Part shown: piece after piece, positions 1-64,000 of the stretch
How positions within the stretch are numbered: position 1 is the stretch's first letter
How the letters are laid out: each line of letters opens with the position of its first letter
Source of the DNA: Tardiphaga alba
Lineage (GTDB): Bacteria; Pseudomonadota; Alphaproteobacteria; Rhizobiales; Xanthobacteraceae
Reading direction: 5' to 3'
DNA: 64,000 nt
Assembly: GCF_018279705.1 (NCBI RefSeq)
Contig: NZ_CP036498.1
Span: 3,055,001-3,119,000 of the forward strand
Made by a program: the position numbers and the translations under genes
The notes under the pieces: generated by a model
The model's database searches: none
What the model was told of the DNA's origin: nothing
Seen by the model: the letters and a program-made list of their open reading frames with translations, nothing else

Positions 1-478
1 AGCCCGGCAGGCCTGAGATGATGAAGAAAGCGATCAGGATGTCCATGAGGCCTGAGATCGCCAGCCAGCTCCAGCGCTCCGACAACTCCTTGCGGTGCTG
101 CAACGCATACATGATCGTCGCGACGCCTTCGGCCAGGAAATAGATTCCGACGACGACGGTCAGGGTCAGCGTGCTCTCAGCCGGCCGCGTGAGCAGCACG
201 ATCCCCGCTGCAATGCCAAGCACCGCCGATATCAAAGACCAGACGAAGCCCGGTACCTGACGCGCCCACAATGTCATCAGCAGCGCGGCGAGTCCTGCCA
301 GCAGGAACATCCAGCCGAGCATCACGGTGACGGCGATGCTGGCGATCGGCGGCACGATCATCGCGGCGAGACCCAGAACCACCAGCACGATGCCTTCGAT
401 GAGGAAGGCTTTCCAATGGGCGCGAACGGCTTCGCTCATCTTCGATTGCAGTTCAGCGAAATCGGGAGGCATGGTCAT
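1..478 (-). CDS. HdeD-family membrane protein (3' end outside window)
   Basis: About 159 residues are visible; the C-terminus runs off the left edge. The protein starts MTMPPDFAELQ, has a short amphipathic N-terminus, and then alternating hydrophobic segments (roughly residues 24-44, 48-68, 78-98, 105-125 and 137-157) joined by short loops. This is the HdeD/DUF308 pattern of repeated paired helices. HdeD proteins are inner-membrane proteins linked to acid resistance in enterobacteria; the role in alphaproteobacteria is not established. The start ATG at 478 has an AGGA-type ribosome site about 7 bases upstream. The gene stands alone here, next to a PrsW-like gene on the same strand. Confidence 0.8.
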   Translation of the reverse strand, partial: MTMPPDFAELQSKMSEAVRAHWKAFLIEGIVLVVLGLAAMIVPPIASIAVTVMLGWMFLLAGLAALLMTLWARQVPGFVWSLISAVLGIAAGIVLLTRPAESTLTLTVVVGIYFLAEGVATIMYALQHRKELSERWSWLAISGLMDILIAFFIISGLPG

Positions 479-591
479 GGGCAATTCCTGATCGGCCCGA
501 CGGGGCACTGTCGCCTGACTATAGCCGCAACCGGGCCGCGGCGCGAAATATCCGCGACCATCGTCAAGTACTTTAGATGAATTGTCGAAGC

Positions 592-1617
592 TTATTGCTG
601 AATTGGAATCGCCGGCGCCGCGGTCCGCATGCGGTTGCGGCCGAGGAAATAGGCGGCGCTGGTCAGCACCAGCAGCACGCCACCGATGACGATGGATGTT
701 ACACCGAGCGGCACCAGCACCATAGTCACTGTGCGCTCGGGATTGCTGTACCAATGCCGCAGCGATGAAATCAGGAACGCTGTGCCCGCAAAGCCCGCCG
801 CGCCGCCCGCAAAAGTCAGCGCCCACATGCTGCGCAATTGCGCGAGCCGTTCGCGCGATACGTCCGTATGAGGCGCGTGATGAGCGCCGATGCGGCGCAC
901 CAGCCGGGCGGCAAGGGCGATGGTCCCGAACCCAAACAACATGCCGGCGCCTTCCAGCGCGCGACGGCCGAGCCCCACGATTTCGGGATGTTGTTGCAAG
1001 GTGAGCAGCGGCAGGTCGTAGCAGGCATGCAATGTGACGGGCGCCAGCACGATCAACAGAGGCGTGCGAATGAAAGCAAAACTGTCGCGGCGATGCGCGC
1101 CGAGTGCGCGGCCCGAGCGGGCGATCGCGATATAGGCGCCGGCAATGACGCCGAGGGCGCCGTGAAACGGCACCGTCAGCACGCTGCGCAGGACGGCCAG
1201 CGTACGCCACATCTCGGGATAGCTGAGCAGATAGACGAGATTTTCATATGCCGCGAAGCCGAGGCCGGCGGCGGCGCCATAGACAACATTGTCCATGGGA
1301 TCGGCGGTGCGGGCACGCTGGGTCGAGACCGCGACGATCACCAAGATCTTCACGATCTCCTCGGGCGCGGCGATCCCGAACACCGCATGCAGCACCATGG
1401 TCCAGGTCGGGTCATCGGTGAGGCCGGGGATGGCGGCGAACAGCGCACGGGCATAGCCGAGCAGCGAGATGCTGGCCGCACCGAGCAAAAAGGCCGCCCA
1501 GACCAGTCCCGGGGGCCCGGGCCGTTCGTCCGCGGCAATGATCAGCCACAGCACCAGCAAGGCTGGCGCCACGGCTGCAATGCCAATCACGGTCGGGAGC
1601 GATTCGAGGGCGTCCAT
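592..1617 (-). CDS. PrsW-family intramembrane protease-like protein
   Basis: A 341-residue polytopic membrane protein with the conserved polar residues of the PrsW family: EE at 86-87 followed by K90 (motif APEEIVK), E125 in YENLVY, H152 in PFHG, and H197/D201 in LHACYD. These lie in or next to hydrophobic segments, as expected for an intramembrane active site. In Bacillus, PrsW cleaves an anti-sigma factor; the substrate here is unknown. A final hydrophobic segment near residues 300-325 is typical of extended versions. It is transcribed in the same direction as the HdeD gene, with about 110 bases between them. Confidence 0.8.
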   Translation of the reverse strand: MDALESLPTVIGIAAVAPALLVLWLIIAADERPGPPGLVWAAFLLGAASISLLGYARALFAAIPGLTDDPTWTMVLHAVFGIAAPEEIVKILVIVAVSTQRARTADPMDNVVYGAAAGLGFAAYENLVYLLSYPEMWRTLAVLRSVLTVPFHGALGVIAGAYIAIARSGRALGAHRRDSFAFIRTPLLIVLAPVTLHACYDLPLLTLQQHPEIVGLGRRALEGAGMLFGFGTIALAARLVRRIGAHHAPHTDVSRERLAQLRSMWALTFAGGAAGFAGTAFLISSLRHWYSNPERTVTMVLVPLGVTSIVIGGVLLVLTSAAYFLGRNRMRTAAPAIPIQQ

Positions 1618-1672
1618 GGAGAGTTAAGTATAGGGCCGCCGTGCGGGCGGGAAGGGCCGTGCGGTCGCACCC

Positions 1673-1773
1673 GTCAGTTGTCGTGGCCCGGCTTGACCGG
1701 CCACTCCAGCAAACATGGAGGCTGCGGAGTGTGCTGGATCACCCGCTTCCGCGGCTGATGACAAGAGAGAACG
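1673..1773. repeat. GC-rich imperfect palindromic repeat element
   Basis: Between the PrsW gene and the next gene lies a stretch with complementary ends (GTGGCCCGGCTTGACCGG on the left, a CTGGATCACC...GATGAC block on the right). It resembles the dispersed element with CGTCAT/ATGACG ends seen at 60722-60810. These elements are common between genes in Bradyrhizobium relatives. The assignment rests on resemblance by eye only. Confidence 0.45.
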
Positions 1774-1837
1774 GGGAGGGAACCAAATGCCGCCCGGCCG
1801 ATTGGACCTGAAACCACCGCAAGACGGGGATCCGACC

Positions 1838-2086
1838 ATGGCCGATGACGCACCGACGCCGCCCTTCATCTATGAGGGCGTTGCGCTCGTACCGGAGGAA
1901 AAATCCACCTTGTCCGAAGTGGTCGATACCGTGAAAGACGCTGCGCACCGCGTCAGCGACACATTCGAAGCCGGCAAGAAGCCCGGCATGCCGCTGAGCA
2001 TCCTTGCCAATGTGGCCCGCGAAGCGCCGCTGGGATCGCTGCTGGTGGCCTTTCTGCTGGGCGTGGCGGTGGCACGGCGGCGCTAG
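1838..2086 (+). CDS. Small protein with C-terminal membrane anchor, hypothetical
   Basis: An 82-residue protein. The first two thirds are polar (MADDAPTPPFIYEG..., then a predicted helix with VVDTVKDAAHRVSDTFEAG). The last ~22 residues form one hydrophobic segment (LGSLLVAFLLGVAVA) ending in three arginines, which fits a tail anchor with the N-terminus in the cytoplasm. I chose the ATG at 1838 because GGGGA lies 8 bases upstream; the open frame extends further upstream into the palindromic repeat, which is unlikely to be coding. The arrangement recalls ElaB/YqjD-type ribosome or membrane anchoring proteins, but I see no decisive motif. Confidence 0.65.
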   Translation: MADDAPTPPFIYEGVALVPEEKSTLSEVVDTVKDAAHRVSDTFEAGKKPGMPLSILANVAREAPLGSLLVAFLLGVAVARRR

Positions 2087-2283
2087 TTTCTTCACCGGGC
2101 GTCCCGAGGGGACGATCCCTCGCCAATAGCCGCGAGGTCTGCTTTCTGACACGCTCGACGGTCGGCACCGTGTCGCCTGCGTGATATCCGGTGGGACATA
2201 GCGGATAGGCATGCCGCCCGAACACGTGTAACGAATCCAGGCAAGGCCCGTATCTCCGATGTGGGCTTTGAAAGGATTCTGGC

Positions 2284-3999
2284 ATGCTTCTCGTCGCCAT
2301 TGCCTATCTCGGCGGTGTACTCACTATCGTGAGCCCCTGCATCCTGCCGGTGCTGCCTTTCGTGTTCGCGCGCTCAGATCAGCCGTTCGCCCGAAGCGGC
2401 TTGCCTTTGCTGATCGGCATGGCTGCGACTTTTTCGCTGGTGGCGACGCTGGCGGCCGTCGGCGGCGGCTGGGCAGTGCAGGCCAATCAATATGGGCGCA
2501 TCGCCGCTATGGTCGTCCTCGCGGTGTTCGGCCTGGTGCTGCTGTTGCCCAGCCTTGCCGACAGGCTGACCCAGCCATTGGTGGCGCTGGGTGGCCGGCT
2601 TTCCAACTCGGCTTCAGGTGATGGCTCGGGCCGAACTTTTACCCAATCGCTGCTGCTAGGTGTCGCCACCGGCCTGCTATGGGCGCCGTGTGCGGGCCCT
2701 ATCCTCGGTCTGGTGCTGACGGGTGCCGCGCTGCAAGGCGCCAATGTTCAGACCTCGCTGCTGCTGCTGGCCTATGCGTTGGGGGCGGCGACATCGCTGG
2801 CGCTCGCGTTGGTCATTGGCGGGCGCGTGTTCGCGGCCATGAAGCGCGGGCTGGGAGCAGGGGAATGGATCCGCCGTGCACTTGGTGCAGCGGTCCTGTG
2901 CGGCGTGGCAGCCATCGCGCTCGGCCTCGATATTGGCTTTCTCACACGCGTCTCGACGGCCAGCACGGTCGCCATCGAGCAGAAGCTGATCAATGCGGTT
3001 CGCCCGCAGCCGGCGAAAGAGGCGTCCACGGGTGATCTCGCCGTCGAGGGCGAGTTGCCGCCGCTCACCGGCGCCGTCGAATGGCTGAACTCGCCGGAGC
3101 TCACCCGGGAGAGCCTGCGCGGCAAGGTCGTGCTGGTGGATTTCTGGACCTATTCCTGCATCAACTGCCTGCGTGCGCTGCCTTATGTGAAAGCCTGGGC
3201 GGAGAAATACAGGGACAAGGGGCTGGTGGTGATTGGCGTTCACGCGCCGGAATTCGCCTTCGAGAAGAACATCGACAATGTGAAGCGCGCGATGAAGGAT
3301 ATGCAGATTTCCTATCCCGTGGCCATCGACAACAGTTTTGCGATCTGGCGCGCCTTCTCCAACGAATACTGGCCGGCGCATTATTTCATCGATGCGCAGG
3401 GCCGTATCCGCCACCATCATTTTGGCGAAGGCGAGTACGAAAATTCCGAACGCGTGATCCAGAAGCTGTTGGCCGAAGCGGGCACACGCGATGTGCCATC
3501 CGGCTTCGTCACCGCTGATGGTCGCGGCGCACAGGCGGCTCCGGGGAATGATGTCGAGTCGCACGAGACTTATCTTGGCTACAATCGCGGCCAGAACTTC
3601 GCGTCGCCCGAGGATGTCGCGAATGATCGCGCGCAGGATTACTCATCGATCCCCGAACTTGGCCTCAACGATTGGACGCTCAGCGGCAACTGGACGATCG
3701 AAAACGAGCGTTCCGTCGCCAATGCTGCGCAGACGCGCATCACCTACAAGTTCAAGGCGCGCGACGTGCATCTCGTGCTCGGCTCAGCCGACAGCAAGCC
3801 GGTGCGTTTCCGCGTCACCATCGATGGCAAGCCGCCCGGCAACGATCGCGGCGGAGACATCGATGCCGAAGGCAATGGCACGATTACGAGCGAGCGGCTC
3901 TATCAATTGATCCGGAACAGTGGTCCAGTCGCCGAGCATCAATTCGAGATCGAATTTCTCGATCCCGGCGCCCAGGCCTTTGCATTCACGTTCGGATGA
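2284..3999 (+). CDS. dipZ: DipZ-type cytochrome c biogenesis/thioredoxin fusion
   Basis: A 571-residue fusion. Residues 1-230 are a CcdA/DsbD-beta membrane domain with the two redox cysteines in SPCILP (near residue 18) and WAPCAGP. Residues ~262-400 are a TlpA-like thioredoxin domain with the active site YSCINC. The last ~150 residues are a beta-rich domain found at the C-terminus of DipZ proteins. Electrons would pass from cytoplasmic thioredoxin through the CcdA domain to the periplasmic thioredoxin domain, which reduces periplasmic disulfides or resists oxidative stress. The length is normal for DipZ. It is followed 37 bases later by a PaiB-like gene on the same strand, possibly one operon. 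Confidence 0.9.
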   Translation: MLLVAIAYLGGVLTIVSPCILPVLPFVFARSDQPFARSGLPLLIGMAATFSLVATLAAVGGGWAVQANQYGRIAAMVVLAVFGLVLLLPSLADRLTQPLVALGGRLSNSASGDGSGRTFTQSLLLGVATGLLWAPCAGPILGLVLTGAALQGANVQTSLLLLAYALGAATSLALALVIGGRVFAAMKRGLGAGEWIRRALGAAVLCGVAAIALGLDIGFLTRVSTASTVAIEQKLINAVRPQPAKEASTGDLAVEGELPPLTGAVEWLNSPELTRESLRGKVVLVDFWTYSCINCLRALPYVKAWAEKYRDKGLVVIGVHAPEFAFEKNIDNVKRAMKDMQISYPVAIDNSFAIWRAFSNEYWPAHYFIDAQGRIRHHHFGEGEYENSERVIQKLLAEAGTRDVPSGFVTADGRGAQAAPGNDVESHETYLGYNRGQNFASPEDVANDRAQDYSSIPELGLNDWTLSGNWTIENERSVANAAQTRITYKFKARDVHLVLGSADSKPVRFRVTIDGKPPGNDRGGDIDAEGNGTITSERLYQLIRNSGPVAEHQFEIEFLDPGAQAFAFTFG

Positions 4000-4036
4000 A
4001 TGTGAGCATCGCCGCAGCTATCGCTTAGAGGTTTAG

Positions 4037-4654
4037 TTGTACATTCCTGCCGCTTTCCGATCGGACGACCCGGACCTCGCCTGGCAGCTTGTCGAAGATA
4101 TCCGGTTCGGCTGTCTGATCAGCGGCGGACTGGGCCTGATGGCTTCGCATCTGCCATTCATGGTGGAGCGCGGCGATGCGGTTCGTCTTGTCGGGCATGT
4201 CGCGCGTGCCAATCCGCAATGGAAGGAGCTCGAGGCTTCGCCCGTGCTGGTGAACTTCCTCGGCCCCAACACGCATATCTCGCCATCCTGGTACACGACC
4301 AGCCCGCGCGCGCCGACATGGAATTATGTGGCCGTGCAGGTGCGCGGCCGCGTGCGCGTAACGGAAGATCGGGAGACGCTGCGTCGGATGGTGCTCGATC
4401 TCAGCGCGCTGATGGAGCCTGATGGCAGTCCATGGGAGGCTGCGAAGCTCGACATCGCCTATATCGACAAACTGCTGCCGGGCATTGTCGGCTTCGCGAT
4501 CGAGGTGGATCACGTCGATGTTCAGCTGCGCCTGTCGCAGCAGAACAATGCGGATGATCAGCGGAAGGTCAGAGCTGCGCTTGGCGCCGGCTCATTGCGC
4601 GAGCGGCAGGTGGCGGAGACGATGACGCGTTATCTGGGACGGCTGCCGGAATAA
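4037..4654 (+). CDS. PaiB-family FMN-binding protein
   Basis: A 205-residue protein beginning MYIPAAFRSDD and containing family landmarks: ASHLPF near residue 37, SPSWYTT and WNYVAVQVRGRVRV in the middle, and RLSQQN near the C-terminus, equivalent to the usual KLSQN. PaiB proteins have a split-barrel flavin-binding fold; the Bacillus member was named as a repressor of sporulation and protease genes, but the biochemical role is unsettled. The start is a TTG at 4037, because an in-frame TAG immediately precedes it; AGAGG lies 4 bases upstream of that stop. It is convergent with the next gene, with only 8 bases between the stop codons. Confidence 0.85.
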   Translation: MYIPAAFRSDDPDLAWQLVEDIRFGCLISGGLGLMASHLPFMVERGDAVRLVGHVARANPQWKELEASPVLVNFLGPNTHISPSWYTTSPRAPTWNYVAVQVRGRVRVTEDRETLRRMVLDLSALMEPDGSPWEAAKLDIAYIDKLLPGIVGFAIEVDHVDVQLRLSQQNNADDQRKVRAALGAGSLRERQVAETMTRYLGRLPE

Positions 4655-4662
4655 AGCGACGC

Positions 4663-5265
4663 TCAGCGGCTGCGTTTGCGCTGGACGGCGGCCGCCTTGC
4701 TCCGGTTGCGGTTGTTCACCGTGGCGCGGGAGCGCGAGCGCCGCGGCGTCTCGCGGGCAGACGCCGTGTCATCAGTCGCAGAGGTGCTGGCGAATGATTG
4801 ACGGAGATTGTCGAGGCTGGAGGTGAGGACGCCTACCTGCTCGGTCAGCTTCCGCGTTTCGTTCTGCTGGGCTGACAGCAGCCGCTGCATGGTCAGCAGC
4901 TGGTCCTGCACGACCTGCAACTGATCTACGGACTGTTGTTGGGTGGCTTCGATCCCCTTGGTTTTTTCGATAAGCTGTTCGGACGCCTGCGCTACGCGTG
5001 CCTGTTGCAAGCGTGAGGCGGTGAGCCGTTCGGGCTCGGGTACACTGCCGCTCCAGCTTCGCCATGCAAAGACACCGCCGATCCCCGCAAAGAGCAACAC
5101 CAGCGCTACGGCCGTCACCAGCAGAGGCTGTTGGCCGATCTGCAGCAAGGCCGGCCGATCCTGCGGCCGCTCCGTCGTGATCGGCGGCGTGCGATCGAAG
5201 ACATTCTGTCTGGCAGTGAATTCAGCTGGGGAATGGCTCGTTGTCATCTCGACCATAGAGCTCAA
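4663..5265 (-). CDS. Coiled-coil membrane protein, hypothetical
   Basis: A 200-residue protein with a polar N-terminus (~45 residues), one transmembrane segment (LLVTAVALVLLFAGIGGVFAW, about 48-68), a long glutamine-rich heptad region (~80-160: TQQQSVDQLQVVQDQLLTMQ and onward) that should form a periplasmic coiled coil, and a basic C-terminal tail rich in R, S and N (ends QRKRSR). Such single-pass coiled-coil proteins are common in rhizobia and have no assigned function. The upstream 340 bases separate it from the divergent sigma-factor operon. Confidence 0.65.
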   Translation of the reverse strand: MSSMVEMTTSHSPAEFTARQNVFDRTPPITTERPQDRPALLQIGQQPLLVTAVALVLLFAGIGGVFAWRSWSGSVPEPERLTASRLQQARVAQASEQLIEKTKGIEATQQQSVDQLQVVQDQLLTMQRLLSAQQNETRKLTEQVGVLTSSLDNLRQSFASTSATDDTASARETPRRSRSRATVNNRNRSKAAAVQRKRSR

Positions 5266-5604
5266 AGTCCTCTGGCAAGTGTTCGTTCCAAAGCGAACGC
5301 AGACGACGCGTAACGTGCAATATCGAACTGATACGCGGCAAAGTTCAGCGAAATTAAGTCAGAAACGAGGTGTCTGAGCTGAAGTTGTGAATACTACGCC
5401 TGTGCAACGTGTCGCCCGCCTGACCGGTCGCTGAGACGCTCGCGTCCGGAAAGACTTAGCGATCACTCGGAAGCGGTATTTCGTTGCTTGTAGCTATGCC
5501 ATTGAATTATCGTCATATTTTCGCCGACTGGGTGTTCGGATTACAAACTGCCGGCGAAGGTGCTGACATACTCCTGTTACGAAGCTGAGCCATGAGAGGT
5601 CGTG
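5266..5604. promoter_or_regulatory. Divergent intergenic region upstream of the signalling operon
   Basis: This 339-base region separates two divergent genes, so it should hold the promoters of both the coiled-coil protein and the STN/sigma/anti-sigma operon. It is less GC-rich than its surroundings (for example GAATTATCGTCATATTTTCGCC near 5503-5524). I do not see an unambiguous -35/-10 pair or a palindromic operator. GAGAGGT at 5594-5600 is the ribosome site for the ATG at 5605. Confidence 0.4.
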
Positions 5605-6366
5605 ATGGCCTTCGTTTCATCAGGATGCTCGTTGCTGCGGCTCGCTGATTGCTTGCGAAGGTTGATTTTTGTGGCGGCCCTGGCGGCTATGGCGTTGATC
5701 GAAGTCAATCATTCAGCGGTCTTTCCAGGTGCTCGGGCCTCCGAGGTCAAAGAACGCGAAACCGGCTCAGGCAAGATCGCGTTCGCGATCGAAGCTCAGC
5801 CGCTTGCTTCGGCACTTGAGGCCTACAGTGTCGTGTCCAGACGGCAGGTGATCTACAACGGAAACCTTGCGATCGGTCGCCAAACTGCGGCGGTCCACGG
5901 GACCTTCGATGTTGAGGAGGCATTGGGGCGGCTCCTCCAGGGGACCGGTCTCTCGCCACGCTACATGGCTGAGGATGCCTTTGTGCTGGTGCCGGCGCCG
6001 AAAGCCGCGCTGCCGACAAGTACGACGCCGGGGCCTCTCGCTGCACGCTACTATGGTTTGATGCAGACCCGGCTCCTGCAAACGCTATGCAGCGACGATG
6101 GCGTCATGCGTGAGACTGATCGACTGGCCGCAAGTTTCTGGATTGATTCAGGTGGCCAGGTCACCCGCGCCACCTTGCTGGATTCCACCGGGGACTCAGG
6201 ACGCGACGCGTCAGTCTTGAAATTGCTTCGCCAAATCTCGGTTGGCGCATCACCACCTGCAGGTTTCGCTCAACCGGTCACGCTCGTGCTGTCGCCGCGG
6301 TCAGCGGCGTTTCAGCAGGAGTGCCGGTCGATGGATGCCGGCATGGTCAGCAGAGTGGGGCGATGA
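5605..6366 (+). CDS. STN-domain/TonB C-terminal-like signalling protein (VreA-like)
   Basis: A 253-residue exported protein. After a hydrophobic N-terminal segment (about residues 18-35) comes a secretin/TonB short N-terminal (STN) domain at roughly 55-125, with the pattern FAIEAQPLASALEAYSVVSRR and GTFDVEEALGRLLQGTGL. Then comes a ~95-residue TonB-C-like domain (LAASFWIDSGGQVTRATLLDS, ending in a run resembling PVTLVLSP). There is no outer-membrane barrel, unlike FecA or FpvA receptors. This STN + TonB-C layout is that of Pseudomonas VreA. Its stop overlaps the start of the sigma gene (ATGA at 6363-6366), so the two are translationally coupled. Inferred role: a periplasmic sensor or transducer acting on the FecR-like protein encoded two genes on. 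Confidence 0.8.
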   Translation: MAFVSSGCSLLRLADCLRRLIFVAALAAMALIEVNHSAVFPGARASEVKERETGSGKIAFAIEAQPLASALEAYSVVSRRQVIYNGNLAIGRQTAAVHGTFDVEEALGRLLQGTGLSPRYMAEDAFVLVPAPKAALPTSTTPGPLAARYYGLMQTRLLQTLCSDDGVMRETDRLAASFWIDSGGQVTRATLLDSTGDSGRDASVLKLLRQISVGASPPAGFAQPVTLVLSPRSAAFQQECRSMDAGMVSRVGR

Positions 6367-6956
6367 CCGGCAACCTGTCCGAACTGCGACGGCGCTTCCT
6401 GCTGCGCTACGACGATCTGAAACTGCGCCTCACGCGTCGCCTAGGCTCGGCGGAGCTCGCGGGCGATGCCTTGCAGGACACGTGGCTGAGACTGGAAACG
6501 GCCGATGGCGCGGCGGTCGTACGCCACGCAGATTCCTACCTCTTCACGGTCGCCGTCAATATCGCACGGGATCGACGCCGGGCCGAAGCGCGGCGCCTGA
6601 CCTCGAACGAGGTCGATGCGTTACTCGACGTCGCTGACGAAGCGCCGAGCCAGATCGATGTCGCCGAAGGCCGATCCGAGATTAGGGCACTGGAAGGGAT
6701 TCTGCTGGAGTTGCCGCCGCGTCAGCGCGCCATTCTGCTGGCGGCCCGGCTCGACGACATGCCGCGCGCCGAGATCGCCAGGCGCTTCCGGATTTCGGTG
6801 CGGCTGGTCCAGCGTGAACTGCTTCAGGCACAAAATTACTGTGCAGGTCGCCTCAAGCGTAATTTTGATTGCACATTGGCTGTGCGGGAAACGTCATTGT
6901 TAAAGAACAATGCGGACGTGGCTGATGCCCGCTTTCCCGCCCATGATGATGAATGA
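6363..6956 (+). CDS. ECF sigma factor, FecI/VreI type
   Basis: A 197-residue sigma-70-family factor with region 2 at ~10-85 (DALQDTWLRLE, then RHADSYLFTVAVNIARDRRR) and region 4 at ~105-165 (LPPRQRAILLAARLDDMPRAEIARRF..SVRLVQRELLQA). The C-terminal ~35 residues are extra and polar. It overlaps the upstream STN gene and the downstream FecR gene by ATGA junctions, which implies fixed stoichiometry. Expected role: bind RNA polymerase when released by the FecR partner and transcribe target promoters. The adjacent giant exoprotein gene is the obvious candidate target, although this is inference. Confidence 0.88.
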   Translation: MTGNLSELRRRFLLRYDDLKLRLTRRLGSAELAGDALQDTWLRLETADGAAVVRHADSYLFTVAVNIARDRRRAEARRLTSNEVDALLDVADEAPSQIDVAEGRSEIRALEGILLELPPRQRAILLAARLDDMPRAEIARRFRISVRLVQRELLQAQNYCAGRLKRNFDCTLAVRETSLLKNNADVADARFPAHDDE

Positions 6957-7921
6957 CGATGCCGCATCCCACCGATGATGACGATCAGCTGGCGCGCGAG
7001 GCGCATCGCTGGGTGGCGCTGCTCGTCTCTGGCGAAGCCAGCACCGAGGATGCGGAAGCGTTGCGAACCTGGCGACGGACCAGTGCTGCGCATGAACGCG
7101 CCTTTGCGCATGCGCGCAGGCGCTGGAAGGATTACGGGCAGGCCGGCCAGACCTTGCGCGAAAGCGGCCAGCTTCCGCCATGGACGCCACCGCGACCGTT
7201 GCTCAGCCGACGTGCGGTGCTGAGTGGTGCCGCCGCCGCCTGTGCCGCGGGCTATGTCGTTGCGAAACCGCCATTCGATCTGTGGCCGTCGTTGACCGAA
7301 TTGGCGGCGGACTATCGGACCGGCACGGGCGAACAGCGCCGAGTCACACTGACGGGTGGTCTGTCCGTGCGCTTGAACACGCAGACCAGTCTCACGGTTG
7401 CCGACAATGCGGCTGAGGAGCTGAAGTTGATCGCCGGCGAGGCATCCTTTGTCATGCCGGCTGATGCCCAGCGTCCCCTTGCCGTCATGGCTGGCAGAGG
7501 GCGCAGCACGGCGACGAGCGGCCGTTTCGAGGTTCGCCACGTGGGCGCGTCCGTTTGCGTCACCTGTGTCGAGGGGGAGGTCCGGGTCGAACACACCGGC
7601 AAGGCAGCGGTGCTTATTGGCGGAAAGCAGGTCCGCTATGACGCGCGTGGCCTTCAGCCGGCAAGCGTCGCCGATCTGAATGTCAGCACCGCCTGGCAGG
7701 ACGGCATGCTCGTGTTCCGGTTCACGCCGCTGTCCGATGTCGTCGCGGAGATCAATCGCTACCGGCCCGGCAAGGTCGTGCTGATGAGCGATGACCTCGG
7801 GGCGAGCCCGGTGAATGGCCGTTTTCGTATCCAGCGTATCGAAGACGTGTTGGTGTGGATCGAGCAGGCGTTCAACATCAAGGGGCGTTCGCTTCCCGGC
7901 GGGATCGTTCTGCTCAGCTAG
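6953..7921 (+). CDS. FecR-family anti-sigma factor/regulator
   Basis: A 322-residue inner-membrane regulator. Residues 10-75 are the cytoplasmic sigma-binding region (DUF4880-like: REAHRWVALLVSGEASTEDAEALRTW). A membrane segment follows a twin arginine at about 87-106. The periplasmic FecR domain spans ~120-245, including LTGGLSVRLNTQTSLTV and GRFEVRHVGASVCVTCVEGEV. The C-terminal domain (~255-322, motif RFTPLSDVVAEINRYRPGK) resembles an STN fold and would contact the STN protein. It forms an operon with the two upstream genes. The exoprotein gene starts 130 bases downstream on the same strand. Confidence 0.88.
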   Translation: MTMPHPTDDDDQLAREAHRWVALLVSGEASTEDAEALRTWRRTSAAHERAFAHARRRWKDYGQAGQTLRESGQLPPWTPPRPLLSRRAVLSGAAAACAAGYVVAKPPFDLWPSLTELAADYRTGTGEQRRVTLTGGLSVRLNTQTSLTVADNAAEELKLIAGEASFVMPADAQRPLAVMAGRGRSTATSGRFEVRHVGASVCVTCVEGEVRVEHTGKAAVLIGGKQVRYDARGLQPASVADLNVSTAWQDGMLVFRFTPLSDVVAEINRYRPGKVVLMSDDLGASPVNGRFRIQRIEDVLVWIEQAFNIKGRSLPGGIVLLS

Positions 7922-8051
7922 CTCGTCGGTTTCGTAGACATAAAAGTTTCATAAAGATTCTTGTTCACGTAGGGGCATCCGCCGTCGTCTCCGAACTGAG
8001 TCACCGTGTCGCAGTTGCCGCTGAACATGGTCCCGATCTCTGTCGCGAGAA

Positions 8052-11000
8052 ATGCCCATGTTCGTCCGCAATGCCGCCGTCTCCCATTCCCAGGCCCGCG
8101 CCATCGTGAGACGCCGGATTTTATGGGCGACCGTGAGCACCGTCGCGCTGAGCGTGATGCCTGCGTCGGTACATGCGCGCGCGCTTGGCGGCGGTAGCAC
8201 CGGCGCGGTTTCCGCGCCGAATATTGCGGCAGATGCAGCGGCGCTGGCGGCACGGCAGGCCGCAACTGCGGTGCGACAGACCCAGGACTCCCTGTCGCGC
8301 GCGGCGCGTGCCGTACAGGACATACAGGCGGTGCAAGCGGCGGCCCGTGCGGCCGCCGCTGCGGCCCAGGTATCGCAGACACGGCCTGTGGCGGTGCCGA
8401 ACGGTCTCGCGCCCGGAGGTCTGGTGCAAGGCCCGGGCAGTTGGACGAACGCCAATGGCCCCACGCAATCCATCGACAGTTCTGGTCAGACCCAGGTCAA
8501 GGTACAGCAGACGGGGCAGCAGGCGATCCTGGATTGGTCGAGTTTCAACATCGGTTCGCGCACCACGCTGACCTTCGATCAGCAGGGCAAGGCGGATTGG
8601 GTCGCGGTCAACCGCGTCAGCGCGAGCACGGCTCCGATTCAAATTCTCGGCAACATCAAGGCCGATGGCCAGGTCTATGTCATCAATCAGAGCGGCATCA
8701 TCTTCGGCGGCAATAGCCAGGTGAATGTCGGCTCGCTGATCGTGGCGGCCGCGGCGATCTCGCCGGAACAGCTCAGCAAGGGACTATACTCGAACCAAAG
8801 CGGACAAGACTGGACGCCCAGCTTCACCGACGCGCTCGGCGAGGTTCGTGTCGAGGCCGGTGCGCAGATCGCCACGAAGGCGCCGACCAGCGTGACCTCC
8901 GGCGGTGGCTTTGTGATGCTGCTAGGCCAGTCCGTCGTGAATGACGGCATGATTTCAACGCCGAAAGGGCAGGCGCTGCTCGCGGCCGGTGACTCTTTTA
9001 TCTTGCGTCATGGCTTCAGCACCACAGGCAACACCGCATCGACGACCCGCGGCGCCGAAGTGTCGCCGGTCATCAATGCCGGTAGCAGCAGCGGCCGGGT
9101 GGTGAATTCAGGCCTCATCTTTGCACAACAAGGCGACATCACGCTCGCCGGCCGCGACCTGCTGGTTGGTGGTGCGCTGATCTCGACGAGTTCGGTCAAT
9201 ACGCGCGGCACCATCCATTTGCTCAACCGGGCGTCCGATACCGCGGGCAAGATCACCTTGGCCGCCGGCAGTGTGACAGCAATTCTTCCCGAGCTCGACA
9301 GCGGCGAGACGGCGTTGGACAGTGCGCGCAACGCGCTGATCGCTGCGTCACTTGAAGCCGACAAGCTCCGCTTCGGCAGCGCAGCCGGTGTGTTCGACAA
9401 TCTGTCGCGCCTCTCCGACCGGCAGGACCAGTCGCGGATCGAGATCGTCACCGGTGGCAGCGTCAGTTTCGCCGGCGGCTCCTATACGGCCGCGCAGGGC
9501 GGCCAGATTGCGGTCTCCGCGGCGAAGACGATCGACGTGGCCGATGGCGCCTTGCTCGACGTGTCCGGCGTGCGCAACGTCGCGCTGGCGATGTCGAGCA
9601 ACAATATCAGGGTCAATGTGCAGGGCAACGAACTGCGCGATAGCCCGCAGAACCGCGACAACGGTGCCCTGACCAGCAACGATGTCTGGATCGATGCGCG
9701 CTATCTCACTTTCGTCGCGGCCGGCACCGGCGGCTATGCATCCGATCGTTACTATACGCCGGGCGGCCTGCTCGAAGTCGGCGGCTATCTCAACACCACC
9801 GCGCACACCATCGGCGAATGGGCCGCCATCGGCGGCAGCATCACATTGCAGGCACCTGAGCTCACTGCCCATGAGGGCGCGCGCTTCGATATTTCCGGCG
9901 GCTCGCTGGATGTTGCAGCGGGCTGGATCCGATCGACCAATCTGATCGGCAGCGATGGGCGCCGCTACAGCGTGGACAACGCGCCGGCCGACATGAAATT
10001 CGTCGGCTTTGCCGGCAGTTTTTCACGCACGCATAACATCCAGGGGAAGGTCGATGATCGGCTCACGGAAGTCTGGTTCAGCGTGTTCGATCGCGGCCGC
10101 AACTCGTTGCGCTGGGAAGAAGGCTATTCGGTCGGTCGCGACGCCGGCCGTCTGAACCTCGCGGCGCCGACCGCAAAATTCGCGGCCACCATCGTCGCCG
10201 ATACGGTCACGGGTGAACAGCAGACCTCCCGCCGCAATGCCGGCGTGACCGATGGCTACAAGCTTTCGCATAATGTCGTCGCGCAAAACGGTACGCTGGC
10301 GTTGCAGATCTATGAGGGCAGCACCGGTGTACCGCGATGGACAGCACTCGACAGCGCCATCACCTTCAGCGATGCGCCGGCACCAAGCGACCGCACCGGA
10401 ACGGTCTGGCTCAGCTCCGATCTGCTGACCAGCTTCAATCTCGGCGGCATCTCGGCATGGTCGACGAAGGGGATCGCCGTCGACAGTGCATTGGCAGTCG
10501 CTGCTGGCGGCGTGATCGATTTTCAGGCGGCGAACGTCACCATCGCTGCGGATGTCACGGCGCGCAGCGGCACGGTCACCATCGGCAATCTGGTGCCGGG
10601 AAGCTCGCCGCTGCTGGACGGAACCGCGAGCTCGCATATGACCTTGCGCAACGGCGCGGTGATCGACACACGCGGCGTCTGGAGCAACGCGCTGCTCGAT
10701 GAAACGACCAGCCCATCCGCTGAAGCGTATATTGATGGCGGCGACGTCACCATCAGCACGACGCTCCATGTCACCCTTGAGACCGGATCGCGCATCGATG
10801 CATCAGCGGGCGGCATGGTTTCGCCGCGCGGCAAATTCAAGGGCGGCAGCGGCGGCGATATCACGCTGATCGCCAGCGCATCCAACGCATCCGGAACCGG
10901 ACAACTGACACTGGGCGGCCAGCTCGTTTCGACGGGCTTCGCCAAGGGCGGTGCATTGACGCTCGACACCGGCGGCGCGGTGGTGATCGGCGGCGCTGTG

Positions 11001-14000
11001 CCCACGCAGCCGCAGACGCTGCATCTCGCCGCCGACTTCTTCAGCCAGGGCTTCTCCAGCTATGCCATCAACGGCCAGAAATCGCTGACCGTCGCCGCTG
11101 ATGCGGCCGTCAACGTCACCAGGCCGACCTATCAGGCCACGAGCGCGCTTTATGAATTGGCGAGCGGCGGGGATGTCGCCACGGCCGCCGCGACAGTCCT
11201 GCAGCCGCTCTATCTCGACAATGCCATGAAGGGCAGCACCACGCAGCGCGCAGGCGCTGATTTGCTCCTGCGCTCCGGCGGTCGTCCGGACTTTGCTGGC
11301 ACGAACAGCGCCATCACCATCGCGCAAGGTGCCAGCATCACGGTTGATCCCGGCCGCAAAGTCGAGCTGGTCAGCGCCGGGCAGATCACCGTGCTCGGCC
11401 GTATCACGGCGCATGCCGGACGCATTGAAATCCGCGACGGCAATGCGGGGTTCCCGTCGGCCGGTGTAACGTCGCCCTATACTGCCTATGATCCCGGCGC
11501 GCGCTCGATCTGGATCGGCGAGACCGCCGTGCTCGACGTGTCGGCACAAGCGCATGTGGCGCGCGACGTGCAGGGCGGTTTCTTCGGCATCGTCGCCGAC
11601 GGTGGCAAGATCATCATCGGCGGCACCGGCGCGGTCGTGAAGGATTCGACGGTCCGCAACAGCGCAATCTCCCATGTGGTGATACGTTCGGGCGCGATCC
11701 TCGACGCATCGGGAACCGCGGGCGAACTGACCGTGTCCGATATCAACGGCACGCGCACGATCATGGCCGGCAGCAATGGCGGCAGCATCACGATTGCATC
11801 GCGATCGAGCATCTATATGGACGGCACGCTGCGCGCCCAGGCCGGCAGCGCCAATGCATCTGGCGGTTCGCTCTCGGTATTCTTCGAGTCGCCCTTGTTC
11901 GCGGAAACCAATGCGAGTTTCGTGCCGGCCTATATGCGCGCCGCACGCATTCTCACGATCGGGCAGAGTGCTGTCACCGGCGATCTCGCCGCGGGCGCGC
12001 GTCCGGGCGTCGCCGATCCCACCTTGGTCATCGGCCATGGACACATCACCGCCGACACGATCATGGCGTCGGGGGCCGATAGCGTCCAGCTGTGGACACG
12101 GGGTGGCATCTCGTTCGACGGCAATGTCAATCTCGCCACCGGGCGCAGCCTGACCCTCAGCCACAGCGGATTTATCACCAACACCTCGGCCGGCCAGGTG
12201 TGGAATGGCGACATCGCCAACACCACCGCAGGCGCAACGGTGCGGCTGAAGTCGGCCTATGTGGGCTTGATCGGTCTCGGCGTGCAGAAGGACACGCTCG
12301 TCTTCGCGGACATCCTGCCTGCGATGCCAGCTGGCGGTTTGCTGGAGATTTCGGCCGGGCTGATCGACCTGCAGAGCGACATCCGCTTCAAATACGCCGA
12401 TACGGTGCTCGTCAGCCGCGGCGACATCCGGGTGCTCGCCACGCCGGGTGGGCTGACGACCATCGGCACCTCTGGCAACCTCACGCTCACGGCGCAGCAG
12501 GTCTACCCGGCCAGCGGCGCTTCCGCGACCTTGTTTGCGGGCATGAACAGCACCGGCACGACCATCACCGATATGAACGCTGTACTGCGCATCCTCTCCG
12601 TCGACGGCAGCCGTCCGGCCGCGCCTTATTCGGTGTTCGGCAGCCTCTCATTGACGGCGCCGACCATCCTGCAGGGCGGCGTGCTGCGCGCGCCGCTCGG
12701 CTCCATTACGCTCGGCAAGCACATCGCCAAGTCGGCGACGGATAACTTCTTCACGCGCGTCGAATTGCTGGCAGGCAGCCTGACATCGGTGAGTGCTGCC
12801 GGCCTGATCATGCCGTATGGCGGCACGACGGACGGTGTGAACTACACCGCCGACGGCGTGGCAGCCATCACGCCGGATCTGATGACCGGTGCGTTCGGCA
12901 CGTCCGGTACGCGCCTGGGCGTGGCCATCAATGCCAGCGAGGTGACCAGCGCCGCCGGATCCGTGATCGATCTGTCGGGCGGCGGCACGCTGACGGGCGC
13001 GGGCTTCGTGTCCGGCCGCGGCGGCTCGGTGGACGTGCTGGTCGCAACGCTGGCCGATGCCAATCCAGCCAACCGCAAATACGGCACCGGCAATGCCGTC
13101 TATGCGCTCGTCCCCGGCGTGGTCACCGCGCCGGTCACCGGTGGCTACAACACGGCCTGGACCGGCAATGCGCCCGGTATCGGCCAGCAGGTCACGATCC
13201 CAGCGGGCGTGCCCGGCCTTGCCGCCGGCACCTATACGCTGATGCCTGCCAACTACGCGCTGTTGCCCGGCGCGTTCCGCGTCGAGATCGCGTCCAGCCA
13301 TGTCACGGCGACCACGGCGCCGATCGCGCTCGCCAATGGCTCGTATCTCGCGAGCGGTATGCTGGGTATCGCCAATACGTCGATCCGCGATGCGCTGCAG
13401 ACCACGCTGATCCTCACGCCCGGAAATGCCACGCGCAGTTATGCGAAGTACAACGAGCAGAACTATACCGACTTCCAGCTCGCACAGTCCGCCCGCTTCG
13501 GCACCACGCCGACACTGCTGGAGCGCGATGGCAAGTTCCTGTCCATCAGCCTGATGGCGCTCGACGGCGGCAACCCGACCAGTACGCAGCAGCGCACGCG
13601 TGACGCGCTTGTCTTTGAGGGCCGCGCGTTGTTTGCGGCGGACGACGGCGGCTATGGCGGCACGCTCAATCTCGGCGTCGTGCGCAACGTCTATGTCACT
13701 GGCTCGCAGTCGACGCTGCAGATCGTCAAGGCCGGCTCCATCGTCAACCGTACATCGATGGCGACCCCGGTGTCTGACGCCACGATCGCAGCGATCGGTG
13801 CGCCGAATATCAATATCGGCGGCGTGCTTGGACGGAAGGAAAACACGGTCGGCTGGGACTATACCCAGACGGATCAGATAGGGACCTGGAATGTCATAGT
13901 CGATAGCGGCGTGGTGCTGCGCGGCTCGCAGATCATTCTGGCGGCGCTCCGCAATATCACCATCGCATCGGGTGCGCGGGTCGATACGCTGGGCTGGGGC

Positions 14001-17000
14001 GTGCAGGCGCCCGACAGCAATGCCACCGGCCTGACCTATGGCGGGCCTTCGCTGGATTCCGCCAATAGCGGCAACATGGCCGCGGTCGTTGCGGTCTCGA
14101 ACGGCACGATCGCCTTCAGCGCGCCCATCGGCACCGCCGGCAATGTGACCATCGGGGATGGCGCGACCCTGGTGAGCGAGGGATCGATCGGCTTCCTCGT
14201 GCCGGGCAGCCTGACGGTGAACGGAACGCCGGTTCTCGGCACCCGCAGCCTCAATCTCACAGTGCCGACCCTCAATGTCGGCACTGCCGCATCGCTGGAC
14301 GCGGCGCGCGCCGCGGGAACGCTGCCGACCGGACTGGCTTTCGACCAGAGCCTGTTCGATCGCTTGCTGGCTGGCGGTGCCGGCGCGGGCGCGCCGGCAT
14401 TGGAGACGCTGGTGCTCGGCGCCAGCAACTCCATCAACTTCTTCGGATCGGTGAGCCTCGACGCCATCGATCCGCTCACGGGCCGTTCACGCCTCAAGCA
14501 ATTCCAGCTCAACACGCCAGCCATCTACGGCGCAGGAAGCGCGGGCGATCAGGTCCGCATCTCCGCTGATACCTTGATCTGGAACGGCTACGCCACCACC
14601 GTGGGCAATGCCACGCAGCCGTCGCCCAGCAAGACACCGGGTGCGACCACGCCTGGCGGCGCCGGTAACGGTGCCGGCACCATCACCATCGATGCAAGGC
14701 GCGTCGTGCTCGGCTTCGGCCCGAACGATCGCAGCTACTCGCAGGTCAATTACGATCGGCTGATGCTCGGCTTCTCGGCGGTCACTCTCAGCGCCAGCGA
14801 GGCGATCGTCGCCAACAACCGTGGCACGCTGGCGGTGTTCGCCTCCGGACCGAGCCCTGACAACACCTACAACAGCAAGACCTATGCCGGTGTCGGCGGT
14901 GCGCTCAATCTGGTGACGCCGCTGCTCACCGGCGATCCCGGCGCCGTGTTGTCGATCCGGGCCGGCGGCGATGTGCGTCTCACCCGGCCGGTCGGCGCAT
15001 CCGAGGTCAAGCCGGCGGCGGCGCTGGGCGCCGATATCGCCATCACTGCGGGCGAATCCCTGTATCTCGACTCGACCATCTATCTGCCGAGCGGGCGCTT
15101 CTCTGGCACCGCGGGCAGCAATGTTACGCTCGGCGCCAACTCCAAACTCGATCTGTCGGGACAGGCGATTCCGATGCTCGACGTCACCAAATATTCGTGG
15201 GGCGGCGATGTCTTGCTGGAATCCCGCTTCGGCGAAATCCGGCAGATGGCTGGATCGGTGATCGACATTTCGGCGGCCAACAACGATGCCGGTTCGTTGA
15301 CGCTGACAGCCACCAGCAGTTCGGGTCGGGTCATTCTGGGCGGTACGCTCAAAGCGACCGGCGTCCGTGGCGGCTCGATCGATCTGCGCGCGCGATTGAT
15401 CGGCGCCTTTGTCAATACTCAGTCGGAAGACTTTGCCGCTCTCAATATCAAGCTCAGCGAGGCCGGTTTCACCGAGCGCCGCAGCTTCGTGCTCAAGCAA
15501 GGCAATCTTGTCATCGGCAATGAATTGAAGGCGCATGACATCTCGGTTTCCGTCGATGACGGCATGCTCACCGTGAACGGCAAGATCGACGCCAGCGGCG
15601 AGCGCGCCGGCAGTATCCGTCTGTGGGCGATCGATGACGTGATCCTCACCAATACCGCTGTCCTCGATGCCCATGGCACCGTGCTGCAGGTCGATAGCGA
15701 CGGCAACGCCATCGCCGCCAAGAACCGTGCATTGGTGGAAGTCGGCAGCACTTATGTCGGGCTGCAGCTGGACTCGGGTGCGGTGATCGATGTGTCATCG
15801 CCCGATGGTGTTTCGCGGGGCACGTTCAACCTTTACGCACCGCGTTTCGGCGGTGGAACCAGTGCCACCGGTGCAGGTGCGCCATACAACGCCATCGGCT
15901 ACGACATCCCCATCGAAATCGGGACGAACATCGATATTCGCGGCGCGCGCGAGATCGCGGTCTATGGGGAGACGACATACAAGAATGCTCCGGTCGATCC
16001 GAACACTCCCGGCACGCAGGTGATCGACAAGGCCTTCCTCGACAAGGTCGATCGGGACAGCACGGCCTTCATCAATGCTGCGCTCGCCAACAGTGATTTG
16101 ATGGGTAGGCTTGCCGGCCTCACAGCCTATGGCAGCGCCTTCCATCTTCGTCCGGGCGTCACCATCGCCAGCGCCACACCCACGGGCAATCTCATTGTCA
16201 GTGGCGATATAGACCTGTCCGCTTATCGCTACGGTCCAAACGCCGAGCGCGATCCCGGATCTGCGACCTATGGCTCCGGCGAGGCTATGGGCCTCACTCT
16301 GCGCGCTGGCGGTAATCTGACAGTGCGTGGCAATCTGTCTGATGGCTATCGGACCACGGCCCAGGGGACGCCGGCCACATTCCGGCAGATCACGATCCTC
16401 AATAACAGTACCGATTTCGTCACCAATGGTACGCGCAACGTCACTCTCCCGAGTGGTACGCGAGTCAGTATTCCTTACTATCGCAATCGCAACGCGATCA
16501 GCCTCGTCACTGACTGGACCGTTCCGACGACGGACTACTACGTCTATGGTACGAGTGGGGTCACGGACAGCACCGGGAAGGTATGGTCGCCGGGATCGAT
16601 CGTTCCGGCCGGAACGACGTTTTCTGTCAACCAGCTGCAACTGGTCACGGCGGAGGCGGCGAGATGGCCGACCGTGCAATACGTCACCCCGGCGCAGGCA
16701 CCGCAATATTCCACACCGCTCGCCGGCGCTGCAACGCAGCTGCGCGTCGTTGCGGGCTCTGATCTGAACGCCGCCGCCGCACGCACGCTGGCCGCAGCCA
16801 GCACTTTGGCAAATCGTGGCAACATCATCCTGAACAATCCGATGAGCAATGGCAGCGTGCCGGCCCCAGCATGCTACGCACCGGTGCCGCCGATCTCGAT
16901 CTTCTCGCGGGCGGCGATCTGAACCAGCTCTCGCCCTTCAACATCTCGACCTTCGGCAAGGGTGATGCGGTGCCCGCAGATCTCTTCGTCAAGACGCAGG

Positions 17001-19581
17001 GCGTTCTCACCGGTCATGCCTTCGTTGCGGAGTCCGGCAACTACGTGACCAGTGCCACGGTGTCGCGCTGGTACAACCAGAATGGCGTAAATTTCGCAGG
17101 CTTTGGCGCGCTTAATGGCGGCAATGTCACGCTCGAGGCCGGCGGCGATGCCGGCGTGTTGCGACCGCATGGCAGCGGCACCGCGTCGCTCGGATATGCC
17201 AGCACGGCCATCGTCGCCGGCGTTCAGGGCGGCGGCGATGTGCGCATCACCATTGGCGGCGCGCTCAATCCGCTAGGTTACGGCGGCTCGCCCGGCGGCG
17301 GCAATGACGACATGAACGGCGTGTTCAGTACCGATCGGGGCGACATCACCGTAAAGGCCGGCCGCATCGGCGTCATCCCGCTGGTTTACGGCACAAGGGA
17401 AATCAACGATCCACGTCAGGCAGACCGCCTGACCGCTGCCGCTATCGGCATGGCGGCCGGCGGCGTGATGCTGCTGCCGCGCGACGGTCATGTGTCGATT
17501 CTCAGCCGCGGCGATCTCGTCGTCGCCGGTTATGGCACATCCGGCACCAGCGCCAGACTGAACTGGAGCGACGAGACCGCGGTGTCGCTGTTCTCCGCGG
17601 GTGGCAATGTCGTGCCGATCAATGGCGACAGAGAGGGGCGGCCGAACGACAACTGGCGCAGCGATGCGCCGGGAGGCTTCCGTCAGTACCATGTGCCCGG
17701 ACATTTCTCGGTGGTCGCGGCGGAGGGCAGCATTTATCTCGGTGGCCGGCCGCAGAATATCTCGACCTATCAAGACATCATCGTGCATGTCGATGCGGTG
17801 CCTGACGGCGGACTCGAATTGCTGGCCCGGAATTCGATCTACGGTGCGGCGACCCACGATACGATTCACCTGACCAACCCGGTTCGTTTCGATATCGGCG
17901 GCGGCGCCGGTTCACTCTATGACGGCGACGACACGCCGATACGGATCTACGCCGTCACCGGCGATCTGGTGAATGTCGTTCTGGGCCAGGCCCGTGTACG
18001 GCAGAACGGAAATGTCGACTATGTCGGCGCCAAGGCAGCACGCGTCATGGCCGGCCGCGACATGGTTGGTTTCGGCCTGATCACCCAAGCCCTGGACGAT
18101 GGCACTCTTGGCATCCAGCCAAGTTTCATCCTGCACAACGACGCCAACGACGTGTCGGTTATCTCGGCCGGCCGCAACATGTACTACACGAATGTGGAAA
18201 TCGCCGGTCCCGGTACGCTGGAAGTCACCGCGGGCGGTGACATCTATCAGGGCTACAAAGGCGGCATCGCCTCGCTCGGCCCGATCGCGCCGGGCGACAA
18301 CCGGCCGGGTGCATCCATCGCGGTGATGGCGGGGCAGGCACAGCGGGCGCGCGCTACGACAATCTGCTGGTCTATCTCGATCCCGCCAATCTTGCAGTGT
18401 CCGGCACACCGCTGGCGGATCAGGTCGGCAAGGTGGCGAAGACCTATGAAAGCGAGTTGCGCAAGTGGCTGCAGGATCGCTACGGCTTTGCCACCACCGA
18501 CGATACGCAAGCCCGCAGCTACTTCGCCGCATTGGCGCCGGAGCAGCAGCACATCTTCCTGCGCAAGGTCTATTATGCCGAGCTGAAAGCCGGCGGGCGC
18601 GAATATAACGATGCGACGAGCAGCCGCTTCGGTTCCTATCTGCGCGGCCGTCAGGCCATCGCGGCGCTGTTCCCGGAGGGTAACGCCTATCGCGGCGATC
18701 TCGTGATGTTCAGCGGCATCGAAGGCAGCGGTGCCAATGCCACGCGCTACGACTCCGGCATCCGGACGTTGTTCGGCGGCAACATCCAGATCATGACGCC
18801 GGGCGGTCAGCAGGTGATCGGGGTCGAAGGCGTCACGCCGGGCGCCAAGTCCGGTCTGGTGACGCAGGGGCAGGGCGATATCCAGCTCTATGCGGAGGGT
18901 TCGATCCTGCTCGGCCAGTCGCGCATCATGACGACGTTTGGTGGCGATATCCTGGCCTGGTCGGCCAGCGGCGACATCAATGCCGGCCGAGGCTCGAAGA
19001 CATCGGTGCTGTATACGCCGCCGAAACGGGTCTATGACAAATATGGTCGTGTCACGCTATCGCCGCAGGTGCCGGCCACCGGTGCGGGTATCGCGACGCT
19101 TAATCCAATCCCGGAAGTGCCGGCGGGCGACATCGATCTGATCGCACCTGAAGGCACCATTGATGCGGGTGAGGCGGGCATCCGCGTCTCGGGCAATATC
19201 AACCTGGCGGCTCTGCAGGTACTGAATGCGGCGAACATTCAGGTGCAGGGCACCGCGTCGGGTATCCCGACAGTACAGGCGCCAAGCATCACCGCGGCGC
19301 TCTCCACCTCTAATGCGGCGGCGGCCACGCAGCAGACCGCCACGCCAAACCAGGGCAGCGGCAATGATCGACCGTCGGTGATCATCGTCGAAGTGCTCGG
19401 CTACGGCGGCGGCAACGATGGTGAGGACGAAGAGCGCCGCGACAAGCGACGCAGCGACGACCGCGCCAGCTACAATCCGAACAGTGCGTTGAAATTGATC
19501 GGCAACGGCGCGCTGAGCAATGAGCAGAGGCAGAATCTGACTGAAAGCGAGCGAAGGAATTTCGATCAGATCGGTCTGTAA
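8052..19581 (+). CDS. Giant filamentous-haemagglutinin-like TpsA exoprotein (two frameshifts as given)
   Basis: Three consecutive frames (8052-16922, then from about 16864 to about 18331, then to 19581) read as one protein of about 3,843 residues if one base is restored at each of two runs: C4 at 16864-16867 and G4 at 18331-18334. The N-terminus has a long basic signal region (RAIVRRRILWATVSTVALSVMP) and an Ala/Gln helix. The TPS secretion domain at ~130-260 contains DWSSFNIGSRTTLTFDQ and VYVINQSGIIFGGNSQVNVGSL, equivalent to the NPNGI block recognised by TpsB. The rest is repetitive beta-helix rich in G, A, S and T, with many GG-x-I/V-x-I/L strands. The C-terminus is acidic and basic (GEDEERRDKRRSDD). 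I see no toxin or C-terminal anchor domain. It follows the FecR operon; a TpsB is absent from the window. Likely a secreted or surface adhesin. Confidence 0.85.
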
Positions 19582-19594
19582 TTCCCGGAGTATC

Positions 19595-19634
19595 GCTGGC
19601 AGAGCATCCCTTTTCATTGCCGGGCTCTGCCAGC
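19595..19634 (+). terminator. Stem-loop downstream of the exoprotein gene
   Basis: A perfect 10-base inverted repeat (GCTGGCAGAG at 19595 and CTCTGCCAGC ending at 19634) around a 20-base loop, 14 bases after the stop codon. There is no T tract, so it may stabilise the mRNA end or mark a junction rather than act as an intrinsic terminator. Confidence 0.45.
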
Positions 19635-19789
19635 CAGTTCAACCAATCGCCGAGCGGCCCACTCGGCAATCCTTTAGCCGGCGTTTGACCAGGCAAAGGT
19701 TCCATAGTTGCTCATTAAGCAGCCTGGTCGCTGCTGCTTGCGTCATGAGGTATTGTTCGATCTCGCCGCTGAAAGACCACGTCGTAATC

Positions 19790-20440
19790 GACTGGCAAGC
19801 ATTCAAGCTCTGGGGAATTCGAGCAAATGCGAGTTGTGGAGTTGTCCTAACGGCACCGCATTGTAGTCTACGATGCGAGCCCGTCACCACCGGTCAAATG
19901 GACGACGCATTGTCGTCCGGCGGGATCGATCTGGCAATGGGATACTGTCCCAATCTGAACGCTCTCGGAATCATGAGCGAAAAGCTATTCCTGCATTCAT
20001 TGTTCTGTCTCGTCCGCGCCAACCATCCGCAGGTGAGATCGTCTCACGTAACGCTCGACACATTACTCGAATTGCAGCATGCCGTCGTTCATTCGGTAGG
20101 TCGCAGTAATGAACTCTTCGAGACGCTTCTGCGAACCAGGAAATTGCGAAGGAAGGTGACGCTTCTGTCATCTCACGTTTTGTCCTTGTCCGCGATCATC
20201 GCATCTGCCGACTTGATCGTAACGGTTCCGCGGTCGCTCGCCGAGTATTACGTCGGCATCGACAACCTTCGCATGGTTGAGCCACCGATCAATATTCAGC
20301 CTTACGAAATCAGTCAGTTCTGCCATGGGAGATTCGACGGCGACCCGGCCGTCAAATGGCTTCGGACGTACGTCGCAAATCTGCATCAGGAAAAGCGGTC
20401 GCGGTCACGCGCCGCATCCGGAAAGGGCGCCCGATCGTAG
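19790..20440 (+). pseudogene. LysR-family regulator remnant (effector-binding domain only)
   Basis: The readable part, from about 19905, is the C-terminal effector-binding domain of a LysR regulator of the NodD/LinR type: SGGIDLAMGYCPNL, FCLVRANHP, VVHSVGRSNELFE, VTVPRSLAEYY and a final VKWLRTYVANLHQ. The N-terminal helix-turn-helix is absent. Just upstream, another frame shows EFEQMRVVELS followed by a stop, which matches the segment that should precede this domain, so the gene is both truncated and frameshifted. The start of the remnant is uncertain. It is probably the former regulator of the neighbouring importer and P450 genes. Confidence 0.65.
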
Positions 20441-20457
20441 CGAACTGTTCGCCAAAG

Positions 20458-21252
20458 CTAATTTAGTCGGGGCGTCGCGACGAGGGATCGAATGGCGAGT
20501 TTGAACAGTTCGCTTTGCGATGAGATGCCAAGCTTATCGTAGGCGCGCTTCCGATAGGTCAGGGTCGATTGGAGGCTTACGCCCAGTTCGGAAGAGATGC
20601 CTTCCGAAGTTAAGCCGCTGAGTATGCGAAGACAGACTTCGCGCTCCCGCTTTGTGAGACGGAGCAGCGGTTCGTGAGTCGTGAAGGCGTCTTCTAGGAG
20701 CACAAACGGATCGGACCGATTTGCGGCCTCTGCACGGCAATGTTGGGCGACCGCCGACACGATGCCAGGCGCGGCCTTGCCGAGAGCCTCCCTTTGCTCA
20801 CTATTGAAACGTCCTTGTGGGAGCGAGCGATACAAGTTGACGTAGTAGCAGGTGTCGTCGATCCACACCGCGGCTGCGAACTTGTCCACGATGGCGGATT
20901 CATCGAAGAACAGGCGGCGATACCGATCATTGTACATACGACGTGCAAAGGTGGGCAGGATTATCGATGTTTCGTCCGAACGCGCTTCAAATAACGCATC
21001 GCGGTTCGGGTCGGACAAGTGGAAATGTTCGGAATAGGCTGATCCGAGATCGGGGCCGATCGCAATATTTCCAAGGTCAAGAGCGCACCGGGTCGAGCGT
21101 TCTCCTTCCAGCGCGAATACCATACAGTGCCCCACGTCCGCTGTGCGCCGCAACATATCGAGAAGCGATCGCCCGAATTCGGGGTGACCGATTGACAGCC
21201 CTACATGCGTGCATTCGTCACGGGTGGGACGATCGTGCAATCGATCCGCCAT
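20458..21252 (-). CDS. LuxR-family transcriptional regulator
   Basis: A 264-residue regulator. The C-terminal ~65 residues are a GerE/LuxR helix-turn-helix (LTKREREVCLRILSGLTSEGISSELGVSLQ, then TYRKRAYDKLGISSQSELF). The N-terminal ~180 residues have no sensor domain I can name; the sequence lacks the usual autoinducer-binding residue pattern and has no receiver aspartate context. The start ATG at 21252 has a GGAGG ribosome site. It is transcribed divergently from the livH-like gene, and the 185-base gap holds a perfect 7-4-7 palindrome that could be its operator. It probably controls the importer; the inducer is unknown. Confidence 0.82.
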   Translation of the reverse strand: MADRLHDRPTRDECTHVGLSIGHPEFGRSLLDMLRRTADVGHCMVFALEGERSTRCALDLGNIAIGPDLGSAYSEHFHLSDPNRDALFEARSDETSIILPTFARRMYNDRYRRLFFDESAIVDKFAAAVWIDDTCYYVNLYRSLPQGRFNSEQREALGKAAPGIVSAVAQHCRAEAANRSDPFVLLEDAFTTHEPLLRLTKREREVCLRILSGLTSEGISSELGVSLQSTLTYRKRAYDKLGISSQSELFKLAIRSLVATPRLN

Positions 21253-21348
21253 GGCTTCCTCCGATTTATATTTTTTCCAGTTCTACCAGCGGCGTGGGCC
21301 GATGGATAGTGGGCGCGCATACTCCTCGCCGGTTCGAAGCGACACCCT

Positions 21349-21366
21349 GTCCCTAATTGTAGGGAC
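21349..21366. promoter_or_regulatory. Perfect palindrome, candidate regulator operator
   Basis: GTCCCTA-ATTG-TAGGGAC is a perfect inverted repeat with 7-base arms. It lies between the divergent LuxR regulator (97 bases from its start) and the importer operon (72 bases before the GTG at 21438). Its size and symmetry fit a dimeric activator or repressor site. The binding factor is inferred from position only. Confidence 0.5.
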
Positions 21367-21437
21367 TGACGCTTTGGGGACTGGTGGATACTTTCAGCAC
21401 ATCGGCACAATTGCGTCCGAGTGACTGGGGTATCTTT

Positions 21438-22472
21438 GTGGATCTCACCGTTCTCCTTTTCCTGTTCCAAGACGGAGTTATCAATGGAGCGGTTTATGCG
21501 CTCGTTGCGCTTGCTCTCGTGCTTGTTTTCGCAGTCACTCGCGTAATCCTCGTATCGCAGGGGGAATTCGTTGCCTTCGCTGCTCTGACCGTGTCCGCTC
21601 TCGAGAATGGCCGGGCACCCGGTACGATCTGGCTTCTCATCACCATGGGATTGCTTGCGGCGGCCTCAGAAATCGTCTTGTTTCGGAAGGATCTTGGCAT
21701 TGGACGCCTATGTCGCATCGCAGCATTCGATATTGCGTTGCCGGTTGGTCTCGCGTTCCTCACATGGACCGTCGCGCCGCTGAAACTCGGCACGTTCGCG
21801 AACAGCGTCGTCGCTATCCTTTTAATCTTGCCGATGGGCTCGATGCTGTATCGCATCGCGTTCCAGCCGATCGCGACAGCCAGCGTGCTGGTCCTGTTGA
21901 TCGCAGCATTCGGCGTACACTTCTCCCTGATGGGAGTCGGTTTGCTCTTCTTCGGGCCGGAGGGGGTCGGAACGACGCCCTTTTCGGCAGAGAGCTTCTC
22001 ACTCGGCACGCTGGTTGTGAGCGCTCAAAGCATCCTCGTCGTATGCGTAACGCTCATTGCGCTTTCAGTGTTCGCCGGCTTCTTCAACTGGACGATTTTC
22101 GGGAAAGCCCTTCGGGCTTCGGCTTCCAACCGCGTCGGTGCCCGTCTATCCGGGATCCCTGTCGAACTGGCGGGACAGGCCGCCTTCACGATAGCCGCAG
22201 GGCTGGGCGCAGTTTCCGGTGTGCTCGTCGGGCCGTTGACGACGATGTATTACGACAGCGGATTCCTGATCGGTCTTAAAGGGTTCGTAGCGGCCATTCT
22301 GGGAGGGCTGGTGAGCTTCCCGTTGACGGTCATCGCCGCACTCGTCGTTGGATTTGCCGAGTCGATGTTCTCATTCTGGGCAAGCTCTTTCAAGGAAGTG
22401 TTGGTGTTCAGTCTGATCGTCCCAATTCTCCTGTGGCGATCGCTCTATTCGACGTCGGGAGGGCACGGCTGA
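21438..22472 (+). CDS. livH: Branched-chain amino acid-type ABC permease (LivH)
   Basis: About 344 residues with eight or nine hydrophobic segments. It has the LivH opening VINGAVYALVALALVLVFAVTRVI (shown here as its start and end), a cytoplasmic coupling region with FGKALRASASNRVGARLSGI, and the closing QAAFTIAAGLGAVSGVL and KGFVAAILGGLVSFPLTVI. I prefer the GTG at 21438, which follows GGGG by 7 bases and puts the first membrane segment at the N-terminus; a GTG at 21384 would add 18 polar residues. Its stop overlaps the next start (TGATG at 22470-22474). It forms the first part of a HAAT-family importer. Confidence 0.85.
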   Translation: MDLTVLLFLFQDGVINGAVYALVALALVLVFAVTRVILVSQGEFVAFAALTVSALENGRAPGTIWLLITMGLLAAASEIVLFRKDLGIGRLCRIAAFDIALPVGLAFLTWTVAPLKLGTFANSVVAILLILPMGSMLYRIAFQPIATASVLVLLIAAFGVHFSLMGVGLLFFGPEGVGTTPFSAESFSLGTLVVSAQSILVVCVTLIALSVFAGFFNWTIFGKALRASASNRVGARLSGIPVELAGQAAFTIAAGLGAVSGVLVGPLTTMYYDSGFLIGLKGFVAAILGGLVSFPLTVIAALVVGFAESMFSFWASSFKEVLVFSLIVPILLWRSLYSTSGGHG

Positions 22473-24310
22473 TGGGCGCTGCATCGAAAATGAAGCGCTT
22501 CGTTGAGCCTGTTGCATTCCTGCTTGTTCTCGCCCTCGCAGTGAGCGGTGTTCTATCGAGCTTCACGGTTGCATTGATCAATGACATCGCGATTGCCAGT
22601 CTCGTTGCACTGGGGCTTGTCGTATTGACGGGCGTTGGCGGGATGACGTCGTTCGGGCAGGCCGCGTTCGTCGGCTTGGGCGCTTACACGACTGCGGTCC
22701 TGACTGTCCGGTATGGCCTGTCTCCGTGGCTTGCACTGGCGGCGTCCATCGTCGTCACCGGCGGTTGTGCGCTTTTGATCGGGGCCGTGACGGTGCGGCT
22801 TTCCGGTCATTACCTTCCCCTCGGGACGATCGCCTGGGGCATCTCATTCTACTATCTGTTCGGCAATATCGAATGGCTTGGCAGGCACGATGGTATTTCG
22901 GGTATTCCTCCACTGACTCTTGGCAACCACGCGATCACCGGCCAGAAAGAGTATCTGATCCTCACCCTCGGCGTCTTGTTCACCGCGATCCTGTTGACAC
23001 GCAATCTGTTGCGCGGGCGTGTAGGTCGAGCGGTTCGTTCACTGCGGGACGGCACCCATGCGGCCGAGGCGTTCGGCGTTCATCCCAGCACGGTCAAACT
23101 CATAGTCTTTGTGTTCGCAGCTATGCTCGCAGCGATCGCTGGTTGGCTGTATGCTCATTTTCAACGGTCTGTATCGCCAGGGCCATTCGGCATTACGGCG
23201 GGCACCGAGTATTTGCTGATGGCTGTTCTCGGCGGGGCAGGGCGGATTTACGGTGCGGTTCTGGGTGCCGCTCTCGTCATCCTTCTGCGGGATCAGCTTC
23301 AATCTTGGTTGCCGCATCTGCTTGGCGCTGGAAACTATGAAACCATTATCTTCGGTGCCGCGCTCGTTCTGCTGTTGAGAGGTGCGAGCGACGGTCTCTG
23401 GGCGAAGATCGCCGGACGTGAGGCTGCGATTGCTTTCGATTCTGCTTCGGGCGTTCTTACCGCTTCCAGAAAAGAACGACCGGCCAAGGACACGAAGTTG
23501 CTCGAGCTCCGGCACCTGAAAAAGGTGTTCGGCGGGCTGATCGCTGTGAATGACGTGACATTCGCAGTGCCTGCGGGCCGCATCGTCGGTCTGATCGGCC
23601 CGAACGGCGCCGGAAAGAGCACCACTTTCAATCTCGCGACGGGTGTCCTTACGCCCACGAGCGGAGAAGTGTGCTTTTGCGACGAAGCCTTGAAAACGAT
23701 CTCTCCCCAGGAAATGGCACGGCTCGGCGTGGGTCGTTCGTTTCAACATCCTGAGATCATGACGGACATGAGCGTCGTGGAGAACGTCATGCTTGGTGCC
23801 CATCTGCGCGGCCATGCGGGTGCAGTGAAAGCGATGTTGGGACTCGACCGTAAGGAAGAACTTGTACTTCACGCCATTGCCTGGCGGATGCTCCAGCGCA
23901 CCGGACTTGAAAAAGTCGCCCTGAGCCCTGCTGGGACATTGTCGTTGGGTCAGCTTCGCCTTCTCGAAGTCGCCAGAGCACTCGCTTTGGACCCGCTCAT
24001 CGTCCTCCTGGATGAGCCGGCTGCCGGTCTGCGAGTCTGCGAAAAACGGGAGTTGGCGAGATTGCTTCGCGAACTAAGACAGGAGGGCGTTGCAGTCCTC
24101 ATGGTGGAGCATGACATGGATTTCGTTATGAGTCTTGCCGACCACCTTATCGTTCTGGATTTCGGCAACCAGATCGCCGAGGGCGACGCGAACGGAATAC
24201 GAAGTAATCCGCGGGTTCTCGATGCGTATCTGGGAGGGCCGCGTGAGCAATTCCTTGCTATCGGTAAGCTCCCTTTCGGCGGGTTACGGATCCGCCGAGG
24301 TTTTGCATGA
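22472..24310 (+). CDS. Fused LivM permease-LivG ATPase
   Basis: A 612-residue fusion. Residues ~1-310 are a LivM permease (DIAIASLVALGLVVLTGVGG, SFGQAAFVGLGAY, then FVFAAMLAAIAGWLYAHFQ). A ~40-residue linker leads to a LivG ATPase at ~350-612 with Walker A GPNGAGKST, signature LSLGQLRLLEVARAL, Walker B LIVLLDEPAAGL and H-loop VEHDMDF. The ATG at 22472 overlaps the livH stop and follows GGAGG. Fused LivM-LivG proteins occur in Bradyrhizobium relatives. The final ~20 residues overlap the livF start in another frame. Substrates of this ABC class include branched-chain amino acids, aromatic acids and amides. Confidence 0.88.
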   Translation: MGAASKMKRFVEPVAFLLVLALAVSGVLSSFTVALINDIAIASLVALGLVVLTGVGGMTSFGQAAFVGLGAYTTAVLTVRYGLSPWLALAASIVVTGGCALLIGAVTVRLSGHYLPLGTIAWGISFYYLFGNIEWLGRHDGISGIPPLTLGNHAITGQKEYLILTLGVLFTAILLTRNLLRGRVGRAVRSLRDGTHAAEAFGVHPSTVKLIVFVFAAMLAAIAGWLYAHFQRSVSPGPFGITAGTEYLLMAVLGGAGRIYGAVLGAALVILLRDQLQSWLPHLLGAGNYETIIFGAALVLLLRGASDGLWAKIAGREAAIAFDSASGVLTASRKERPAKDTKLLELRHLKKVFGGLIAVNDVTFAVPAGRIVGLIGPNGAGKSTTFNLATGVLTPTSGEVCFCDEALKTISPQEMARLGVGRSFQHPEIMTDMSVVENVMLGAHLRGHAGAVKAMLGLDRKEELVLHAIAWRMLQRTGLEKVALSPAGTLSLGQLRLLEVARALALDPLIVLLDEPAAGLRVCEKRELARLLRELRQEGVAVLMVEHDMDFVMSLADHLIVLDFGNQIAEGDANGIRSNPRVLDAYLGGPREQFLAIGKLPFGGLRIRRGFA

Positions 24311-24967
24311 AATTTCCATTGATCTCCCGGAGGGGGAGATCGTCACGGTGATCGGTGCGAACGGGGCCGGAAAAACCACGATGCTCAATGCGCTGATCGG
24401 CCTGCATCCGAGCACGGGGAGCATCTCATTCGCAGGAACCCCTTTGGAAGGAAAGTCCGTTGAGAAGCGTGTCGGGTCCGGTCTGGGCCTAGTCCCGAAA
24501 GGCGCGAATTGTTCTCCGACATGACCGTCGAAGACAACCTGTTGCTCGGCGGGTTTGCGCGCCCGCGTCGCGAGCGTGGGGAGAATTTAGATTCGGTGAT
24601 GAAGAGATTTCCTCGGTTGCACGAACGGCGGCGGCAGTTGGCTGGTACCTTGTCAGGAGGCGAGCGGCAAATGCTGGCCATGGGACGCGCACTAATGGCC
24701 CGCCCGCGGTTGCTGATGCTTGACGAGCCAAGTTTAGGCCTCGCTCCAAAAATCATAAGCGACGTATTTGAACTACTTGTTCAGTTGCGTGAGACAGGCG
24801 TGACTATTTTGTTGGTCGAGCAAAATGCCAGGGCGGCGCTCAGGATCGCCGACTACGCATACGTCATGGAATTGGGCAAAGTCACATCATCCGGAATGCC
24901 TGCGGATATCGAACAGGACGAACGGTTGGTCGAGAGTTATCTGGGAATTGGCAAAAACACTTACTAA
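24243..24967 (+). CDS. livF: LivF ABC ATPase, frameshifted as given
   Basis: Two frames together make a LivF of normal length (about 240 residues). The first carries [22 protein letters not shown] and Walker [10 protein letters not shown] and ends in [13 protein letters not shown]; the second, open from about 24505, carries [15 protein letters not shown], signature [15 protein letters not shown], Walker [12 protein letters not shown] and VEQNARAAL. Restoring one G near 24496 gives the family motif [11 protein letters not shown] across the join, so a single base is missing. The start is GTG at 24243, inside the end of the LivM-LivG gene, with GGGAGGG upstream. It may be a sequencing error or an early inactivation inside a decaying island. 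Confidence 0.8.
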
Positions 24968-24981
24968 CAATGGAGCAGGGA

Positions 24982-26136
24982 ATGAAACGTAACAGGAAAA
25001 TCGCGATTCTGGCATCCTTCATGAGCATTGCCACCGTTGGCGGCGCCTATGCAGACGTCAAAATCGGCATCACGGTCAGTGCTTCGGGACCCGGCGCATC
25101 GCTCGGGCAACCCCAGATGAAGACGGTCGGCGCGCTGCCCAAAGAGATCGCGGGCGAAAAGATCACTTACATCGCACTCGACGACGAGTCGGATCCGACA
25201 AAGGGCGCGCAGAACGCCCGTAAGCTGGTGCTGGACGAAAAGGTCGATATCCTCATAGGCTCGTCTCTCTCGCCCGTATCTCTGCCATTGGTCGATATCG
25301 CGGCAGAGAATAAAACTCCGCTTCTCACTCTTGCAGCCGCCGCCGCCATCGTCGCGCCGATGGACGAGAAGCGAAAGTGGGCGTTCAAGGTCGTTCCGAA
25401 CGATGACCTGATGGCTGAAGCGATCCTGAAATACATTGGAAAAACTGGCGTCAAGACGATTGCCTATATCGGCGTCTCTGACGCGTATGGTGAAGGCTAT
25501 TATAAGGTATTGGCCGATCTTGCGCCGAAGTTGGGCATCAAGCTCCTCGGAAAAGAGGTCTATGCCAGAAGTGACGCGAGCGTCACGGGACAGGTTCTCA
25601 AGACGATCTCGTTGAAGCCAGAGGCGGTGTTCATCGCATCGGCTGGTACGCCTGCCGTGCTCCCCCAAAAGGCGCTGCGAGAGCGAGGTTACAAGGGCCC
25701 GATTTACCAGACCCACGGTATTGCCACGGACGACTTCGTCAAACTCGGCGGCAAAGATGTCGATGGCGCCATCTTTGCCGGGGAAGCCTACACCATCGCC
25801 GACGACCTCGAAGCGGGTAACCCGTTCAAAAAGATCACGTCTGAATACATCGAGGCATACAAGAAGAGCCAGAACCAATCGCCGGTGATTTTCGGAGCCC
25901 ACCTCTACGACTCGATGCAGCTTGTTGCAAACGCGTTACCGAGCGCTCTGAAGGCAGGCAAACCGGGAACGCCCGAATTTCGATCAGCAATCCGCGACAG
26001 CTTGGAGCTAACGAAGAATGTCTATCTAAACAACGGCCTCTCGAACATGAGCCCAGCCGATCACAACGGTTACGATGAGCGGTCGGCTTTCTTGATCAAA
26101 CTTGATCAAGGAAAGTTCAGGTTGCTGAAGGATTGA
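24982..26136 (+). CDS. ABC importer periplasmic binding protein (LivK/HAAT type)
   Basis: A 384-residue type I periplasmic binding protein. A signal peptide (MKRNRKIAILASFMSIATVG, cleavage after AYA) is followed by VKIGITVSASGPGASLGQP, the standard opening of this family, and by DDESDPTKGAQNARKLV, DILIGSSLSPVSLPL and HLYDSMQLVANAL. I chose the ATG at 24982 because GGAG lies 6 bases upstream; the ATG at 24970 lacks a ribosome site. It lies 14 bases after livF and closes the importer operon, followed by a strong terminator. The ligand cannot be read from the sequence; the neighbouring P450 and thioesterase suggest an aromatic or acyl compound. Confidence 0.88.
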   Translation: MKRNRKIAILASFMSIATVGGAYADVKIGITVSASGPGASLGQPQMKTVGALPKEIAGEKITYIALDDESDPTKGAQNARKLVLDEKVDILIGSSLSPVSLPLVDIAAENKTPLLTLAAAAAIVAPMDEKRKWAFKVVPNDDLMAEAILKYIGKTGVKTIAYIGVSDAYGEGYYKVLADLAPKLGIKLLGKEVYARSDASVTGQVLKTISLKPEAVFIASAGTPAVLPQKALRERGYKGPIYQTHGIATDDFVKLGGKDVDGAIFAGEAYTIADDLEAGNPFKKITSEYIEAYKKSQNQSPVIFGAHLYDSMQLVANALPSALKAGKPGTPEFRSAIRDSLELTKNVYLNNGLSNMSPADHNGYDERSAFLIKLDQGKFRLLKD

Positions 26137-26169
26137 GCTCTATGCCGTGAACCATCCGTCACGGATTTG

Positions 26170-26202
26170 GGCCTCCCGTGTTGGCACGGGAGGCCGTTTT
26201 TT
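26170..26202 (+). terminator. Rho-independent terminator of the importer operon
   Basis: A perfect 11-base stem (GGCCTCCCGTG / CACGGGAGGCC) with a TTGG loop, followed by GTTTTTT. It lies 33 bases after the binding-protein stop. Confidence 0.92.
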
Positions 26203-26257
26203 GCTTTGGTCTGCGCAGAGAATGCGTCGAGCACTATGCCGAACACCGAGATAACAT

Positions 26258-26712
26258 ATGAGCAACGATGTCCCTCCGGGACCGGATTTTATCGACGGCG
26301 AATTCAAGACATTCTCTCGAGGGGTGATTGTCGAATGCGGACATTGCGCCCCTGCGGGCATTGTTTTTCACCCCCGCTTTCTGGAGTATTTTGACAGAAG
26401 TTCTGCAGCCTATTTCGAGACGGTTGCAGCTTTTCGCTCAGTGCGCTCCAACGTGACTTCGGATTTGCGGGATTTCCCATCGTGGAATCGACGGTTCACT
26501 TCGATGGGCTGTGCGCTACGATGATCTTATTGTCATTCACCGCAATCTCTGCGATCCGGAACTCCAGTTTTGACATAAGGCACTGCGGCGTTAATCGAAA
26601 TCAAATGGCCGCGAGATGCTTCCAAACACGTGTTTGGCGCGCTTCATCTGCCGATAAAGGGCTTCGATCAAGTCCTGTTCCGGAACAGATCATCGCTTCG
26701 GTCCGGCGGTAA
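26258..26712 (+). pseudogene. 4HBT-family acyl-CoA thioesterase, broken in several places
   Basis: The first frame encodes a recognisable hotdog thioesterase N-terminus: GVIVECGHCAPAGIVFHPRF and LEYFDRSSAAYFE, where the usual aspartate of the DPAGIV active-site motif is alanine or shifted. The protein then continues in a second frame from about 26431 (SALQRDFGFAGFPIVESTVHF), in a third near 26510 (RYDDLIVIH), and returns to the second near 26540 (SAIRNSSFDIRHCGVN, then QTRVW and a PVPEQII end). One missing base explains the first two joins; the third needs two missing bases or one extra. The gene is therefore dead or very badly sequenced. It sits between the importer and the P450. Confidence 0.7.
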
Positions 26713-26724
26713 ATTCACATTCGG

Positions 26725-27912
26725 TCATGAAGTTCTGGCTTTGACTTCATTCCATGCGACAGGAAGTGAGAGCAGGCCTCGGAAAGCCCAGCCACCGAGC
26801 TTGACTGCGTTGCGGTCCGTGATCCGCAGATTTGTCAGCCTGGCGAACATCTGTGGAAGTGCCACCTCGGCGACCATCGCTCTGGAAGCCCAAGCTCCCG
26901 CACAGAAATGGGGACCGGCGCCAAAGGCGACGCTTTTCGAAGTATCCCGCTTCACGTCAAAGCTGTCGGCCCGATCGAAATAAGACTCATCCCGATTGGC
27001 TGAACTGTAAAAAAGGAAAATACGATCGCCCTCGTCAAAGCGTACGTCGCGGATCGACCAAGACTTGGCGATACGCCGCGGAACCATGCCAATTGGCGAT
27101 ATCCATCGGGCGTACTCCTCGAAAGCGTTGAGCCATGAGGCATCGCCCTTTCTCACTGCAGCAAGCTGGTCGGGATCATCAAGGAGCGCCCATGTTGTGC
27201 CTGCAATCGCGTCACGGGGCTCGTTTTGGCCTCCGCTAATCGCAAGCTTGATGTTGGCGCGTACACTGTCCATAGGCATCCCCGAAGCAACCATCGTGCT
27301 GAGGAGGCTCAGATTAGGGTGCCTCTCCAGCACTGGGAGCATGTCGTCGATGGCGGCGTCGATGCCCGCAGTGGCTTCGTGACACCGGGCTTCCGCGGCG
27401 GGATCGCCCGTATAATTGGAAATGCCGTCGATCATCCCTTGAGACCAGGCGTTCATGTCCTGGTAGCGCATGTTTGTTAGTCCCGTGATGGACTTTAGGC
27501 ATTCAGCGGAGAATGGCAGTGCAATGTCGGCGACGAAATCTGCGTGACCGTCATTCGGTAGACTGGAAATGAGCGCGTCGGCGTGTGCGCGAAATTGTTC
27601 GAGCCACTGGGTTGCAACCGCCTTCGGCGATACGGCTTTGAAGAACGGTTGGCGCTCCTTGAGATGGGCTTCGCCGTCTTTGCGCATCATGTTTTGTCCC
27701 ATCAGCTTCGTCATGAGACCGGTGGGCTGATCAGAACTGAATACGTCGATCATTTTCTCGCAGGCGAAAATATCGTCTCGACCGCACAACACGGTACTGC
27801 CTAGCTGGTTGATGTGCGCGATAGGTGTATCTCGTCTCAGCCTCGACAAAGTCGGGTAGGGGTCCTTCCAGAATTCCGAGACGTCAATATCGATCCGGGG
27901 GGCGTTGCTCAC
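26725..27912 (-). CDS. Cytochrome P450
   Basis: A complete 395-residue bacterial P450. The haem-binding loop is FGAGPHFCAGAW with the ligand Cys337. The K-helix ExxR is E266-R269 (EEYAR), and the meander motif is SANRDESYF...FDVKR. The I-helix reads ISGGQNEPRDAIAG (about 226-238) in place of the common AGxDTT, so the usual acid/threonine pair is replaced by E-P-R-D. It needs separate ferredoxin and reductase partners, which are not nearby. It is convergent with the thioesterase remnant and adjacent to the integrase remnant on the same strand. Likely an oxygenase for the compound brought in by the importer (inference). Confidence 0.9.
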   Translation of the reverse strand: MSNAPRIDIDVSEFWKDPYPTLSRLRRDTPIAHINQLGSTVLCGRDDIFACEKMIDVFSSDQPTGLMTKLMGQNMMRKDGEAHLKERQPFFKAVSPKAVATQWLEQFRAHADALISSLPNDGHADFVADIALPFSAECLKSITGLTNMRYQDMNAWSQGMIDGISNYTGDPAAEARCHEATAGIDAAIDDMLPVLERHPNLSLLSTMVASGMPMDSVRANIKLAISGGQNEPRDAIAGTTWALLDDPDQLAAVRKGDASWLNAFEEYARWISPIGMVPRRIAKSWSIRDVRFDEGDRIFLFYSSANRDESYFDRADSFDVKRDTSKSVAFGAGPHFCAGAWASRAMVAEVALPQMFARLTNLRITDRNAVKLGGWAFRGLLSLPVAWNEVKARTS

Positions 27913-27943
27913 GTTCCAGTCCTCAGCTTAGCTGGGAATCACG

Positions 27944-29055
27944 CTAGACGGCTTTGCTATCGCCGTCTGTCCCCATAGCTTGGGACAAGTTGAGATTGCC
28001 GCCTCCGAGCTTTATCACTGAGCAAAACCTGCATCGCGCTCCCGAAGATGGTCCTTGTAGCTGTGTCGCAAGGAGTGGATCGTCTGCTTCAGCGGAACAT
28101 GAACGGCCTGCGGCTTTCATCAATCGAAGTAAGCGCTGCACGTCTTCGACTTGCAGATGGGCGATTTCGCCGAGGCGTGCGCCTGTGAGGGCACAAAGCA
28201 AGGGAATATACTTGTCGTCCGGACGCTTGCATCGGGCTGCAACTGGAACTTGTTCAGGTTTTCGATCGGCAGGCCCTCGCGGCGGACTGCAGCGGATGCG
28301 CTTCGTGGATGCGTGACGTAAAGATCTTCATGTGCAAGCGAGAATACGTCATGCGCGTACGTCGCTCGGATCACCTTCCAAACCGCGCGAAACTGGCTGA
28401 GATATTCTGCTCGCGTAGCCTTGGGTCCGTCGCCCAGCTCTTCGGCAGAGAAGGCCGAGAGATGTCGCATAGGTCTGGACGTCGAGCGGAGAATGTTCAG
28501 AGATGCGCTTGTCGCCGATGATCGAGGCGAACGACGCGGTAGCCCGTCGCAGGCGTGCGATGTAGCCTTCTGACTTTTGATCAAGTGCATCCGCTTTCGC
28601 TGCGATCACCATCTCAGCGGCGACGCTCAGTATCGGCAGCTCCCCGGTGATCGGTTTCGACTGTGCCATGCGGTCTAGCATTCGGTCGTACGTTGACTTC
28701 TCATGCACGGGGATGGACTGGTCGGATAGGAAGTCGCTCGGCCTTGCTCGATGTCGTTGATCGCGCCACTGGCTCGCAGCGCGTCGAAGTTTGCGCGCGA
28801 TTCTTGGTTCTTTAGGTCGGCCAATTGGGACGCGAGCTCGGCGAGCGCATCACGGTATCTCTAGACATTTCGACGATCCCCATTTGTGCTGTCGCGTATC
28901 CCGCAAGAATGCGTGAACGACGTGTTGCCTCCGCCAACGGGAGCGGCCCGAGGCGAATTCGGACGGGGCAGCACCATACTTGTGAGGAATTGTTTCTGGA
29001 TCGCGAGTTGGAACGTCCAACCGCTTTTACCTCGAAGCCAAAGGAAATCGGGCAT
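27944..29055 (-). pseudogene. Tyrosine recombinase (integrase) remnant
   Basis: Read down the minus strand through several frames, the pieces of a phage-type integrase appear in order: MPDFLWLRGKSGWTFQLAI at 29055 (N-terminal arm-binding region), RLGPLPLAEATRRSRILAG, DALAELASQLADLKNQE, then EGYIARLRRATASFASIIGDK (core-binding domain), LTGARLGEIAHLQVEDV (catalytic box I with its Arg), and IHSLRHSYKDHLRE (box II, HxLRH) near 28090-28040. At least four frame changes, with both +1 and -1 sense, separate them. It starts 69 bases from the 3' end of tRNA-Glu, the likely former attachment site. Confidence 0.78.
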
Positions 29056-29123
29056 GTGTAGGAACCCGTGTAGGCTACACAGTCCGGACAGCGTCTCTCT
29101 CAATGATTTCAATGGCTTGAGCT

Positions 29124-29198
29124 TGGCGCTCCCTAGCGGAATCGAACCGCTCTCTCCACCGTGAAAGGGTGGCGTCCTAACCGATAGACGAAGGGAGC
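29124..29198 (-). tRNA. tRNA-Glu (anticodon UUC)
   Basis: A 75-base cloverleaf on the minus strand: acceptor GCTCCCT/AGGGAGC, anticodon arm CCACC-CTTTCAC-GGTGG giving UUC, T arm GCGGTTCGATTCCGC, discriminator G and an encoded CCA. Its 3' end faces the integrase remnant. Confidence 0.97.
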
Positions 29199-29519
29199 AA
29201 AAATGCCGGTCCAACCAACGCCCGGGATCGGGGCTGAAGACCGTCACTTCGCACGGTTATGTAAAAACGACTGGAACATCAGTGCGTTATGATGTCAGCC
29301 GGGCGCTGGATGAAGCCATAAGCAAATCAATTCAGCGCCAGTGGGCGAACGTATAGTGACCTTTGGCGGGGTCGGCAAGTCATCTGATGCGGTATCTTTG
29401 CAAACAATCCCATCGCCGTGGATAAGCCGCCGCGCGGTCCCCATCGGCAAGTTGACGCAGGATCGCAACGCTTCTTAAAGCCCGCCGTTTTAAAGGAGAA
29501 AGGGGACGCGGAGAGTGCC
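29199..29519. other. Intergenic, no gene recognised
   Basis: About 320 bases between tRNA-Glu and the PilZ gene. They should hold the tRNA promoter (minus strand) and the PilZ-gene promoter. I see no convincing coding frame; only an AAAGGAGAAAGGGG stretch close to the PilZ start stands out. Confidence 0.4.
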
Positions 29520-29774
29520 ATGGCAGTGACGAAGAAGCGCGATGTGCGGCGGTCAGTTCATCAGGCTGGATGGATCACGCTCGATGGCGGCTTCGCGGCA
29601 CGGCCATGCAATGTGCTCGACCTGTCAACCACGGGCGCCAAGCTGGTGGTGGAAGATCCGACGTCCGTGAGCAACAAGATGCGGCTTGCCTTTACCCGCG
29701 ATGCACGTACCGGGCGCAACTGCGAAGTGGTCTGGCGACGCGGGAAGACGCTGGGCGTTCGCTTCATCGGATGA
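29520..29774 (+). CDS. PilZ-domain protein
   Basis: An 84-residue protein that is almost only a PilZ domain: KKRDVRRSVHQAGWITLDGG supplies the arginine-rich N-terminal switch (RxxxR type), CNVLDLSTTGAKLVVEDP is the D/NxSxxG block, and VVWRRGKTLGVRFIG is the closing strand pair. PilZ domains bind cyclic di-GMP, and both ligand motifs are present. I chose the ATG at 29520, preceded by GGAGAG. Its stop overlaps the start of a small membrane-protein gene (ATGA), so the two are probably co-translated. Confidence 0.82.
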   Translation: MAVTKKRDVRRSVHQAGWITLDGGFAARPCNVLDLSTTGAKLVVEDPTSVSNKMRLAFTRDARTGRNCEVVWRRGKTLGVRFIG

Positions 29775-29932
29775 ACATCGTGCGTCCGGAAATCCTCGTT
29801 CCCGTGCTGATGAGCTGCGCGCTCCTGTGGTGGATCGGCCGCGGCATGGGTTGGACCACGCGCCTGACAGTTGTGAGCATCACCCTGGTCATCATCGTCG
29901 CGGTGCTGTGGATCGAACGGGCGATGCAATAG
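29771..29932 (+). CDS. Small two-helix membrane protein
   Basis: A 53-residue protein starting MNIVRPEILVPVLMSCALLWWIG with a second hydrophobic segment LTVVSITLVIIVAVLWI. It overlaps the PilZ gene by four bases, so its translation is likely coupled. The function is unknown. Its stop is adjacent to the convergent GST gene. Confidence 0.65.
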   Translation: MNIVRPEILVPVLMSCALLWWIGRGMGWTTRLTVVSITLVIIVAVLWIERAMQ

Positions 29933-29935
29933 CTC

Positions 29936-30583
29936 TCATGTGAGAGGCGGGGACACCCAGGTCACGAAACCGGGTCGCTCGGCGATACTTTCATACCAGC
30001 GCTGGAGATGTGGGAGAGCAGGGCGCTCGATGCCTTCCACACCGAACCATCGCCGCGCGTAACAACCGATGGCGAGGTCCGCGAGACTGAAGGCGTCGCC
30101 TTCGAGATAGACGCGCCCGTCCAGGTGCTTTTCGATCATCGTCCACAACTTGGCGTTTTCTTCCGCAGCCTCTCGCAGCTCGGCCATATCGCGCGCGTGC
30201 GGCGGGGTTCGCACCAGCCCCCAGAACAAGGGGCGCTCCGCCGGCTGCAACGTCGTCAAAATCCAATCGAGCCAGCGTTCGATTCCGGCACGCGTTTTTG
30301 GCTCGGTCGGATAAAGCTGGTGAGCATCATCGAAGCTGAGCGCAAGATATCGGATGATCGCATTCGATTCCCACAGCGTGAAATCTCCGTGGCAAAGCGT
30401 CGGAACGCGGCCGTTGGGATTCATCGCGAGATAGTCGGGATCGCCGTTGCGGCCGAACTGCATGCCGGCGTCGATGCGCTCGAAAGACAGATCGAGTTCA
30501 TGACAGCACCACAGGACTTTCTGCACATTCACCGAATTGGCTCGGCCCCATAGTTGGAGCGGCGGCGATGGCGTTCGGGGCAC
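29936..30583 (-). CDS. Glutathione S-transferase
   Basis: A 215-residue two-domain GST. The thioredoxin-like N-terminal domain has LWGRANSVNVQKVLW (the Ser in RANSVN is in the catalytic position), NPNGRVPTL (cis-Pro loop) and LWESNAIIRYLA (glutathione gamma-glutamyl contact ESNAI). The helical C-terminal domain ends in FSLADLAIGCYARRWF (N-capping box S-x-x-D). I place the start at GTG 30583 because GAGGAA lies 5 bases upstream and the domain begins right after it; a longer upstream frame has no ribosome site. Likely cytoplasmic detoxification. Confidence 0.88.
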   Translation of the reverse strand: MPRTPSPPLQLWGRANSVNVQKVLWCCHELDLSFERIDAGMQFGRNGDPDYLAMNPNGRVPTLCHGDFTLWESNAIIRYLALSFDDAHQLYPTEPKTRAGIERWLDWILTTLQPAERPLFWGLVRTPPHARDMAELREAAEENAKLWTMIEKHLDGRVYLEGDAFSLADLAIGCYARRWFGVEGIERPALPHLQRWYESIAERPGFVTWVSPPLT

Positions 30584-30683
30584 GGCGTTTCCTCGGAATT
30601 TGTTTGGTCGCTCAGGTGTAGCCAACCCCTGCAGTATCCCACAAGCGCGTGTTTCTCGTATCTGGCATGTGTGCATGCCCATA

Positions 30684-30714
30684 CAAAAACGGGCCCCGCA
30701 AATGCGAGGCCCGT
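30684..30714 (-). terminator. Rho-independent terminator (minus strand)
   Basis: Read on the minus strand, ACGGGCCTCGC-ATTT-GCGGGGCCCGT is a GC-rich hairpin followed by TTTTTGT. It lies about 25 bases after the stop of the 26-residue membrane-protein gene. Confidence 0.82.
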
Positions 30715-30739
30715 CTCTGTCGTATCTCGTCTGGCCAGG

Positions 30740-30820
30740 TCAGCGACCGAAGAACAGCCAGAGCAGAATGATCACTGGAATCGGCACACCCAGCATCCAA
30801 AGCAAAATTCCGCGTCCCAT
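30740..30820 (-). CDS. 26-residue conserved membrane protein
   Basis: Too short for most gene finders: MGRGILLWMLGVPIPVIILL plus a six-residue end WLFFGR. It has a perfect GGAGG ribosome site 6 bases before the ATG and its own terminator downstream. It is one hydrophobic helix with the GVPIP kink that I recall from very similar tiny proteins encoded across rhizobia. The function is unknown. The isolated gene with a strong ribosome site and terminator argues that it is really expressed. Confidence 0.75.
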   Translation of the reverse strand: MGRGILLWMLGVPIPVIILLWLFFGR

Positions 30821-30916
30821 ATCTCAGCCTCCATGAAATCAACGTCGCATCACTAACGACATCGATGTCACCGGGTTCCAGTATGGGAGCCGATGCGTGA
30901 TGTTTTGTTATTCGGC

Positions 30917-31366
30917 TTACCAGTGACCCGTATTCTGCATGGACGTCCATGGCTCCTGCGGCGGCAATGCATTGCCTTTCTGAAGGAGTTCGATGGAGTG
31001 CAGGTCGGGCGAACGAACGAAAGCCATCTGTCCATCACGCGGAGGGCGGTTGATGGTGATGCCAAGCTTCATCAGGCGATCGCAGGTCGCGTAGATATCA
31101 TCGACCTCATAAGCGAGGTGGCCGAAATAGCGGTCTTCGCCGTAACGTTCTTCGTCCCAATTGTAAGTCAGCTCGACCAGCGGCGCTCCACGCCCCTGCT
31201 GTCCGGCCAGCGGCGCAACGTCTTCGTCGGCGGCCAGAAACACGAGCGTGAACCTGGCCTTGTCGTTATCGACGCGGCGGACCTCCTGCAGGCCGAGCGC
31301 ATCCCGGTAAAATGTCAGGGCAGCATCCAGATTGCGGACGCGAAGCATGGTGTGAAGATAGCGCAT
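30917..31366 (-). CDS. gloA: Lactoylglutathione lyase (glyoxalase I)
   Basis: A 149-residue VOC-fold protein starting MRYLHTMLRVRNLDAALTFY. All four expected metal ligands are present: His4 (RYLHTM), Glu in PLVELTYNW, His in YFGHLAYEV and Glu in HSIELLQK. Length and motifs match bacterial GloA, which converts the methylglyoxal-glutathione hemithioacetal to lactoylglutathione. I chose the ATG at 31366, as it begins the domain exactly and has GGAG upstream; the open frame extends further without support. The C-terminal ~15 residues after the domain (PPQEPW...) are an extension. Confidence 0.9.
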   Translation of the reverse strand: MRYLHTMLRVRNLDAALTFYRDALGLQEVRRVDNDKARFTLVFLAADEDVAPLAGQQGRGAPLVELTYNWDEERYGEDRYFGHLAYEVDDIYATCDRLMKLGITINRPPRDGQMAFVRSPDLHSIELLQKGNALPPQEPWTSMQNTGHW

Positions 31367-31473
31367 GTCGAAAGCTCCATGGGGGCAGCCGGGGCCGGGG
31401 GGCGATCGCCTAGCATAGCAGCCTATGACGACACGTGGCAGAGCCGATCGGGGATCGCGCACAGATATGGATG

Positions 31474-31692
31474 TCAGGCGGACACGTCGATAATGGCGGG
31501 CGTGTCGATTTCACGTTTGTGCCAGACCGTCAGATCTTTGCGCGGGTGGCTCCACGCATATTCATCGCCGGATGCTGCGAGATGCTTGAGGGCCATGGCG
31601 TGGGCCTGATCTTCACTCGCGGCTTCGACCACGATCTCCGTCGATTCCTCGATGGAGCGGACGACCACGACGCTGTAAAATTTTCTCGACAT
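31474..31692 (-). CDS. Small conserved-type hypothetical protein
   Basis: A 72-residue soluble protein, MSRKFYSVVVVRSIEESTEI, with a predicted beta-alpha-beta pattern followed by EAASEDQAHAMALKHLAASG. This resembles small rhizobial proteins with an alpha/beta fold that handle environment-facing stress, but no function is known. It lies upstream of gloA on the same strand with ~105 bases between. Confidence 0.6.
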   Translation of the reverse strand: MSRKFYSVVVVRSIEESTEIVVEAASEDQAHAMALKHLAASGDEYAWSHPRKDLTVWHKREIDTPAIIDVSA

Positions 31693-31759
31693 GACAGGAC
31701 AACGAGAAAGGGTAAGGGGCGTTCCAAGTCCGCGCGGCCATCACTGGATCACAACGTGG

Positions 31760-32278
31760 TCAGATGGGTGCGATACTCAGATGACGATCGTCGATTTTTT
31801 CATGCGTGATATCGACGACTGCGCCGGGAAAGCGGACGGGCTCGCCGGCCTGATCGAACGTGCAGTTGCCGCGCGCATAGATCCAGTGTGTTTCGCCATG
31901 CGCGACAACGCGGTATTCCATCGAAAAGACTTCTCCGGGTTTCATCGTTTGACGGATCATTGCTGAAACCTGATCGAGATCGTCGGGATGGATCGCGTCC
32001 AGCCAAACCCTCAATGGAGCGCCTTGTGCGGCCTGCTGATCGGTGAGGCCGAACAGGCGGGCAAACGAGCCTTCTGCATAGACCCTGTCATTGAGGATGT
32101 CCCAGTCCCAGGTGCCGACAAGCCGTGTCCGGATATCTCCGCCGTCGTCAAAGCGCGCGCCCGCCTGCGTGGCTTCCAAAGCCGCCATGCGCAGGATTTG
32201 AGCGAGGATATCGTGCCGCTCTGATCCAGCCGACTCGGCAAGTTCGCGGCAGATGTCGGATATCGCTCGTCCTCGCAT
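31760..32278 (-). CDS. Single PAS-domain protein without an output domain
   Basis: A 172-residue protein. Residues 1-45 are helical and polar; 48-165 are a PAS_3-type fold (GTWDWDILNDRVYAEGSFAR, WLDAIHPDDLDQVSAMI, FSMEYRVVAHGETHWIYARG, VRFPGAVVDITHEK). There is no kinase, GGDEF or DNA-binding domain. The N-terminal helix could act as a short coiled coil for pairing with a partner. Such stand-alone PAS proteins can work as sensory adaptors. The ligand is unknown; the heme and flavin signature residues are not evident. Confidence 0.8.
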   Translation of the reverse strand: MRGRAISDICRELAESAGSERHDILAQILRMAALEATQAGARFDDGGDIRTRLVGTWDWDILNDRVYAEGSFARLFGLTDQQAAQGAPLRVWLDAIHPDDLDQVSAMIRQTMKPGEVFSMEYRVVAHGETHWIYARGNCTFDQAGEPVRFPGAVVDITHEKIDDRHLSIAPI

Positions 32279-32390
32279 CAGGCTGGACTCCGGAACTAAT
32301 AACCCGATAAATCGTAGTAATATTGGTGTTAGATTTTATTCAATGTGATGTGCAGGAGAAGGTTCCAAAACTTCATCGCACAACTTGGGA

Positions 32391-32567
32391 GTGATCGTCG
32401 TGTGGCGGTTTGGTCGGGCTTCGGACGCGGAAGCCCTGAAAATGGTTGTCGCTTACCTCAGCATTAATGAGCCAGAACGTCGTCGCGAGATTTTTTTGCT
32501 CGCGGAGAAATACGCAAAAGAGACCGCGGCATTGCCGCTCTCTCAGGACAACTTCGAAAAGAAGTGA
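32391..32567 (+). CDS. Small hypothetical protein
   Basis: About 58 residues. The part from DAEALKMVVAYLSINEPERR to LLAEKYAKE resembles the short helical segment found at the end of many rhizobial helix-turn-helix proteins (...I..P..RR.I..LAE...), but no DNA-binding domain is present. Start codons are weak (TTG 32385 or GTG 32391) and the ribosome site AGGAGAAGG lies too far upstream, so the start is uncertain. Confidence 0.45.
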   Translation: MIVVWRFGRASDAEALKMVVAYLSINEPERRREIFLLAEKYAKETAALPLSQDNFEKK

Positions 32568-32731
32568 TCGTCCGCCCGCACGCTGCGCAAAAATGCGCCC
32601 GCATTAACAACTGCAAACGCGTTCGGTAAAATCCGGATAGGCCGGTAACCCTCATCAGTTAGGTTAAAATCCGACTCTAGTTGCACGTAAAGCGGCGTTG
32701 GATATGGATGATCTCATGCGAGGGTCATGTC

Positions 32732-32917
32732 ATGTCCGCTTCGTTTCACAATGCCGATAAGCCTACACATCGTCGCGTTATGCTGGTGGGATTTTTGTTC
32801 TGCGCTGCATTTGTTGCGGTGAGTTTCTTCGCTCGTCCGCAACCGCAGACAGACCATGTGCTGCTCAAGGCGGATAAGATCGTGCGGACGGCCGGGCAGG
32901 CGGTTGCGACGAACTAA
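32732..32917 (+). CDS. Small single-pass membrane protein, hypothetical
   Basis: A 61-residue protein: a polar N-terminus MSASFHNADKPTHRR, one transmembrane helix (VMLVGFLFCAAFVAVSFFA), then ~25 polar residues ending VATN. I chose the ATG at 32732, with GAGGG upstream. I do not recognise a family. Confidence 0.55.
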   Translation: MSASFHNADKPTHRRVMLVGFLFCAAFVAVSFFARPQPQTDHVLLKADKIVRTAGQAVATN

Positions 32918-32958
32918 CGTCGAGCTTCCGGGAATTTTACCGTAACACGCGCGTGGTC

Positions 32959-33135
32959 TTAGACCCTGCGGTCGAGCGCTGGTGAAGTATGTCCATCAAC
33001 GGAAGTGTCGCCGTTTTCGTAGGCTTTACGCGCCTGCAGTTGGTCCCATGCGCCTTTGCGAAGATAGAGCTCGCCATAAGGCGGCGGGTTAGCCTGCACG
33101 TTGATGGTGGGAATGATCAGCGCTCGTGAGTTCAT
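32959..33135 (-). CDS. Small hypothetical protein
   Basis: A 58-residue polar protein, starting MNSRALIIPTINVQANPPPY and containing YLRKGAWDQLQARKAYENGD. The ribosome site is weak and the start uncertain. No membrane segment, signal or known domain. Supported mainly by protein-like composition and the lack of a competing gene. Confidence 0.4.
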   Translation of the reverse strand: MNSRALIIPTINVQANPPPYGELYLRKGAWDQLQARKAYENGDTSVDGHTSPALDRRV

Positions 33136-33236
33136 CCGCGTTAATGCGCATCGCGGTATTCGGTTCGGAAGCAACCTGACGCTTGGTTAATGGTCTGGCG
33201 CGAAATTCCGCGCGATTTGATGCACACTTATGCGTC

Positions 33237-33265
33237 AAAAAACAGCGCCCTAACAGGGCGCTGTT
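33237..33265 (-). terminator. Rho-independent terminator of the PRC-barrel gene
   Basis: A perfect 10-base stem (AACAGCGCCC / GGGCGCTGTT) with a TGTTA loop, followed on the minus strand by TTTTTTGA. It is 22 bases after the PRC-barrel gene stop. Confidence 0.9.
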
Positions 33266-33287
33266 GGACATCTCTTCCGCAGATACT

Positions 33288-33653
33288 TCAGATTCCCATC
33301 GGTACGCCGTAGTAATCGTTCACCGCTCGGGCGCGTGATGTATCGGCCCAATTCCAGCTATTGTCGTTGCCATATTTCGGCGCTTTCTCCAGCTGTTCTT
33401 GCGTCACGCCGGTGCGATAACCGCCGAGCGCCGTATCATATTTGAGGGACTGCCACGGGAGCGGATAGTGATCGTCGCCAATGCCAAGAAAGCCGCCGAA
33501 TGAGAGCACGGCGTAAGACACGCGCCCGCTCTTCTTGTCGATCATGACGCGCTCGATCGATCCAATCTTGCGATCATCGGCACCATATACAGCCGTGCCT
33601 TCGACCTTGTCGCTGCCGATGAGGTTGCCCTGTTCGTTTGCTTCGGTTGCCAT
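33288..33653 (-). CDS. PRC-barrel domain protein
   Basis: A 121-residue protein with a PRC-barrel at ~12-85: LIGSDKVEGTAVYGADDRKI, IERVMIDKKSGRVSYAVLSF and HYPLPWQSLKYD. The C-terminal ~35 residues are polar with several Asn, Trp and Tyr. Stand-alone PRC-barrel proteins are numerous in rhizobia and related to the RimM and photosynthetic reaction-centre H-subunit fold. They are often stress-induced, but no precise role is known. It has its own terminator. Confidence 0.82.
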   Translation of the reverse strand: MATEANEQGNLIGSDKVEGTAVYGADDRKIGSIERVMIDKKSGRVSYAVLSFGGFLGIGDDHYPLPWQSLKYDTALGGYRTGVTQEQLEKAPKYGNDNSWNWADTSRARAVNDYYGVPMGI

Positions 33654-33713
33654 GCCACGTCTCCATGATGTTCATGGTCCAACCGGCGGTCATCCGAAAC
33701 GTTCCCGACGCGA

Positions 33714-33959
33714 CTAGCGGCTAGCGACCAAGCGAAGTCGGGGCTTCAAAGAGTCCCTGAGCTTGTCATTCAGCTGCTGCACGCGGGGATCACGCGAGCG
33801 TGCCGCACAGGTCGAAAATTGATTGACGGACCGCACGAGAGCTTCGCGCTCTTCACGTGTACGCGTCACTTGTGGATGCGCAAGACGCAACACCATCCCA
33901 CCAAGGCCCACCAGCAATTCGTCCAGCGCCGTGTCGATCCTTGCGATCTGCTCCATCAT
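33714..33959 (-). CDS. Hypothetical protein
   Basis: An 81-residue, mostly helical, basic protein: MMEQIARIDTALDELLVGLG, then THREE-rich helix TREEREALVRSVNQF and a basic end (LKPRLRLVASR). I chose the ATG at 33959 because GGGAG lies 8 bases upstream; the ATG at 33980 is also possible. No known domain. Confidence 0.5.
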   Translation of the reverse strand: MMEQIARIDTALDELLVGLGGMVLRLAHPQVTRTREEREALVRSVNQFSTCAARSRDPRVQQLNDKLRDSLKPRLRLVASR

Positions 33960-34178
33960 CACTGTCACTCCCATCCGCAACGCGCCTTCGGCACCTCGTC
34001 ATCCTGGGAAAGAAAGCGTCGGCTTTGCGGGCCGTTCCGCCTTGCAGGCCGACATGCTGAACGAAGCGTAAAACAGAGGGCATCACAATCGCGGGAACCG
34101 TTTCGCGGCGTGTCGCAAGCCGTGAAACCAACAAAATCGAAACGCGTTAATTGCCGATCATGCTGGAGAGGATGTGAC

Positions 34179-34490
34179 ATGAAGAAAGCAGCAATCATTC
34201 TGGCGTCGCTTGCCGCGATTGGAACGGCAACAATCGCGGCACCTGCAGAAGCCCACGGCTGGCGTCATGGCTATGGCGGGTGGGGCCCCGGACCTGCGAT
34301 CGGCTTCGGTATCGCAGCTGGAGCGCTCGCTGCGGGGGCTTACGGCCCGTATTATGGCCCGCGCTATTATGGACCGCGTTATGGCTATTACGGTCCGCGC
34401 TATTACCGTCCCGCATATTATGGCGGCTATTACGGCCCGCGATATGGCTATGGCGGTCCGCGCTACTATCGCAGTTACGGTTACTGGTAA
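34179..34490 (+). CDS. Secreted glycine/tyrosine-rich repeat protein
   Basis: A 103-residue protein. A clear signal peptide (MKKAAIILASLAAIGTATIA, cleavage after AEA) is followed by HGWRHGYGGWGPG, a short hydrophobic stretch, and then tandem YGPRY/YGP repeats rich in Gly, Tyr, Pro and Arg up to the end. I chose the ATG at 34179, preceded by GGAGAGG. Such GY-rich exported proteins are common in rhizobia; they may associate with the cell surface, but no function is established. The repeats may make this gene prone to length change. Confidence 0.78.
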   Translation: MKKAAIILASLAAIGTATIAAPAEAHGWRHGYGGWGPGPAIGFGIAAGALAAGAYGPYYGPRYYGPRYGYYGPRYYRPAYYGGYYGPRYGYGGPRYYRSYGYW

Positions 34491-34553
34491 GCGAAATGAA
34501 ATCGACGCGAAGGCGCGCCGCACCTTCGCGTCAATTCACGCTCTAGATCGAGC

Positions 34554-34742
34554 TTATCTCGACGACGACTTGCGTTCCGGCGGTGGTGTTACGAACTCGT
34601 TCCAATCGGTTGATCGAACCTGCTCGATGACGCGGTCATAGTAGGTTTCCCGCTCGCGCGTGAGACGCGCCTGTTTATTGCGGAATGCAGCGACGCGACG
34701 TTCGATGTCCTGGCGGGCAGCTAAAAGTCTCTGGTCGTCCAT
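34554..34742 (-). CDS. Small helical protein, paralogue of the gene at 36074-36526
   Basis: A 62-residue protein: MDDQRLLAARQDIERRVAAF, then RNKQARLTRERETYYDRVIEQ (shown as 20-residue windows). The RVAAFxxxQAxLxxERxxYYD block is shared with the C-terminal part of the larger protein encoded at 36074-36526. The function is unknown. Confidence 0.55.
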   Translation of the reverse strand: MDDQRLLAARQDIERRVAAFRNKQARLTRERETYYDRVIEQVRSTDWNEFVTPPPERKSSSR

Positions 34743-35059
34743 CTATTTTCTTCTTGTTCTGGTCGAAATCGGCCTTGGCATTAAGGCGCGAGACGGAGCG
34801 GCTAAGGCCACCCGGGCAGATGCCATGCCAGCGCAACGGGTAAGAGGGCCACAGCCAACGCTTACGCCATCAATTTGTTCCATTGTGACATCAAGCTGTC
34901 ACAGGTTCCTTGCTCGGCTAAATTGTTCCCTAAACGTTCTATGTAAGTCCATATCTCGTTGTCCATCGCAATCGCGTGCGTCGGCAGGATTTGAGAACTG
35001 TCATGGAGAGCCCGAGATCGATCGGCTATATAGCCGCATCAACTGGATCGGGACGGGGC
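34743..35059. other. Intergenic, no gene recognised
   Basis: About 317 bases between divergent genes. AT content rises near 34870-34960 (ATCAATTTGTTCCATTG and similar), consistent with promoters, but I can name no specific element. Confidence 0.35.
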
Positions 35060-35266
35060 ATGAGCAAGCAGGCAATGCGCGAAGAAGCGGAGCGTTTGAT
35101 CCGCGAGTCGATGGAGCGGAAAACCCTGGTGGTGAAACAGGGGGACACACGCATTATGTCCACATGCGGGAAATGCGGGGCGGAGAACAAGGTGTCGGCG
35201 CCGAAAGGTGTTTCGCGCGTGTCGTTCAACTGCAAGGAATGCGGTCACGCGCAGGTCACGCTCTGA
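35060..35266 (+). CDS. Small zinc-ribbon protein, hypothetical
   Basis: A 68-residue protein. The N-terminal half is a charged helix (MSKQAMREEAERLIRESMER). The C-terminal half has two CxxC pairs, CGKC and CKEC, 21 residues apart within TCGKCGAENKVSAP and VSFNCKECGHAQVTL, which is a zinc-ribbon arrangement. I chose the ATG at 35060 after GGGACGGGGC; an ATG at 35003 is possible. Probable nucleic-acid or protein-binding role, unproven. Confidence 0.65.
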   Translation: MSKQAMREEAERLIRESMERKTLVVKQGDTRIMSTCGKCGAENKVSAPKGVSRVSFNCKECGHAQVTL

Positions 35267-35422
35267 CGCTACAATTCCGTCAAACGGCTTGAAAATTGCT
35301 TTGTATTTTTGACGGTTCGGGGCGAGATTGGCGCAGCAAGCTTGGATGTGGCCTCACGGCACAGCGAGCGAAAGATCTTACCCTGCGGACTGGTATCTGG
35401 TGTTTGGGCGTCGGGGATCGTA

Positions 35423-35686
35423 ATGCGTATTGGTCTATCGCTTTTGTCCGGAATTCTGGTCACGGCGGCTGCCGCCATGACCTTCGCGTCATCTTGTGAC
35501 GCCCAATCCATCAGGACATCGGAACCGCTGATCCTCGCGCCATATGAAAGCGCGCTGGTCTATGACGGATCCTGCTCGGCGGGGAAGGTTTTGAAGGTCA
35601 CAGGCTCCATTCGTGGCCTGCGACGAAAAAAGACCTGCGTGGCTCTCGGCGACACGCAGGCGTCGCTCGGCTTCATCATCCAGTAA
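35423..35686 (+). CDS. Small secreted protein, hypothetical
   Basis: An 87-residue protein with a signal peptide (MRIGLSLLSGILVTAAAAMT, cleavage probably near CDA-QS) and a mature part with two cysteines (GSCSAGK and KKTCVAL), likely one disulfide, and the segment LILAPYESALVYDGSC. It resembles short periplasmic proteins found only in Bradyrhizobium relatives. The start ATG at 35423 has CGGGGA upstream. Confidence 0.62.
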   Translation: MRIGLSLLSGILVTAAAAMTFASSCDAQSIRTSEPLILAPYESALVYDGSCSAGKVLKVTGSIRGLRRKKTCVALGDTQASLGFIIQ

Positions 35687-35783
35687 AGCGACAGCCTCCG
35701 ATGTCCGCGATCGGGGCAATCACCCGTTAAGGCTTTGGCCAAGCTCCGCTTGGGCAGCGCGCAAGGGGTGATAGCCTCGGTCC

Positions 35784-35987
35784 ATGATCAGGCTCGTCCC
35801 AGTAGCGACGGTTCTCGCGGCGGACACCGAAAGCGGTGTCCGGCCGGCTGCCAAGATCAATCCCGAGGACGAGACCCAGCGCAATTACTGGGCGTATCGG
35901 CTGAGCGTGTCCTCCGACGATCTCAATGCGGCCATCGAGGCTGTCGGCCCGTCCGTGGCTGCCATCAGGCGCCATCTGGGCAAGTGA
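35784..35987 (+). CDS. DUF3606 family protein
   Basis: A 67-residue protein. The part from KINPEDETQRNYWAYRLSVS to VGPSVAAIRRHLGK matches the DUF3606 pattern (Y/W-W...L.vs...L..AI..VG.sv..Vr..L). These are short helical proteins, widespread in alpha- and betaproteobacteria, of unknown function. It has an ATG start. Confidence 0.75.
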   Translation: MIRLVPVATVLAADTESGVRPAAKINPEDETQRNYWAYRLSVSSDDLNAAIEAVGPSVAAIRRHLGK

Positions 35988-36002
35988 CCGTCGTACCCGG
36001 CC

Positions 36003-36038
36003 AAAAAGGCGAAAGCCCCGCCGGGGAGGACGGGGCTT
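36003..36038 (-). terminator. Terminator hairpin (minus strand)
   Basis: AAGCCCCG / CGGGGCTT stem around a 10-base loop (36013-36038), followed on the minus strand by TTCGCCTTTTTGG. It lies 36 bases beyond the stop of the gene at 36074-36526; the preceding DUF3606 gene is convergent and may share it. Confidence 0.6.
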
Positions 36039-36073
36039 CCTGAAATAGGAGCATCGGGGAAGTTGCTCCGTCT

Positions 36074-36526
36074 TCACAATCTTTCGGGATCGGATTCGTT
36101 CCGCAGCGACGCGCGAATGCGCGCCTGCATGTGGTCGTAATAGGCACCGCGCTCATGTTGCAGCTGGGCCTGCCTGGCCTTGAACGCCGCCACGCGCTTG
36201 CCGATATCCGTGCGCTCAGATGCCGAGGTGTAGATGGAGGCGTGGCCTGTCAGTGACGCCAGGATCGTTTGTGCGGCGGGAATTTCGTTGGGCTGACCGG
36301 TCGCGAGGTCTTGCACTGTCACCTCGTCGATCTCGGCAGGCGATGCAGATGAAGCGCCGGGCGTTGCAACGTCGATCAGCTCTGCGTCCGGCTCCGGTGT
36401 GAGCGGATCTCGCGCAGAGTGAAGTCCCAGTTTTTGTGCTGCGGCCGGATGCGCGGCAGTGACCTGCTGCACGAATGCAAGTGTCTGTGCCACCAACCGG
36501 TCACGCTCTTCTTTCCAAGATGCCAT
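36074..36526 (-). CDS. Hypothetical protein with RVAAF-ER-YYD block
   Basis: A 150-residue protein. The N-terminus is helical (MASWKEERDRLVAQTLAFVQ), the middle is low-complexity and rich in Ala, Pro, Asp and Ser, and the C-terminal ~45 residues (GKRVAAFKARQAQLQHERGA then YYD) match the small protein encoded at 34554-34742. No signal or membrane segment. The function is unknown. Confidence 0.6.
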   Translation of the reverse strand: MASWKEERDRLVAQTLAFVQQVTAAHPAAAQKLGLHSARDPLTPEPDAELIDVATPGASSASPAEIDEVTVQDLATGQPNEIPAAQTILASLTGHASIYTSASERTDIGKRVAAFKARQAQLQHERGAYYDHMQARIRASLRNESDPERL

Positions 36527-36677
36527 GACGCGTTTCCTCTACCCTGGAACGATTGTCGTCGCAGCCACAATCGGGCGTCAACCTTACCAAGATGCAGTCG
36601 AGTTCAGTGGATGAGGCGCGTGATACGCTTGCGGCGCGCTTGTGATCTCGCTAGTTCGGACGAAACGGGAGAATTCC

Positions 36678-36920
36678 ATGACGACAATCGATCTGGATTC
36701 GTTGAGCATCGAGCAGCTTGCAGCCTTGCGTGACCAGGCCACCGACAAACTGGCCGAGAAAGTCGCCGCCCGACAGGCCGAACTCGAAGCGGAACTCGAC
36801 AAACTCGCGCAATACGGGAAGGTCGTGAAGAAGTCTCAGGCTACACCGGTGGCTAAGACAAAAAAGGATGAGGCCGCCAAATCGGACAATACGGCGTCCG
36901 ACGTGTCGCGAGCAGCCTGA
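36678..36920 (+). CDS. H-NS-like oligomerisation-domain protein lacking a DNA-binding domain
   Basis: An 80-residue protein: TTIDLDSLSIEQLAALRDQA and a following coiled-coil (LAEKVAARQAELEAELDKLA) match the N-terminal dimerisation domain of rhizobial H-NS-family proteins and align with the start of the neighbouring H-NS gene. The C-terminal ~30 residues are lysine-rich and disordered (KKSQATPVAKTKKDEAAK) and lack the GRG-type DNA-binding motif. It may modulate a full H-NS protein by mixed pairing. ATG 36678 has GGGAG upstream. Confidence 0.65.
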   Translation: MTTIDLDSLSIEQLAALRDQATDKLAEKVAARQAELEAELDKLAQYGKVVKKSQATPVAKTKKDEAAKSDNTASDVSRAA

Positions 36921-36939
36921 CCTCCGGATACAACTGATA

Positions 36940-36964
36940 ACTGCGAGCCGGTGCGGCTCTCAGT
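36940..36964. terminator. Hairpin after the H-NS-like gene
   Basis: ACTGCGAGCCG-GTG-CGGCTCTCAGT forms an 11-base stem with one mismatch, 20 bases after the stop. No T tract follows, so termination is only possible, not certain. Confidence 0.35.
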
Positions 36965-37089
36965 CGCTTGATAATGAGCGGTGCGTTAGCACCACTCTAA
37001 TTCGATTTAATTGTTTTAGATGATCGTGCCCAATGCATGTTTTTATGCATCACCGACAGGAGCACGCGCGTTTTGTATCGGAGTGCGTA

Positions 37090-37404
37090 ATGTATACGCC
37101 TGACCTCAAGTCTCTCTCGGTTCCGCAATTGCTCGCCTTGCGCGAGGATATCGACAAGCAGCTGCTCGCACATCGCGACGAGCTGCAAGCGCAGCTCGCT
37201 CAGATCGGCACAGTGAACGGAAGGGGCGGGCCAACCCGCGGCGTGAAGATCGCTCCAAAATATCGCCATCCCAAGACGGGCGAAACCTGGACCGGGCGGG
37301 GCGGTGTCGCGGGCTGGCTTGCGAAGGAAATTGCTGCTGGACGCAACCGCGAAGAATTTCTGATCGACAATGCTGCGAAGGGGTCTCGGTCGCGAACGAA
37401 ATAG
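37090..37404 (+). CDS. H-NS histone family protein
   Basis: A 104-residue nucleoid protein. The N-terminal coiled-coil (LKSLSVPQLLALREDIDKQL) mediates dimerisation. The C-terminal DNA-binding domain carries PKYRHPKTGETWTGRGG and a following WLAKEI..GRNREEFLI, the family's AT-hook-like TWxGRG loop. The length is normal. Probably binds AT-rich DNA and silences acquired genes; two other candidates for such silencing, the island and the exoprotein locus, are in this window (inference). ATG 37090 was chosen because the domain begins there. Confidence 0.82.
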   Translation: MYTPDLKSLSVPQLLALREDIDKQLLAHRDELQAQLAQIGTVNGRGGPTRGVKIAPKYRHPKTGETWTGRGGVAGWLAKEIAAGRNREEFLIDNAAKGSRSRTK

Positions 37405-37505
37405 AACTGTTCGAGATCGTGATGGTTCATCAGCACTCAAGGCATGACGTTCGCGTCTGATTGCGGCAACCTGCATCCCGTACAACAGTCTATCGGGATG
37501 CGACG

Positions 37506-38267
37506 ATGATTGCAGCGAGCCTTCAGAGCGGCGTGGATCAGTTGGGCGAATTCATCGCCGAAGCGAAAGTCATTGTCCCGTTCACCGGAGCGGGCATTTC
37601 AACGGAAACGGGCATTCCTGATTTCCGTTCGCCAGGTGGCCTGTGGACACGCAACCGGCCGATCCCATTCGATGAGTTCGTTGCGAGTCAGGATGCACGC
37701 GATGAATCCTGGCGGCGTCGATTCGCGATGGAGGAAACCTTCGCTGCCGCGAAACCCGGACGCGGCCATCGCGCATTGGCGTCGCTCTATAGAGCAGGAA
37801 AGATTCCTGCGATCATCACGCAGAACATCGACAACCTGCATCAGGCATCCGGTTTCGCTGCAGGCGATGTGATCGAACTGCATGGCAACACGACATATGC
37901 ACGGTGCATCGGTTGCGGCACTGCATATGATCTTGGATGGGTGAAGACGCGCTTCGAGCCCCAACAGCGCGGGCCCGATTGCAGTGCATGCGGTGAGCCC
38001 GTGAAGACTGCGACAATCTCATTCGGTCAGGCAATGCCTGAAGATGAAATGCAGCGTGCAGCCGAATTGTCGCAGCATTGCGACCTCTTCATCGCCATCG
38101 GATCATCACTCGTCGTATGGCCTGCTGCAGGCTTTCCCGTCATGGCAAAGCATGCAGGTGCGCGACTTGTGATCATCAACAACGAACCAACTGAGCATGA
38201 CGTGCATGCCGACCTTGTCATTCGTCACGATATCGGCCAAACGCTCGGACCATTCGTTCGAAACTGA
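37506..38267 (+). CDS. Sirtuin NAD-dependent protein deacylase
   Basis: A 253-residue Sir2 protein with all core motifs: GAGIST..GIPDFRS (28-42, NAD binding), TQNIDNLH (105-112), catalytic His126 in ELHGN, zinc cysteines Cys134/Cys137 (CIGC) and Cys159/Cys162 (CSAC), and GSSLVVWPAAGFP. It removes acyl groups from lysines using NAD; acyl-CoA synthetases are a typical target in bacteria. It is of the short CobB type with no extra domains. ATG 37506 lies 12 bases after a GGGATG stretch; the frame upstream is unsupported. Confidence 0.9.
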   Translation: MIAASLQSGVDQLGEFIAEAKVIVPFTGAGISTETGIPDFRSPGGLWTRNRPIPFDEFVASQDARDESWRRRFAMEETFAAAKPGRGHRALASLYRAGKIPAIITQNIDNLHQASGFAAGDVIELHGNTTYARCIGCGTAYDLGWVKTRFEPQQRGPDCSACGEPVKTATISFGQAMPEDEMQRAAELSQHCDLFIAIGSSLVVWPAAGFPVMAKHAGARLVIINNEPTEHDVHADLVIRHDIGQTLGPFVRN

Positions 38268-38461
38268 TGTGAAGCTGATTCGTTTTAGCGCAAGCTGTTC
38301 ATAGCTCGCACTGTGTTCGTTTTTAGTCTTTGCTGAACAGTCGTCGGTGTTATCCTCGAATCGCAAGAGATTCGCACCGCACATCGTGCAACCGCATCGA
38401 TGAGGCATGTGAGATAGCGCCGTCAGGGCTGGCAGCGCAATTGATAGTGGGATCCGGGGCC

Positions 38462-39121
38462 ATGGGGTCGGACGCATTTGAGTCCAAGCGTTTGGGAGGT
38501 TTGATGCCAGGTGCGGGAGTTTCCCGGCCGACAGGCGAGAACCCAGGTAACGCGCAGCGCAGTTCTATCGATCCGTTTGCGGGGGCAGGCGAGGGTTCTG
38601 CAGCTGATCTCGTCGAGATCCGTGGCGTCATCAAATGGTTCGACGCCTCTAAGGGTTATGGCTTTATCATCCCGGATAATGGCGCCGCTGATGTGCTGCT
38701 GCATGTCACCGTGCTGCGCCGTGACGGCTTCCAGACCGCCTATGAAGGCGCTCGCGTGGTTGTCGAGTGCCTGCAGCGTTCCAAGGGCTATCAGGCTTTC
38801 CGCGTCGTCTCGATGGATGAGTCGACCGCGATCCACCCGGCCCAGATGCTGCCGCCGCGCACCCACGTCACGGTCACGCCGACCAGCGGCCTCGAACGCG
38901 CACAGGTGAAGTGGTTCAACCGTCTTCGCGGCTTTGGCTTCCTGAGCTGCGGCGAAGGCTGCCCCGACATTTTCGTGCATATGGAAACGCTGCGCCGCTT
39001 CGGCATGACCGAACTTCGCCCCGGCCAGTATGTGATGGTGCGTTTCGGGCCGGGCTCGAAGGGCATGATGGCGGCCGAGATTCACCCTGAGGGTGGCGCG
39101 CCGGGATTGTCCTCGCACTAA
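38462..39121 (+). CDS. Double cold-shock-domain protein
   Basis: A 219-residue protein with two cold-shock domains. The first, at ~51-115, has VIKWFDASKGYGFI and VLLHVTVLRRDG. The second, at ~147-210, has QVKWFNRLRGFGFL and DIFVHMETLRRFG, both with RNP1- and RNP2-like strands. The N-terminal ~45 residues are unstructured. Such two-domain versions are typical of alphaproteobacteria and bind single-stranded nucleic acid. The ATG at 38462 is favoured by GGGATCCGGGG upstream. The next gene (DUF192) is its usual neighbour. Confidence 0.88.
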   Translation: MGSDAFESKRLGGLMPGAGVSRPTGENPGNAQRSSIDPFAGAGEGSAADLVEIRGVIKWFDASKGYGFIIPDNGAADVLLHVTVLRRDGFQTAYEGARVVVECLQRSKGYQAFRVVSMDESTAIHPAQMLPPRTHVTVTPTSGLERAQVKWFNRLRGFGFLSCGEGCPDIFVHMETLRRFGMTELRPGQYVMVRFGPGSKGMMAAEIHPEGGAPGLSSH

Positions 39122-39290
39122 GGCGACGATCGTTGACATCTGTCGCGGGCCAATCTGCGGCCACAGGTGACTTGTCGATATTCCTCATCATCACGCGGCT
39201 TTGCTGATCACGGGTCTGGCTTTGGCCGGCCTCGGCAGGCTAGGTTCGCGCGCCCGGCGCATCCGCCTGGTCGCTCCTGGATGATTGTTG

Positions 39291-39779
39291 ATGAGTCACT
39301 TTTCTTACCATCACCGCCGTTTTGCTTTTGCAGGTCGTGTCTGGCTGCTCGCTCTGCTCGTTGGCCTGGCTTCGCTGTCATATGAGGCACGTGCCGCCGA
39401 GTTCCAGCCGCTGGAAATCGCGACCAAGTCCGGCGTGAAAATGTTCTCGGTCGAGATCGCCAAGACCGACGAGGAGCGGGCGACCGGACTGATGTATCGC
39501 AAGGAGCTGCCGGACGGCCGCGGCATGCTGTTCGACTTCACCCCCGAGCAGACCATCTCGATGTGGATGAAGAATACCTTCATCTCGCTCGACATGATCT
39601 TCATCGGAGCCGATGGTCGCGTGACCCGCATTGCGGAGAGCACCGAGCCACATTCGACCCGCATCATTTCGTCTGGCGGACCTGCCAAGGCCGTTCTTGA
39701 GGTGATTGCGGGCACTGCGCGAAAGCAGGGGATCGCGCCTGGAGATCAGGTCGTGCATCCGATGTTCAAGAAGCGATAG
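39291..39779 (+). CDS. DUF192 family exported protein
   Basis: A 162-residue protein. A basic, hydrophobic N-terminus (FAFAGRVWLLALLVGLASLS, cleavage after ARA) is a signal peptide. The DUF192 domain follows at ~45-160: FSVEIAKTDEERATGLMYRK, GMLFDFTPEQTISMWMKNTF, and a closing AKAVLEVIAGTARKQGI. The fold is a small beta barrel of unknown role in the periplasm. The ATG at 39291 was used; an upstream TTG adds two residues. Confidence 0.85.
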   Translation: MSHFSYHHRRFAFAGRVWLLALLVGLASLSYEARAAEFQPLEIATKSGVKMFSVEIAKTDEERATGLMYRKELPDGRGMLFDFTPEQTISMWMKNTFISLDMIFIGADGRVTRIAESTEPHSTRIISSGGPAKAVLEVIAGTARKQGIAPGDQVVHPMFKKR

Positions 39780-39840
39780 GGAAAACAGGTGCCTGCAGCC
39801 TTGCTGCCTCGCACCGAACGGTGTATCGACGTCACATTGG

Positions 39841-39917
39841 CGGGGTATAGCGCAGCCTGGTAGCGCGGCGGTTTTGGGTACCGCAGGTCCAAAGTTCGAA
39901 TCTTTGTGCCCCGACCA
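39841..39917 (+). tRNA. tRNA-Pro (anticodon UGG)
   Basis: A 77-base cloverleaf: acceptor CGGGGTA... / ...TGCCCCG, anticodon arm GCGGT-TTTGGGT-ACCGC giving UGG, T arm CAAAGTTCGAATCTTTG, discriminator A with CCA encoded. Confidence 0.97.
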
Positions 39918-40019
39918 ATCTATCCCTTTGAAATCAAAAAGAATTTCAGCCGCTCGCCCATTTCATCCGGCGACGCGGGCGTTTCGGCGTCTGTGAACCG
40001 GTTCCGCCGTATCGAGGTC

Positions 40020-41200
40020 TTACTCTGCGCTGTTCCCAGTTGTGTCGGCCGGCTTGCTCGCCGCCGGGGCCGGCTTCGGAAGCGGCTTGTCCTGCTTCTT
40101 CGACCACGAGATGTAATAGGCCACGCAGGTCATAATGGCGATGCCGCCGACGCTGACGAACAGCTGTGCCAGGAACGAGCCCGACGACATCATCAGCTGG
40201 AAGTGGCCGACAAAAGACAAGAACACACCCACGCAGAAGACCGCGAGTGACTGCTGGCCGCATTTGATCAGCGGGCGGAACACGGGCCATTCCAGACCCT
40301 TCCATTCCTTCGGCACGAAGCGGGTGACGAAGAAGGCGATGATCACGAAATGCAGCACGCGATAGGGCGCGAGATTGGTCTTGTCGTTCGGGTTGAAGGC
40401 ATCGAACAGCCATTCCGGCATGATCATGTGGCCATAATCCGGGAAGCGTCCGGCCATGGTCATGACGAGCGAGAACAGCAAATAGACGATGCCGAAATAG
40501 AGCAGCACTTTCGATCGGATCACCGAGCGCGATTCCAGCGCGCCGCCCAGCGCAAACCAGGCGCCGAACACGAACAGCAGCTGCCAGGTGAACGGGTTGA
40601 AGTACCAGGTGCCGTAGGGATAGGCCGGCAGATTCCAGCCGAACTGGCGGGCGGCGAAATACAGCGCCAGCGAGGCCAGCATCGTGAGATCCGGCTTGCG
40701 CAGCATCATCCACAGCACCGGCGGGAAAAAGCCCATCAGGACGATGTAGAGCGGCAGCACGTCGAGATTCAGCGGCTTGAACTTGAGCAGCAGGCCGTTG
40801 GTCAGGGTCTGGATCGGATTATCGACCAGCCCCGCGACGTTGAACTCGTTGATAATGTCGGGGTCGTTGTAGCGCTGCGCCACCCAACCGATGGCGGCGA
40901 TATAGATCACGAACAGGATGACATGGGCGACGTAGAGCTGCCACACGCGCTTGGTCAACCGCGTGGCGCCGACGATGAAGCCGCGCTCCAGCATCATCTT
41001 GGCGTAGACAAAGGACGCCGTATAGCCGGAGATGAAGACGAACAGGTCGGCTGCGTCCGAAAAGCCGTAGTTCCGGGTGGTGACCCAGTTCACCACATTG
41101 TCGGGGATGTGATCGAGGAAGATCGCCCAATTGGCGATGCCACGGAACAGGTCCAGCCGCAGGTCTCGGCCTTTGGGGGGAGGGTGGCGTGGATTTCCAT
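40020..41200 (-). CDS. opgC: OpgC-family acyltransferase, frameshifted near the N-terminus as given
   Basis: About 393 residues, ten hydrophobic segments. The body is open from about 41173 downward: DLRLDLFRGIANWAIFLDHI, NYGFSDAADLFVFISGYTAS, then many membrane helices and a polar C-terminal tail. OpgC proteins transfer succinyl groups to osmoregulated periplasmic glucans at the inner membrane. The in-frame body has no start codon upstream; a good ATG at 41200 (MEIHATLPPK) enters the correct frame only if the G6 run at 41175-41180 (C6 on the coding strand) is really seven bases. I read this as one missing base. Starting instead at GTG 41096 would cut off the first membrane helix. Confidence 0.82.
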
Positions 41201-41429
41201 GGGGACCGCTTCGTAAACCGGATGGGAGAAGCCGTGGGAGACGCGAAAAGCTGAGGTCAAATAGGCAGTTTCAGGCCCCGATTGTCACGGTGCCGGGGAC
41301 CGAATATACACATTAGAAGCCGTTGAACGACGGAATCGCCAATATATCGTTCGTGACACGTGGATATATCAGCGACGTCGTTTTCACCAAATTGTCGCAG
41401 TGTCGCATCTTCGAAAGCCGTTGCAAGCC

Positions 41430-41735
41430 ATGACCGCACGTATCTTCAAGGCCGCCAAGAACGCCATGCAGTCCGGCATGGCCAAAACCCGGGATTGGCA
41501 GCTCGATTACGAGCCGGAGCAGGCGCGGGTGATCGAACCGCTGATGGGCTGGACCTCGTCCACCGACATGAAGCAGCAGCTTTCGCTGCATTTCGACACC
41601 AAGGAAGATGCTGTCGCTTACTGCGAGCGTGAAGGCATTGCCTATCAGGTAATCGAGCCCAAGGGGCGGATCGAGCGCAAGGTCGCCTATTCCGACAATT
41701 TTGCTTTTGGCCGTCAGGAGCCGTGGTCGCACTGA
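41430..41735 (+). CDS. Complex I accessory subunit (NDUFS4/18-kDa type)
   Basis: A 101-residue protein with the ETC complex I conserved region: MTARIFKAAKNAMQSGMAKT, WQLDYEPEQARVIEPLMGWT, LHFDTKEDAVAYCEREGI and the closing SDNFAFGRQEPWSH. It is the bacterial counterpart of mitochondrial NDUFS4, an assembly and stability subunit of NADH:ubiquinone oxidoreductase, encoded away from the nuo operon in alphaproteobacteria. ATG 41430. Confidence 0.9.
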   Translation: MTARIFKAAKNAMQSGMAKTRDWQLDYEPEQARVIEPLMGWTSSTDMKQQLSLHFDTKEDAVAYCEREGIAYQVIEPKGRIERKVAYSDNFAFGRQEPWSH

Positions 41736-41761
41736 CCGGAATTGTCGCGTGCTCGACATTT

Positions 41762-41797
41762 ATATGGTGGGCACGCTGCGCTTTACCCATCCTATAG
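41762..41797. repeat. Short dispersed intergenic repeat, probable
   Basis: ATGGTGGGCACGCTGCGCTT followed by TACCCATCCTA resembles a motif (GGTGGGCACGCTGCGCTTTGCCCACC) that I recall from the spaces between genes in Bradyrhizobium relatives. No second copy was noticed in this window. Confidence 0.35.
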
Positions 41798-41913
41798 CTT
41801 TGAGAACAGCCAAAAGTTAGGGTTGCGCGGGTCTGCCGCGCAATGAGACCATCCCACGCCCCGTCCAGAGGGCCGGGCAAAACAAGAAACGGATTTGCAG
41901 GAAACGGGAGCCG

Positions 41914-43518
41914 ATGGCCCTTCGCTCAACGCTCGATACCAATTCGGCTGAATTCAAACGAAACATCGAGGCAATGCAGGCGCAGGTCGCCGAGCTCAAG
42001 GACAAGCTCGGTGCCGTGGCGGCCGGCGGCGGTGAGGCCGCCCGCGCCAAGCATACCGCGCGCGGCAAGATGCTGGCCCGCGAGCGCGTCGATCTCCTGA
42101 TCGATCCCGGCACGGCCTTTCTCGAATTGTCGCCGCTGGCTGCCAACGGCCTCTATGGCGGCGATGTGCATTCCGCCAGCATCATCACCGGCATCGGCCG
42201 GGTGTCCGGCCGCGAATGCATGATCATCGCCAATGACGCGACCATCAAGGGCGGCACCTATTATCCGATGACCGTGAAGAAGCATCTGCGCGCGCAGGAT
42301 ATCGCGCGACAGAACAATCTTCCCTGCATCTATATGGTCGATTCCGGCGGCGCCTTCCTGCCGCTGCAGGACGACCTGTTTCCCGACGAACGCCATTTCG
42401 GCCGCATCTTCTACAATCAGGCACAGATGTCGGCGCAGGGCATTCCGCAAATCGCCGTGGTGATGGGATCGTGCACCGCGGGTGGCGCCTATGTGCCGGC
42501 GATGTCGGACGAGAGCATCATCGTGCGCAATCAGGGCACGATCTTCCTTGGCGGTCCGCCGCTGGTGAAGGCAGCGACGGGCGAGGTGGTGTCGGCCGAG
42601 GAACTCGGCGGTGCCGACGTGCATTCGCGGCAATCCGGCGTCACCGATCACTACGCGCAGAACGACGCCCATGCGATCGGCATCGCGCGAAAAATCGCGG
42701 CGACGTTCAAGCCGACGCAACGTGCGGCCTGGAATCTTCAGCCTGTCCGCGATCCGCTTTATGCAGCCGAAGAACTCTACGGCGTCATTCCCGCCGATCA
42801 GCGCAAACCGTTCGATATGCACGACATCATCGCGCGCATTGTCGACGGCTCGGAATTCGATGAGTTCAAGAAGCTCTACGGCACGACGCTGATCTGTGGC
42901 TTCGCGCATATCTGGGGTTTTCCGGTCGGCATCATTGCAAATAACGGCATCCTGTTCAGTGAAAGCTCGCTGAAGGGCGCCCACTTCATCGAACTCTGTT
43001 GCCAGCGCAACATCCCGCTGGTGTTCCTGCAGAACATCACCGGCTTCATGGTCGGCAAGAAATACGAGGCCGGCGGCATCGCACGCGACGGCGCCAAGCT
43101 CGTCACGGCGGTCGCCACGGCTGCCGTGCCGAAATTCACGGTCGTCGTCGGCGGCTCCTATGGCGCTGGCAATTACGGCATGTGCGGCCGCGCCTATAGC
43201 CCGCGCTTCCTGTGGATGTGGCCGAATGCCCGTATTTCGGTGATGGGCGGCGAGCAGGCCGCGATGGTGCTGAGCCAGCTTCGCCGCGACAATATCGAGG
43301 CCAAAGGCGGCACCTGGTCCACCGAGGAAGAAGAAGCCTTTCGCAAGCCGACCCGCGATCAATTCGAGACGCAAGGCAGTCCGTACCACGCGACCGCGCG
43401 GCTCTGGGATGACGGTGTGATCGATCCCGCCGATACGCGCCTCGTGCTCGGTCTCGGCCTGTCCGCCTCTGCCAATGCGCCTGTCGAGCAGACGCGCTTT
43501 GGCCTGTTCAGGATGTGA
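41914..43518 (+). CDS. mccB: 3-methylcrotonyl-CoA carboxylase, carboxyltransferase (beta) subunit
   Basis: A 534-residue carboxyltransferase with the N half ([57 protein letters not shown]) and C half (FVLQ-type region [53 protein letters not shown]). [12 protein letters not shown] is typical of methylcrotonyl-CoA rather than propionyl-CoA carboxylases. It carries out carboxyl transfer from biotin to 3-methylcrotonyl-CoA in leucine breakdown. It is the first gene of a three-gene operon; the alpha-subunit ATG follows 11 bases after the stop. Confidence 0.92.
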
Positions 43519-43528
43519 GGCGACGATC

Positions 43529-45526
43529 ATGGCCAATGCAATCTATCGCCGCTTCCGCACACTCCTCATCGCCAATCGCGGTGAAATCGCCTGCCGTGTG
43601 ATCCGCACCGCGCGGGCCATGGGCCTGCGCACCGTTGCCGTGTATTCCGAGGCCGATGCTGACGCGCTGCATGTGGCCGAAGCCGATGAGGCCGTGCTGA
43701 TCGGCCCGGCGCGTGCGAGCGACAGCTACCTCAGCATCCCGCGCATTCTGGCTGCTGCGAAAAGCAGTGGCGCCGAGGCGATCCATCCGGGCTATGGCTT
43801 TCTGTCCGAGAGCGCTGAATTCGCGCAGGCTTGCGCCGATGCCGGCCTGGTCTTTGTCGGCCCCACCGCCGACATGATCACGGCCATGGGCTCGAAATCG
43901 GGCTCCAAGGCGCTGATGGAAAAGGCGGGCGTGCCGCTGGTGCCCGGCTATCACGGCGATGCACAGGACGACGCCACGCTGTCGAATGCCACCAACAAGA
44001 TCGGCTACCCCGTTCTGGTGAAGGCATCGGCCGGCGGCGGCGGTCGTGGCATGCGTGTGGTGCGATCGGCGGACGAGCTTGCGCCAGCCATTGTCAGCGC
44101 CAAGCGCGAAGCCAAGGCGGCGTTCGGCGACGATCGCATGCTGATCGAAAAGTATGTCGATAATCCCCGCCATATCGAAGTGCAGGTGATCGGCGACAGC
44201 CACGGCAATCTGCTCTCGCTGTTCGAGCGCGAATGCACGCTGCAGCGCCGGCATCAAAAGGTGATCGAAGAGGCGCCGTCACCGACGCTGAACGACTCGC
44301 AGCGTGAAGCTGTCTGTACGGCTGCCCGTAAGGCCGCCGGCGCCGTGAATTACGTCGGTGCTGGCACCATCGAATTCGTGTCCGATGGCAAGGACGTGTT
44401 CTTTATCGAGATGAACACGCGTCTGCAGGTCGAGCATCCCGTCACCGAATTGATCACGGGCGTCGATCTCGTCGAATGGCAGCTGCGTGTCGCTTTTGGC
44501 GAAACGCTGCCGCTGACGCAGGGCCAGATCAAGCTGAACGGCCACGCCATCGAAGCGCGGGTCTATGCAGAAAACCCGGACAAGAACTTCATGCCATCGG
44601 TCGGCCGCATCAGCGCCTGGCGAATGGCGTCGGATATCGGCGGTTTACGCATCGACGCCGGCTATCGCGCGGGCGATATGGTGTCGCCGAATTACGACGC
44701 CATGCTGGCCAAGGTCATCACCTGGGCGCCGACGCGGGCGACCGCCATCGATGCGCTCGGCCGTGCGCTTGATGAGACCGACATTCGCGGCATCGTCACC
44801 AACACGGCGTTCCTGTCAAAATTGGTCACGCATCCCGACGTGCGGGCCAACAAGGTCACGACGGGTTTCATCGAGCGCGAGCTGAGCGCGTTGACCACGA
44901 GCGACAGCGCCATCGGCGATCTCGAATTGGCGGCTGCGATTGCTGCGATCATCGCCAGCGAGCAAGCCGCCGAACAGAGTAAAGAACGATCGCCTTGGCA
45001 GACCGCCGGCTGGATGCCGGTCGGACGACGCAGCCGGTTGTTTAAGTTCAAGCGCGGGCAGGATGAGTGGCCGGTGATGTTGCGCTATGGCAGTGGCGCC
45101 TCGCTGATCACCATTGGGGATCGCGAGCTGGTCTATTCCGCAACGCCGGCAAGCGACGGTGCGATTGATCTCACGCTCGACGGCGTTCGGTCGCGCATCA
45201 CCGGCATCGTCGAGGGCCATGAACTCTATGTGCGGACCCGCAACGGCCGCTTCGATCTGCATTGGGTCGATCCATTCGGCGGTGACGATGAGGAAGCCGA
45301 CGGCGAGGACAAGATTGTCGCGCCGCTGCCCGGCACGGTTGTGGCGTTGCTGGCCGAGGAGGGCGCAACGCTCGAGAAGGGCGCGGCCATCCTGACGCTG
45401 GAAGTGATGAAGATGGAGCAGACCTTGCGCGCCCCCTTTGCGGGCGTGCTCAAGCAGATTAAATGCAAGGTCGGCGATGTCGTCGGAGAAGGCGCTGAAC
45501 TGGCTGAAATCGAGCCGAGTGCCTGA
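43529..45526 (+). CDS. mccA: 3-methylcrotonyl-CoA carboxylase, biotin-carboxylase (alpha) subunit
   Basis: A 665-residue protein: biotin carboxylase at ~8-455 (LLIANRGEIACRVIRTA, HPGYGFLSESAEFAQAC, ATP-grasp KASAGGGGRGMRVV, EMNTRLQVEHPVTELITGVD), a BT/linker region at ~470-590, and a C-terminal biotinyl domain with the modified Lys628 in EVMKMEQTL. It carboxylates its own biotin with ATP and bicarbonate for the beta subunit encoded just upstream. Start ATG 43529 (MANAIYRRFRTLLIANRGE), with TGAGGCGA as ribosome site. Confidence 0.92.
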   Translation: MANAIYRRFRTLLIANRGEIACRVIRTARAMGLRTVAVYSEADADALHVAEADEAVLIGPARASDSYLSIPRILAAAKSSGAEAIHPGYGFLSESAEFAQACADAGLVFVGPTADMITAMGSKSGSKALMEKAGVPLVPGYHGDAQDDATLSNATNKIGYPVLVKASAGGGGRGMRVVRSADELAPAIVSAKREAKAAFGDDRMLIEKYVDNPRHIEVQVIGDSHGNLLSLFERECTLQRRHQKVIEEAPSPTLNDSQREAVCTAARKAAGAVNYVGAGTIEFVSDGKDVFFIEMNTRLQVEHPVTELITGVDLVEWQLRVAFGETLPLTQGQIKLNGHAIEARVYAENPDKNFMPSVGRISAWRMASDIGGLRIDAGYRAGDMVSPNYDAMLAKVITWAPTRATAIDALGRALDETDIRGIVTNTAFLSKLVTHPDVRANKVTTGFIERELSALTTSDSAIGDLELAAAIAAIIASEQAAEQSKERSPWQTAGWMPVGRRSRLFKFKRGQDEWPVMLRYGSGASLITIGDRELVYSATPASDGAIDLTLDGVRSRITGIVEGHELYVRTRNGRFDLHWVDPFGGDDEEADGEDKIVAPLPGTVVALLAEEGATLEKGAAILTLEVMKMEQTLRAPFAGVLKQIKCKVGDVVGEGAELAEIEPSA

Positions 45527-45557
45527 TCTCTCCGCCTCTACGTAAGATTGGAATGCA

Positions 45558-46460
45558 ATGAGCGATCAGGTTCGGATCATCGAAGTCGGCCCGCGTGACG
45601 GCCTGCAGAACGAAAAGGCACAGGTCAGCGTCGCCGATCGCATTGCTTTCTCGCGTGGCCTGTTCGCAGCGGGGCTGCACACGATCGAGGTCGGCTCCTT
45701 CGTCTCGCCCAAGGCCGTGCCGAAAATGCAAGGCTCGGACGAGGTGTTTCGCGGCGTCAGCGATCTGCCCGGTGAATTCCACGTCCTCGTGCCGAACGAG
45801 AAGGGCTATGAAGGCGCGAGGGCTGTCGGCGCCAAGGTCATTGCGGTGTTCGCGTCGGCGTCCGAAGGCTTTTCACGCGCCAACATCAATTGCACGGTCG
45901 CGGAATCCATCGAGCGGTTCAAGCCGGTGATCGAACGCGCCAAGGCCGATGGCATCAAGGTGCGCGGCTACATTTCCTGTGTGCTGGGCTGCCCCTATGA
46001 CGGCGACGTCGCGCCAAAGGCCGTCGTCGATGTCGCCAAGACGCTCTCGGATCTCGGCTGCTACGAGGTCTCGCTCGGCGACACCATCGGCGTCGGCACC
46101 CCGTCCAAGGCGCGCGAACTGCTTCGCGCGGTTTCGGGCGTCGTTCCGATGGACCAGCTGGCGATGCATTTTCACGACACCTATGGCCAGGCGCTCGCCA
46201 ATATCTATGCCGGTCTCGAAGAAGGCTGCACGGTCATTGACAGCGCCGCAGGCGGCCTTGGTGGTTGCCCTTATGCGCCGGGTGCGACGGGCAATGTCGG
46301 CACGGAGGACGTCGTCTACATGCTCGAAGGCATGGGGATCGCGACCGGTGTCGATATGGAGAAGTTGCTGGCCGCAACCAACCAGATCAGCCAGGTCATC
46401 GGGCGTCCGCCTGTCAGCCGCGTGGCGTCAGCATTGAATGCAAAAGCAAAAGCTCGCTGA
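45558..46460 (+). CDS. hmgL: Hydroxymethylglutaryl-CoA lyase
   Basis: A 300-residue TIM-barrel lyase: IIEVGPRDGLQNEKAQV at the start, FVSPKAVPKMQGSDEVF, a metal-site HFHDTYGQALANI, and the active-site loop GGLGGCPYAPGATGN with the catalytic Cys. It splits HMG-CoA to acetyl-CoA and acetoacetate, the last step of leucine breakdown, after the carboxylase encoded upstream (31 bases) and an enoyl-CoA hydratase not in the window. Start ATG 45558. Confidence 0.93.
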   Translation: MSDQVRIIEVGPRDGLQNEKAQVSVADRIAFSRGLFAAGLHTIEVGSFVSPKAVPKMQGSDEVFRGVSDLPGEFHVLVPNEKGYEGARAVGAKVIAVFASASEGFSRANINCTVAESIERFKPVIERAKADGIKVRGYISCVLGCPYDGDVAPKAVVDVAKTLSDLGCYEVSLGDTIGVGTPSKARELLRAVSGVVPMDQLAMHFHDTYGQALANIYAGLEEGCTVIDSAAGGLGGCPYAPGATGNVGTEDVVYMLEGMGIATGVDMEKLLAATNQISQVIGRPPVSRVASALNAKAKAR

Positions 46461-46469
46461 CGGACTTGG

Positions 46470-47492
46470 CTATGACGGCACTTCGTTCGCAAGTTTGAGA
46501 AGGTTCGCCGATAGCGCAGATCTCGCGCTGTAGTCCTTCCACGCCGTGTCGCGCGCGATGTCCCGCCATTTGCCGACAGTTGCGACATCCAGCCGTGTCG
46601 TCTGCGCGCCAGCCGTTTCATAGATCTTGGCGACCTCGATATCGTCGTCCTGCGCGCCCTTGCGGCCGAAGGCTTCCAGGTCGTGGCCGACCGACATCAG
46701 GATGTCCTGATGCGCTCTGGGCAGCTTGTCGAAGACGGTTCGCGACATCATCAGCGGTTCGAGCATGAACCAGTAGGATGCCCCTGCGCCTGACGTGAGA
46801 TGCTTCGCGACGCGCGCAAGCCCGAATGAGATCAAGCTGGTCGATGAGGTAATGCCCGCATCACAGGCACCGCTTTCCATCGCAGAATAGATCTCGTTGG
46901 ACGGCATCGACAGCACCGTGGCGCCGGCCATCTGCAGCACCATGTTCATCTCCCGCGAGCCGCCGCGGACCTTGAGACCCTTGGCATCTTCGGGAGCGAC
47001 CAACGGGCGTGCACGGCTGGCGACACCGCCGGCCTGCCAGACCCAACTGAGCAGCACGACGCCCTTGTCAGCGAGAAAATCTGCGAGCGCCTTGCCGATA
47101 GGGGATGTCCGCCAGCGCAAGCCCTGATCGTAGGTCGAAACGAGACCAGGCATCATCCCGATATTCAGTTCGGGCAAGATCGTCCCGGCATAGGGCAGGG
47201 GATACAGGCTGAGGTCGAGCGCGCCGCGTCGCATCGCGGCAAACTGGGCGGTGGCGTCGAACAAGGATGCATTCGGATACACGTCTGCCGTCAGTTCCCC
47301 GTGGCTCCGCGCGGCGATCTCCACGGCGAACTTCCGCACCAGTCGATCACGAAAATCGCCCTGATCGACGGTTCCACCTGGAAATTGATGAGAGATTTTG
47401 AGCCGCGTTGCGGCGTGAGCTGACCCCGGCTGGAATGTCAGAACGGCCGGTGCTGCGAGCGCAGAAGCGAGGATGTGGCGGCGGGTGAACAT
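46470..47492 (-). CDS. TRAP transporter substrate-binding protein (DctP type), orphan
   Basis: A 340-residue exported protein. The N-terminus MFTRRHILASALAAPAVLTF has a twin-arginine-like signal. The mature part has TRLKISHQFPGGT, the helix-linked YPNASLFDATAQFAAMRRGA, KGLKVRGGSREMNMVLQMAG with the conserved Arg for a carboxylate, and the SNEIYSAMESGACDAG block. It would bind an organic acid for a TRAP importer, but no DctQ or DctM gene is adjacent. ATG 47492 follows GGGAG; a longer frame upstream is unsupported. It converges with hmgL. Confidence 0.85.
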   Translation of the reverse strand: MFTRRHILASALAAPAVLTFQPGSAHAATRLKISHQFPGGTVDQGDFRDRLVRKFAVEIAARSHGELTADVYPNASLFDATAQFAAMRRGALDLSLYPLPYAGTILPELNIGMMPGLVSTYDQGLRWRTSPIGKALADFLADKGVVLLSWVWQAGGVASRARPLVAPEDAKGLKVRGGSREMNMVLQMAGATVLSMPSNEIYSAMESGACDAGITSSTSLISFGLARVAKHLTSGAGASYWFMLEPLMMSRTVFDKLPRAHQDILMSVGHDLEAFGRKGAQDDDIEVAKIYETAGAQTTRLDVATVGKWRDIARDTAWKDYSARSALSANLLKLANEVPS

Positions 47493-47690
47493 GGTGTCGC
47501 TCCCGATTGGGGAATTAGCCGGTCGTTCTTGCGCGACCGTGTTCATCCGCTGCCGCGGTGTTCCGTATGCGCCAGCGCGCTTTGTCAGACAAAACCGCGC
47601 GTCTGGCAATGGATGTTCAGCATGCGCAGCCGTGGCCACTGCCGGGTATTCTGCAGAGCGCCACGATTGCACAGCCTGACGTGGTGGTTG

Positions 47691-48038
47691 TTATTTCTTC
47701 CGCGCCTTGCGAGCGGCGTAACGTGCGTCGCGTGCAGCTTTTTGCTGGGCCTCGAGTTCGCGTGCCGCGATTTCGGCCTCTTCCTTCTCGCGGGCGATCC
47801 GCTCGATCTCGCGCGCAGCTTCCTCGGCTTCGCGGGCCTTCTGAGCGGCCTTTTCGGCTTCACGTGCGATTTTGCTCTGTTCCCGAGCCGCTGCGATGGC
47901 TGCGCGTTCGGCAGCGCGGGCCTGAACGGCCGGATCGTCAGGGCTTGGCTGCGCCTTGAACTTGGCCAGAATGTTCTGGCGCGACTGCTGCGCGGCCTTC
48001 TGACGATCAGCGAAGCTGGGGGATTTGAATCCGCTCAT
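47691..48038 (-). CDS. Highly charged helical protein (DUF6481-like)
   Basis: A 115-residue protein: MSGFKSPSFADRQKAAQQSR, then almost only helix rich in Ala, Glu, Arg and Lys (EKAAQKAREAEEAAREIERI), ending in AARKARKK. The N-terminal FKSPSFADR motif fits a rhizobial family I believe is DUF6481. The function is unknown. No signal or membrane segment. Confidence 0.7.
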   Translation of the reverse strand: MSGFKSPSFADRQKAAQQSRQNILAKFKAQPSPDDPAVQARAAERAAIAAAREQSKIAREAEKAAQKAREAEEAAREIERIAREKEEAEIAARELEAQQKAARDARYAARKARKK

Positions 48039-48425
48039 GAACGAGCCCTTGTCACTTTCTCTTTAGGGGTTGTTGGATGGGTTCGACCACATGTCGGGCG
48101 CACGCCGGACCGGCCGAAACACCGCAGCGGTTTACATGGTGGACACCGCACACGCATCAAGAATCTGACGAATTCCAGCAATGCGAAGCGAACATGTGGC
48201 GCCTGGGACGTCGGAGTACCGCCCAGATGGCCTCGACCGGTGCCGATCGAGCTTGGAGCCTCGTCCTGACGGACCGTAATTCGCGACGAGTCAGGGTCCA
48301 ATTGATTGAGTGTCGGCCGCCATCCGGCCGCAAACCGGGCGGATGCTGAACCCGCCAGGGGCCTCGGCCGACTGATCAGGAACTTTACGAGCGACGCAGG
48401 GTTTTCATCCCATCGGGAGTTCTTC
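48039..48425. other. Intergenic, no gene recognised
   Basis: About 387 bases between divergent genes. Frames that stay open here are interrupted or have no ribosome site and non-coding composition. I see no hairpin with a T tract and no RNA gene. Confidence 0.35.
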
Positions 48426-48623
48426 ATGCAAACAACCATCGATCGCGTCATCCGCACCTTCACCTTCAAATGGCCCACGGCCAGTGACGAGCAAACGCGG
48501 CGCGGCTTGGCGGATTCGCGCGAACATGGTCGCTCTTCCACCCCGGATGCTGCTGTTCTGGCTTCAAAACTGCTCCAGAACTACAAGGGATATGTCGCCG
48601 GGCGAGCGACCGTAGCCGAATAG
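48426..48623 (+). CDS. Small hypothetical protein
   Basis: A 65-residue polar protein: [20 protein letters not shown], then a helix with [21 protein letters not shown] 48426 has GGGAG 6 bases upstream. No known domain; it lies 134 bases upstream of the FKBP gene, on the same strand. Confidence 0.5.
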
Positions 48624-48757
48624 GCGATTTGTCTTTTAGGGCCAGCCGGCCGGGCCTTACTTCGGAGCAGGCCTTACTTCAGGGCAGGCCTTGCATCAAG
48701 GCAGGTCGGCGGGGCATAGGTTTGGGCCTCGTCCCTCCCATCGTTGCAGGACATAAT

Positions 48758-49222
48758 ATGAGAAACTTTCGACGCGCGGTCGCAGTGTCGGCCCTTGCTC
48801 TCGGCGCAGCCACAATCTCGACGCTCTCCGATGTCTCGCAATCTCCAGCCATGGCGCAAGCCGCAGGAAAAGTCATGACCACAGCTTCAGGCCTCAAGAT
48901 CGAAGACACCAAAGTCGGCACCGGCGCAACGCCGACCCGCGGCCAGACCTGCGTCATGCACTATACCGGCTGGCTGTATGAGAATGGCGTCAAGGGCAAG
49001 AAGTTCGACTCGTCGGTCGATCGCAACGAGCCGTTTGAATTCCCGATCGGTGCTGGACGCGTGATCAAGGGATGGGACGAAGGCGTTGCCACGATGAAGG
49101 TCGGCGGCAAGCGCACGCTGATCATTCCGCCGGAGATGGGCTATGGCGCCCGCGGCGCTGGCGGCGTGATTCCGCCGAATGCCACGCTGGTGTTCGAAGT
49201 CGAACTGCTCGGCGTCAAGTAA
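48758..49222 (+). CDS. FKBP-type peptidyl-prolyl isomerase, exported
   Basis: A 154-residue protein: a signal peptide ([20 protein letters not shown], cleavage near MAQA) and an FKBP domain at ~45-154 with [50 protein letters not shown] and the closing [20 protein letters not shown]. Most catalytic aromatic residues are present (Y, F, W, Y, F). It should catalyse proline isomerisation in the periplasm. ATG 48758 follows CAGGACA; the longer frame upstream is GC-rich filler. It converges with the second TRAP protein gene (4 bases between stop codons). Confidence 0.88.
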
Positions 49223-49226
49223 GCCG

Positions 49227-50198
49227 TCAGGCCTGTGCGATCCTGCGCAATAATGTGCGGGAAGCTTCCTCGCCGGCATAAAGGTCGGCGAGGGGAGCCG
49301 CTTTCGCGATGAAGGGCTCCTTGTCCGGGCGGACAAATGTCACGCCCATCTGCTGCACATCGGCGCGCGCCTTGGTTTCGAACGCGTCCCACAGTTTGTT
49401 CATGTGGTGATACGAGGCTGTCGCGGCTTCCTGCAAAATCTCGCGCTGACGCGGCGTGAAGCTCTTCATCCGTTCGGTGCCGACGAGAAGCACGTCAGGG
49501 ATCATGGTGTGTTCATCGAACGAGTAATGCGTTGCGACCTCGCCATGCCGGCCGACGATGAGCGCCACGACGCTGTTCTCGGCACCGTCGACAACGCCCG
49601 ATTTCAACGCCACATAGACATTGCTCCAGGCAAGCTCGACGCCCTCGGCGCCGAATAGTTCCAGCAGCCGGGTCATTGTCACGGAGGGCTGGATCCGGAT
49701 CTTCATGCCTTTGAGATCGTCGGGATGATTGATCGGCTTGCGACCGTAGAAGCTGCGCGCGCCGGCATCGTAATAGGTCAGGCCGACCAGTCCGGATGAT
49801 GTCGTGGTCGCAAGGATGTCGCGGCCAACGTCCGAATTGGTGACCCGGAGCCAGTGTGCACGATCGCGCAGCGTGAACGGCAGGTTGAGCACCTTGTAGG
49901 CCGGATGAAACCGCTCCAGCAGGCTGCCGCTTACTTTCAGGAAATCGAGCTTTCCGGCCTGAACCTGCGAGATCAGGTCGCTCTCCTGTCCCAACTGACC
50001 GTCTGCGAATAGCGCGATATCGAGCTCCCCCTGCGAGCGTTCGCGGGCAAGGTCGGCAAAATGCTGCATCGCAGGATGGACCGGGTGCGTGGTCGGCAAT
50101 CCGTGCGCCAAGCGCAGTTTCTGTGGTGCAGCGCGCAACACGGCCGGGCAGGCCATGACGAGACCTGCGGTCAGGATGAGGCGGCGCCGGGAAAACAT
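49227..50198 (-). CDS. TRAP transporter substrate-binding protein (DctP type), orphan
   Basis: A 323-residue exported protein: signal peptide MFSRRRLILTAGLVMACPAV; mature PQKLRLAHGLPTTHPVHPAM, ELDIALFADGQLGQESDLIS, KGMKIRIQPSVTMTRLLELF (conserved Arg for the ligand carboxylate) and LKSGVVDGAENSVVALI. This is a standard DctP/YiaO-type C4-dicarboxylate or sugar-acid binder. No small or large permease gene lies beside it, just as for the DctP gene at 46470-47492. Confidence 0.87.
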   Translation of the reverse strand: MFSRRRLILTAGLVMACPAVLRAAPQKLRLAHGLPTTHPVHPAMQHFADLARERSQGELDIALFADGQLGQESDLISQVQAGKLDFLKVSGSLLERFHPAYKVLNLPFTLRDRAHWLRVTNSDVGRDILATTTSSGLVGLTYYDAGARSFYGRKPINHPDDLKGMKIRIQPSVTMTRLLELFGAEGVELAWSNVYVALKSGVVDGAENSVVALIVGRHGEVATHYSFDEHTMIPDVLLVGTERMKSFTPRQREILQEAATASYHHMNKLWDAFETKARADVQQMGVTFVRPDKEPFIAKAAPLADLYAGEEASRTLLRRIAQA

Positions 50199-50288
50199 GA
50201 TCGACCTGCGAACTGTCCGAGGGGCCGGCGATGACAGTGATGCTTCAAGCGCGCCAGCGGCTGGATCATATGTCGTCTCGCGCGGCGT

Positions 50289-51173
50289 TTAAAGCCTTGC
50301 GCCTGCCACCTTCGGTCGCTGGGCCTGCAGCAGCCCCACATAGCGGTTCTTGCTGTCTGGTGGAATTTCGCCGCGGCTGGTCAGATGGTGGACGCAGTTG
50401 AGCGCGAGATCGAACGAGCCGTAGCAATGATGCGCGATCAGCGCGAGGTGCTTGAGCTGCTCGCTCTGCATCGTATCCGCCTCGACGAAATTGCGGACAT
50501 AAACCACATCAGCCTCGACGAGCTGGTTGATCGCCGCCGCGGGATCCGCACCGAGCATCGGAGCGATCATGCGCTTGTTGATGGCTGCAAACATGTGCGG
50601 CACGAAGCCGAGGCTACGCAGTTCGAGATCGATATCACCGAAAACCGGCTGCTTCTCATAAAGAGGCACGAAGGAAACTTCGGTCTGAATAGCCACTGCT
50701 GCGGCAAGCTTGCGACGGCCATTCTGAAAGACGGCCAGTTCGCCGCCCTGAATGTCGATCTTGAGCAGATCGAACGCCGGAATTTCATCGATCTCGTCGA
50801 GCCGCTTCGTCCTCAGCGCCAGATGATTGATTACACGGCCAAGCTCGGAAAAATTCGGAAAATGTGTCAGCGTCTTGGCATGCGGTTGCAACAGGCTGGC
50901 GAAGCCGATGCCACGGCATATGTTGAGTACGTGCTCTCCGCCGTCGCCCACTGCATAAGGCAGATAGGTTTCTTGCGCGCTCTTACGTTTTGCCAGCGCT
51001 GCGATAGCTTCCGGATGCGGATCGAATCCGGTCACTCGGCAAAGCCGCTGCTGCATCATGGTCTTGTAAGGCGGATCGCCATCGATGGGATTGGCGCCGA
51101 TATCGACGACCTCAGTGAGCCGCGCCGGTCGCAACAATGCCGTCAGGCCATCATGGGTCGTTTGTTGGTTCAC
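50289..51173 (-). CDS. FkbM-family methyltransferase
   Basis: A 294-residue protein. The SAM-binding fold is at ~20-170: LTEVVDIGANPIDGDPPYKT (motif I, DIGA), GFDPHPEAIAAL (acidic end of strand 2), PYAVGDGGEH and FDLLKIDIQGGELAVFQNG, the hallmark of FkbM proteins. A ~100-residue C-terminal extension (KNRYVGLLQAQRP at the end) follows. FkbM enzymes O-methylate sugars or other small molecules; the substrate is unknown. It is divergent from the next gene; an upstream-facing gene set of glycan synthesis is not present. Confidence 0.82.
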   Translation of the reverse strand: MNQQTTHDGLTALLRPARLTEVVDIGANPIDGDPPYKTMMQQRLCRVTGFDPHPEAIAALAKRKSAQETYLPYAVGDGGEHVLNICRGIGFASLLQPHAKTLTHFPNFSELGRVINHLALRTKRLDEIDEIPAFDLLKIDIQGGELAVFQNGRRKLAAAVAIQTEVSFVPLYEKQPVFGDIDLELRSLGFVPHMFAAINKRMIAPMLGADPAAAINQLVEADVVYVRNFVEADTMQSEQLKHLALIAHHCYGSFDLALNCVHHLTSRGEIPPDSKNRYVGLLQAQRPKVAGARL

Positions 51174-51315
51174 GGAGATCCGCCTCGATTCGACGGCGCG
51201 ACAGTGGGCGCGGGGCGGCCGGGATTCTGCGTGTCACATCGTCGCGGAGTTCGATTACTGGAACGATCCGCGGCGCGAAAACTTGTCTTCGACTGTTCAA
51301 ACACGGGAGAAACCC

Positions 51316-51618
51316 ATGAGATTGCCGAGACTTATCTTGGCCGGCTCGATGGCCACCGCACTCCTCGGCACGACCGCTGCCTGGGCAGATCAGACATTTA
51401 GCGGGATGGTCACCATCGTTGATCGCACCACGAACGAGATCGTTGTCGGCCAGGCCACGAGCGGCACTGTGGGATCGACGGCCCAGCCGGCTCCGGAGCG
51501 CTTCAAATTGCGCGAGGCCGTGCCGGAGTCGCTACACGCGGGCGACAAGGTGACGGTGACTTATACCGAAAGCGCCGGGATCAAGACCGCAACGAAGGTC
51601 AGTGAAGACAAGAACTGA
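51316..51618 (+). CDS. Small exported protein, hypothetical
   Basis: A 100-residue protein: a signal peptide (MRLPRLILAGSMATALLGTT, cleavage after AWA) and a beta-rich mature part (TFSGMVTIVDRTTNEIVVGQ, then VPESLHAGDKVTVTYTES) that resembles OB-like folds such as DUF1344 or CusF-type proteins but lacks clear metal ligands. ATG 51316 has GGGAGA upstream. Confidence 0.65.
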   Translation: MRLPRLILAGSMATALLGTTAAWADQTFSGMVTIVDRTTNEIVVGQATSGTVGSTAQPAPERFKLREAVPESLHAGDKVTVTYTESAGIKTATKVSEDKN

Positions 51619-51639
51619 TTTTTGGCAAATGTCATTGGC

Positions 51640-51670
51640 AATAGCGCGTCTCGTAGCGGGACGCGCTATT
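51640..51670. terminator. Hairpin between convergent genes
   Basis: AATAGCGCGTC / GACGCGCTATT is a perfect 11-base inverted repeat with a 9-base loop between two convergent genes. No T tract follows on either strand, so termination is plausible but not shown. Confidence 0.5.
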
Positions 51671-51678
51671 GGTCGTGA

Positions 51679-54152
51679 TCACCACGTGTAACGGAGCACA
51701 GCTCTGCCGCCATAGCCGCGACTGGTGTCAGAGAACTCGCCGTCAAACGAGCCGGCAAGCGAAAATCCGTTGTTCCATTTCATGTCTGCACCTGCACTGA
51801 ACAGTGCGAGGTCTTTCGATGTCACGGCGCCATTCACAGTGAACGAGGCGCCGGGTAGTGACGCGAAGCTGGCCGATACTGCACCATCATTGCCTTCGTC
51901 ATGCGCCCAGGCCACGCGGCTCCGCAGGGTCAACACCGAGCGATCCATTACGAATGCCCGGTCGAAGCGCGCACCCAGTTCGCTGCGTGAAATGGTGGTC
52001 GCCGAGGCGCTGTGGTTCAGGGCGAAGCCGCCTGCACCGGACAAAGCGCTTTCGCCATAAGACGGCAGGTTGATATGAGTGACCTGGAAACCGGCATAGG
52101 GCGTTACGCCGAGATCGTGTCGCATGAAGCGATAGCCGCCCTCGACGCGTCCGCCGACAATGTGGCTGCCGAAACTGGCTTGCAGACGATCGGTGCCGGC
52201 AACTGTGACCGTGCGGTCAGTCGTGACATCCTGATACGTGTAGGACAGTCCAGCTTTGAAATAGGCGGCACCCATGATGTGCTTGCCGTAGATGCCGGAC
52301 TGAAACATCTCGGCGCGGCCACTGCCAAGTCCGTTCGCCACCGCGAATGACGAACCGCCACCGCCCAGCGCAATGCCCAGCACGGTGTCGCGCGACAGCA
52401 GATAATCGGCGCCAGCTGCAACACCATAGACACGGCTGATGGTGTCACTCGATCCCGTTGTCGTGCTGCCGGAGATACTGGTGTTGCCGCCATAGGCCAT
52501 GCCCCATGCACTCCAGCGGTCGAACCGGTTGTCACGCGGAGCCTTGGTGGCCATGGCCGCGTAAGCATCGCGTGCGTCGCGCGATCCGCGCGGCGCGTAG
52601 GCCATCGCGTCAGCTTCGCCGGCAAAGGCCATCGCACCATTGTCGGCGCGGCCATCGCGCCCCATCGCGAACGGATCGAACATGGCATTCATGAAGTAAT
52701 TGGCTGCGCTGTATCCCATCTGCTGCTGGGCCGCACCGATTTCCCCGGACAACTGATTGAGCGCTTGTGCCAGGTTGCTGCCCGACAGCCTCATCAGGCC
52801 GATGATCTGGCTATTTGGCGTCGCGCCTCCAATAACGGCATTCTCGATGCCGGTGCCGATCGCCTTCGCATTGGCAGGCGCATTGGCGGGCAGGGCGGCG
52901 GCGAGACTGCCGCGGTCGAGCGTGAGGAAGACATCGTCTCCGATGATGTTCCATCCCGCGACCCGTCCCAGCCATGGATGCAGGCTGGTTGCGGACGTAA
53001 AGTCTCCGCCGACCCCTGCCGTTGCAGACAGGATCAATGAATTTGTCGCAGAGCCTATCCACGTCGTTGGAGCGACTTTCAGAAGGCCATCGAGATTAGC
53101 GATGCCATTCACGAGAACCTTGTCGGCATTGCCGAGATTGTCCGCCTTCACGATATAGGAGCTGCAGTCGCACATCATCAGGACGCCGTTGATGGTCAGC
53201 GTGCCGATCGTGCTCGGTGTGCCCGGCGCGAGTGTCGCGTGGTCGGCCAGGAACACGGCGCCGACGCTTCCGGTGCCGCCGAGCGTGCCGCCCGGATTGA
53301 CCAAGACAAGCCCATTCGCATCCGTCGCGCCGTTCACCAGCAACGTGCCGCCGTTGATATTGGTATCGCCCGTGTAGGTATTCGCAGCGGCGAGAATGGT
53401 TGTACCAGCTTCCACAGTCACGGTCGCGTCGCCGGTGATCAACGGGGCGAAAGTATAGTTCTGGCTGGTGTGATTGAACACCAGGTTGCCAGCATTGACG
53501 AACTGCAAAGTGCCGGTGTTGATCAGACCTGCCGCGACCGGCGCGCTACCCGATGCGGCGCCGATATTCACGGTGCCGGTGCCGCCGCGGCTTCCTCCGG
53601 AGTCGCCACCTACGTAAAAATCGGTCGCTGTTACAACGCTGCCATTCGCCACGGTCAATATGCCGGTGCCTTCAAAGCCGACGTAAAGGTTCTGGCCAGC
53701 GAATATGCGCGTATTCGATCCCGTCGCGTTCAGTATTCCTGCCGAGCCGACACTGCGGCCAATATAGAGGTCGTTCGAAACAACGAGGTATTGGAAACAG
53801 TGACCGCGCCCGTGGCGGAGACACCGACACTCAACTCGCCAACCGAGGCAGAGCTTCCGCTCAGAACCGCCGCATTTGGCGATGTCGTATCGATATTGGC
53901 CGTGACGGCCGAGTCCGGCGGCGTTCCGGTACTCCAGTTCGCGCCGTCCCACCAGTCGTTCGATATGGATCCGGTCCAGTCAGTCGCGCCTGCGGGTGCC
54001 GCGAGAGCGACCAGCGCCGAAGTGACGAACAGCCCGACGCACCACCGCGCGAGCCGGCCCGAATATTCGGTTGCACTGCGCCTATCGGTAGCCGGCATCG
54101 TCAGAAACGCCGACGAATGTCCGCCCGACCGGTGTGGTCCAGTGCCCCGCAT
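51679..54152 (-). CDS. Autotransporter (type Va), frameshifted as given
   Basis: About 824 residues after restoring one base near 53775-53790. The first frame (from ATG 54152, with GGGGA upstream) has a long signal region (LARWCVGLFVTSALVALAAP) and the first beta strands (WDGANWSTGTPP). The second frame continues with VVSNDLYIGRSVGSAG and autotransporter-type strand repeats (TYTGDTNINGGTLLVNG). From ~560 a C-terminal beta barrel is evident (RVYGVAAGADYLLSRDTV, then alternating strands) ending in the aromatic residue of LRYTW. The passenger would be delivered to the cell surface. The two frames meet within VSNTS/VVSND. Confidence 0.83.
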
Positions 54153-54372
54153 GTAAGTTGTCCCCTGTAGCTCAGGTAGACCCTAGAGGGGGTGGCCTCC
54201 TGTGGTCCTGAAATAAGTCTGAAGTTTTCTGAATTTCGAGACTTTTCATGGGGCGGCACCCGTGAAACGGGCGTGTAAGCAGGCCGCAACCGCTCATAAT
54301 GAAGCGGCCATTCCATCGGTCTGGCGGCCGGATTTGCGCCAGACACCTTCGGATTGGCGATGGGGGATGACA

Positions 54373-54449
54373 TGGCGATCCCAGCAGGACTCGAACCTGC
54401 AACCCGCGGAGTAGAAATCCGCTACTCTATCCAGTTGAGCTATGGGACC
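54373..54449 (-). tRNA. tRNA-Arg (anticodon UCU)
   Basis: A 77-base cloverleaf on the minus strand: acceptor GGTCCCA / TGGGATC, anticodon arm GCGGA-TTTCTAC-TCCGC giving UCU, T arm GCAGGTTCGAGTCCTGC, discriminator G with CCA encoded. Confidence 0.96.
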
Positions 54450-54699
54450 GGTGCGTCCTCATACCATCCTCGTTCCGGCTTGGACAGACCGCCGACGATA
54501 CGGGCACAAGCTGCTCTGTCTGGCCTTCGTCTTGCTGATGTGACCGCAGAACGCGACATCAGCAAGAAAGTGTGCCGCCTTGATCCGCTTGACGCTCCAG
54601 AACGACACGGTTGTCTCATCTTTCCATCTTGCCGCTGTCGATCTCGCGGTCGGAGGGCGATCGCCGACATGGCGGCGACCTGTTGTGGGCGCCTGGCGT

Positions 54700-55056
54700 T
54701 CACGGCTTCGGCGACGCGGGCCCGGATGGTGGCGGATCGCGCTCGGGATCCTGGTTTGCGACGCTGCGCTGGCTGGGCTCGCCTGGATCGCCGTCGATTT
54801 CGTCGCCGGCTAGCAAATCCGGAAAGCCATAGCGCTTCGTGACAGCCCGCCCGGCCAGATAGGACAATTGGCACGCAACGAGGCACCCGGTCGTCAGCGC
54901 GATGCCGCCGAGCATCCCAAAATCTTGCGACCACGACATGCTGGCGGCGAAGATCGCCATCGCCACCGTTGTCAGGGCAATGGCCCGGACGGAAAAGACC
55001 AGTCCGATCGCCAGACCCGCCAAAGAACACGTTGCGATCAGCAGTTCGATCATCAT
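54700..55056 (-). CDS. Small membrane protein, hypothetical
   Basis: A 118-residue protein with two or three hydrophobic segments (MIELLIATCSLAGLAIGLVF, IALTTVAMAIFAASM, LGGIALTTGCLVACQLSYLA) and a polar Pro-rich tail. I chose the ATG at 55056, with GAGGG upstream, which puts the strong palindrome at 55108-55132 in the promoter region. The longer frame from 55176 would place it in coding DNA. The function is unknown. Confidence 0.55.
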   Translation of the reverse strand: MMIELLIATCSLAGLAIGLVFSVRAIALTTVAMAIFAASMSWSQDFGMLGGIALTTGCLVACQLSYLAGRAVTKRYGFPDLLAGDEIDGDPGEPSQRSVANQDPERDPPPSGPASPKP

Positions 55057-55107
55057 GCGATGCGCCCTCGAAATCATGCGGGCCGCCATCGATGCGATGT
55101 ACTTCCG

Positions 55108-55132
55108 CCAGACGTCGCCATTTGACGTCTGG
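55108..55132. promoter_or_regulatory. Perfect palindrome with two GACGTC cores
   Basis: CCAGACGTC-GCCATTT-GACGTCTGG is a perfect inverted repeat with 9-base arms, 52 bases upstream of the membrane-protein start. Both arms contain the self-palindromic GACGTC. It could be an operator for a dimeric regulator, or an RNA hairpin. Confidence 0.5.
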
Positions 55133-55475
55133 ACACTGGCGCGAGATACCGCCGGACGGGCTATGTCCCCAGCCATCAGAATTTAGTCTTAACATCTCGG
55201 GTTTGAATCAAAACCGGTGATTAGGCGCTGGCGATGCGAACCAATTCACCAATCACAGCGACCAAACGGTGGAGTCGTGGCTTGCCCTGAAATCGGTGCG
55301 GAGCCATGTCCTCACCGGAGACATGTGTATGTTTTCGCACCGCCTCGAATCGTGAATTCGTTGTGTCGCGTTATCAGAATAGGTTTCCTCCGAAGTCCCG
55401 CCGGCCACTCGGTCTGTCATCATTATCGCGCAAGCCTGAGCGCCATCAGCGCTCATCCGTGCAGGGGAGTTTTTC
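55133..55475. other. Divergent intergenic region upstream of the macroglobulin gene
   Basis: About 343 bases holding the promoter of the macroglobulin/pbpC operon. AATCAAAACCGG and a TTCG-rich stretch stand out as AT-richer; a weak inverted repeat CATGTC...GACATG lies near 55303-55323. No confident promoter elements. GGGGAG at 55462-55467 is the ribosome site for ATG 55476. Confidence 0.35.
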
Positions 55476-58400
55476 ATGAAGGCTTTTGTTCGCGCCGCCA
55501 GTTTCTGCGTCGCCTTGGCAATGGGACTGGCGTCCAGCCAGGCCGCGGACAAGGCTTTCCGCCGCGATGAGCTGGCCGATCGCGCGATCAAGCTGGAGTC
55601 GCAGATCAAGAGCGAAGCGGGGCCCGTTGCCAAATCGGCGGTGACCTTGCGCACCGATGCCGATGCCGCATTCCGCCGCTCGGACATGCGCGCCGGGTTG
55701 CAGATCCTCGGACAGATCGTGGCGATTGCGCCGGAAGATGGCGCCAATTGGCTACGCCTCGCCAAGACTGTTTCGCAGATCCGCCCGGCAACATCTTCGG
55801 AAACCACCTTCCTGCGTGAGCGGGCCGCGACCGCTGCCTATATTGCCTATCAACGTGCCGGCAATGCTGGCGAGGAGGCCGAGGCACTGGCCGTGCTTGG
55901 CCGCGCCATGGCCGAACGGAAACTCTGGCGTCCCGCGCTGGATGCTTTCAGGCTGTCACTGGATCTGCGCGAGGTCGCGGATACACGCGAGCAATACGAG
56001 AAAATGCGCGGTGAGCACGGTTTCCGGTTGCTCGACTACAGCGTGGACTCCGATTCGGCGTCGCCGCGCGCCTGCTTCCAGTTTTCTGAGGATCTGGCGA
56101 AACGCGTCGATTTCGGACCGTTCCTGGCGCTTGCGGGCAGCGACAAGCCGGCACTGACGTCCGAGGACAAGCAGCTCTGCGTCGAGGGTCTCAAGCACGG
56201 CGAGCGCTACAACATCAATCTGCGTGCGGGCCTGCCATCCACCGTGAAGGAAAGCCTGCCGAAATCGGCTGAATTCAACATCTACGTACGCGACCGCAAG
56301 CCCTTCGTACGCTTTACCGGCCGTGCCTATGTTCTGCCGCGTACCGGCCAGAAGGGCATCCCGCTGGTGTCGGTCAACACACAGGCAGTCAATATCAATG
56401 TGTTCCGGATCGGCGACCGCAACCTGATCAACACCGTGATCGGCAGCGATTTCCAGACTGCGCTCAGCAAGTACCAGCTCGAAGCGCTTGGCGATGAGCG
56501 CGGCCAGAAGGTCTGGACCGGCGAACTCACTACAGACACCAAGCTCAACGAAGACGTTATCACCGCGTTTCCGGTGGATCAGGCGATCGGCGAGTTGCAG
56601 CCCGGCGTCTATGTGATGACCGCAGCGGCCAAAGGCCCGGGGTCGGCCGGCAACGACGACGAGGGAGGCTCGTTGGCCACCCAGTGGTTCATCGTCTCCG
56701 ATCTCGGTTTGACCGCGTTCTCCGGCAATGACGGCATCCACGTCTTCGTCAACTCGCTGGCCTCGACCGAGCCGACGACGAAAGCCGAAGTGCGCCTGAT
56801 CGCGCGCAACAACGAGATCCTGGCAACGCGCCAGACCGACGACGCCGGCCATGTCCTTTTCGAAGCCGGCCTCGGCAAGGGCGAGGGCGGGTTGTCGCCG
56901 GCGATGCTGACCGTGACGGCAGCCAAGGCCGACTATGCCTTCCTGAGTCTCAAGTCGAATGCCTTCGACCTGTCCGACCGCGGTGTATCCGGCCGTCCGG
57001 TTCCGGCCGGTGCGGACGCCTTCGTCTATGCCGAGCGTGGCGTCTATCGCTCCGGTGAAACCGTCTACCTCACCGCGCTGCTGCGGGACGGGCAGGGCAA
57101 TGCCGTGAGCTCCGGTCCGATGACGCTTGTCGTTGAACGTCCAGACGGCGTCGAGTTCCGCCGGACCGTCCTGCAGGATCAGGGGGCAGGCGGTCGCAGC
57201 CTCACGCTCCCGCTGAATTCTGCCGTGCCGACCGGCACCTGGCGCGTCCGCGCCTTCACCGATCCGAAGGCGCCATCGATCGGTGAAACCACGTTCATGG
57301 TCGAGGATTACGTCGCCGACCGGATCGAATTTGATATAAATTCCAAGGACAAACTGATCAAAGCTGATCTTCCTGTAGAACTTAAGGTTGATGGCAGGTT
57401 CCTCTATGGTGCGCCGGCTTCGGGCCTCCAGCTCGAAGGCGATCTGCTGGTTGCGCCGGCCGCCGCGCGCCCGGGTTATCCCGGCTATCAGTTCGGTGTC
57501 GCGGACGAAGAAAGCGCCAGCAACGAACGCAAGCCGATCGAGGACCTGCCCGAAGCCGACGCCAACGGGTCCGCGACCTTCCCGGTCAGCCTGGCGAAGC
57601 CGCCATCCTCGACCCGGCCGCAGGAGGCGCAGATTTTCATTCGCATGACGGAGTCCGGAGGGCGGGCCGTCGAGCGCAAGCTGGTGCTGCCGATTGCCCC
57701 CGCAGCTCCCATGATCGGCGTGAAGCCGCTGTTCCAGGACAAGAGCGTTGCCGAGGGCGACAATGCGGCCTTCGACGTCGTGGTCGTATCGCCCGAGGGC
57801 ACCTCGCTCGCCCGCAACGGTCTGCGCTACGAACTCCTCAAGATCGAGTCGCGCTACCAGTGGTACCGGCAGAATTCGTCCTGGGACTATGAGCCCGTAA
57901 AGTCCACCAAGCGCGTGGCCGACGGCGACCTGACGATTGCCGCGGACAAGCCGGCCCGGATCAGCCTGCAGCCGCAGCCGGGCCGGTATCGCCTTGATGT
58001 GAAGTCCAACGACACGGATGGCCCGATCACATCGGTGCAGTTCGATGTGGGCTGGTATTCGGACGGCAACGCCGATACGCCGGACCTGCTGGAGACCTCC
58101 ATCGACAAGCCGGAATATGCCTCCGGTGACACCATGACGGTGTCGGTGAATGCACGTACGGCCGGCCGTCTGACGGTCAATGTCATCGGCGACCGACTGC
58201 TCACGACCACCAGCGTTTCGGTCAAGGAAGGCGCCTCGAAAGTCACCCTTCCAGTCGGCAAGGACTGGGGCACTGGCGCATATGTCGTGGCGACGTTGCG
58301 GCGGCCGCTGGACAGTGCGGGACAACGGATGCCTGGGCGCGCCATCGGCCTGAAATGGTTCGGGATCGACAAGAAGGCGCGCACCCTCGACGTCGCATTG

Positions 58401-60698
58401 ACGCCGCCGGCGCTGGTGCGCCCCAGCACGACCATGAAGCTGCCCGTCAAGCTCGGTGGCCTCAATCCGGGTGAAGACGCCAAGATCGTGGTCGCAGCCG
58501 TCGATGTCGGCATCCTCAACCTGACCAACTACAAGCCGCCGGCCCCGGATGACTACTATCTCGGCCAGCGCCGCATGACGTCCGAAATCCGCGATCTCTA
58601 CGGGCAACTGATCGACGGCATGCAGGGCACCCGTGGCCAGCTGCGCACAGGCGGCGACAGTGCCGGCGCCGAATTGCAGGGCTCCGCGCCGACCCAGAAA
58701 CCGCTGGCGCTCTATTCAGGCATCGTCACGGTGAAATCCGACGGCACGGCGGAGATCGAATTCGAGATCCCCGAATTTGCCGGCACGGCACGCGTGATGG
58801 CCGTGGCCTGGACCGCCACCAAGCTCGGTCGCGCCAATGTCGATGTCATCGTTCGCGATCCCGTGGTGCTGACGGCAACGTTGCCGCGGTTCCTGCTGTC
58901 GGGTGATCGCGGCACCATGAATTTCGACCTCGACAATGTCGAAGGCGCAGCCGGCGATTACACGATCAGCGTAAAAACCTCGGGTCCGGTGAAACTCACC
59001 GGCAATCCGTCGACCACGGTCAAACTGGCTGCCAAGCAGCGAACCTCCATGGCGCTCGCCATCGATGCGGCCGGTGCAGGCCGAGCGCAGTTCGATGTCG
59101 ATATCAAGGGTCCGAACGGGCTGACGCTGGCGCGGCATTATGAGCTCGACGTCAAGGCGGCCACGCAGATCCTGGCCCGGCGCTCGATCCGTACTTTGGC
59201 GAAAGGCGAGAGCCTGACGCTGACATCGGACATGTTCGCCGATCTCGTACCAGGCACCGGCGGTGTGTCGCTGTCAGCCAGCCTCTCCACGGCTCTGGAC
59301 GCTGCCAGTATCCTGAAGGCGCTGGATCGTTACCCCTATGGCTGCTCGGAGCAGATCACCAGCCGAGCGCTGCCGCTGCTCTATGTCAACGATCTCGCTG
59401 CAGGCGCCCATCTGGCGATGGACACGTCCGTCGATCAGCGCATCAAGGACTCCATCGACCGGCTACTGGCGCGGCAAGGCTCGAACGGCTCGTTCGGCCT
59501 GTGGTCGTCGGGCGGCGACGACCCGTGGCTCGATGCTTACGTGACGGACTTCCTGACCCGCGCCCGCGAGAAGGGTTTTGTGGTGCCGGACGTTCTGTTC
59601 CGTGCAGCGCTCGACCGTGTCCGCAACTCCGTCGTGAATGCGGCGGAGCCTGAAAAGGACGGCGGCCGTGAACTGGCATATGGCCTCTATGTGCTGGCCA
59701 AGAACGGCACCGCACCGATCGGCGATTTGCGCTATCTCGCAGATACCAAGCTCGGCAATCTGGCGACCCCGATCGCCAAATCGCAGCTTGCTGCCGCGCT
59801 GGCGCTGGTTGGCGATCGCGCACGTGCCGAACGCGTCTATGGCGCCGCCGTCGAAAGCCTGCAGCCGAAGCCCGTCATCGAGTTCGGCCGGACCGATTTC
59901 GGCTCGGCCCTGCGCGATGCGGCGGCGCTGGTCTCGCTGGCCAGCGAAGGCAGCGCGCCACGGGCAACGCTAACCCAGGCCGTCCAGCGCGTCGAAGCAG
60001 CGCGCGGGCTGACGCCATACACCTCCACGCAGGAAAACGCGTGGCTGGTGCTGGCATCGCGCGCACTGGCCAAGGAGGCCAATACGCTGTCGCTGGACGT
60101 CAACGGCGCGGCGGTGAAGTCGGCACTCTATCGCAGCTACAAGGCAGCTGAACTGACGGGCGTTCCGATCAAGATCACCAATCGCGGCGATACACCGATA
60201 CAGGCTGTGGTCTCGGTCACGGGCGCGCCGGTGACGCCAGAGCCGGCTGCGTCCAATGGCTTCAAGATCGAGCGCAATTACTTCACGCTCGACGGCAAAC
60301 CGGCCGATATTGCCAAGGCGAAGCAGAACGACCGCTTCGCTGTAGTGCTGAAGATCACCGAAGCCAAGCCGGAATACGGGCACGTCATGGTGGCCGATTA
60401 TCTCCCGGCCGGCTTCGAAATCGACAATCCGCATCTGGTGTCGTCAGGCGACAGCGGCAAGCTGGATTGGATTGAGGACGGTCAGGAGCCGGTGAACACC
60501 GAATTCCGCGACGACCGCTTCACGGCAGCCATCGATCGGAAGGCGAATGACAAGGCTGTGTTCACGGTCGCCTATATCGTTCGCGCTGTGTCGCCCGGCA
60601 AATACGTGCTCCCGCAGGCCTATGTGGAGGACATGTACAATCCATCGCGATATGGCCGGACGGGAACGGGCAGTGTCGAGGTCGCGAAAGCGAAATGA
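55476..60698 (+). CDS. Bacterial alpha-2-macroglobulin (YfhM type)
   Basis: A 1,740-residue periplasmic protein with a signal peptide (MKAFVRAASFCVALAMGLAS). Macroglobulin-like beta domains follow (for example FAEAGLGKGEG... to GVYRSGETVYLTALLRDGQ), then the thioester domain: PYGCSEQ with Cys1290 and Gln1293, the residues that form the reactive thioester, within an alpha-toroid (FGLWSSGGDDPWLDAYVTDF). It traps attacking proteases in the periplasm by covalent bonding. The next gene, pbpC, overlaps it by 4 bases, the standard partnership in which the peptidoglycan synthase repairs the damage. The length is normal for the long bacterial class. Start ATG 55476 has GGGGAG upstream. Confidence 0.93.
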   Translation: MKAFVRAASFCVALAMGLASSQAADKAFRRDELADRAIKLESQIKSEAGPVAKSAVTLRTDADAAFRRSDMRAGLQILGQIVAIAPEDGANWLRLAKTVSQIRPATSSETTFLRERAATAAYIAYQRAGNAGEEAEALAVLGRAMAERKLWRPALDAFRLSLDLREVADTREQYEKMRGEHGFRLLDYSVDSDSASPRACFQFSEDLAKRVDFGPFLALAGSDKPALTSEDKQLCVEGLKHGERYNINLRAGLPSTVKESLPKSAEFNIYVRDRKPFVRFTGRAYVLPRTGQKGIPLVSVNTQAVNINVFRIGDRNLINTVIGSDFQTALSKYQLEALGDERGQKVWTGELTTDTKLNEDVITAFPVDQAIGELQPGVYVMTAAAKGPGSAGNDDEGGSLATQWFIVSDLGLTAFSGNDGIHVFVNSLASTEPTTKAEVRLIARNNEILATRQTDDAGHVLFEAGLGKGEGGLSPAMLTVTAAKADYAFLSLKSNAFDLSDRGVSGRPVPAGADAFVYAERGVYRSGETVYLTALLRDGQGNAVSSGPMTLVVERPDGVEFRRTVLQDQGAGGRSLTLPLNSAVPTGTWRVRAFTDPKAPSIGETTFMVEDYVADRIEFDINSKDKLIKADLPVELKVDGRFLYGAPASGLQLEGDLLVAPAAARPGYPGYQFGVADEESASNERKPIEDLPEADANGSATFPVSLAKPPSSTRPQEAQIFIRMTESGGRAVERKLVLPIAPAAPMIGVKPLFQDKSVAEGDNAAFDVVVVSPEGTSLARNGLRYELLKIESRYQWYRQNSSWDYEPVKSTKRVADGDLTIAADKPARISLQPQPGRYRLDVKSNDTDGPITSVQFDVGWYSDGNADTPDLLETSIDKPEYASGDTMTVSVNARTAGRLTVNVIGDRLLTTTSVSVKEGASKVTLPVGKDWGTGAYVVATLRRPLDSAGQRMPGRAIGLKWFGIDKKARTLDVALTPPALVRPSTTMKLPVKLGGLNPGEDAKIVVAAVDVGILNLTNYKPPAPDDYYLGQRRMTSEIRDLYGQLIDGMQGTRGQLRTGGDSAGAELQGSAPTQKPLALYSGIVTVKSDGTAEIEFEIPEFAGTARVMAVAWTATKLGRANVDVIVRDPVVLTATLPRFLLSGDRGTMNFDLDNVEGAAGDYTISVKTSGPVKLTGNPSTTVKLAAKQRTSMALAIDAAGAGRAQFDVDIKGPNGLTLARHYELDVKAATQILARRSIRTLAKGESLTLTSDMFADLVPGTGGVSLSASLSTALDAASILKALDRYPYGCSEQITSRALPLLYVNDLAAGAHLAMDTSVDQRIKDSIDRLLARQGSNGSFGLWSSGGDDPWLDAYVTDFLTRAREKGFVVPDVLFRAALDRVRNSVVNAAEPEKDGGRELAYGLYVLAKNGTAPIGDLRYLADTKLGNLATPIAKSQLAAALALVGDRARAERVYGAAVESLQPKPVIEFGRTDFGSALRDAAALVSLASEGSAPRATLTQAVQRVEAARGLTPYTSTQENAWLVLASRALAKEANTLSLDVNGAAVKSALYRSYKAAELTGVPIKITNRGDTPIQAVVSVTGAPVTPEPAASNGFKIERNYFTLDGKPADIAKAKQNDRFAVVLKITEAKPEYGHVMVADYLPAGFEIDNPHLVSSGDSGKLDWIEDGQEPVNTEFRDDRFTAAIDRKANDKAVFTVAYIVRAVSPGKYVLPQAYVEDMYNPSRYGRTGTGSVEVAKAK

Positions 60699-62895
60699 GC
60701 GAGGGTGATTCAGTAGAAACACCGTCATCCCCGGGCTTGTCCCGGGGATCCACGCCTTTACCGCCCCTTCGCGAAGACGTGGATGGCCGGGACAGGACCG
60801 GCCATGACGGGAGGAGAGCGCGGCGCGTCATCAAACGTGCGGTGATCGTTGCAGGTGCGGCTCTGCTTTTCGCTGGCGCTGCTTTCGCCACCTGGGTCCA
60901 TTCGCTCGGACCGCTCCCGCTCGACAAGGTCAGCACCGTTTCCACCACGGTCGTCGATCGCAACGGCAAGCTTTTACGCGCCTACGCCATGGCGGACGGC
61001 CGATGGCGGCTGCCGGTGACGGCGAGTTCGTCGATCGATCCCGGTTATCTCAACATCTTGCTCGGATATGAGGACAAACGTTTCTACGCGCATCACGGCG
61101 TCGATCCGCTGGCGCTCGGGCGTGCCGCTATTCAATTGGTGACGCGCGGACATATCGTTTCAGGTGGCTCGACCATCACGATGCAGGTGGCGCGGCTGCT
61201 GGAGCCGCGGCGCGAACGCTCGGTCCATGCGAAAATTCGCCAGGCCGTGCGCGCGCTCCAACTCGAGCGCCAGATGAGCAAGGAGCAGATCCTTGATTTG
61301 TATCTGACGCTTGCGCCATTCGGCGGCAATCTGGAAGGCGTTCGCGCAGCGTCCATCGCCTATTTCGGCAAGGAGCCGAAACGGCTATCGCTTGCCGAGG
61401 CTGCGCTGCTGGTGGCGTTGCCGCAGTCGCCGGAACATCGGCGCCTCGACCGGCATCCCGGCAATGCCCGCGTTGCGCGCGATCGTGTGCTGGAGCGGAT
61501 GGTCGGCGAAGGACGGGTGTCTGAGGCCGATGCGGTTCAGGCCAAGGCTGTTGGCGTACCCAAGCTGCGCAAGCCCATGCCGATCCTCGCGCCGCATGCG
61601 GCCGATCAGGCGGCATCGTTGCGCAAGGATGTCCCGATCATTCCGTTGTCGCTCGATGCCGGCATCCAGCAGGCGTTGGAGACATTGGCGCGGGATCGCG
61701 CAGCTGCTCTCGGCGGCAATATCTCCATCGGCATTCTCGCGGTCGATAATGAGAGTGGCGACATTCTCGCCCATGTCGGTTCGGCCGATTACTTCGATGA
61801 CCGTAGGGCCGGGCAGGTGGACATGACGCGCGCCGTGCGCTCGCCCGGTTCGACGCTCAAGCCATTCATCTACGGCCTCGCTTTCGAGGATGGGTTTGTT
61901 CATCCGGAAAGCCTGATCGAGGATCGGCCGGTGCGGTTCGGCACCTATGCGCCGGAAAACTTCGACATGACGTTCCAGGGCACGGTGCCGGTGCGTAAGG
62001 CCCTGCAATTGTCGCTCAACGTGCCAGCCATTGCGTTGCTCGACCGCGTCGGAGCGTCACGGCTGACATCCCGTTTGAAACAGGCCGGTGGAAATCTCGT
62101 GCTGCCGCCCGGCGAAACGCCGGGTCTCGCGATGGGTCTCGGCGGCGTCGGCGTGACGCTGCACGACCTCGTCCAGCTCTATACCGGTGTGGCGCGCCTC
62201 GGCAGCGTCAAGCCACTGCGCGAACTGATGCAGGCGAATGGCGGTGATGATCGTGAGACATTCCGGCTGATGGACCCGGTCGCGGCATGGCAGGTCGGCA
62301 ATGTGCTGATCGGCACGCCGCCGCCGGATAATGCCGTACACAACCGTATCGCGTTCAAGACCGGCACCAGCTACGGCTACCGTGACGCCTGGTCGGTCGG
62401 GTTCGATGGCCGTATGACCATCGGTGTCTGGGTGGGACGGCCCGATGGTGCGCCGGTGCCCGGACTGGTCGGGCGAGTGGCCGCGGCGCCGATCCTGTTC
62501 GACGCCTTTGCGCGAACCGGGAAGCTGACTGCACCGCTCCCCAGGGCCCCCAAGGGGGCGCTTGTGGCGAGCAATGCCAAATTGCCGCTGCCGTTACGCC
62601 GGTTCCGCCCGGCAGGTGAACTGATGCGATCCGGCAGCGAACAGGCCCTGCAGATCCAGTTTCCGTTGAATGGCTCCCGGATCGATGCCGGCGCAGGCGA
62701 GGGGCAGCTGTCCCCGGTGCCGGTAAAAGTCGCTGGCGGGGTGCTGCCCATGACAGTGATGGTCAATGGTTCCGCAGCTGGCGAGATTGATAGCCGTCGC
62801 GAGCGGATGGTGGATCCCCCGGGCCGGGCTTTGTCCGGCTGACCGTCATGGACGCGGTGGGCGCCGCAGCAACAGTTGTGGTCAGAATCCAGTAG
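60695..62895 (+). CDS. pbpC: Penicillin-binding protein 1C, frameshifted near the C-terminus as given
   Basis: About 733 residues after restoring one base. A TM anchor at ~47-65, a GT51 transglycosylase (EDKRFYAHHGVDPLALGRA with the catalytic Glu, GGSTITMQVARLL), a transpeptidase with SPGSTLKPF (Ser active site), SLN-type motif LSLNVPAIAL and KTGTSYGYRDAW, and the biPBP-C domain at the end. The frame stops early at 62842 (PPGRALSG); adding one G to GGG at 62821-62823 gives PPGPGFVRLTVMDAVGA and a stop at 62893-62895. The first ATG overlaps the macroglobulin stop, but residues ~10-40 are encoded by a palindromic repeat, so the true start might be GTG 60842. Confidence 0.9.
60722..60810. repeat. 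Dispersed palindromic repeat inside the pbpC 5' end
   Basis: An 89-base imperfect inverted repeat: CCGTCATCCCCGGGCTTGTC at the left end is complementary to the right end (GGACCGGCCATGACGG), and GGATCCACG pairs with CGTGGATGG. This matches the GC-rich elements known between genes in Bradyrhizobium relatives. It lies within the open frame of pbpC or just before its true start. Confidence 0.7.
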
Positions 62896-62947
62896 ACCCC
62901 GGCTAACTGGTTGTGAGACCGGTAGTTTCAGCGTATGCGACAAGCAT

Positions 62948-64000
62948 ATGGCTGAGACTGAATATACACCCCGATTTGGTGCCCCCCGTGAGCCGAAACC
63001 CCGTGTCGATCCGGGCAATACGCTCGCGCGCGTGCTGGATTTCGTCACGTTGAGCCACGGCCGGGCGGTCGCCTTCCTGGCCGTCGTCAGCTTTTTGTTC
63101 TTCCTGTCCGGCTTCTTTACGATCCCGCCGATCGACCGCGACGAAGCACGGTTCGCCCAGGCGACCAAGCAGATGGTCGAAAGCGGTGATTTCGTCGATA
63201 TCCGGTTCCAGGACGAGGTTCGCTACAAGAAGCCCGTAGGCATCTACTGGATGCAAGCGGCCGTGGTGGAGGTCGCCGACCGTCTCGGCGTGCCCAATGC
63301 CGAAATCCGCATCTGGCTGTACCGCGTGCCGTCGCTGCTCGGCGCCATCGGCGCGGTGCTGCTGACATATTGGACCGCATTGGCTTTCGTGACGCGGCGC
63401 GGCGCGGTGCTGGCGGGCCTGATCATGTGCAGCTCGGTGCTGCTGAATGTCGAAGCGCGGATGGCGAAGACCGACGCCATGCTGCTCCTCACGGTGATGG
63501 CCGTGATGGGCGCCATGGCGCGGGTTTATCTGGCCTGGCAGCGCGGCGAGGAGAACAAGCAGGGCGGCTGGCTCGAACCCTTCGTGTTCTGGACGGGCAT
63601 GGCGGTCAGTATCCTCATCAAGGGGCCGCTGATCCTGATGTTTGTCGGCTTCACCATCCTGGTGCTGGGCATCATGGATCGTTCGGTGGGTTGGCTCGGT
63701 CGGTTGAAACCGTTGGCAGGTATTCCGTGGACCCTGCTGCTGGTGCTGCCGTGGTTCGTGGCGATCTATCTGAAGGCCGGGCAGAGCTTCTTCCAGGATT
63801 CCATCGGCGGCGACATGCTGAGCAAGCTGCAGGCGCAGGAATCCCACGGCGCACCTCCGGGCACCTACTTCCTGCTGTTCTGGGTGACGTTCTGGCCCGG
63901 CGCGCCGCTCGCCGGCATGGCCGCGCCGGCAATCTGGCGTGCACGCCGTGAGCCCGGCGCCCAGTTCCTGCTGGCCTGGCTGGTGCCGTCCTGGATCGTA
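62948..64000 (+). CDS. ArnT-like glycosyltransferase (family 39), 3' end outside window
   Basis: 351 residues are visible. After a polar N-terminus, the first membrane helix (AVAFLAVVSFLFFLSGFFTI) is followed by the periplasmic catalytic motif PPIDRDEARFAQATKQM, where the D-R-D-E block is typical of ArnT/PMT-type enzymes, and by the loop VRYKKPVGIYWMQAAV and six or more helices. These enzymes move a lipid-linked sugar to lipid A or another surface acceptor. Start ATG 62948; the ribosome site is weak. It is 52 bases downstream of the restored pbpC stop. Confidence 0.88.
   Translation, partial: MAETEYTPRFGAPREPKPRVDPGNTLARVLDFVTLSHGRAVAFLAVVSFLFFLSGFFTIPPIDRDEARFAQATKQMVESGDFVDIRFQDEVRYKKPVGIYWMQAAVVEVADRLGVPNAEIRIWLYRVPSLLGAIGAVLLTYWTALAFVTRRGAVLAGLIMCSSVLLNVEARMAKTDAMLLLTVMAVMGAMARVYLAWQRGEENKQGGWLEPFVFWTGMAVSILIKGPLILMFVGFTILVLGIMDRSVGWLGRLKPLAGIPWTLLLVLPWFVAIYLKAGQSFFQDSIGGDMLSKLQAQESHGAPPGTYFLLFWVTFWPGAPLAGMAAPAIWRARREPGAQFLLAWLVPSWIV

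Follow-up and report, generated by a model that had tools for sequence, protein, structure and literature searches.

Co-divergence of an exoprotein tail with its linked regulators in PUMA3-type cassettes of Tardiphaga and other proteobacteria

In PUMA3-type gene cassettes of alpha- and betaproteobacteria, the extreme C-terminal end of the giant exoprotein TpsA diverges in step with the signalling proteins VreA, VreI and VreR, from whose genes it sits 11-13 kb away, and this co-divergence suggests, at the level of sequence, what VreA may detect. The inducing signal of PUMA3 and the function of VreA have been described as unknown (PMC7035377). The pattern singles out a candidate ligand about 45 residues long and a specific domain as its partner, and the question of what VreA senses becomes testable.

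The Cassette in the Window and Its Relatives

The window, that is, the whole stretch of 64,000 nucleotides analysed here, holds what is almost certainly a PUMA3-type vreA-vreI-vreR-tpsA cassette. The operon (5605-7921, in the order vreA, vreI, vreR) is held together by ATGA overlaps at 6363-6366 (vreA/vreI) and 6953-6956 (vreI/vreR), its three reading frames are all open, and tpsA starts at 8052. The features are as follows.

5605..6366, + strand: vreA-like gene, 253 aa (domain searches and structure model)
6363..6956, + strand: vreI-like gene for an ECF (FecI-type) sigma factor, 197 aa
6953..7921, + strand: vreR-like anti-sigma gene (DUF4880, FecR, FecR_C), 322 aa
8052..16922, + strand: tpsA, frame one, 2,956 aa
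8466..9251, + strand: TPS secretion domain (PF05860) of tpsA
16763..16922, + strand: first break in tpsA, the frame shifting somewhere inside
16871..18586, + strand: tpsA, frame two
18241..18586, + strand: second break in tpsA, with another frame shift inside
18397..19581, + strand: tpsA, frame three, 394 aa
18940..19272, + strand: DUF3739 (PF12545), predicted beta-rich exoprotein end
19372..19410, + strand: conserved exoprotein box, PSVIIVEVLGYGG
19411..19578, + strand: private C-terminal tail of the exoprotein, a charged linker followed by a core

VreA begins with an N-terminal helix (10-30), which in the structure model would fit a signal sequence, and continues with an STN domain (about 57-132) and a TonB/TolA-type C-terminal domain (about 142-232), the latter similar to TolA domains whose structures were determined in complex with g3p or a TolB peptide. 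Domain searches gave no receptor-domain match for the 253 residues, so the protein is without a TonB-dependent receptor barrel, and in an alignment of 90 homologues C162 and C240 are conserved in at least 90% of the sequences. An earlier note on this DNA had recognised the likeness to VreA-VreI-VreR from these traits, with the ECF sigma factor, the FecR protein and the ATGA overlaps, and had expected an STN fold followed by a TonB-C fold in the first protein; structure model and domain searches bear out both. It also suggested that signalling may need no siderophore-type receptor, which fits the published placing of VreA in the periplasm. The anatomy that it gave, an operon followed by a giant exoprotein gene, also stands, except that tpsA is not one frame of 3,840 codons: the coding sequence is spread over three frames, and the gene is therefore broken or mis-assembled. 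In the last tpsA piece, searched against Pfam and NCBIfam with a toxin domain as in CdiA in mind, DUF3739 was the sole Pfam match, and the frame after tpsA, considered for a CdiA-type immunity gene in the same databases, matches a LysR substrate-binding domain. Genus DNA matches to the 3' flank were scattered ABC-transporter-like similarities, uninformative on insertion.

The genome carries four vreA-vreI-vreR-tpsA cassettes and one hub, 1.78 Mb from the window cassette, which has its own vreA, vreI and vreR and begins vreA-tonB-vreI-vreR-tpsB-exbB-exbD; its ten-gene order is the same in 6/6 genomes. In relatives, such exoprotein genes number up to about 20, with one hub per genome. The physical coupling of regulator and tpsA proposed by the earlier note, plain in the window from the 7921 and 8052 boundaries, recurs in the four-gene order that it suggested looking for: tpsA follows in 49 of the 51 vreA-vreI-vreR sets of the genus with more than 2.5 kb downstream, the remaining two being hubs. 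VreA co-diverges with VreR and VreI within the genus (r 0.75-0.78).

Tracking of the Regulators by the Exoprotein Tail

Windows of 45 residues were moved along the aligned TpsA proteins (about 4,000 residues) and correlated with the divergence of VreA, VreI and VreR. The C-terminal end ranks first in all three sets: r is 0.68 in Tardiphaga (40 cassettes, four genomes; best elsewhere 0.43, median window 0.20), 0.66 in betaproteobacteria (n = 27) and 0.71 in other alphaproteobacteria (n = 21), against median windows of 0.16-0.24 across the sets. With a dedicated tail alignment, r lies at 0.52-0.67 for every regulator in every set, a value attained by 0 of 2000 permutations in a test that takes cassettes as exchangeable and ignores their common ancestry; the corresponding values are 0.04-0.37 for the TPS domain against all three regulators and for DUF3739 against VreI and VreR. 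The cassette nearest by tail is also nearest by regulators in 54 of 89 cases, compared with 14 by TPS and 17 by DUF3739. In the window copy, which lies outside this set of 89, regulators and tail are both nearest to cassette G004:C9, the tail by a small lead (score 148, next 143), and the TPS domain is nearest to G004:C11. The signal comes mostly from closer relatives, pairs with VreI below 60% identity giving r 0.19-0.35. We found no description of this tracking in the open-access literature, to which the search was confined.

The tail core has the form Y[DN]PxSxVQxxGxGxL...LTxxERxxL; a search pattern for it fits 85 of 89 tails from alpha- and betaproteobacteria, and the tail is therefore probably under selection. 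Among matches in frames of at least 1,500 codons, 118 of 125 rows, which include overlapping loci, end within 30 residues of the frame end. Most matches in shorter frames lie up against the limits of retrieved stretches or of damaged tpsA copies; the one case checked by sequence (L102) is a deletion that fuses the beginning of vreI with the last part of tpsA.

A Possible Reading of the Tail by VreA and Its Alternatives

We tentatively propose, as a possibility just short of probable, that the TpsA tail stays in the periplasm and serves the TonB-like domain of VreA as its private ligand. The hub TpsB would thread TpsA outward starting from the N-terminal TPS domain, and the extreme C-terminal tail would be the last part remaining in the periplasm, where, by analogy with peptide binding by TolA and TonB, the C-terminal domain of VreA may bind its cognate TpsA tail, probably through strand pairing. 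The STN domain, by analogy with receptor signalling domains, would relay this binding to VreR, which would then set VreI activity at the tpsA promoter. A cassette would thus sense the presence or the export state of its own exoprotein, and either activation or a feedback brake could result. Consistent with this proposal, the C-terminal domain of VreA keeps its association with the tail in multiple regression (beta 0.19, p about 0.016; beta 0.21, p about 0.001), where STN and the periplasmic part of VreR keep none, and FhaB retains a C-terminal part in the periplasm, as is also expected of HMW1 and HxuA (PMC8263021; PMC5422565). Several observations speak against it. Deletion of vreA in Pseudomonas aeruginosa left the low-phosphate activity of the sigma-VreI promoter and virulence unchanged (PMC4971064; PMC7035377); VreI and cytoplasmic VreR, which are unable to touch the tail, track it at least as well as VreA does; and the structure model shows no strand in the core of the tail. 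Among the top 50 residue pairs by mutual information, enrichment is 1.8-fold for the C-terminal domain of VreA, 1.75-fold for VreI and 1.77-fold for the periplasmic part of VreR.

The tracking could also be neutral, an explanation that we regard as possible but somewhat doubtful, if recombination between the conserved TPS and DUF3739 segments homogenises the bodies of tpsA genes and both ends keep the ancestry of the linked regulators, the tail signal being a leftover of linkage. Identity indeed peaks in the TPS and DUF3739 regions, where recombination would come most easily, and these domains follow host genus more than the regulators do (nearest in the same genus in 51/78 vs 37-40/78). The N-terminal 45 residues of TpsA follow the regulators as well (0.33 in Tardiphaga, 0.34 in other alphaproteobacteria, 0.59 in betaproteobacteria), and at DNA level in other genera the tpsA start nearly equals the tail: of 16 related pairs, 10 exceed background for the start and 11 for the tail. 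However, the tail, for all its distance from the regulator genes, beats the tpsA start in all three sets (0.66-0.71 vs 0.33-0.59), its core is recognisable across two proteobacterial classes, and the sequence directly past the stop codon tracks only weakly (5/12 and 3/16 related pairs above background), although saturation could explain this last result. It is less likely still, indeed unlikely, that VreA senses something else (for example, an outer-membrane protein encoded at an unlinked site, or the TonB complex of the hub) or has become vestigial, with VreI and VreR answering to different cues, for instance phosphate, while the tail serves in exoprotein anchoring or release. The dispensability of vreA in P. 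aeruginosa, where pdtA expression requires PhoB (PMC4971064; PMC7035377), and the C-terminal anchor role reported for other TpsA proteins (PMC5422565) favour such a view; yet VreA has been kept, with some positions conserved, and diverges together with VreI and VreR, which speaks against a vestige here, and a tail that merely anchored the exoprotein in a single common TpsB should not track the regulators.

Compatible with any of these readings is decay of the window cassette, its tpsA being a pseudogene and the operon controlling no secreted product, which we consider possible but somewhat doubtful. The two frame changes point that way, as do other copies in the same genome: vreA copy C and two of the tpsA copies (C and D) are not single frames either, while tpsA copy B has an open frame of 4,112 codons. 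Against decay, all five vreI and five vreR genes of the genome's cassettes are open, like vreA in the window, so that a few indel errors in the single-contig assembly would explain the tpsA breaks equally well; a single-contig relative (G008) has tpsA split in 7/7 cassettes and vreA or vreR split in 5/8 sets, and tpsA is commonly open over more than 3,400 codons (40 of the 50 complete cassettes of the genus).

More speculative than the tail-ligand proposal itself, and a shade more doubtful than neutral linkage or decay, is its extension to whole genomes, in which each tail would be a private address read by its own VreA, each tpsA controlled only by its cognate sensor, and one exporter with ExbBD-TonB shared by up to about 20 exoproteins, the TonB-box-like box before the tail contacting the shared TonB. 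Such multiplexed, secretion-coupled auto-sensing, if true, would let many giant surface proteins, each privately controlled, share a single exporter, and could explain why TPS exoproteins of the PUMA3 type travel with ExbB-ExbD-TonB genes.

Comparison with Known Systems

The locus resembles PUMA3 of P. aeruginosa (VreA-VreI-VreR with PdtA, PA0690) in its barrel-less protein of STN and TolA/TonB type, ECF sigma factor and FecR-type anti-sigma factor, in the gene order vreA, vreI, vreR and in a TpsA target, assigned here by gene order. The PUMA3 regulated set holds tpsB, exbB, exbD, tonB and a putative porin (PA0692-PA0696; PMC2729926; PMC7035377). Unlike PUMA3 of P. aeruginosa, tpsA here directly follows vreR, the cassettes are repeated (four in this genome, while relatives reach about 20 exoprotein genes), and tpsB-exbBD lie in the separate, distant hub. 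The PUMA3-like clusters of Rhodopseudomonas palustris and Janthinobacterium share the design seen here, with four repeats, three with tpsA and one with tpsB and exbBD (Llamas et al., 2009). The same paper already reported PUMA3 clusters in R. palustris, three of four followed by tpsA (PMC2729926), and the independently placed alphaproteobacterial version that the earlier note inferred is therefore not new; relative to the parts of that paper drawn upon here, only the copy number and the private pattern of the C-terminal tail are additions.

With FecA-FecR-FecI and FpvA/PupB signalling the system shares the STN signalling domain, the FecR anti-sigma factor and the FecI-type sigma factor, but it is without the receptor barrel and the adjoining gene encodes an exoprotein. 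The TPS domain and the very large exoprotein recall FhaB/FhaC and other two-partner systems, in the consulted portions of whose literature a linked sigma/anti-sigma/VreA set is not described; FhaB differs from the window system in being controlled by BvgAS and in having an extreme C-terminus that protects against a protease.

The Region Upstream of tpsA

Control of tpsA by the sigma factor may be inferred from gene order and from a promoter-like footprint.

7962..7992, + strand: promoter-like footprint TGTTCA-N18-CGTCTCC, 5' of tpsA, candidate VreI promoter

Its boxes and spacing are identical in G004:C9 and in Bradyrhizobium L062, and it is missing in L063, L064 and L065. The N18 pattern was derived from the window sequence, and its single match there is by construction because the pattern was written from the window itself; an N17 version has no match in the window. 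Promoter footprints look convincing only inside related groups. A genus-wide two-block motif was rejected as a candidate, the best being an A/T-rich box with a weak second box at scattered spacing; over 55 intergenic regions of the genus its information content was 11.3-13.4 in ten runs, compared with a best of 11.2-11.6 on five shuffled sets. Over 102 regions, CGTC(C/T/G)T(T/C) is modestly enriched (34 vs a shuffle mean of 21.8, maximum 30), and CGTCCTTA, partly in related copies, occurs in seven of them (shuffle mean 0.2, maximum 2).

The operon and its exoprotein gene

The earlier note had read a VreA-VreI-VreR-type operon beside a giant TpsA exoprotein gene. This arrangement is real, but its kind is already published: one paper describes the two domains of VreA, its missing barrel and the tpsA target, as well as PUMA3 clusters of R. 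palustris and Janthinobacterium that are present in four repeats, of which three precede tpsA and the fourth precedes tpsB with exbBD (Llamas et al., 2009, PMC2729926). The cassette in the window is a further member of that kind.

Features of the cassette in the window
5605-6366, + strand: gene 1, vreA-like, with STN (Pfam) and TonB C-terminal (NCBIfam) domains
overlapping gene 1 at 6363-6366 (ATGA) and ending at 6956, + strand: gene 2, ECF sigma factor (Pfam)
overlapping gene 2 at 6953-6956 (ATGA) and ending at 7921, + strand: gene 3, FecR-type (Pfam)
starting at 8052, + strand: exoprotein gene tpsA
8052-16922, + strand: first frame of tpsA, carrying the TPS domain
16871-18586, + strand: second frame of tpsA
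18397-19581, + strand: third frame of tpsA, carrying DUF3739

The proposal that gene 1 encodes an STN domain followed by a TonB-C fold, without a barrel, is upheld because the Pfam, NCBIfam and model matches agree. STN is matched at E 1.1e-10 and TonB_2 weakly in Pfam, the NCBIfam TonB C-terminal domain scores 29.7 bits, above its curated cut-off of 27.1, and in the AlphaFold2 model (90-sequence alignment, mean pLDDT 82.6, pTM 0.57) the first domain is closest to the signalling domains of FpvA, PupB and FecA and the second to TolA C-terminal domains, with TonB C-terminal domains matching more weakly. C162 and C240 are kept in at least 90% of the 90 aligned VreA proteins and possibly form a disulfide. 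Gene 2 carries ECF sigma regions 2 and 4, and gene 3 carries DUF4880, FecR and FecR_C (Pfam).

A single long exoprotein frame was not borne out, coding passing instead through three frames, with changes within 16763-16922 and within 18241-18586 on which stop-codon maps and position-specific GC agree. The genome has four TPS-domain genes, all of them immediately preceded by vreA, vreI and vreR; tpsA of copy B stays open for 4,112 codons, while those of copies C and D are not single frames and vreA of copy C lies in two. These frame changes are either mutations or assembly errors. In one congener assembled as a single contig (G008:C1; 1.51-1.58, 2.12-2.20 and 3.91-3.93 Mb), tpsA is split in all seven cassettes and vreA or vreR in five of eight sets, a pattern suggestive of uncorrected indel errors.

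The search for a FecI-type promoter before tpsA yielded a candidate footprint, TGTTCA-N18-CGTCTCC at 7962-7992; a general motif across all cassettes is weak. The footprint occurs once in the window and in none of 100 shuffles, the pattern itself being derived from the window; its spacing is kept in cassette G004:C9 of a congener and in a Bradyrhizobium region (L062), and it is absent from three other regions (L063-L065).

Hub and distribution

The window spans 3055001-3119000 of one 5.86-Mb contig. At 1275.8-1286.8 kb the same contig carries the hub, a fifth vreA-I-R set. Here vreA and vreI are separated by a TonB gene, and the genes downstream are tpsB, a large ExbB-like gene, exbD, a small unknown gene, another TonB-like gene and a Porin_5 gene, in a ten-gene order identical in all six cassette-bearing genomes of the genus. 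The ExbB-like gene (G000:C1 1281.2-1283.2 kb; L023:13216-15201) encodes 662 aa; in this copy, the one scanned for domains, DUF2341 and laminin-G precede the ExbB proton-channel domain. All six genomes have a matching frame of about that length.

DUF3739 matches were found in 6 of the 18 genus genomes searched: 4 in the genome carrying the window (G000), 6, 7 and 17 in its relatives G001, G003 and G004, 9 rows, split genes included, in G008, and 20 in G014 (a MAG, about 130 contigs, 8% contamination). Two-domain VreA matches occur in the same six, and in three other genomes the match is confined to the STN portion of long frames. ShlB-family genes number 2, 3, 1, 4, 2 and 3 across the six, one per genome being the hub tpsB. 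Among 68 vreR matches kept from the genus regions fetched, 62 have vreA and vreI upstream; of the 51 such sets with more than 2.5 kb of downstream sequence, 49 are followed by a TPS domain and the other two are hubs.

Beyond the genus, the best 80 of 271 matching places, some by STN only, include Bradyrhizobium, Afipia, Rhodopseudomonas, Reyranella, Variovorax, Achromobacter, Cupriavidus, Janthinobacterium, Lysobacter and Pseudomonas. DUF3739 is present in all 25 named genomes searched (81 matches), each preselected by its VreA match. Of the 66 regions fetched from other genera, mostly with frames above about 3,400 codons, 49 hold an intact tpsA gene directly behind vreA-I-R; the other 17 comprise two whose frame has no TPS domain and 15 that lack an upstream vreR, although in 10 of the 15 more than 5 kb was available for it. 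Those ten regions (e.g., L213, L228, L273) carry an intact DUF3739 exoprotein gene without an upstream vreR. In Bradyrhizobium embrapense (L102:10001-11586), vreA precedes a vreI start fused in frame to the DUF3739-and-tail end of tpsA, a decayed cassette.

The exoprotein tail follows the regulators

Across 50 complete genus cassettes VreA, VreI and VreR co-diverge (r 0.75-0.83), and the TPS domain of the adjoining exoprotein does not follow them (r 0.10-0.18). Along 40 Tardiphaga exoproteins with frames above 3,400 codons (15 from G004, 14 from G014, 6 from G001 and 5 from G003, with 10 broken or truncated ones set aside), no part of the body tracks the regulators well and the last window does: among 267 windows of 45 residues the C-terminal end ranks first with r 0.68, against a median of 0.20 and a best value elsewhere of 0.43. 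The 49 cassettes of other genera give the same first rank (263 windows, r 0.62, median 0.17), the extreme N-terminus being runner-up at 0.54, as do the betaproteobacteria (27 cassettes, 0.66) and the other alphaproteobacteria (21 cassettes, 0.71) separately, one Lysobacter cassette belonging to neither subset. Windows in the body that match the tail in variability (118 and 150 in the two sets) stay below it, with mean r 0.23 and 0.18 and maxima of 0.43 and 0.54. In a dedicated alignment the tail correlates with each regulator in each set at r 0.52-0.67, which none of 2000 permutations, ignoring shared ancestry, reaches; comparison values, for the regulators with TPS and for VreR and VreI with DUF3739, are 0.04-0.37.

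The window's own tail lies outside these sets, its gene being broken. It scores best with the tail of G004:C9 (148; next 143), to which its VreA, VreI and VreR are likewise nearest (51, 70 and 57%), and its TPS domain is nearest to another cassette, G004:C11 (77%). DUF3739 is followed by a conserved box, PSVIIVEVLGYGG, which in many betaproteobacterial copies reads PSIFTVRVLGFG, then by a variable charged linker and a C-terminal core, Y[DN]PxSxVQ[VIL][LV]GxGxL...LTxxERxxL. In the predicted structure DUF3739 is beta-rich, box and linker are of low confidence and the end is short and helical. Box and core may resemble TonB boxes. As far as our searches of the literature reach, the tracking of the regulators by the tail is not in print, and it makes the question of what VreA senses testable.

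What VreA may sense

Both the function of VreA and the inducing signal of the system are stated as unknown in two papers (PMC4971064, PMC7035377). The most likely reading, tentative and at a little under even probability, is that VreA would sense the tail of the exoprotein. The C-terminal domain of VreA resembles the peptide-binding kind, as in TolA with a TolB peptide or g3p, and is joined to the domain that signals to FecR proteins. FhaB keeps its C-terminal part in the periplasm, where the corresponding parts of HMW1 and HxuA are also expected (PMC8263021, PMC5422565). In a multiple regression the tail remains associated with the C-terminal domain of VreA (in Tardiphaga beta 0.19, p about 0.016; in the other genera beta 0.21, p about 0.001), and STN and the periplasmic part of VreR keep no such association. 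An association is also kept by VreI (beta 0.31 and 0.15) and by the VreR cytoplasmic part (0.19 and 0.35), where it can only mark shared ancestry, and residue-level covariation singled out no tail partner.

Alternatively, the middle of the gene may have been homogenised and its ends retained, leaving a tail signal without any ligand role. This neutral account predicts that the first TpsA residues follow the regulators too, and they do, by up to 0.59 in betaproteobacteria. At the DNA level, in pairs of cassettes whose regulators are related, the sequence ahead of tpsA has medians of 0.75 in Tardiphaga and 0.69 elsewhere, above a background of 0.58 in both, and the background's 95th percentile is exceeded by the first 240 bases of tpsA in 7/15 and 10/16 pairs, by the tail in 11/15 and 11/16, and by the 250 bases past the stop codon in 5/12 and 3/16, a drop that may reflect saturation. 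By this measure the lead of the tail over the gene start is clear in Tardiphaga and slight elsewhere. Also counting against tail-sensing are the weakening of the tail correlation to 0.19-0.35 for distant pairs (VreI identity below 60%) and the finding that P. aeruginosa needs vreA neither for sigma-VreI activity in low phosphate nor for virulence (PMC4971064, PMC7035377). Because of these two points, the N-terminal tracking, the DNA-level counts and permutations that ignore ancestry, we regard the neutral account as a serious possibility, if well short of even.

Other loci

Three further fecI-fecR pairs of the same genome (G000:C1 2539.7-2541.7, 2951.7-2953.8 and 3834.7-3836.9 kb) adjoin STN matches in long frames of 1,231, 1,152 and 602 codons and are probably ordinary cell-surface signalling sets. 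In the window, one 625-aa frame (22433-24307) joins a branched-chain amino-acid ABC permease and ATPase, and at 55476-62842 a bacterial alpha-2-macroglobulin gene (1,740 aa) overlaps a transglycosylase-transpeptidase gene with a BiPBP_C domain.
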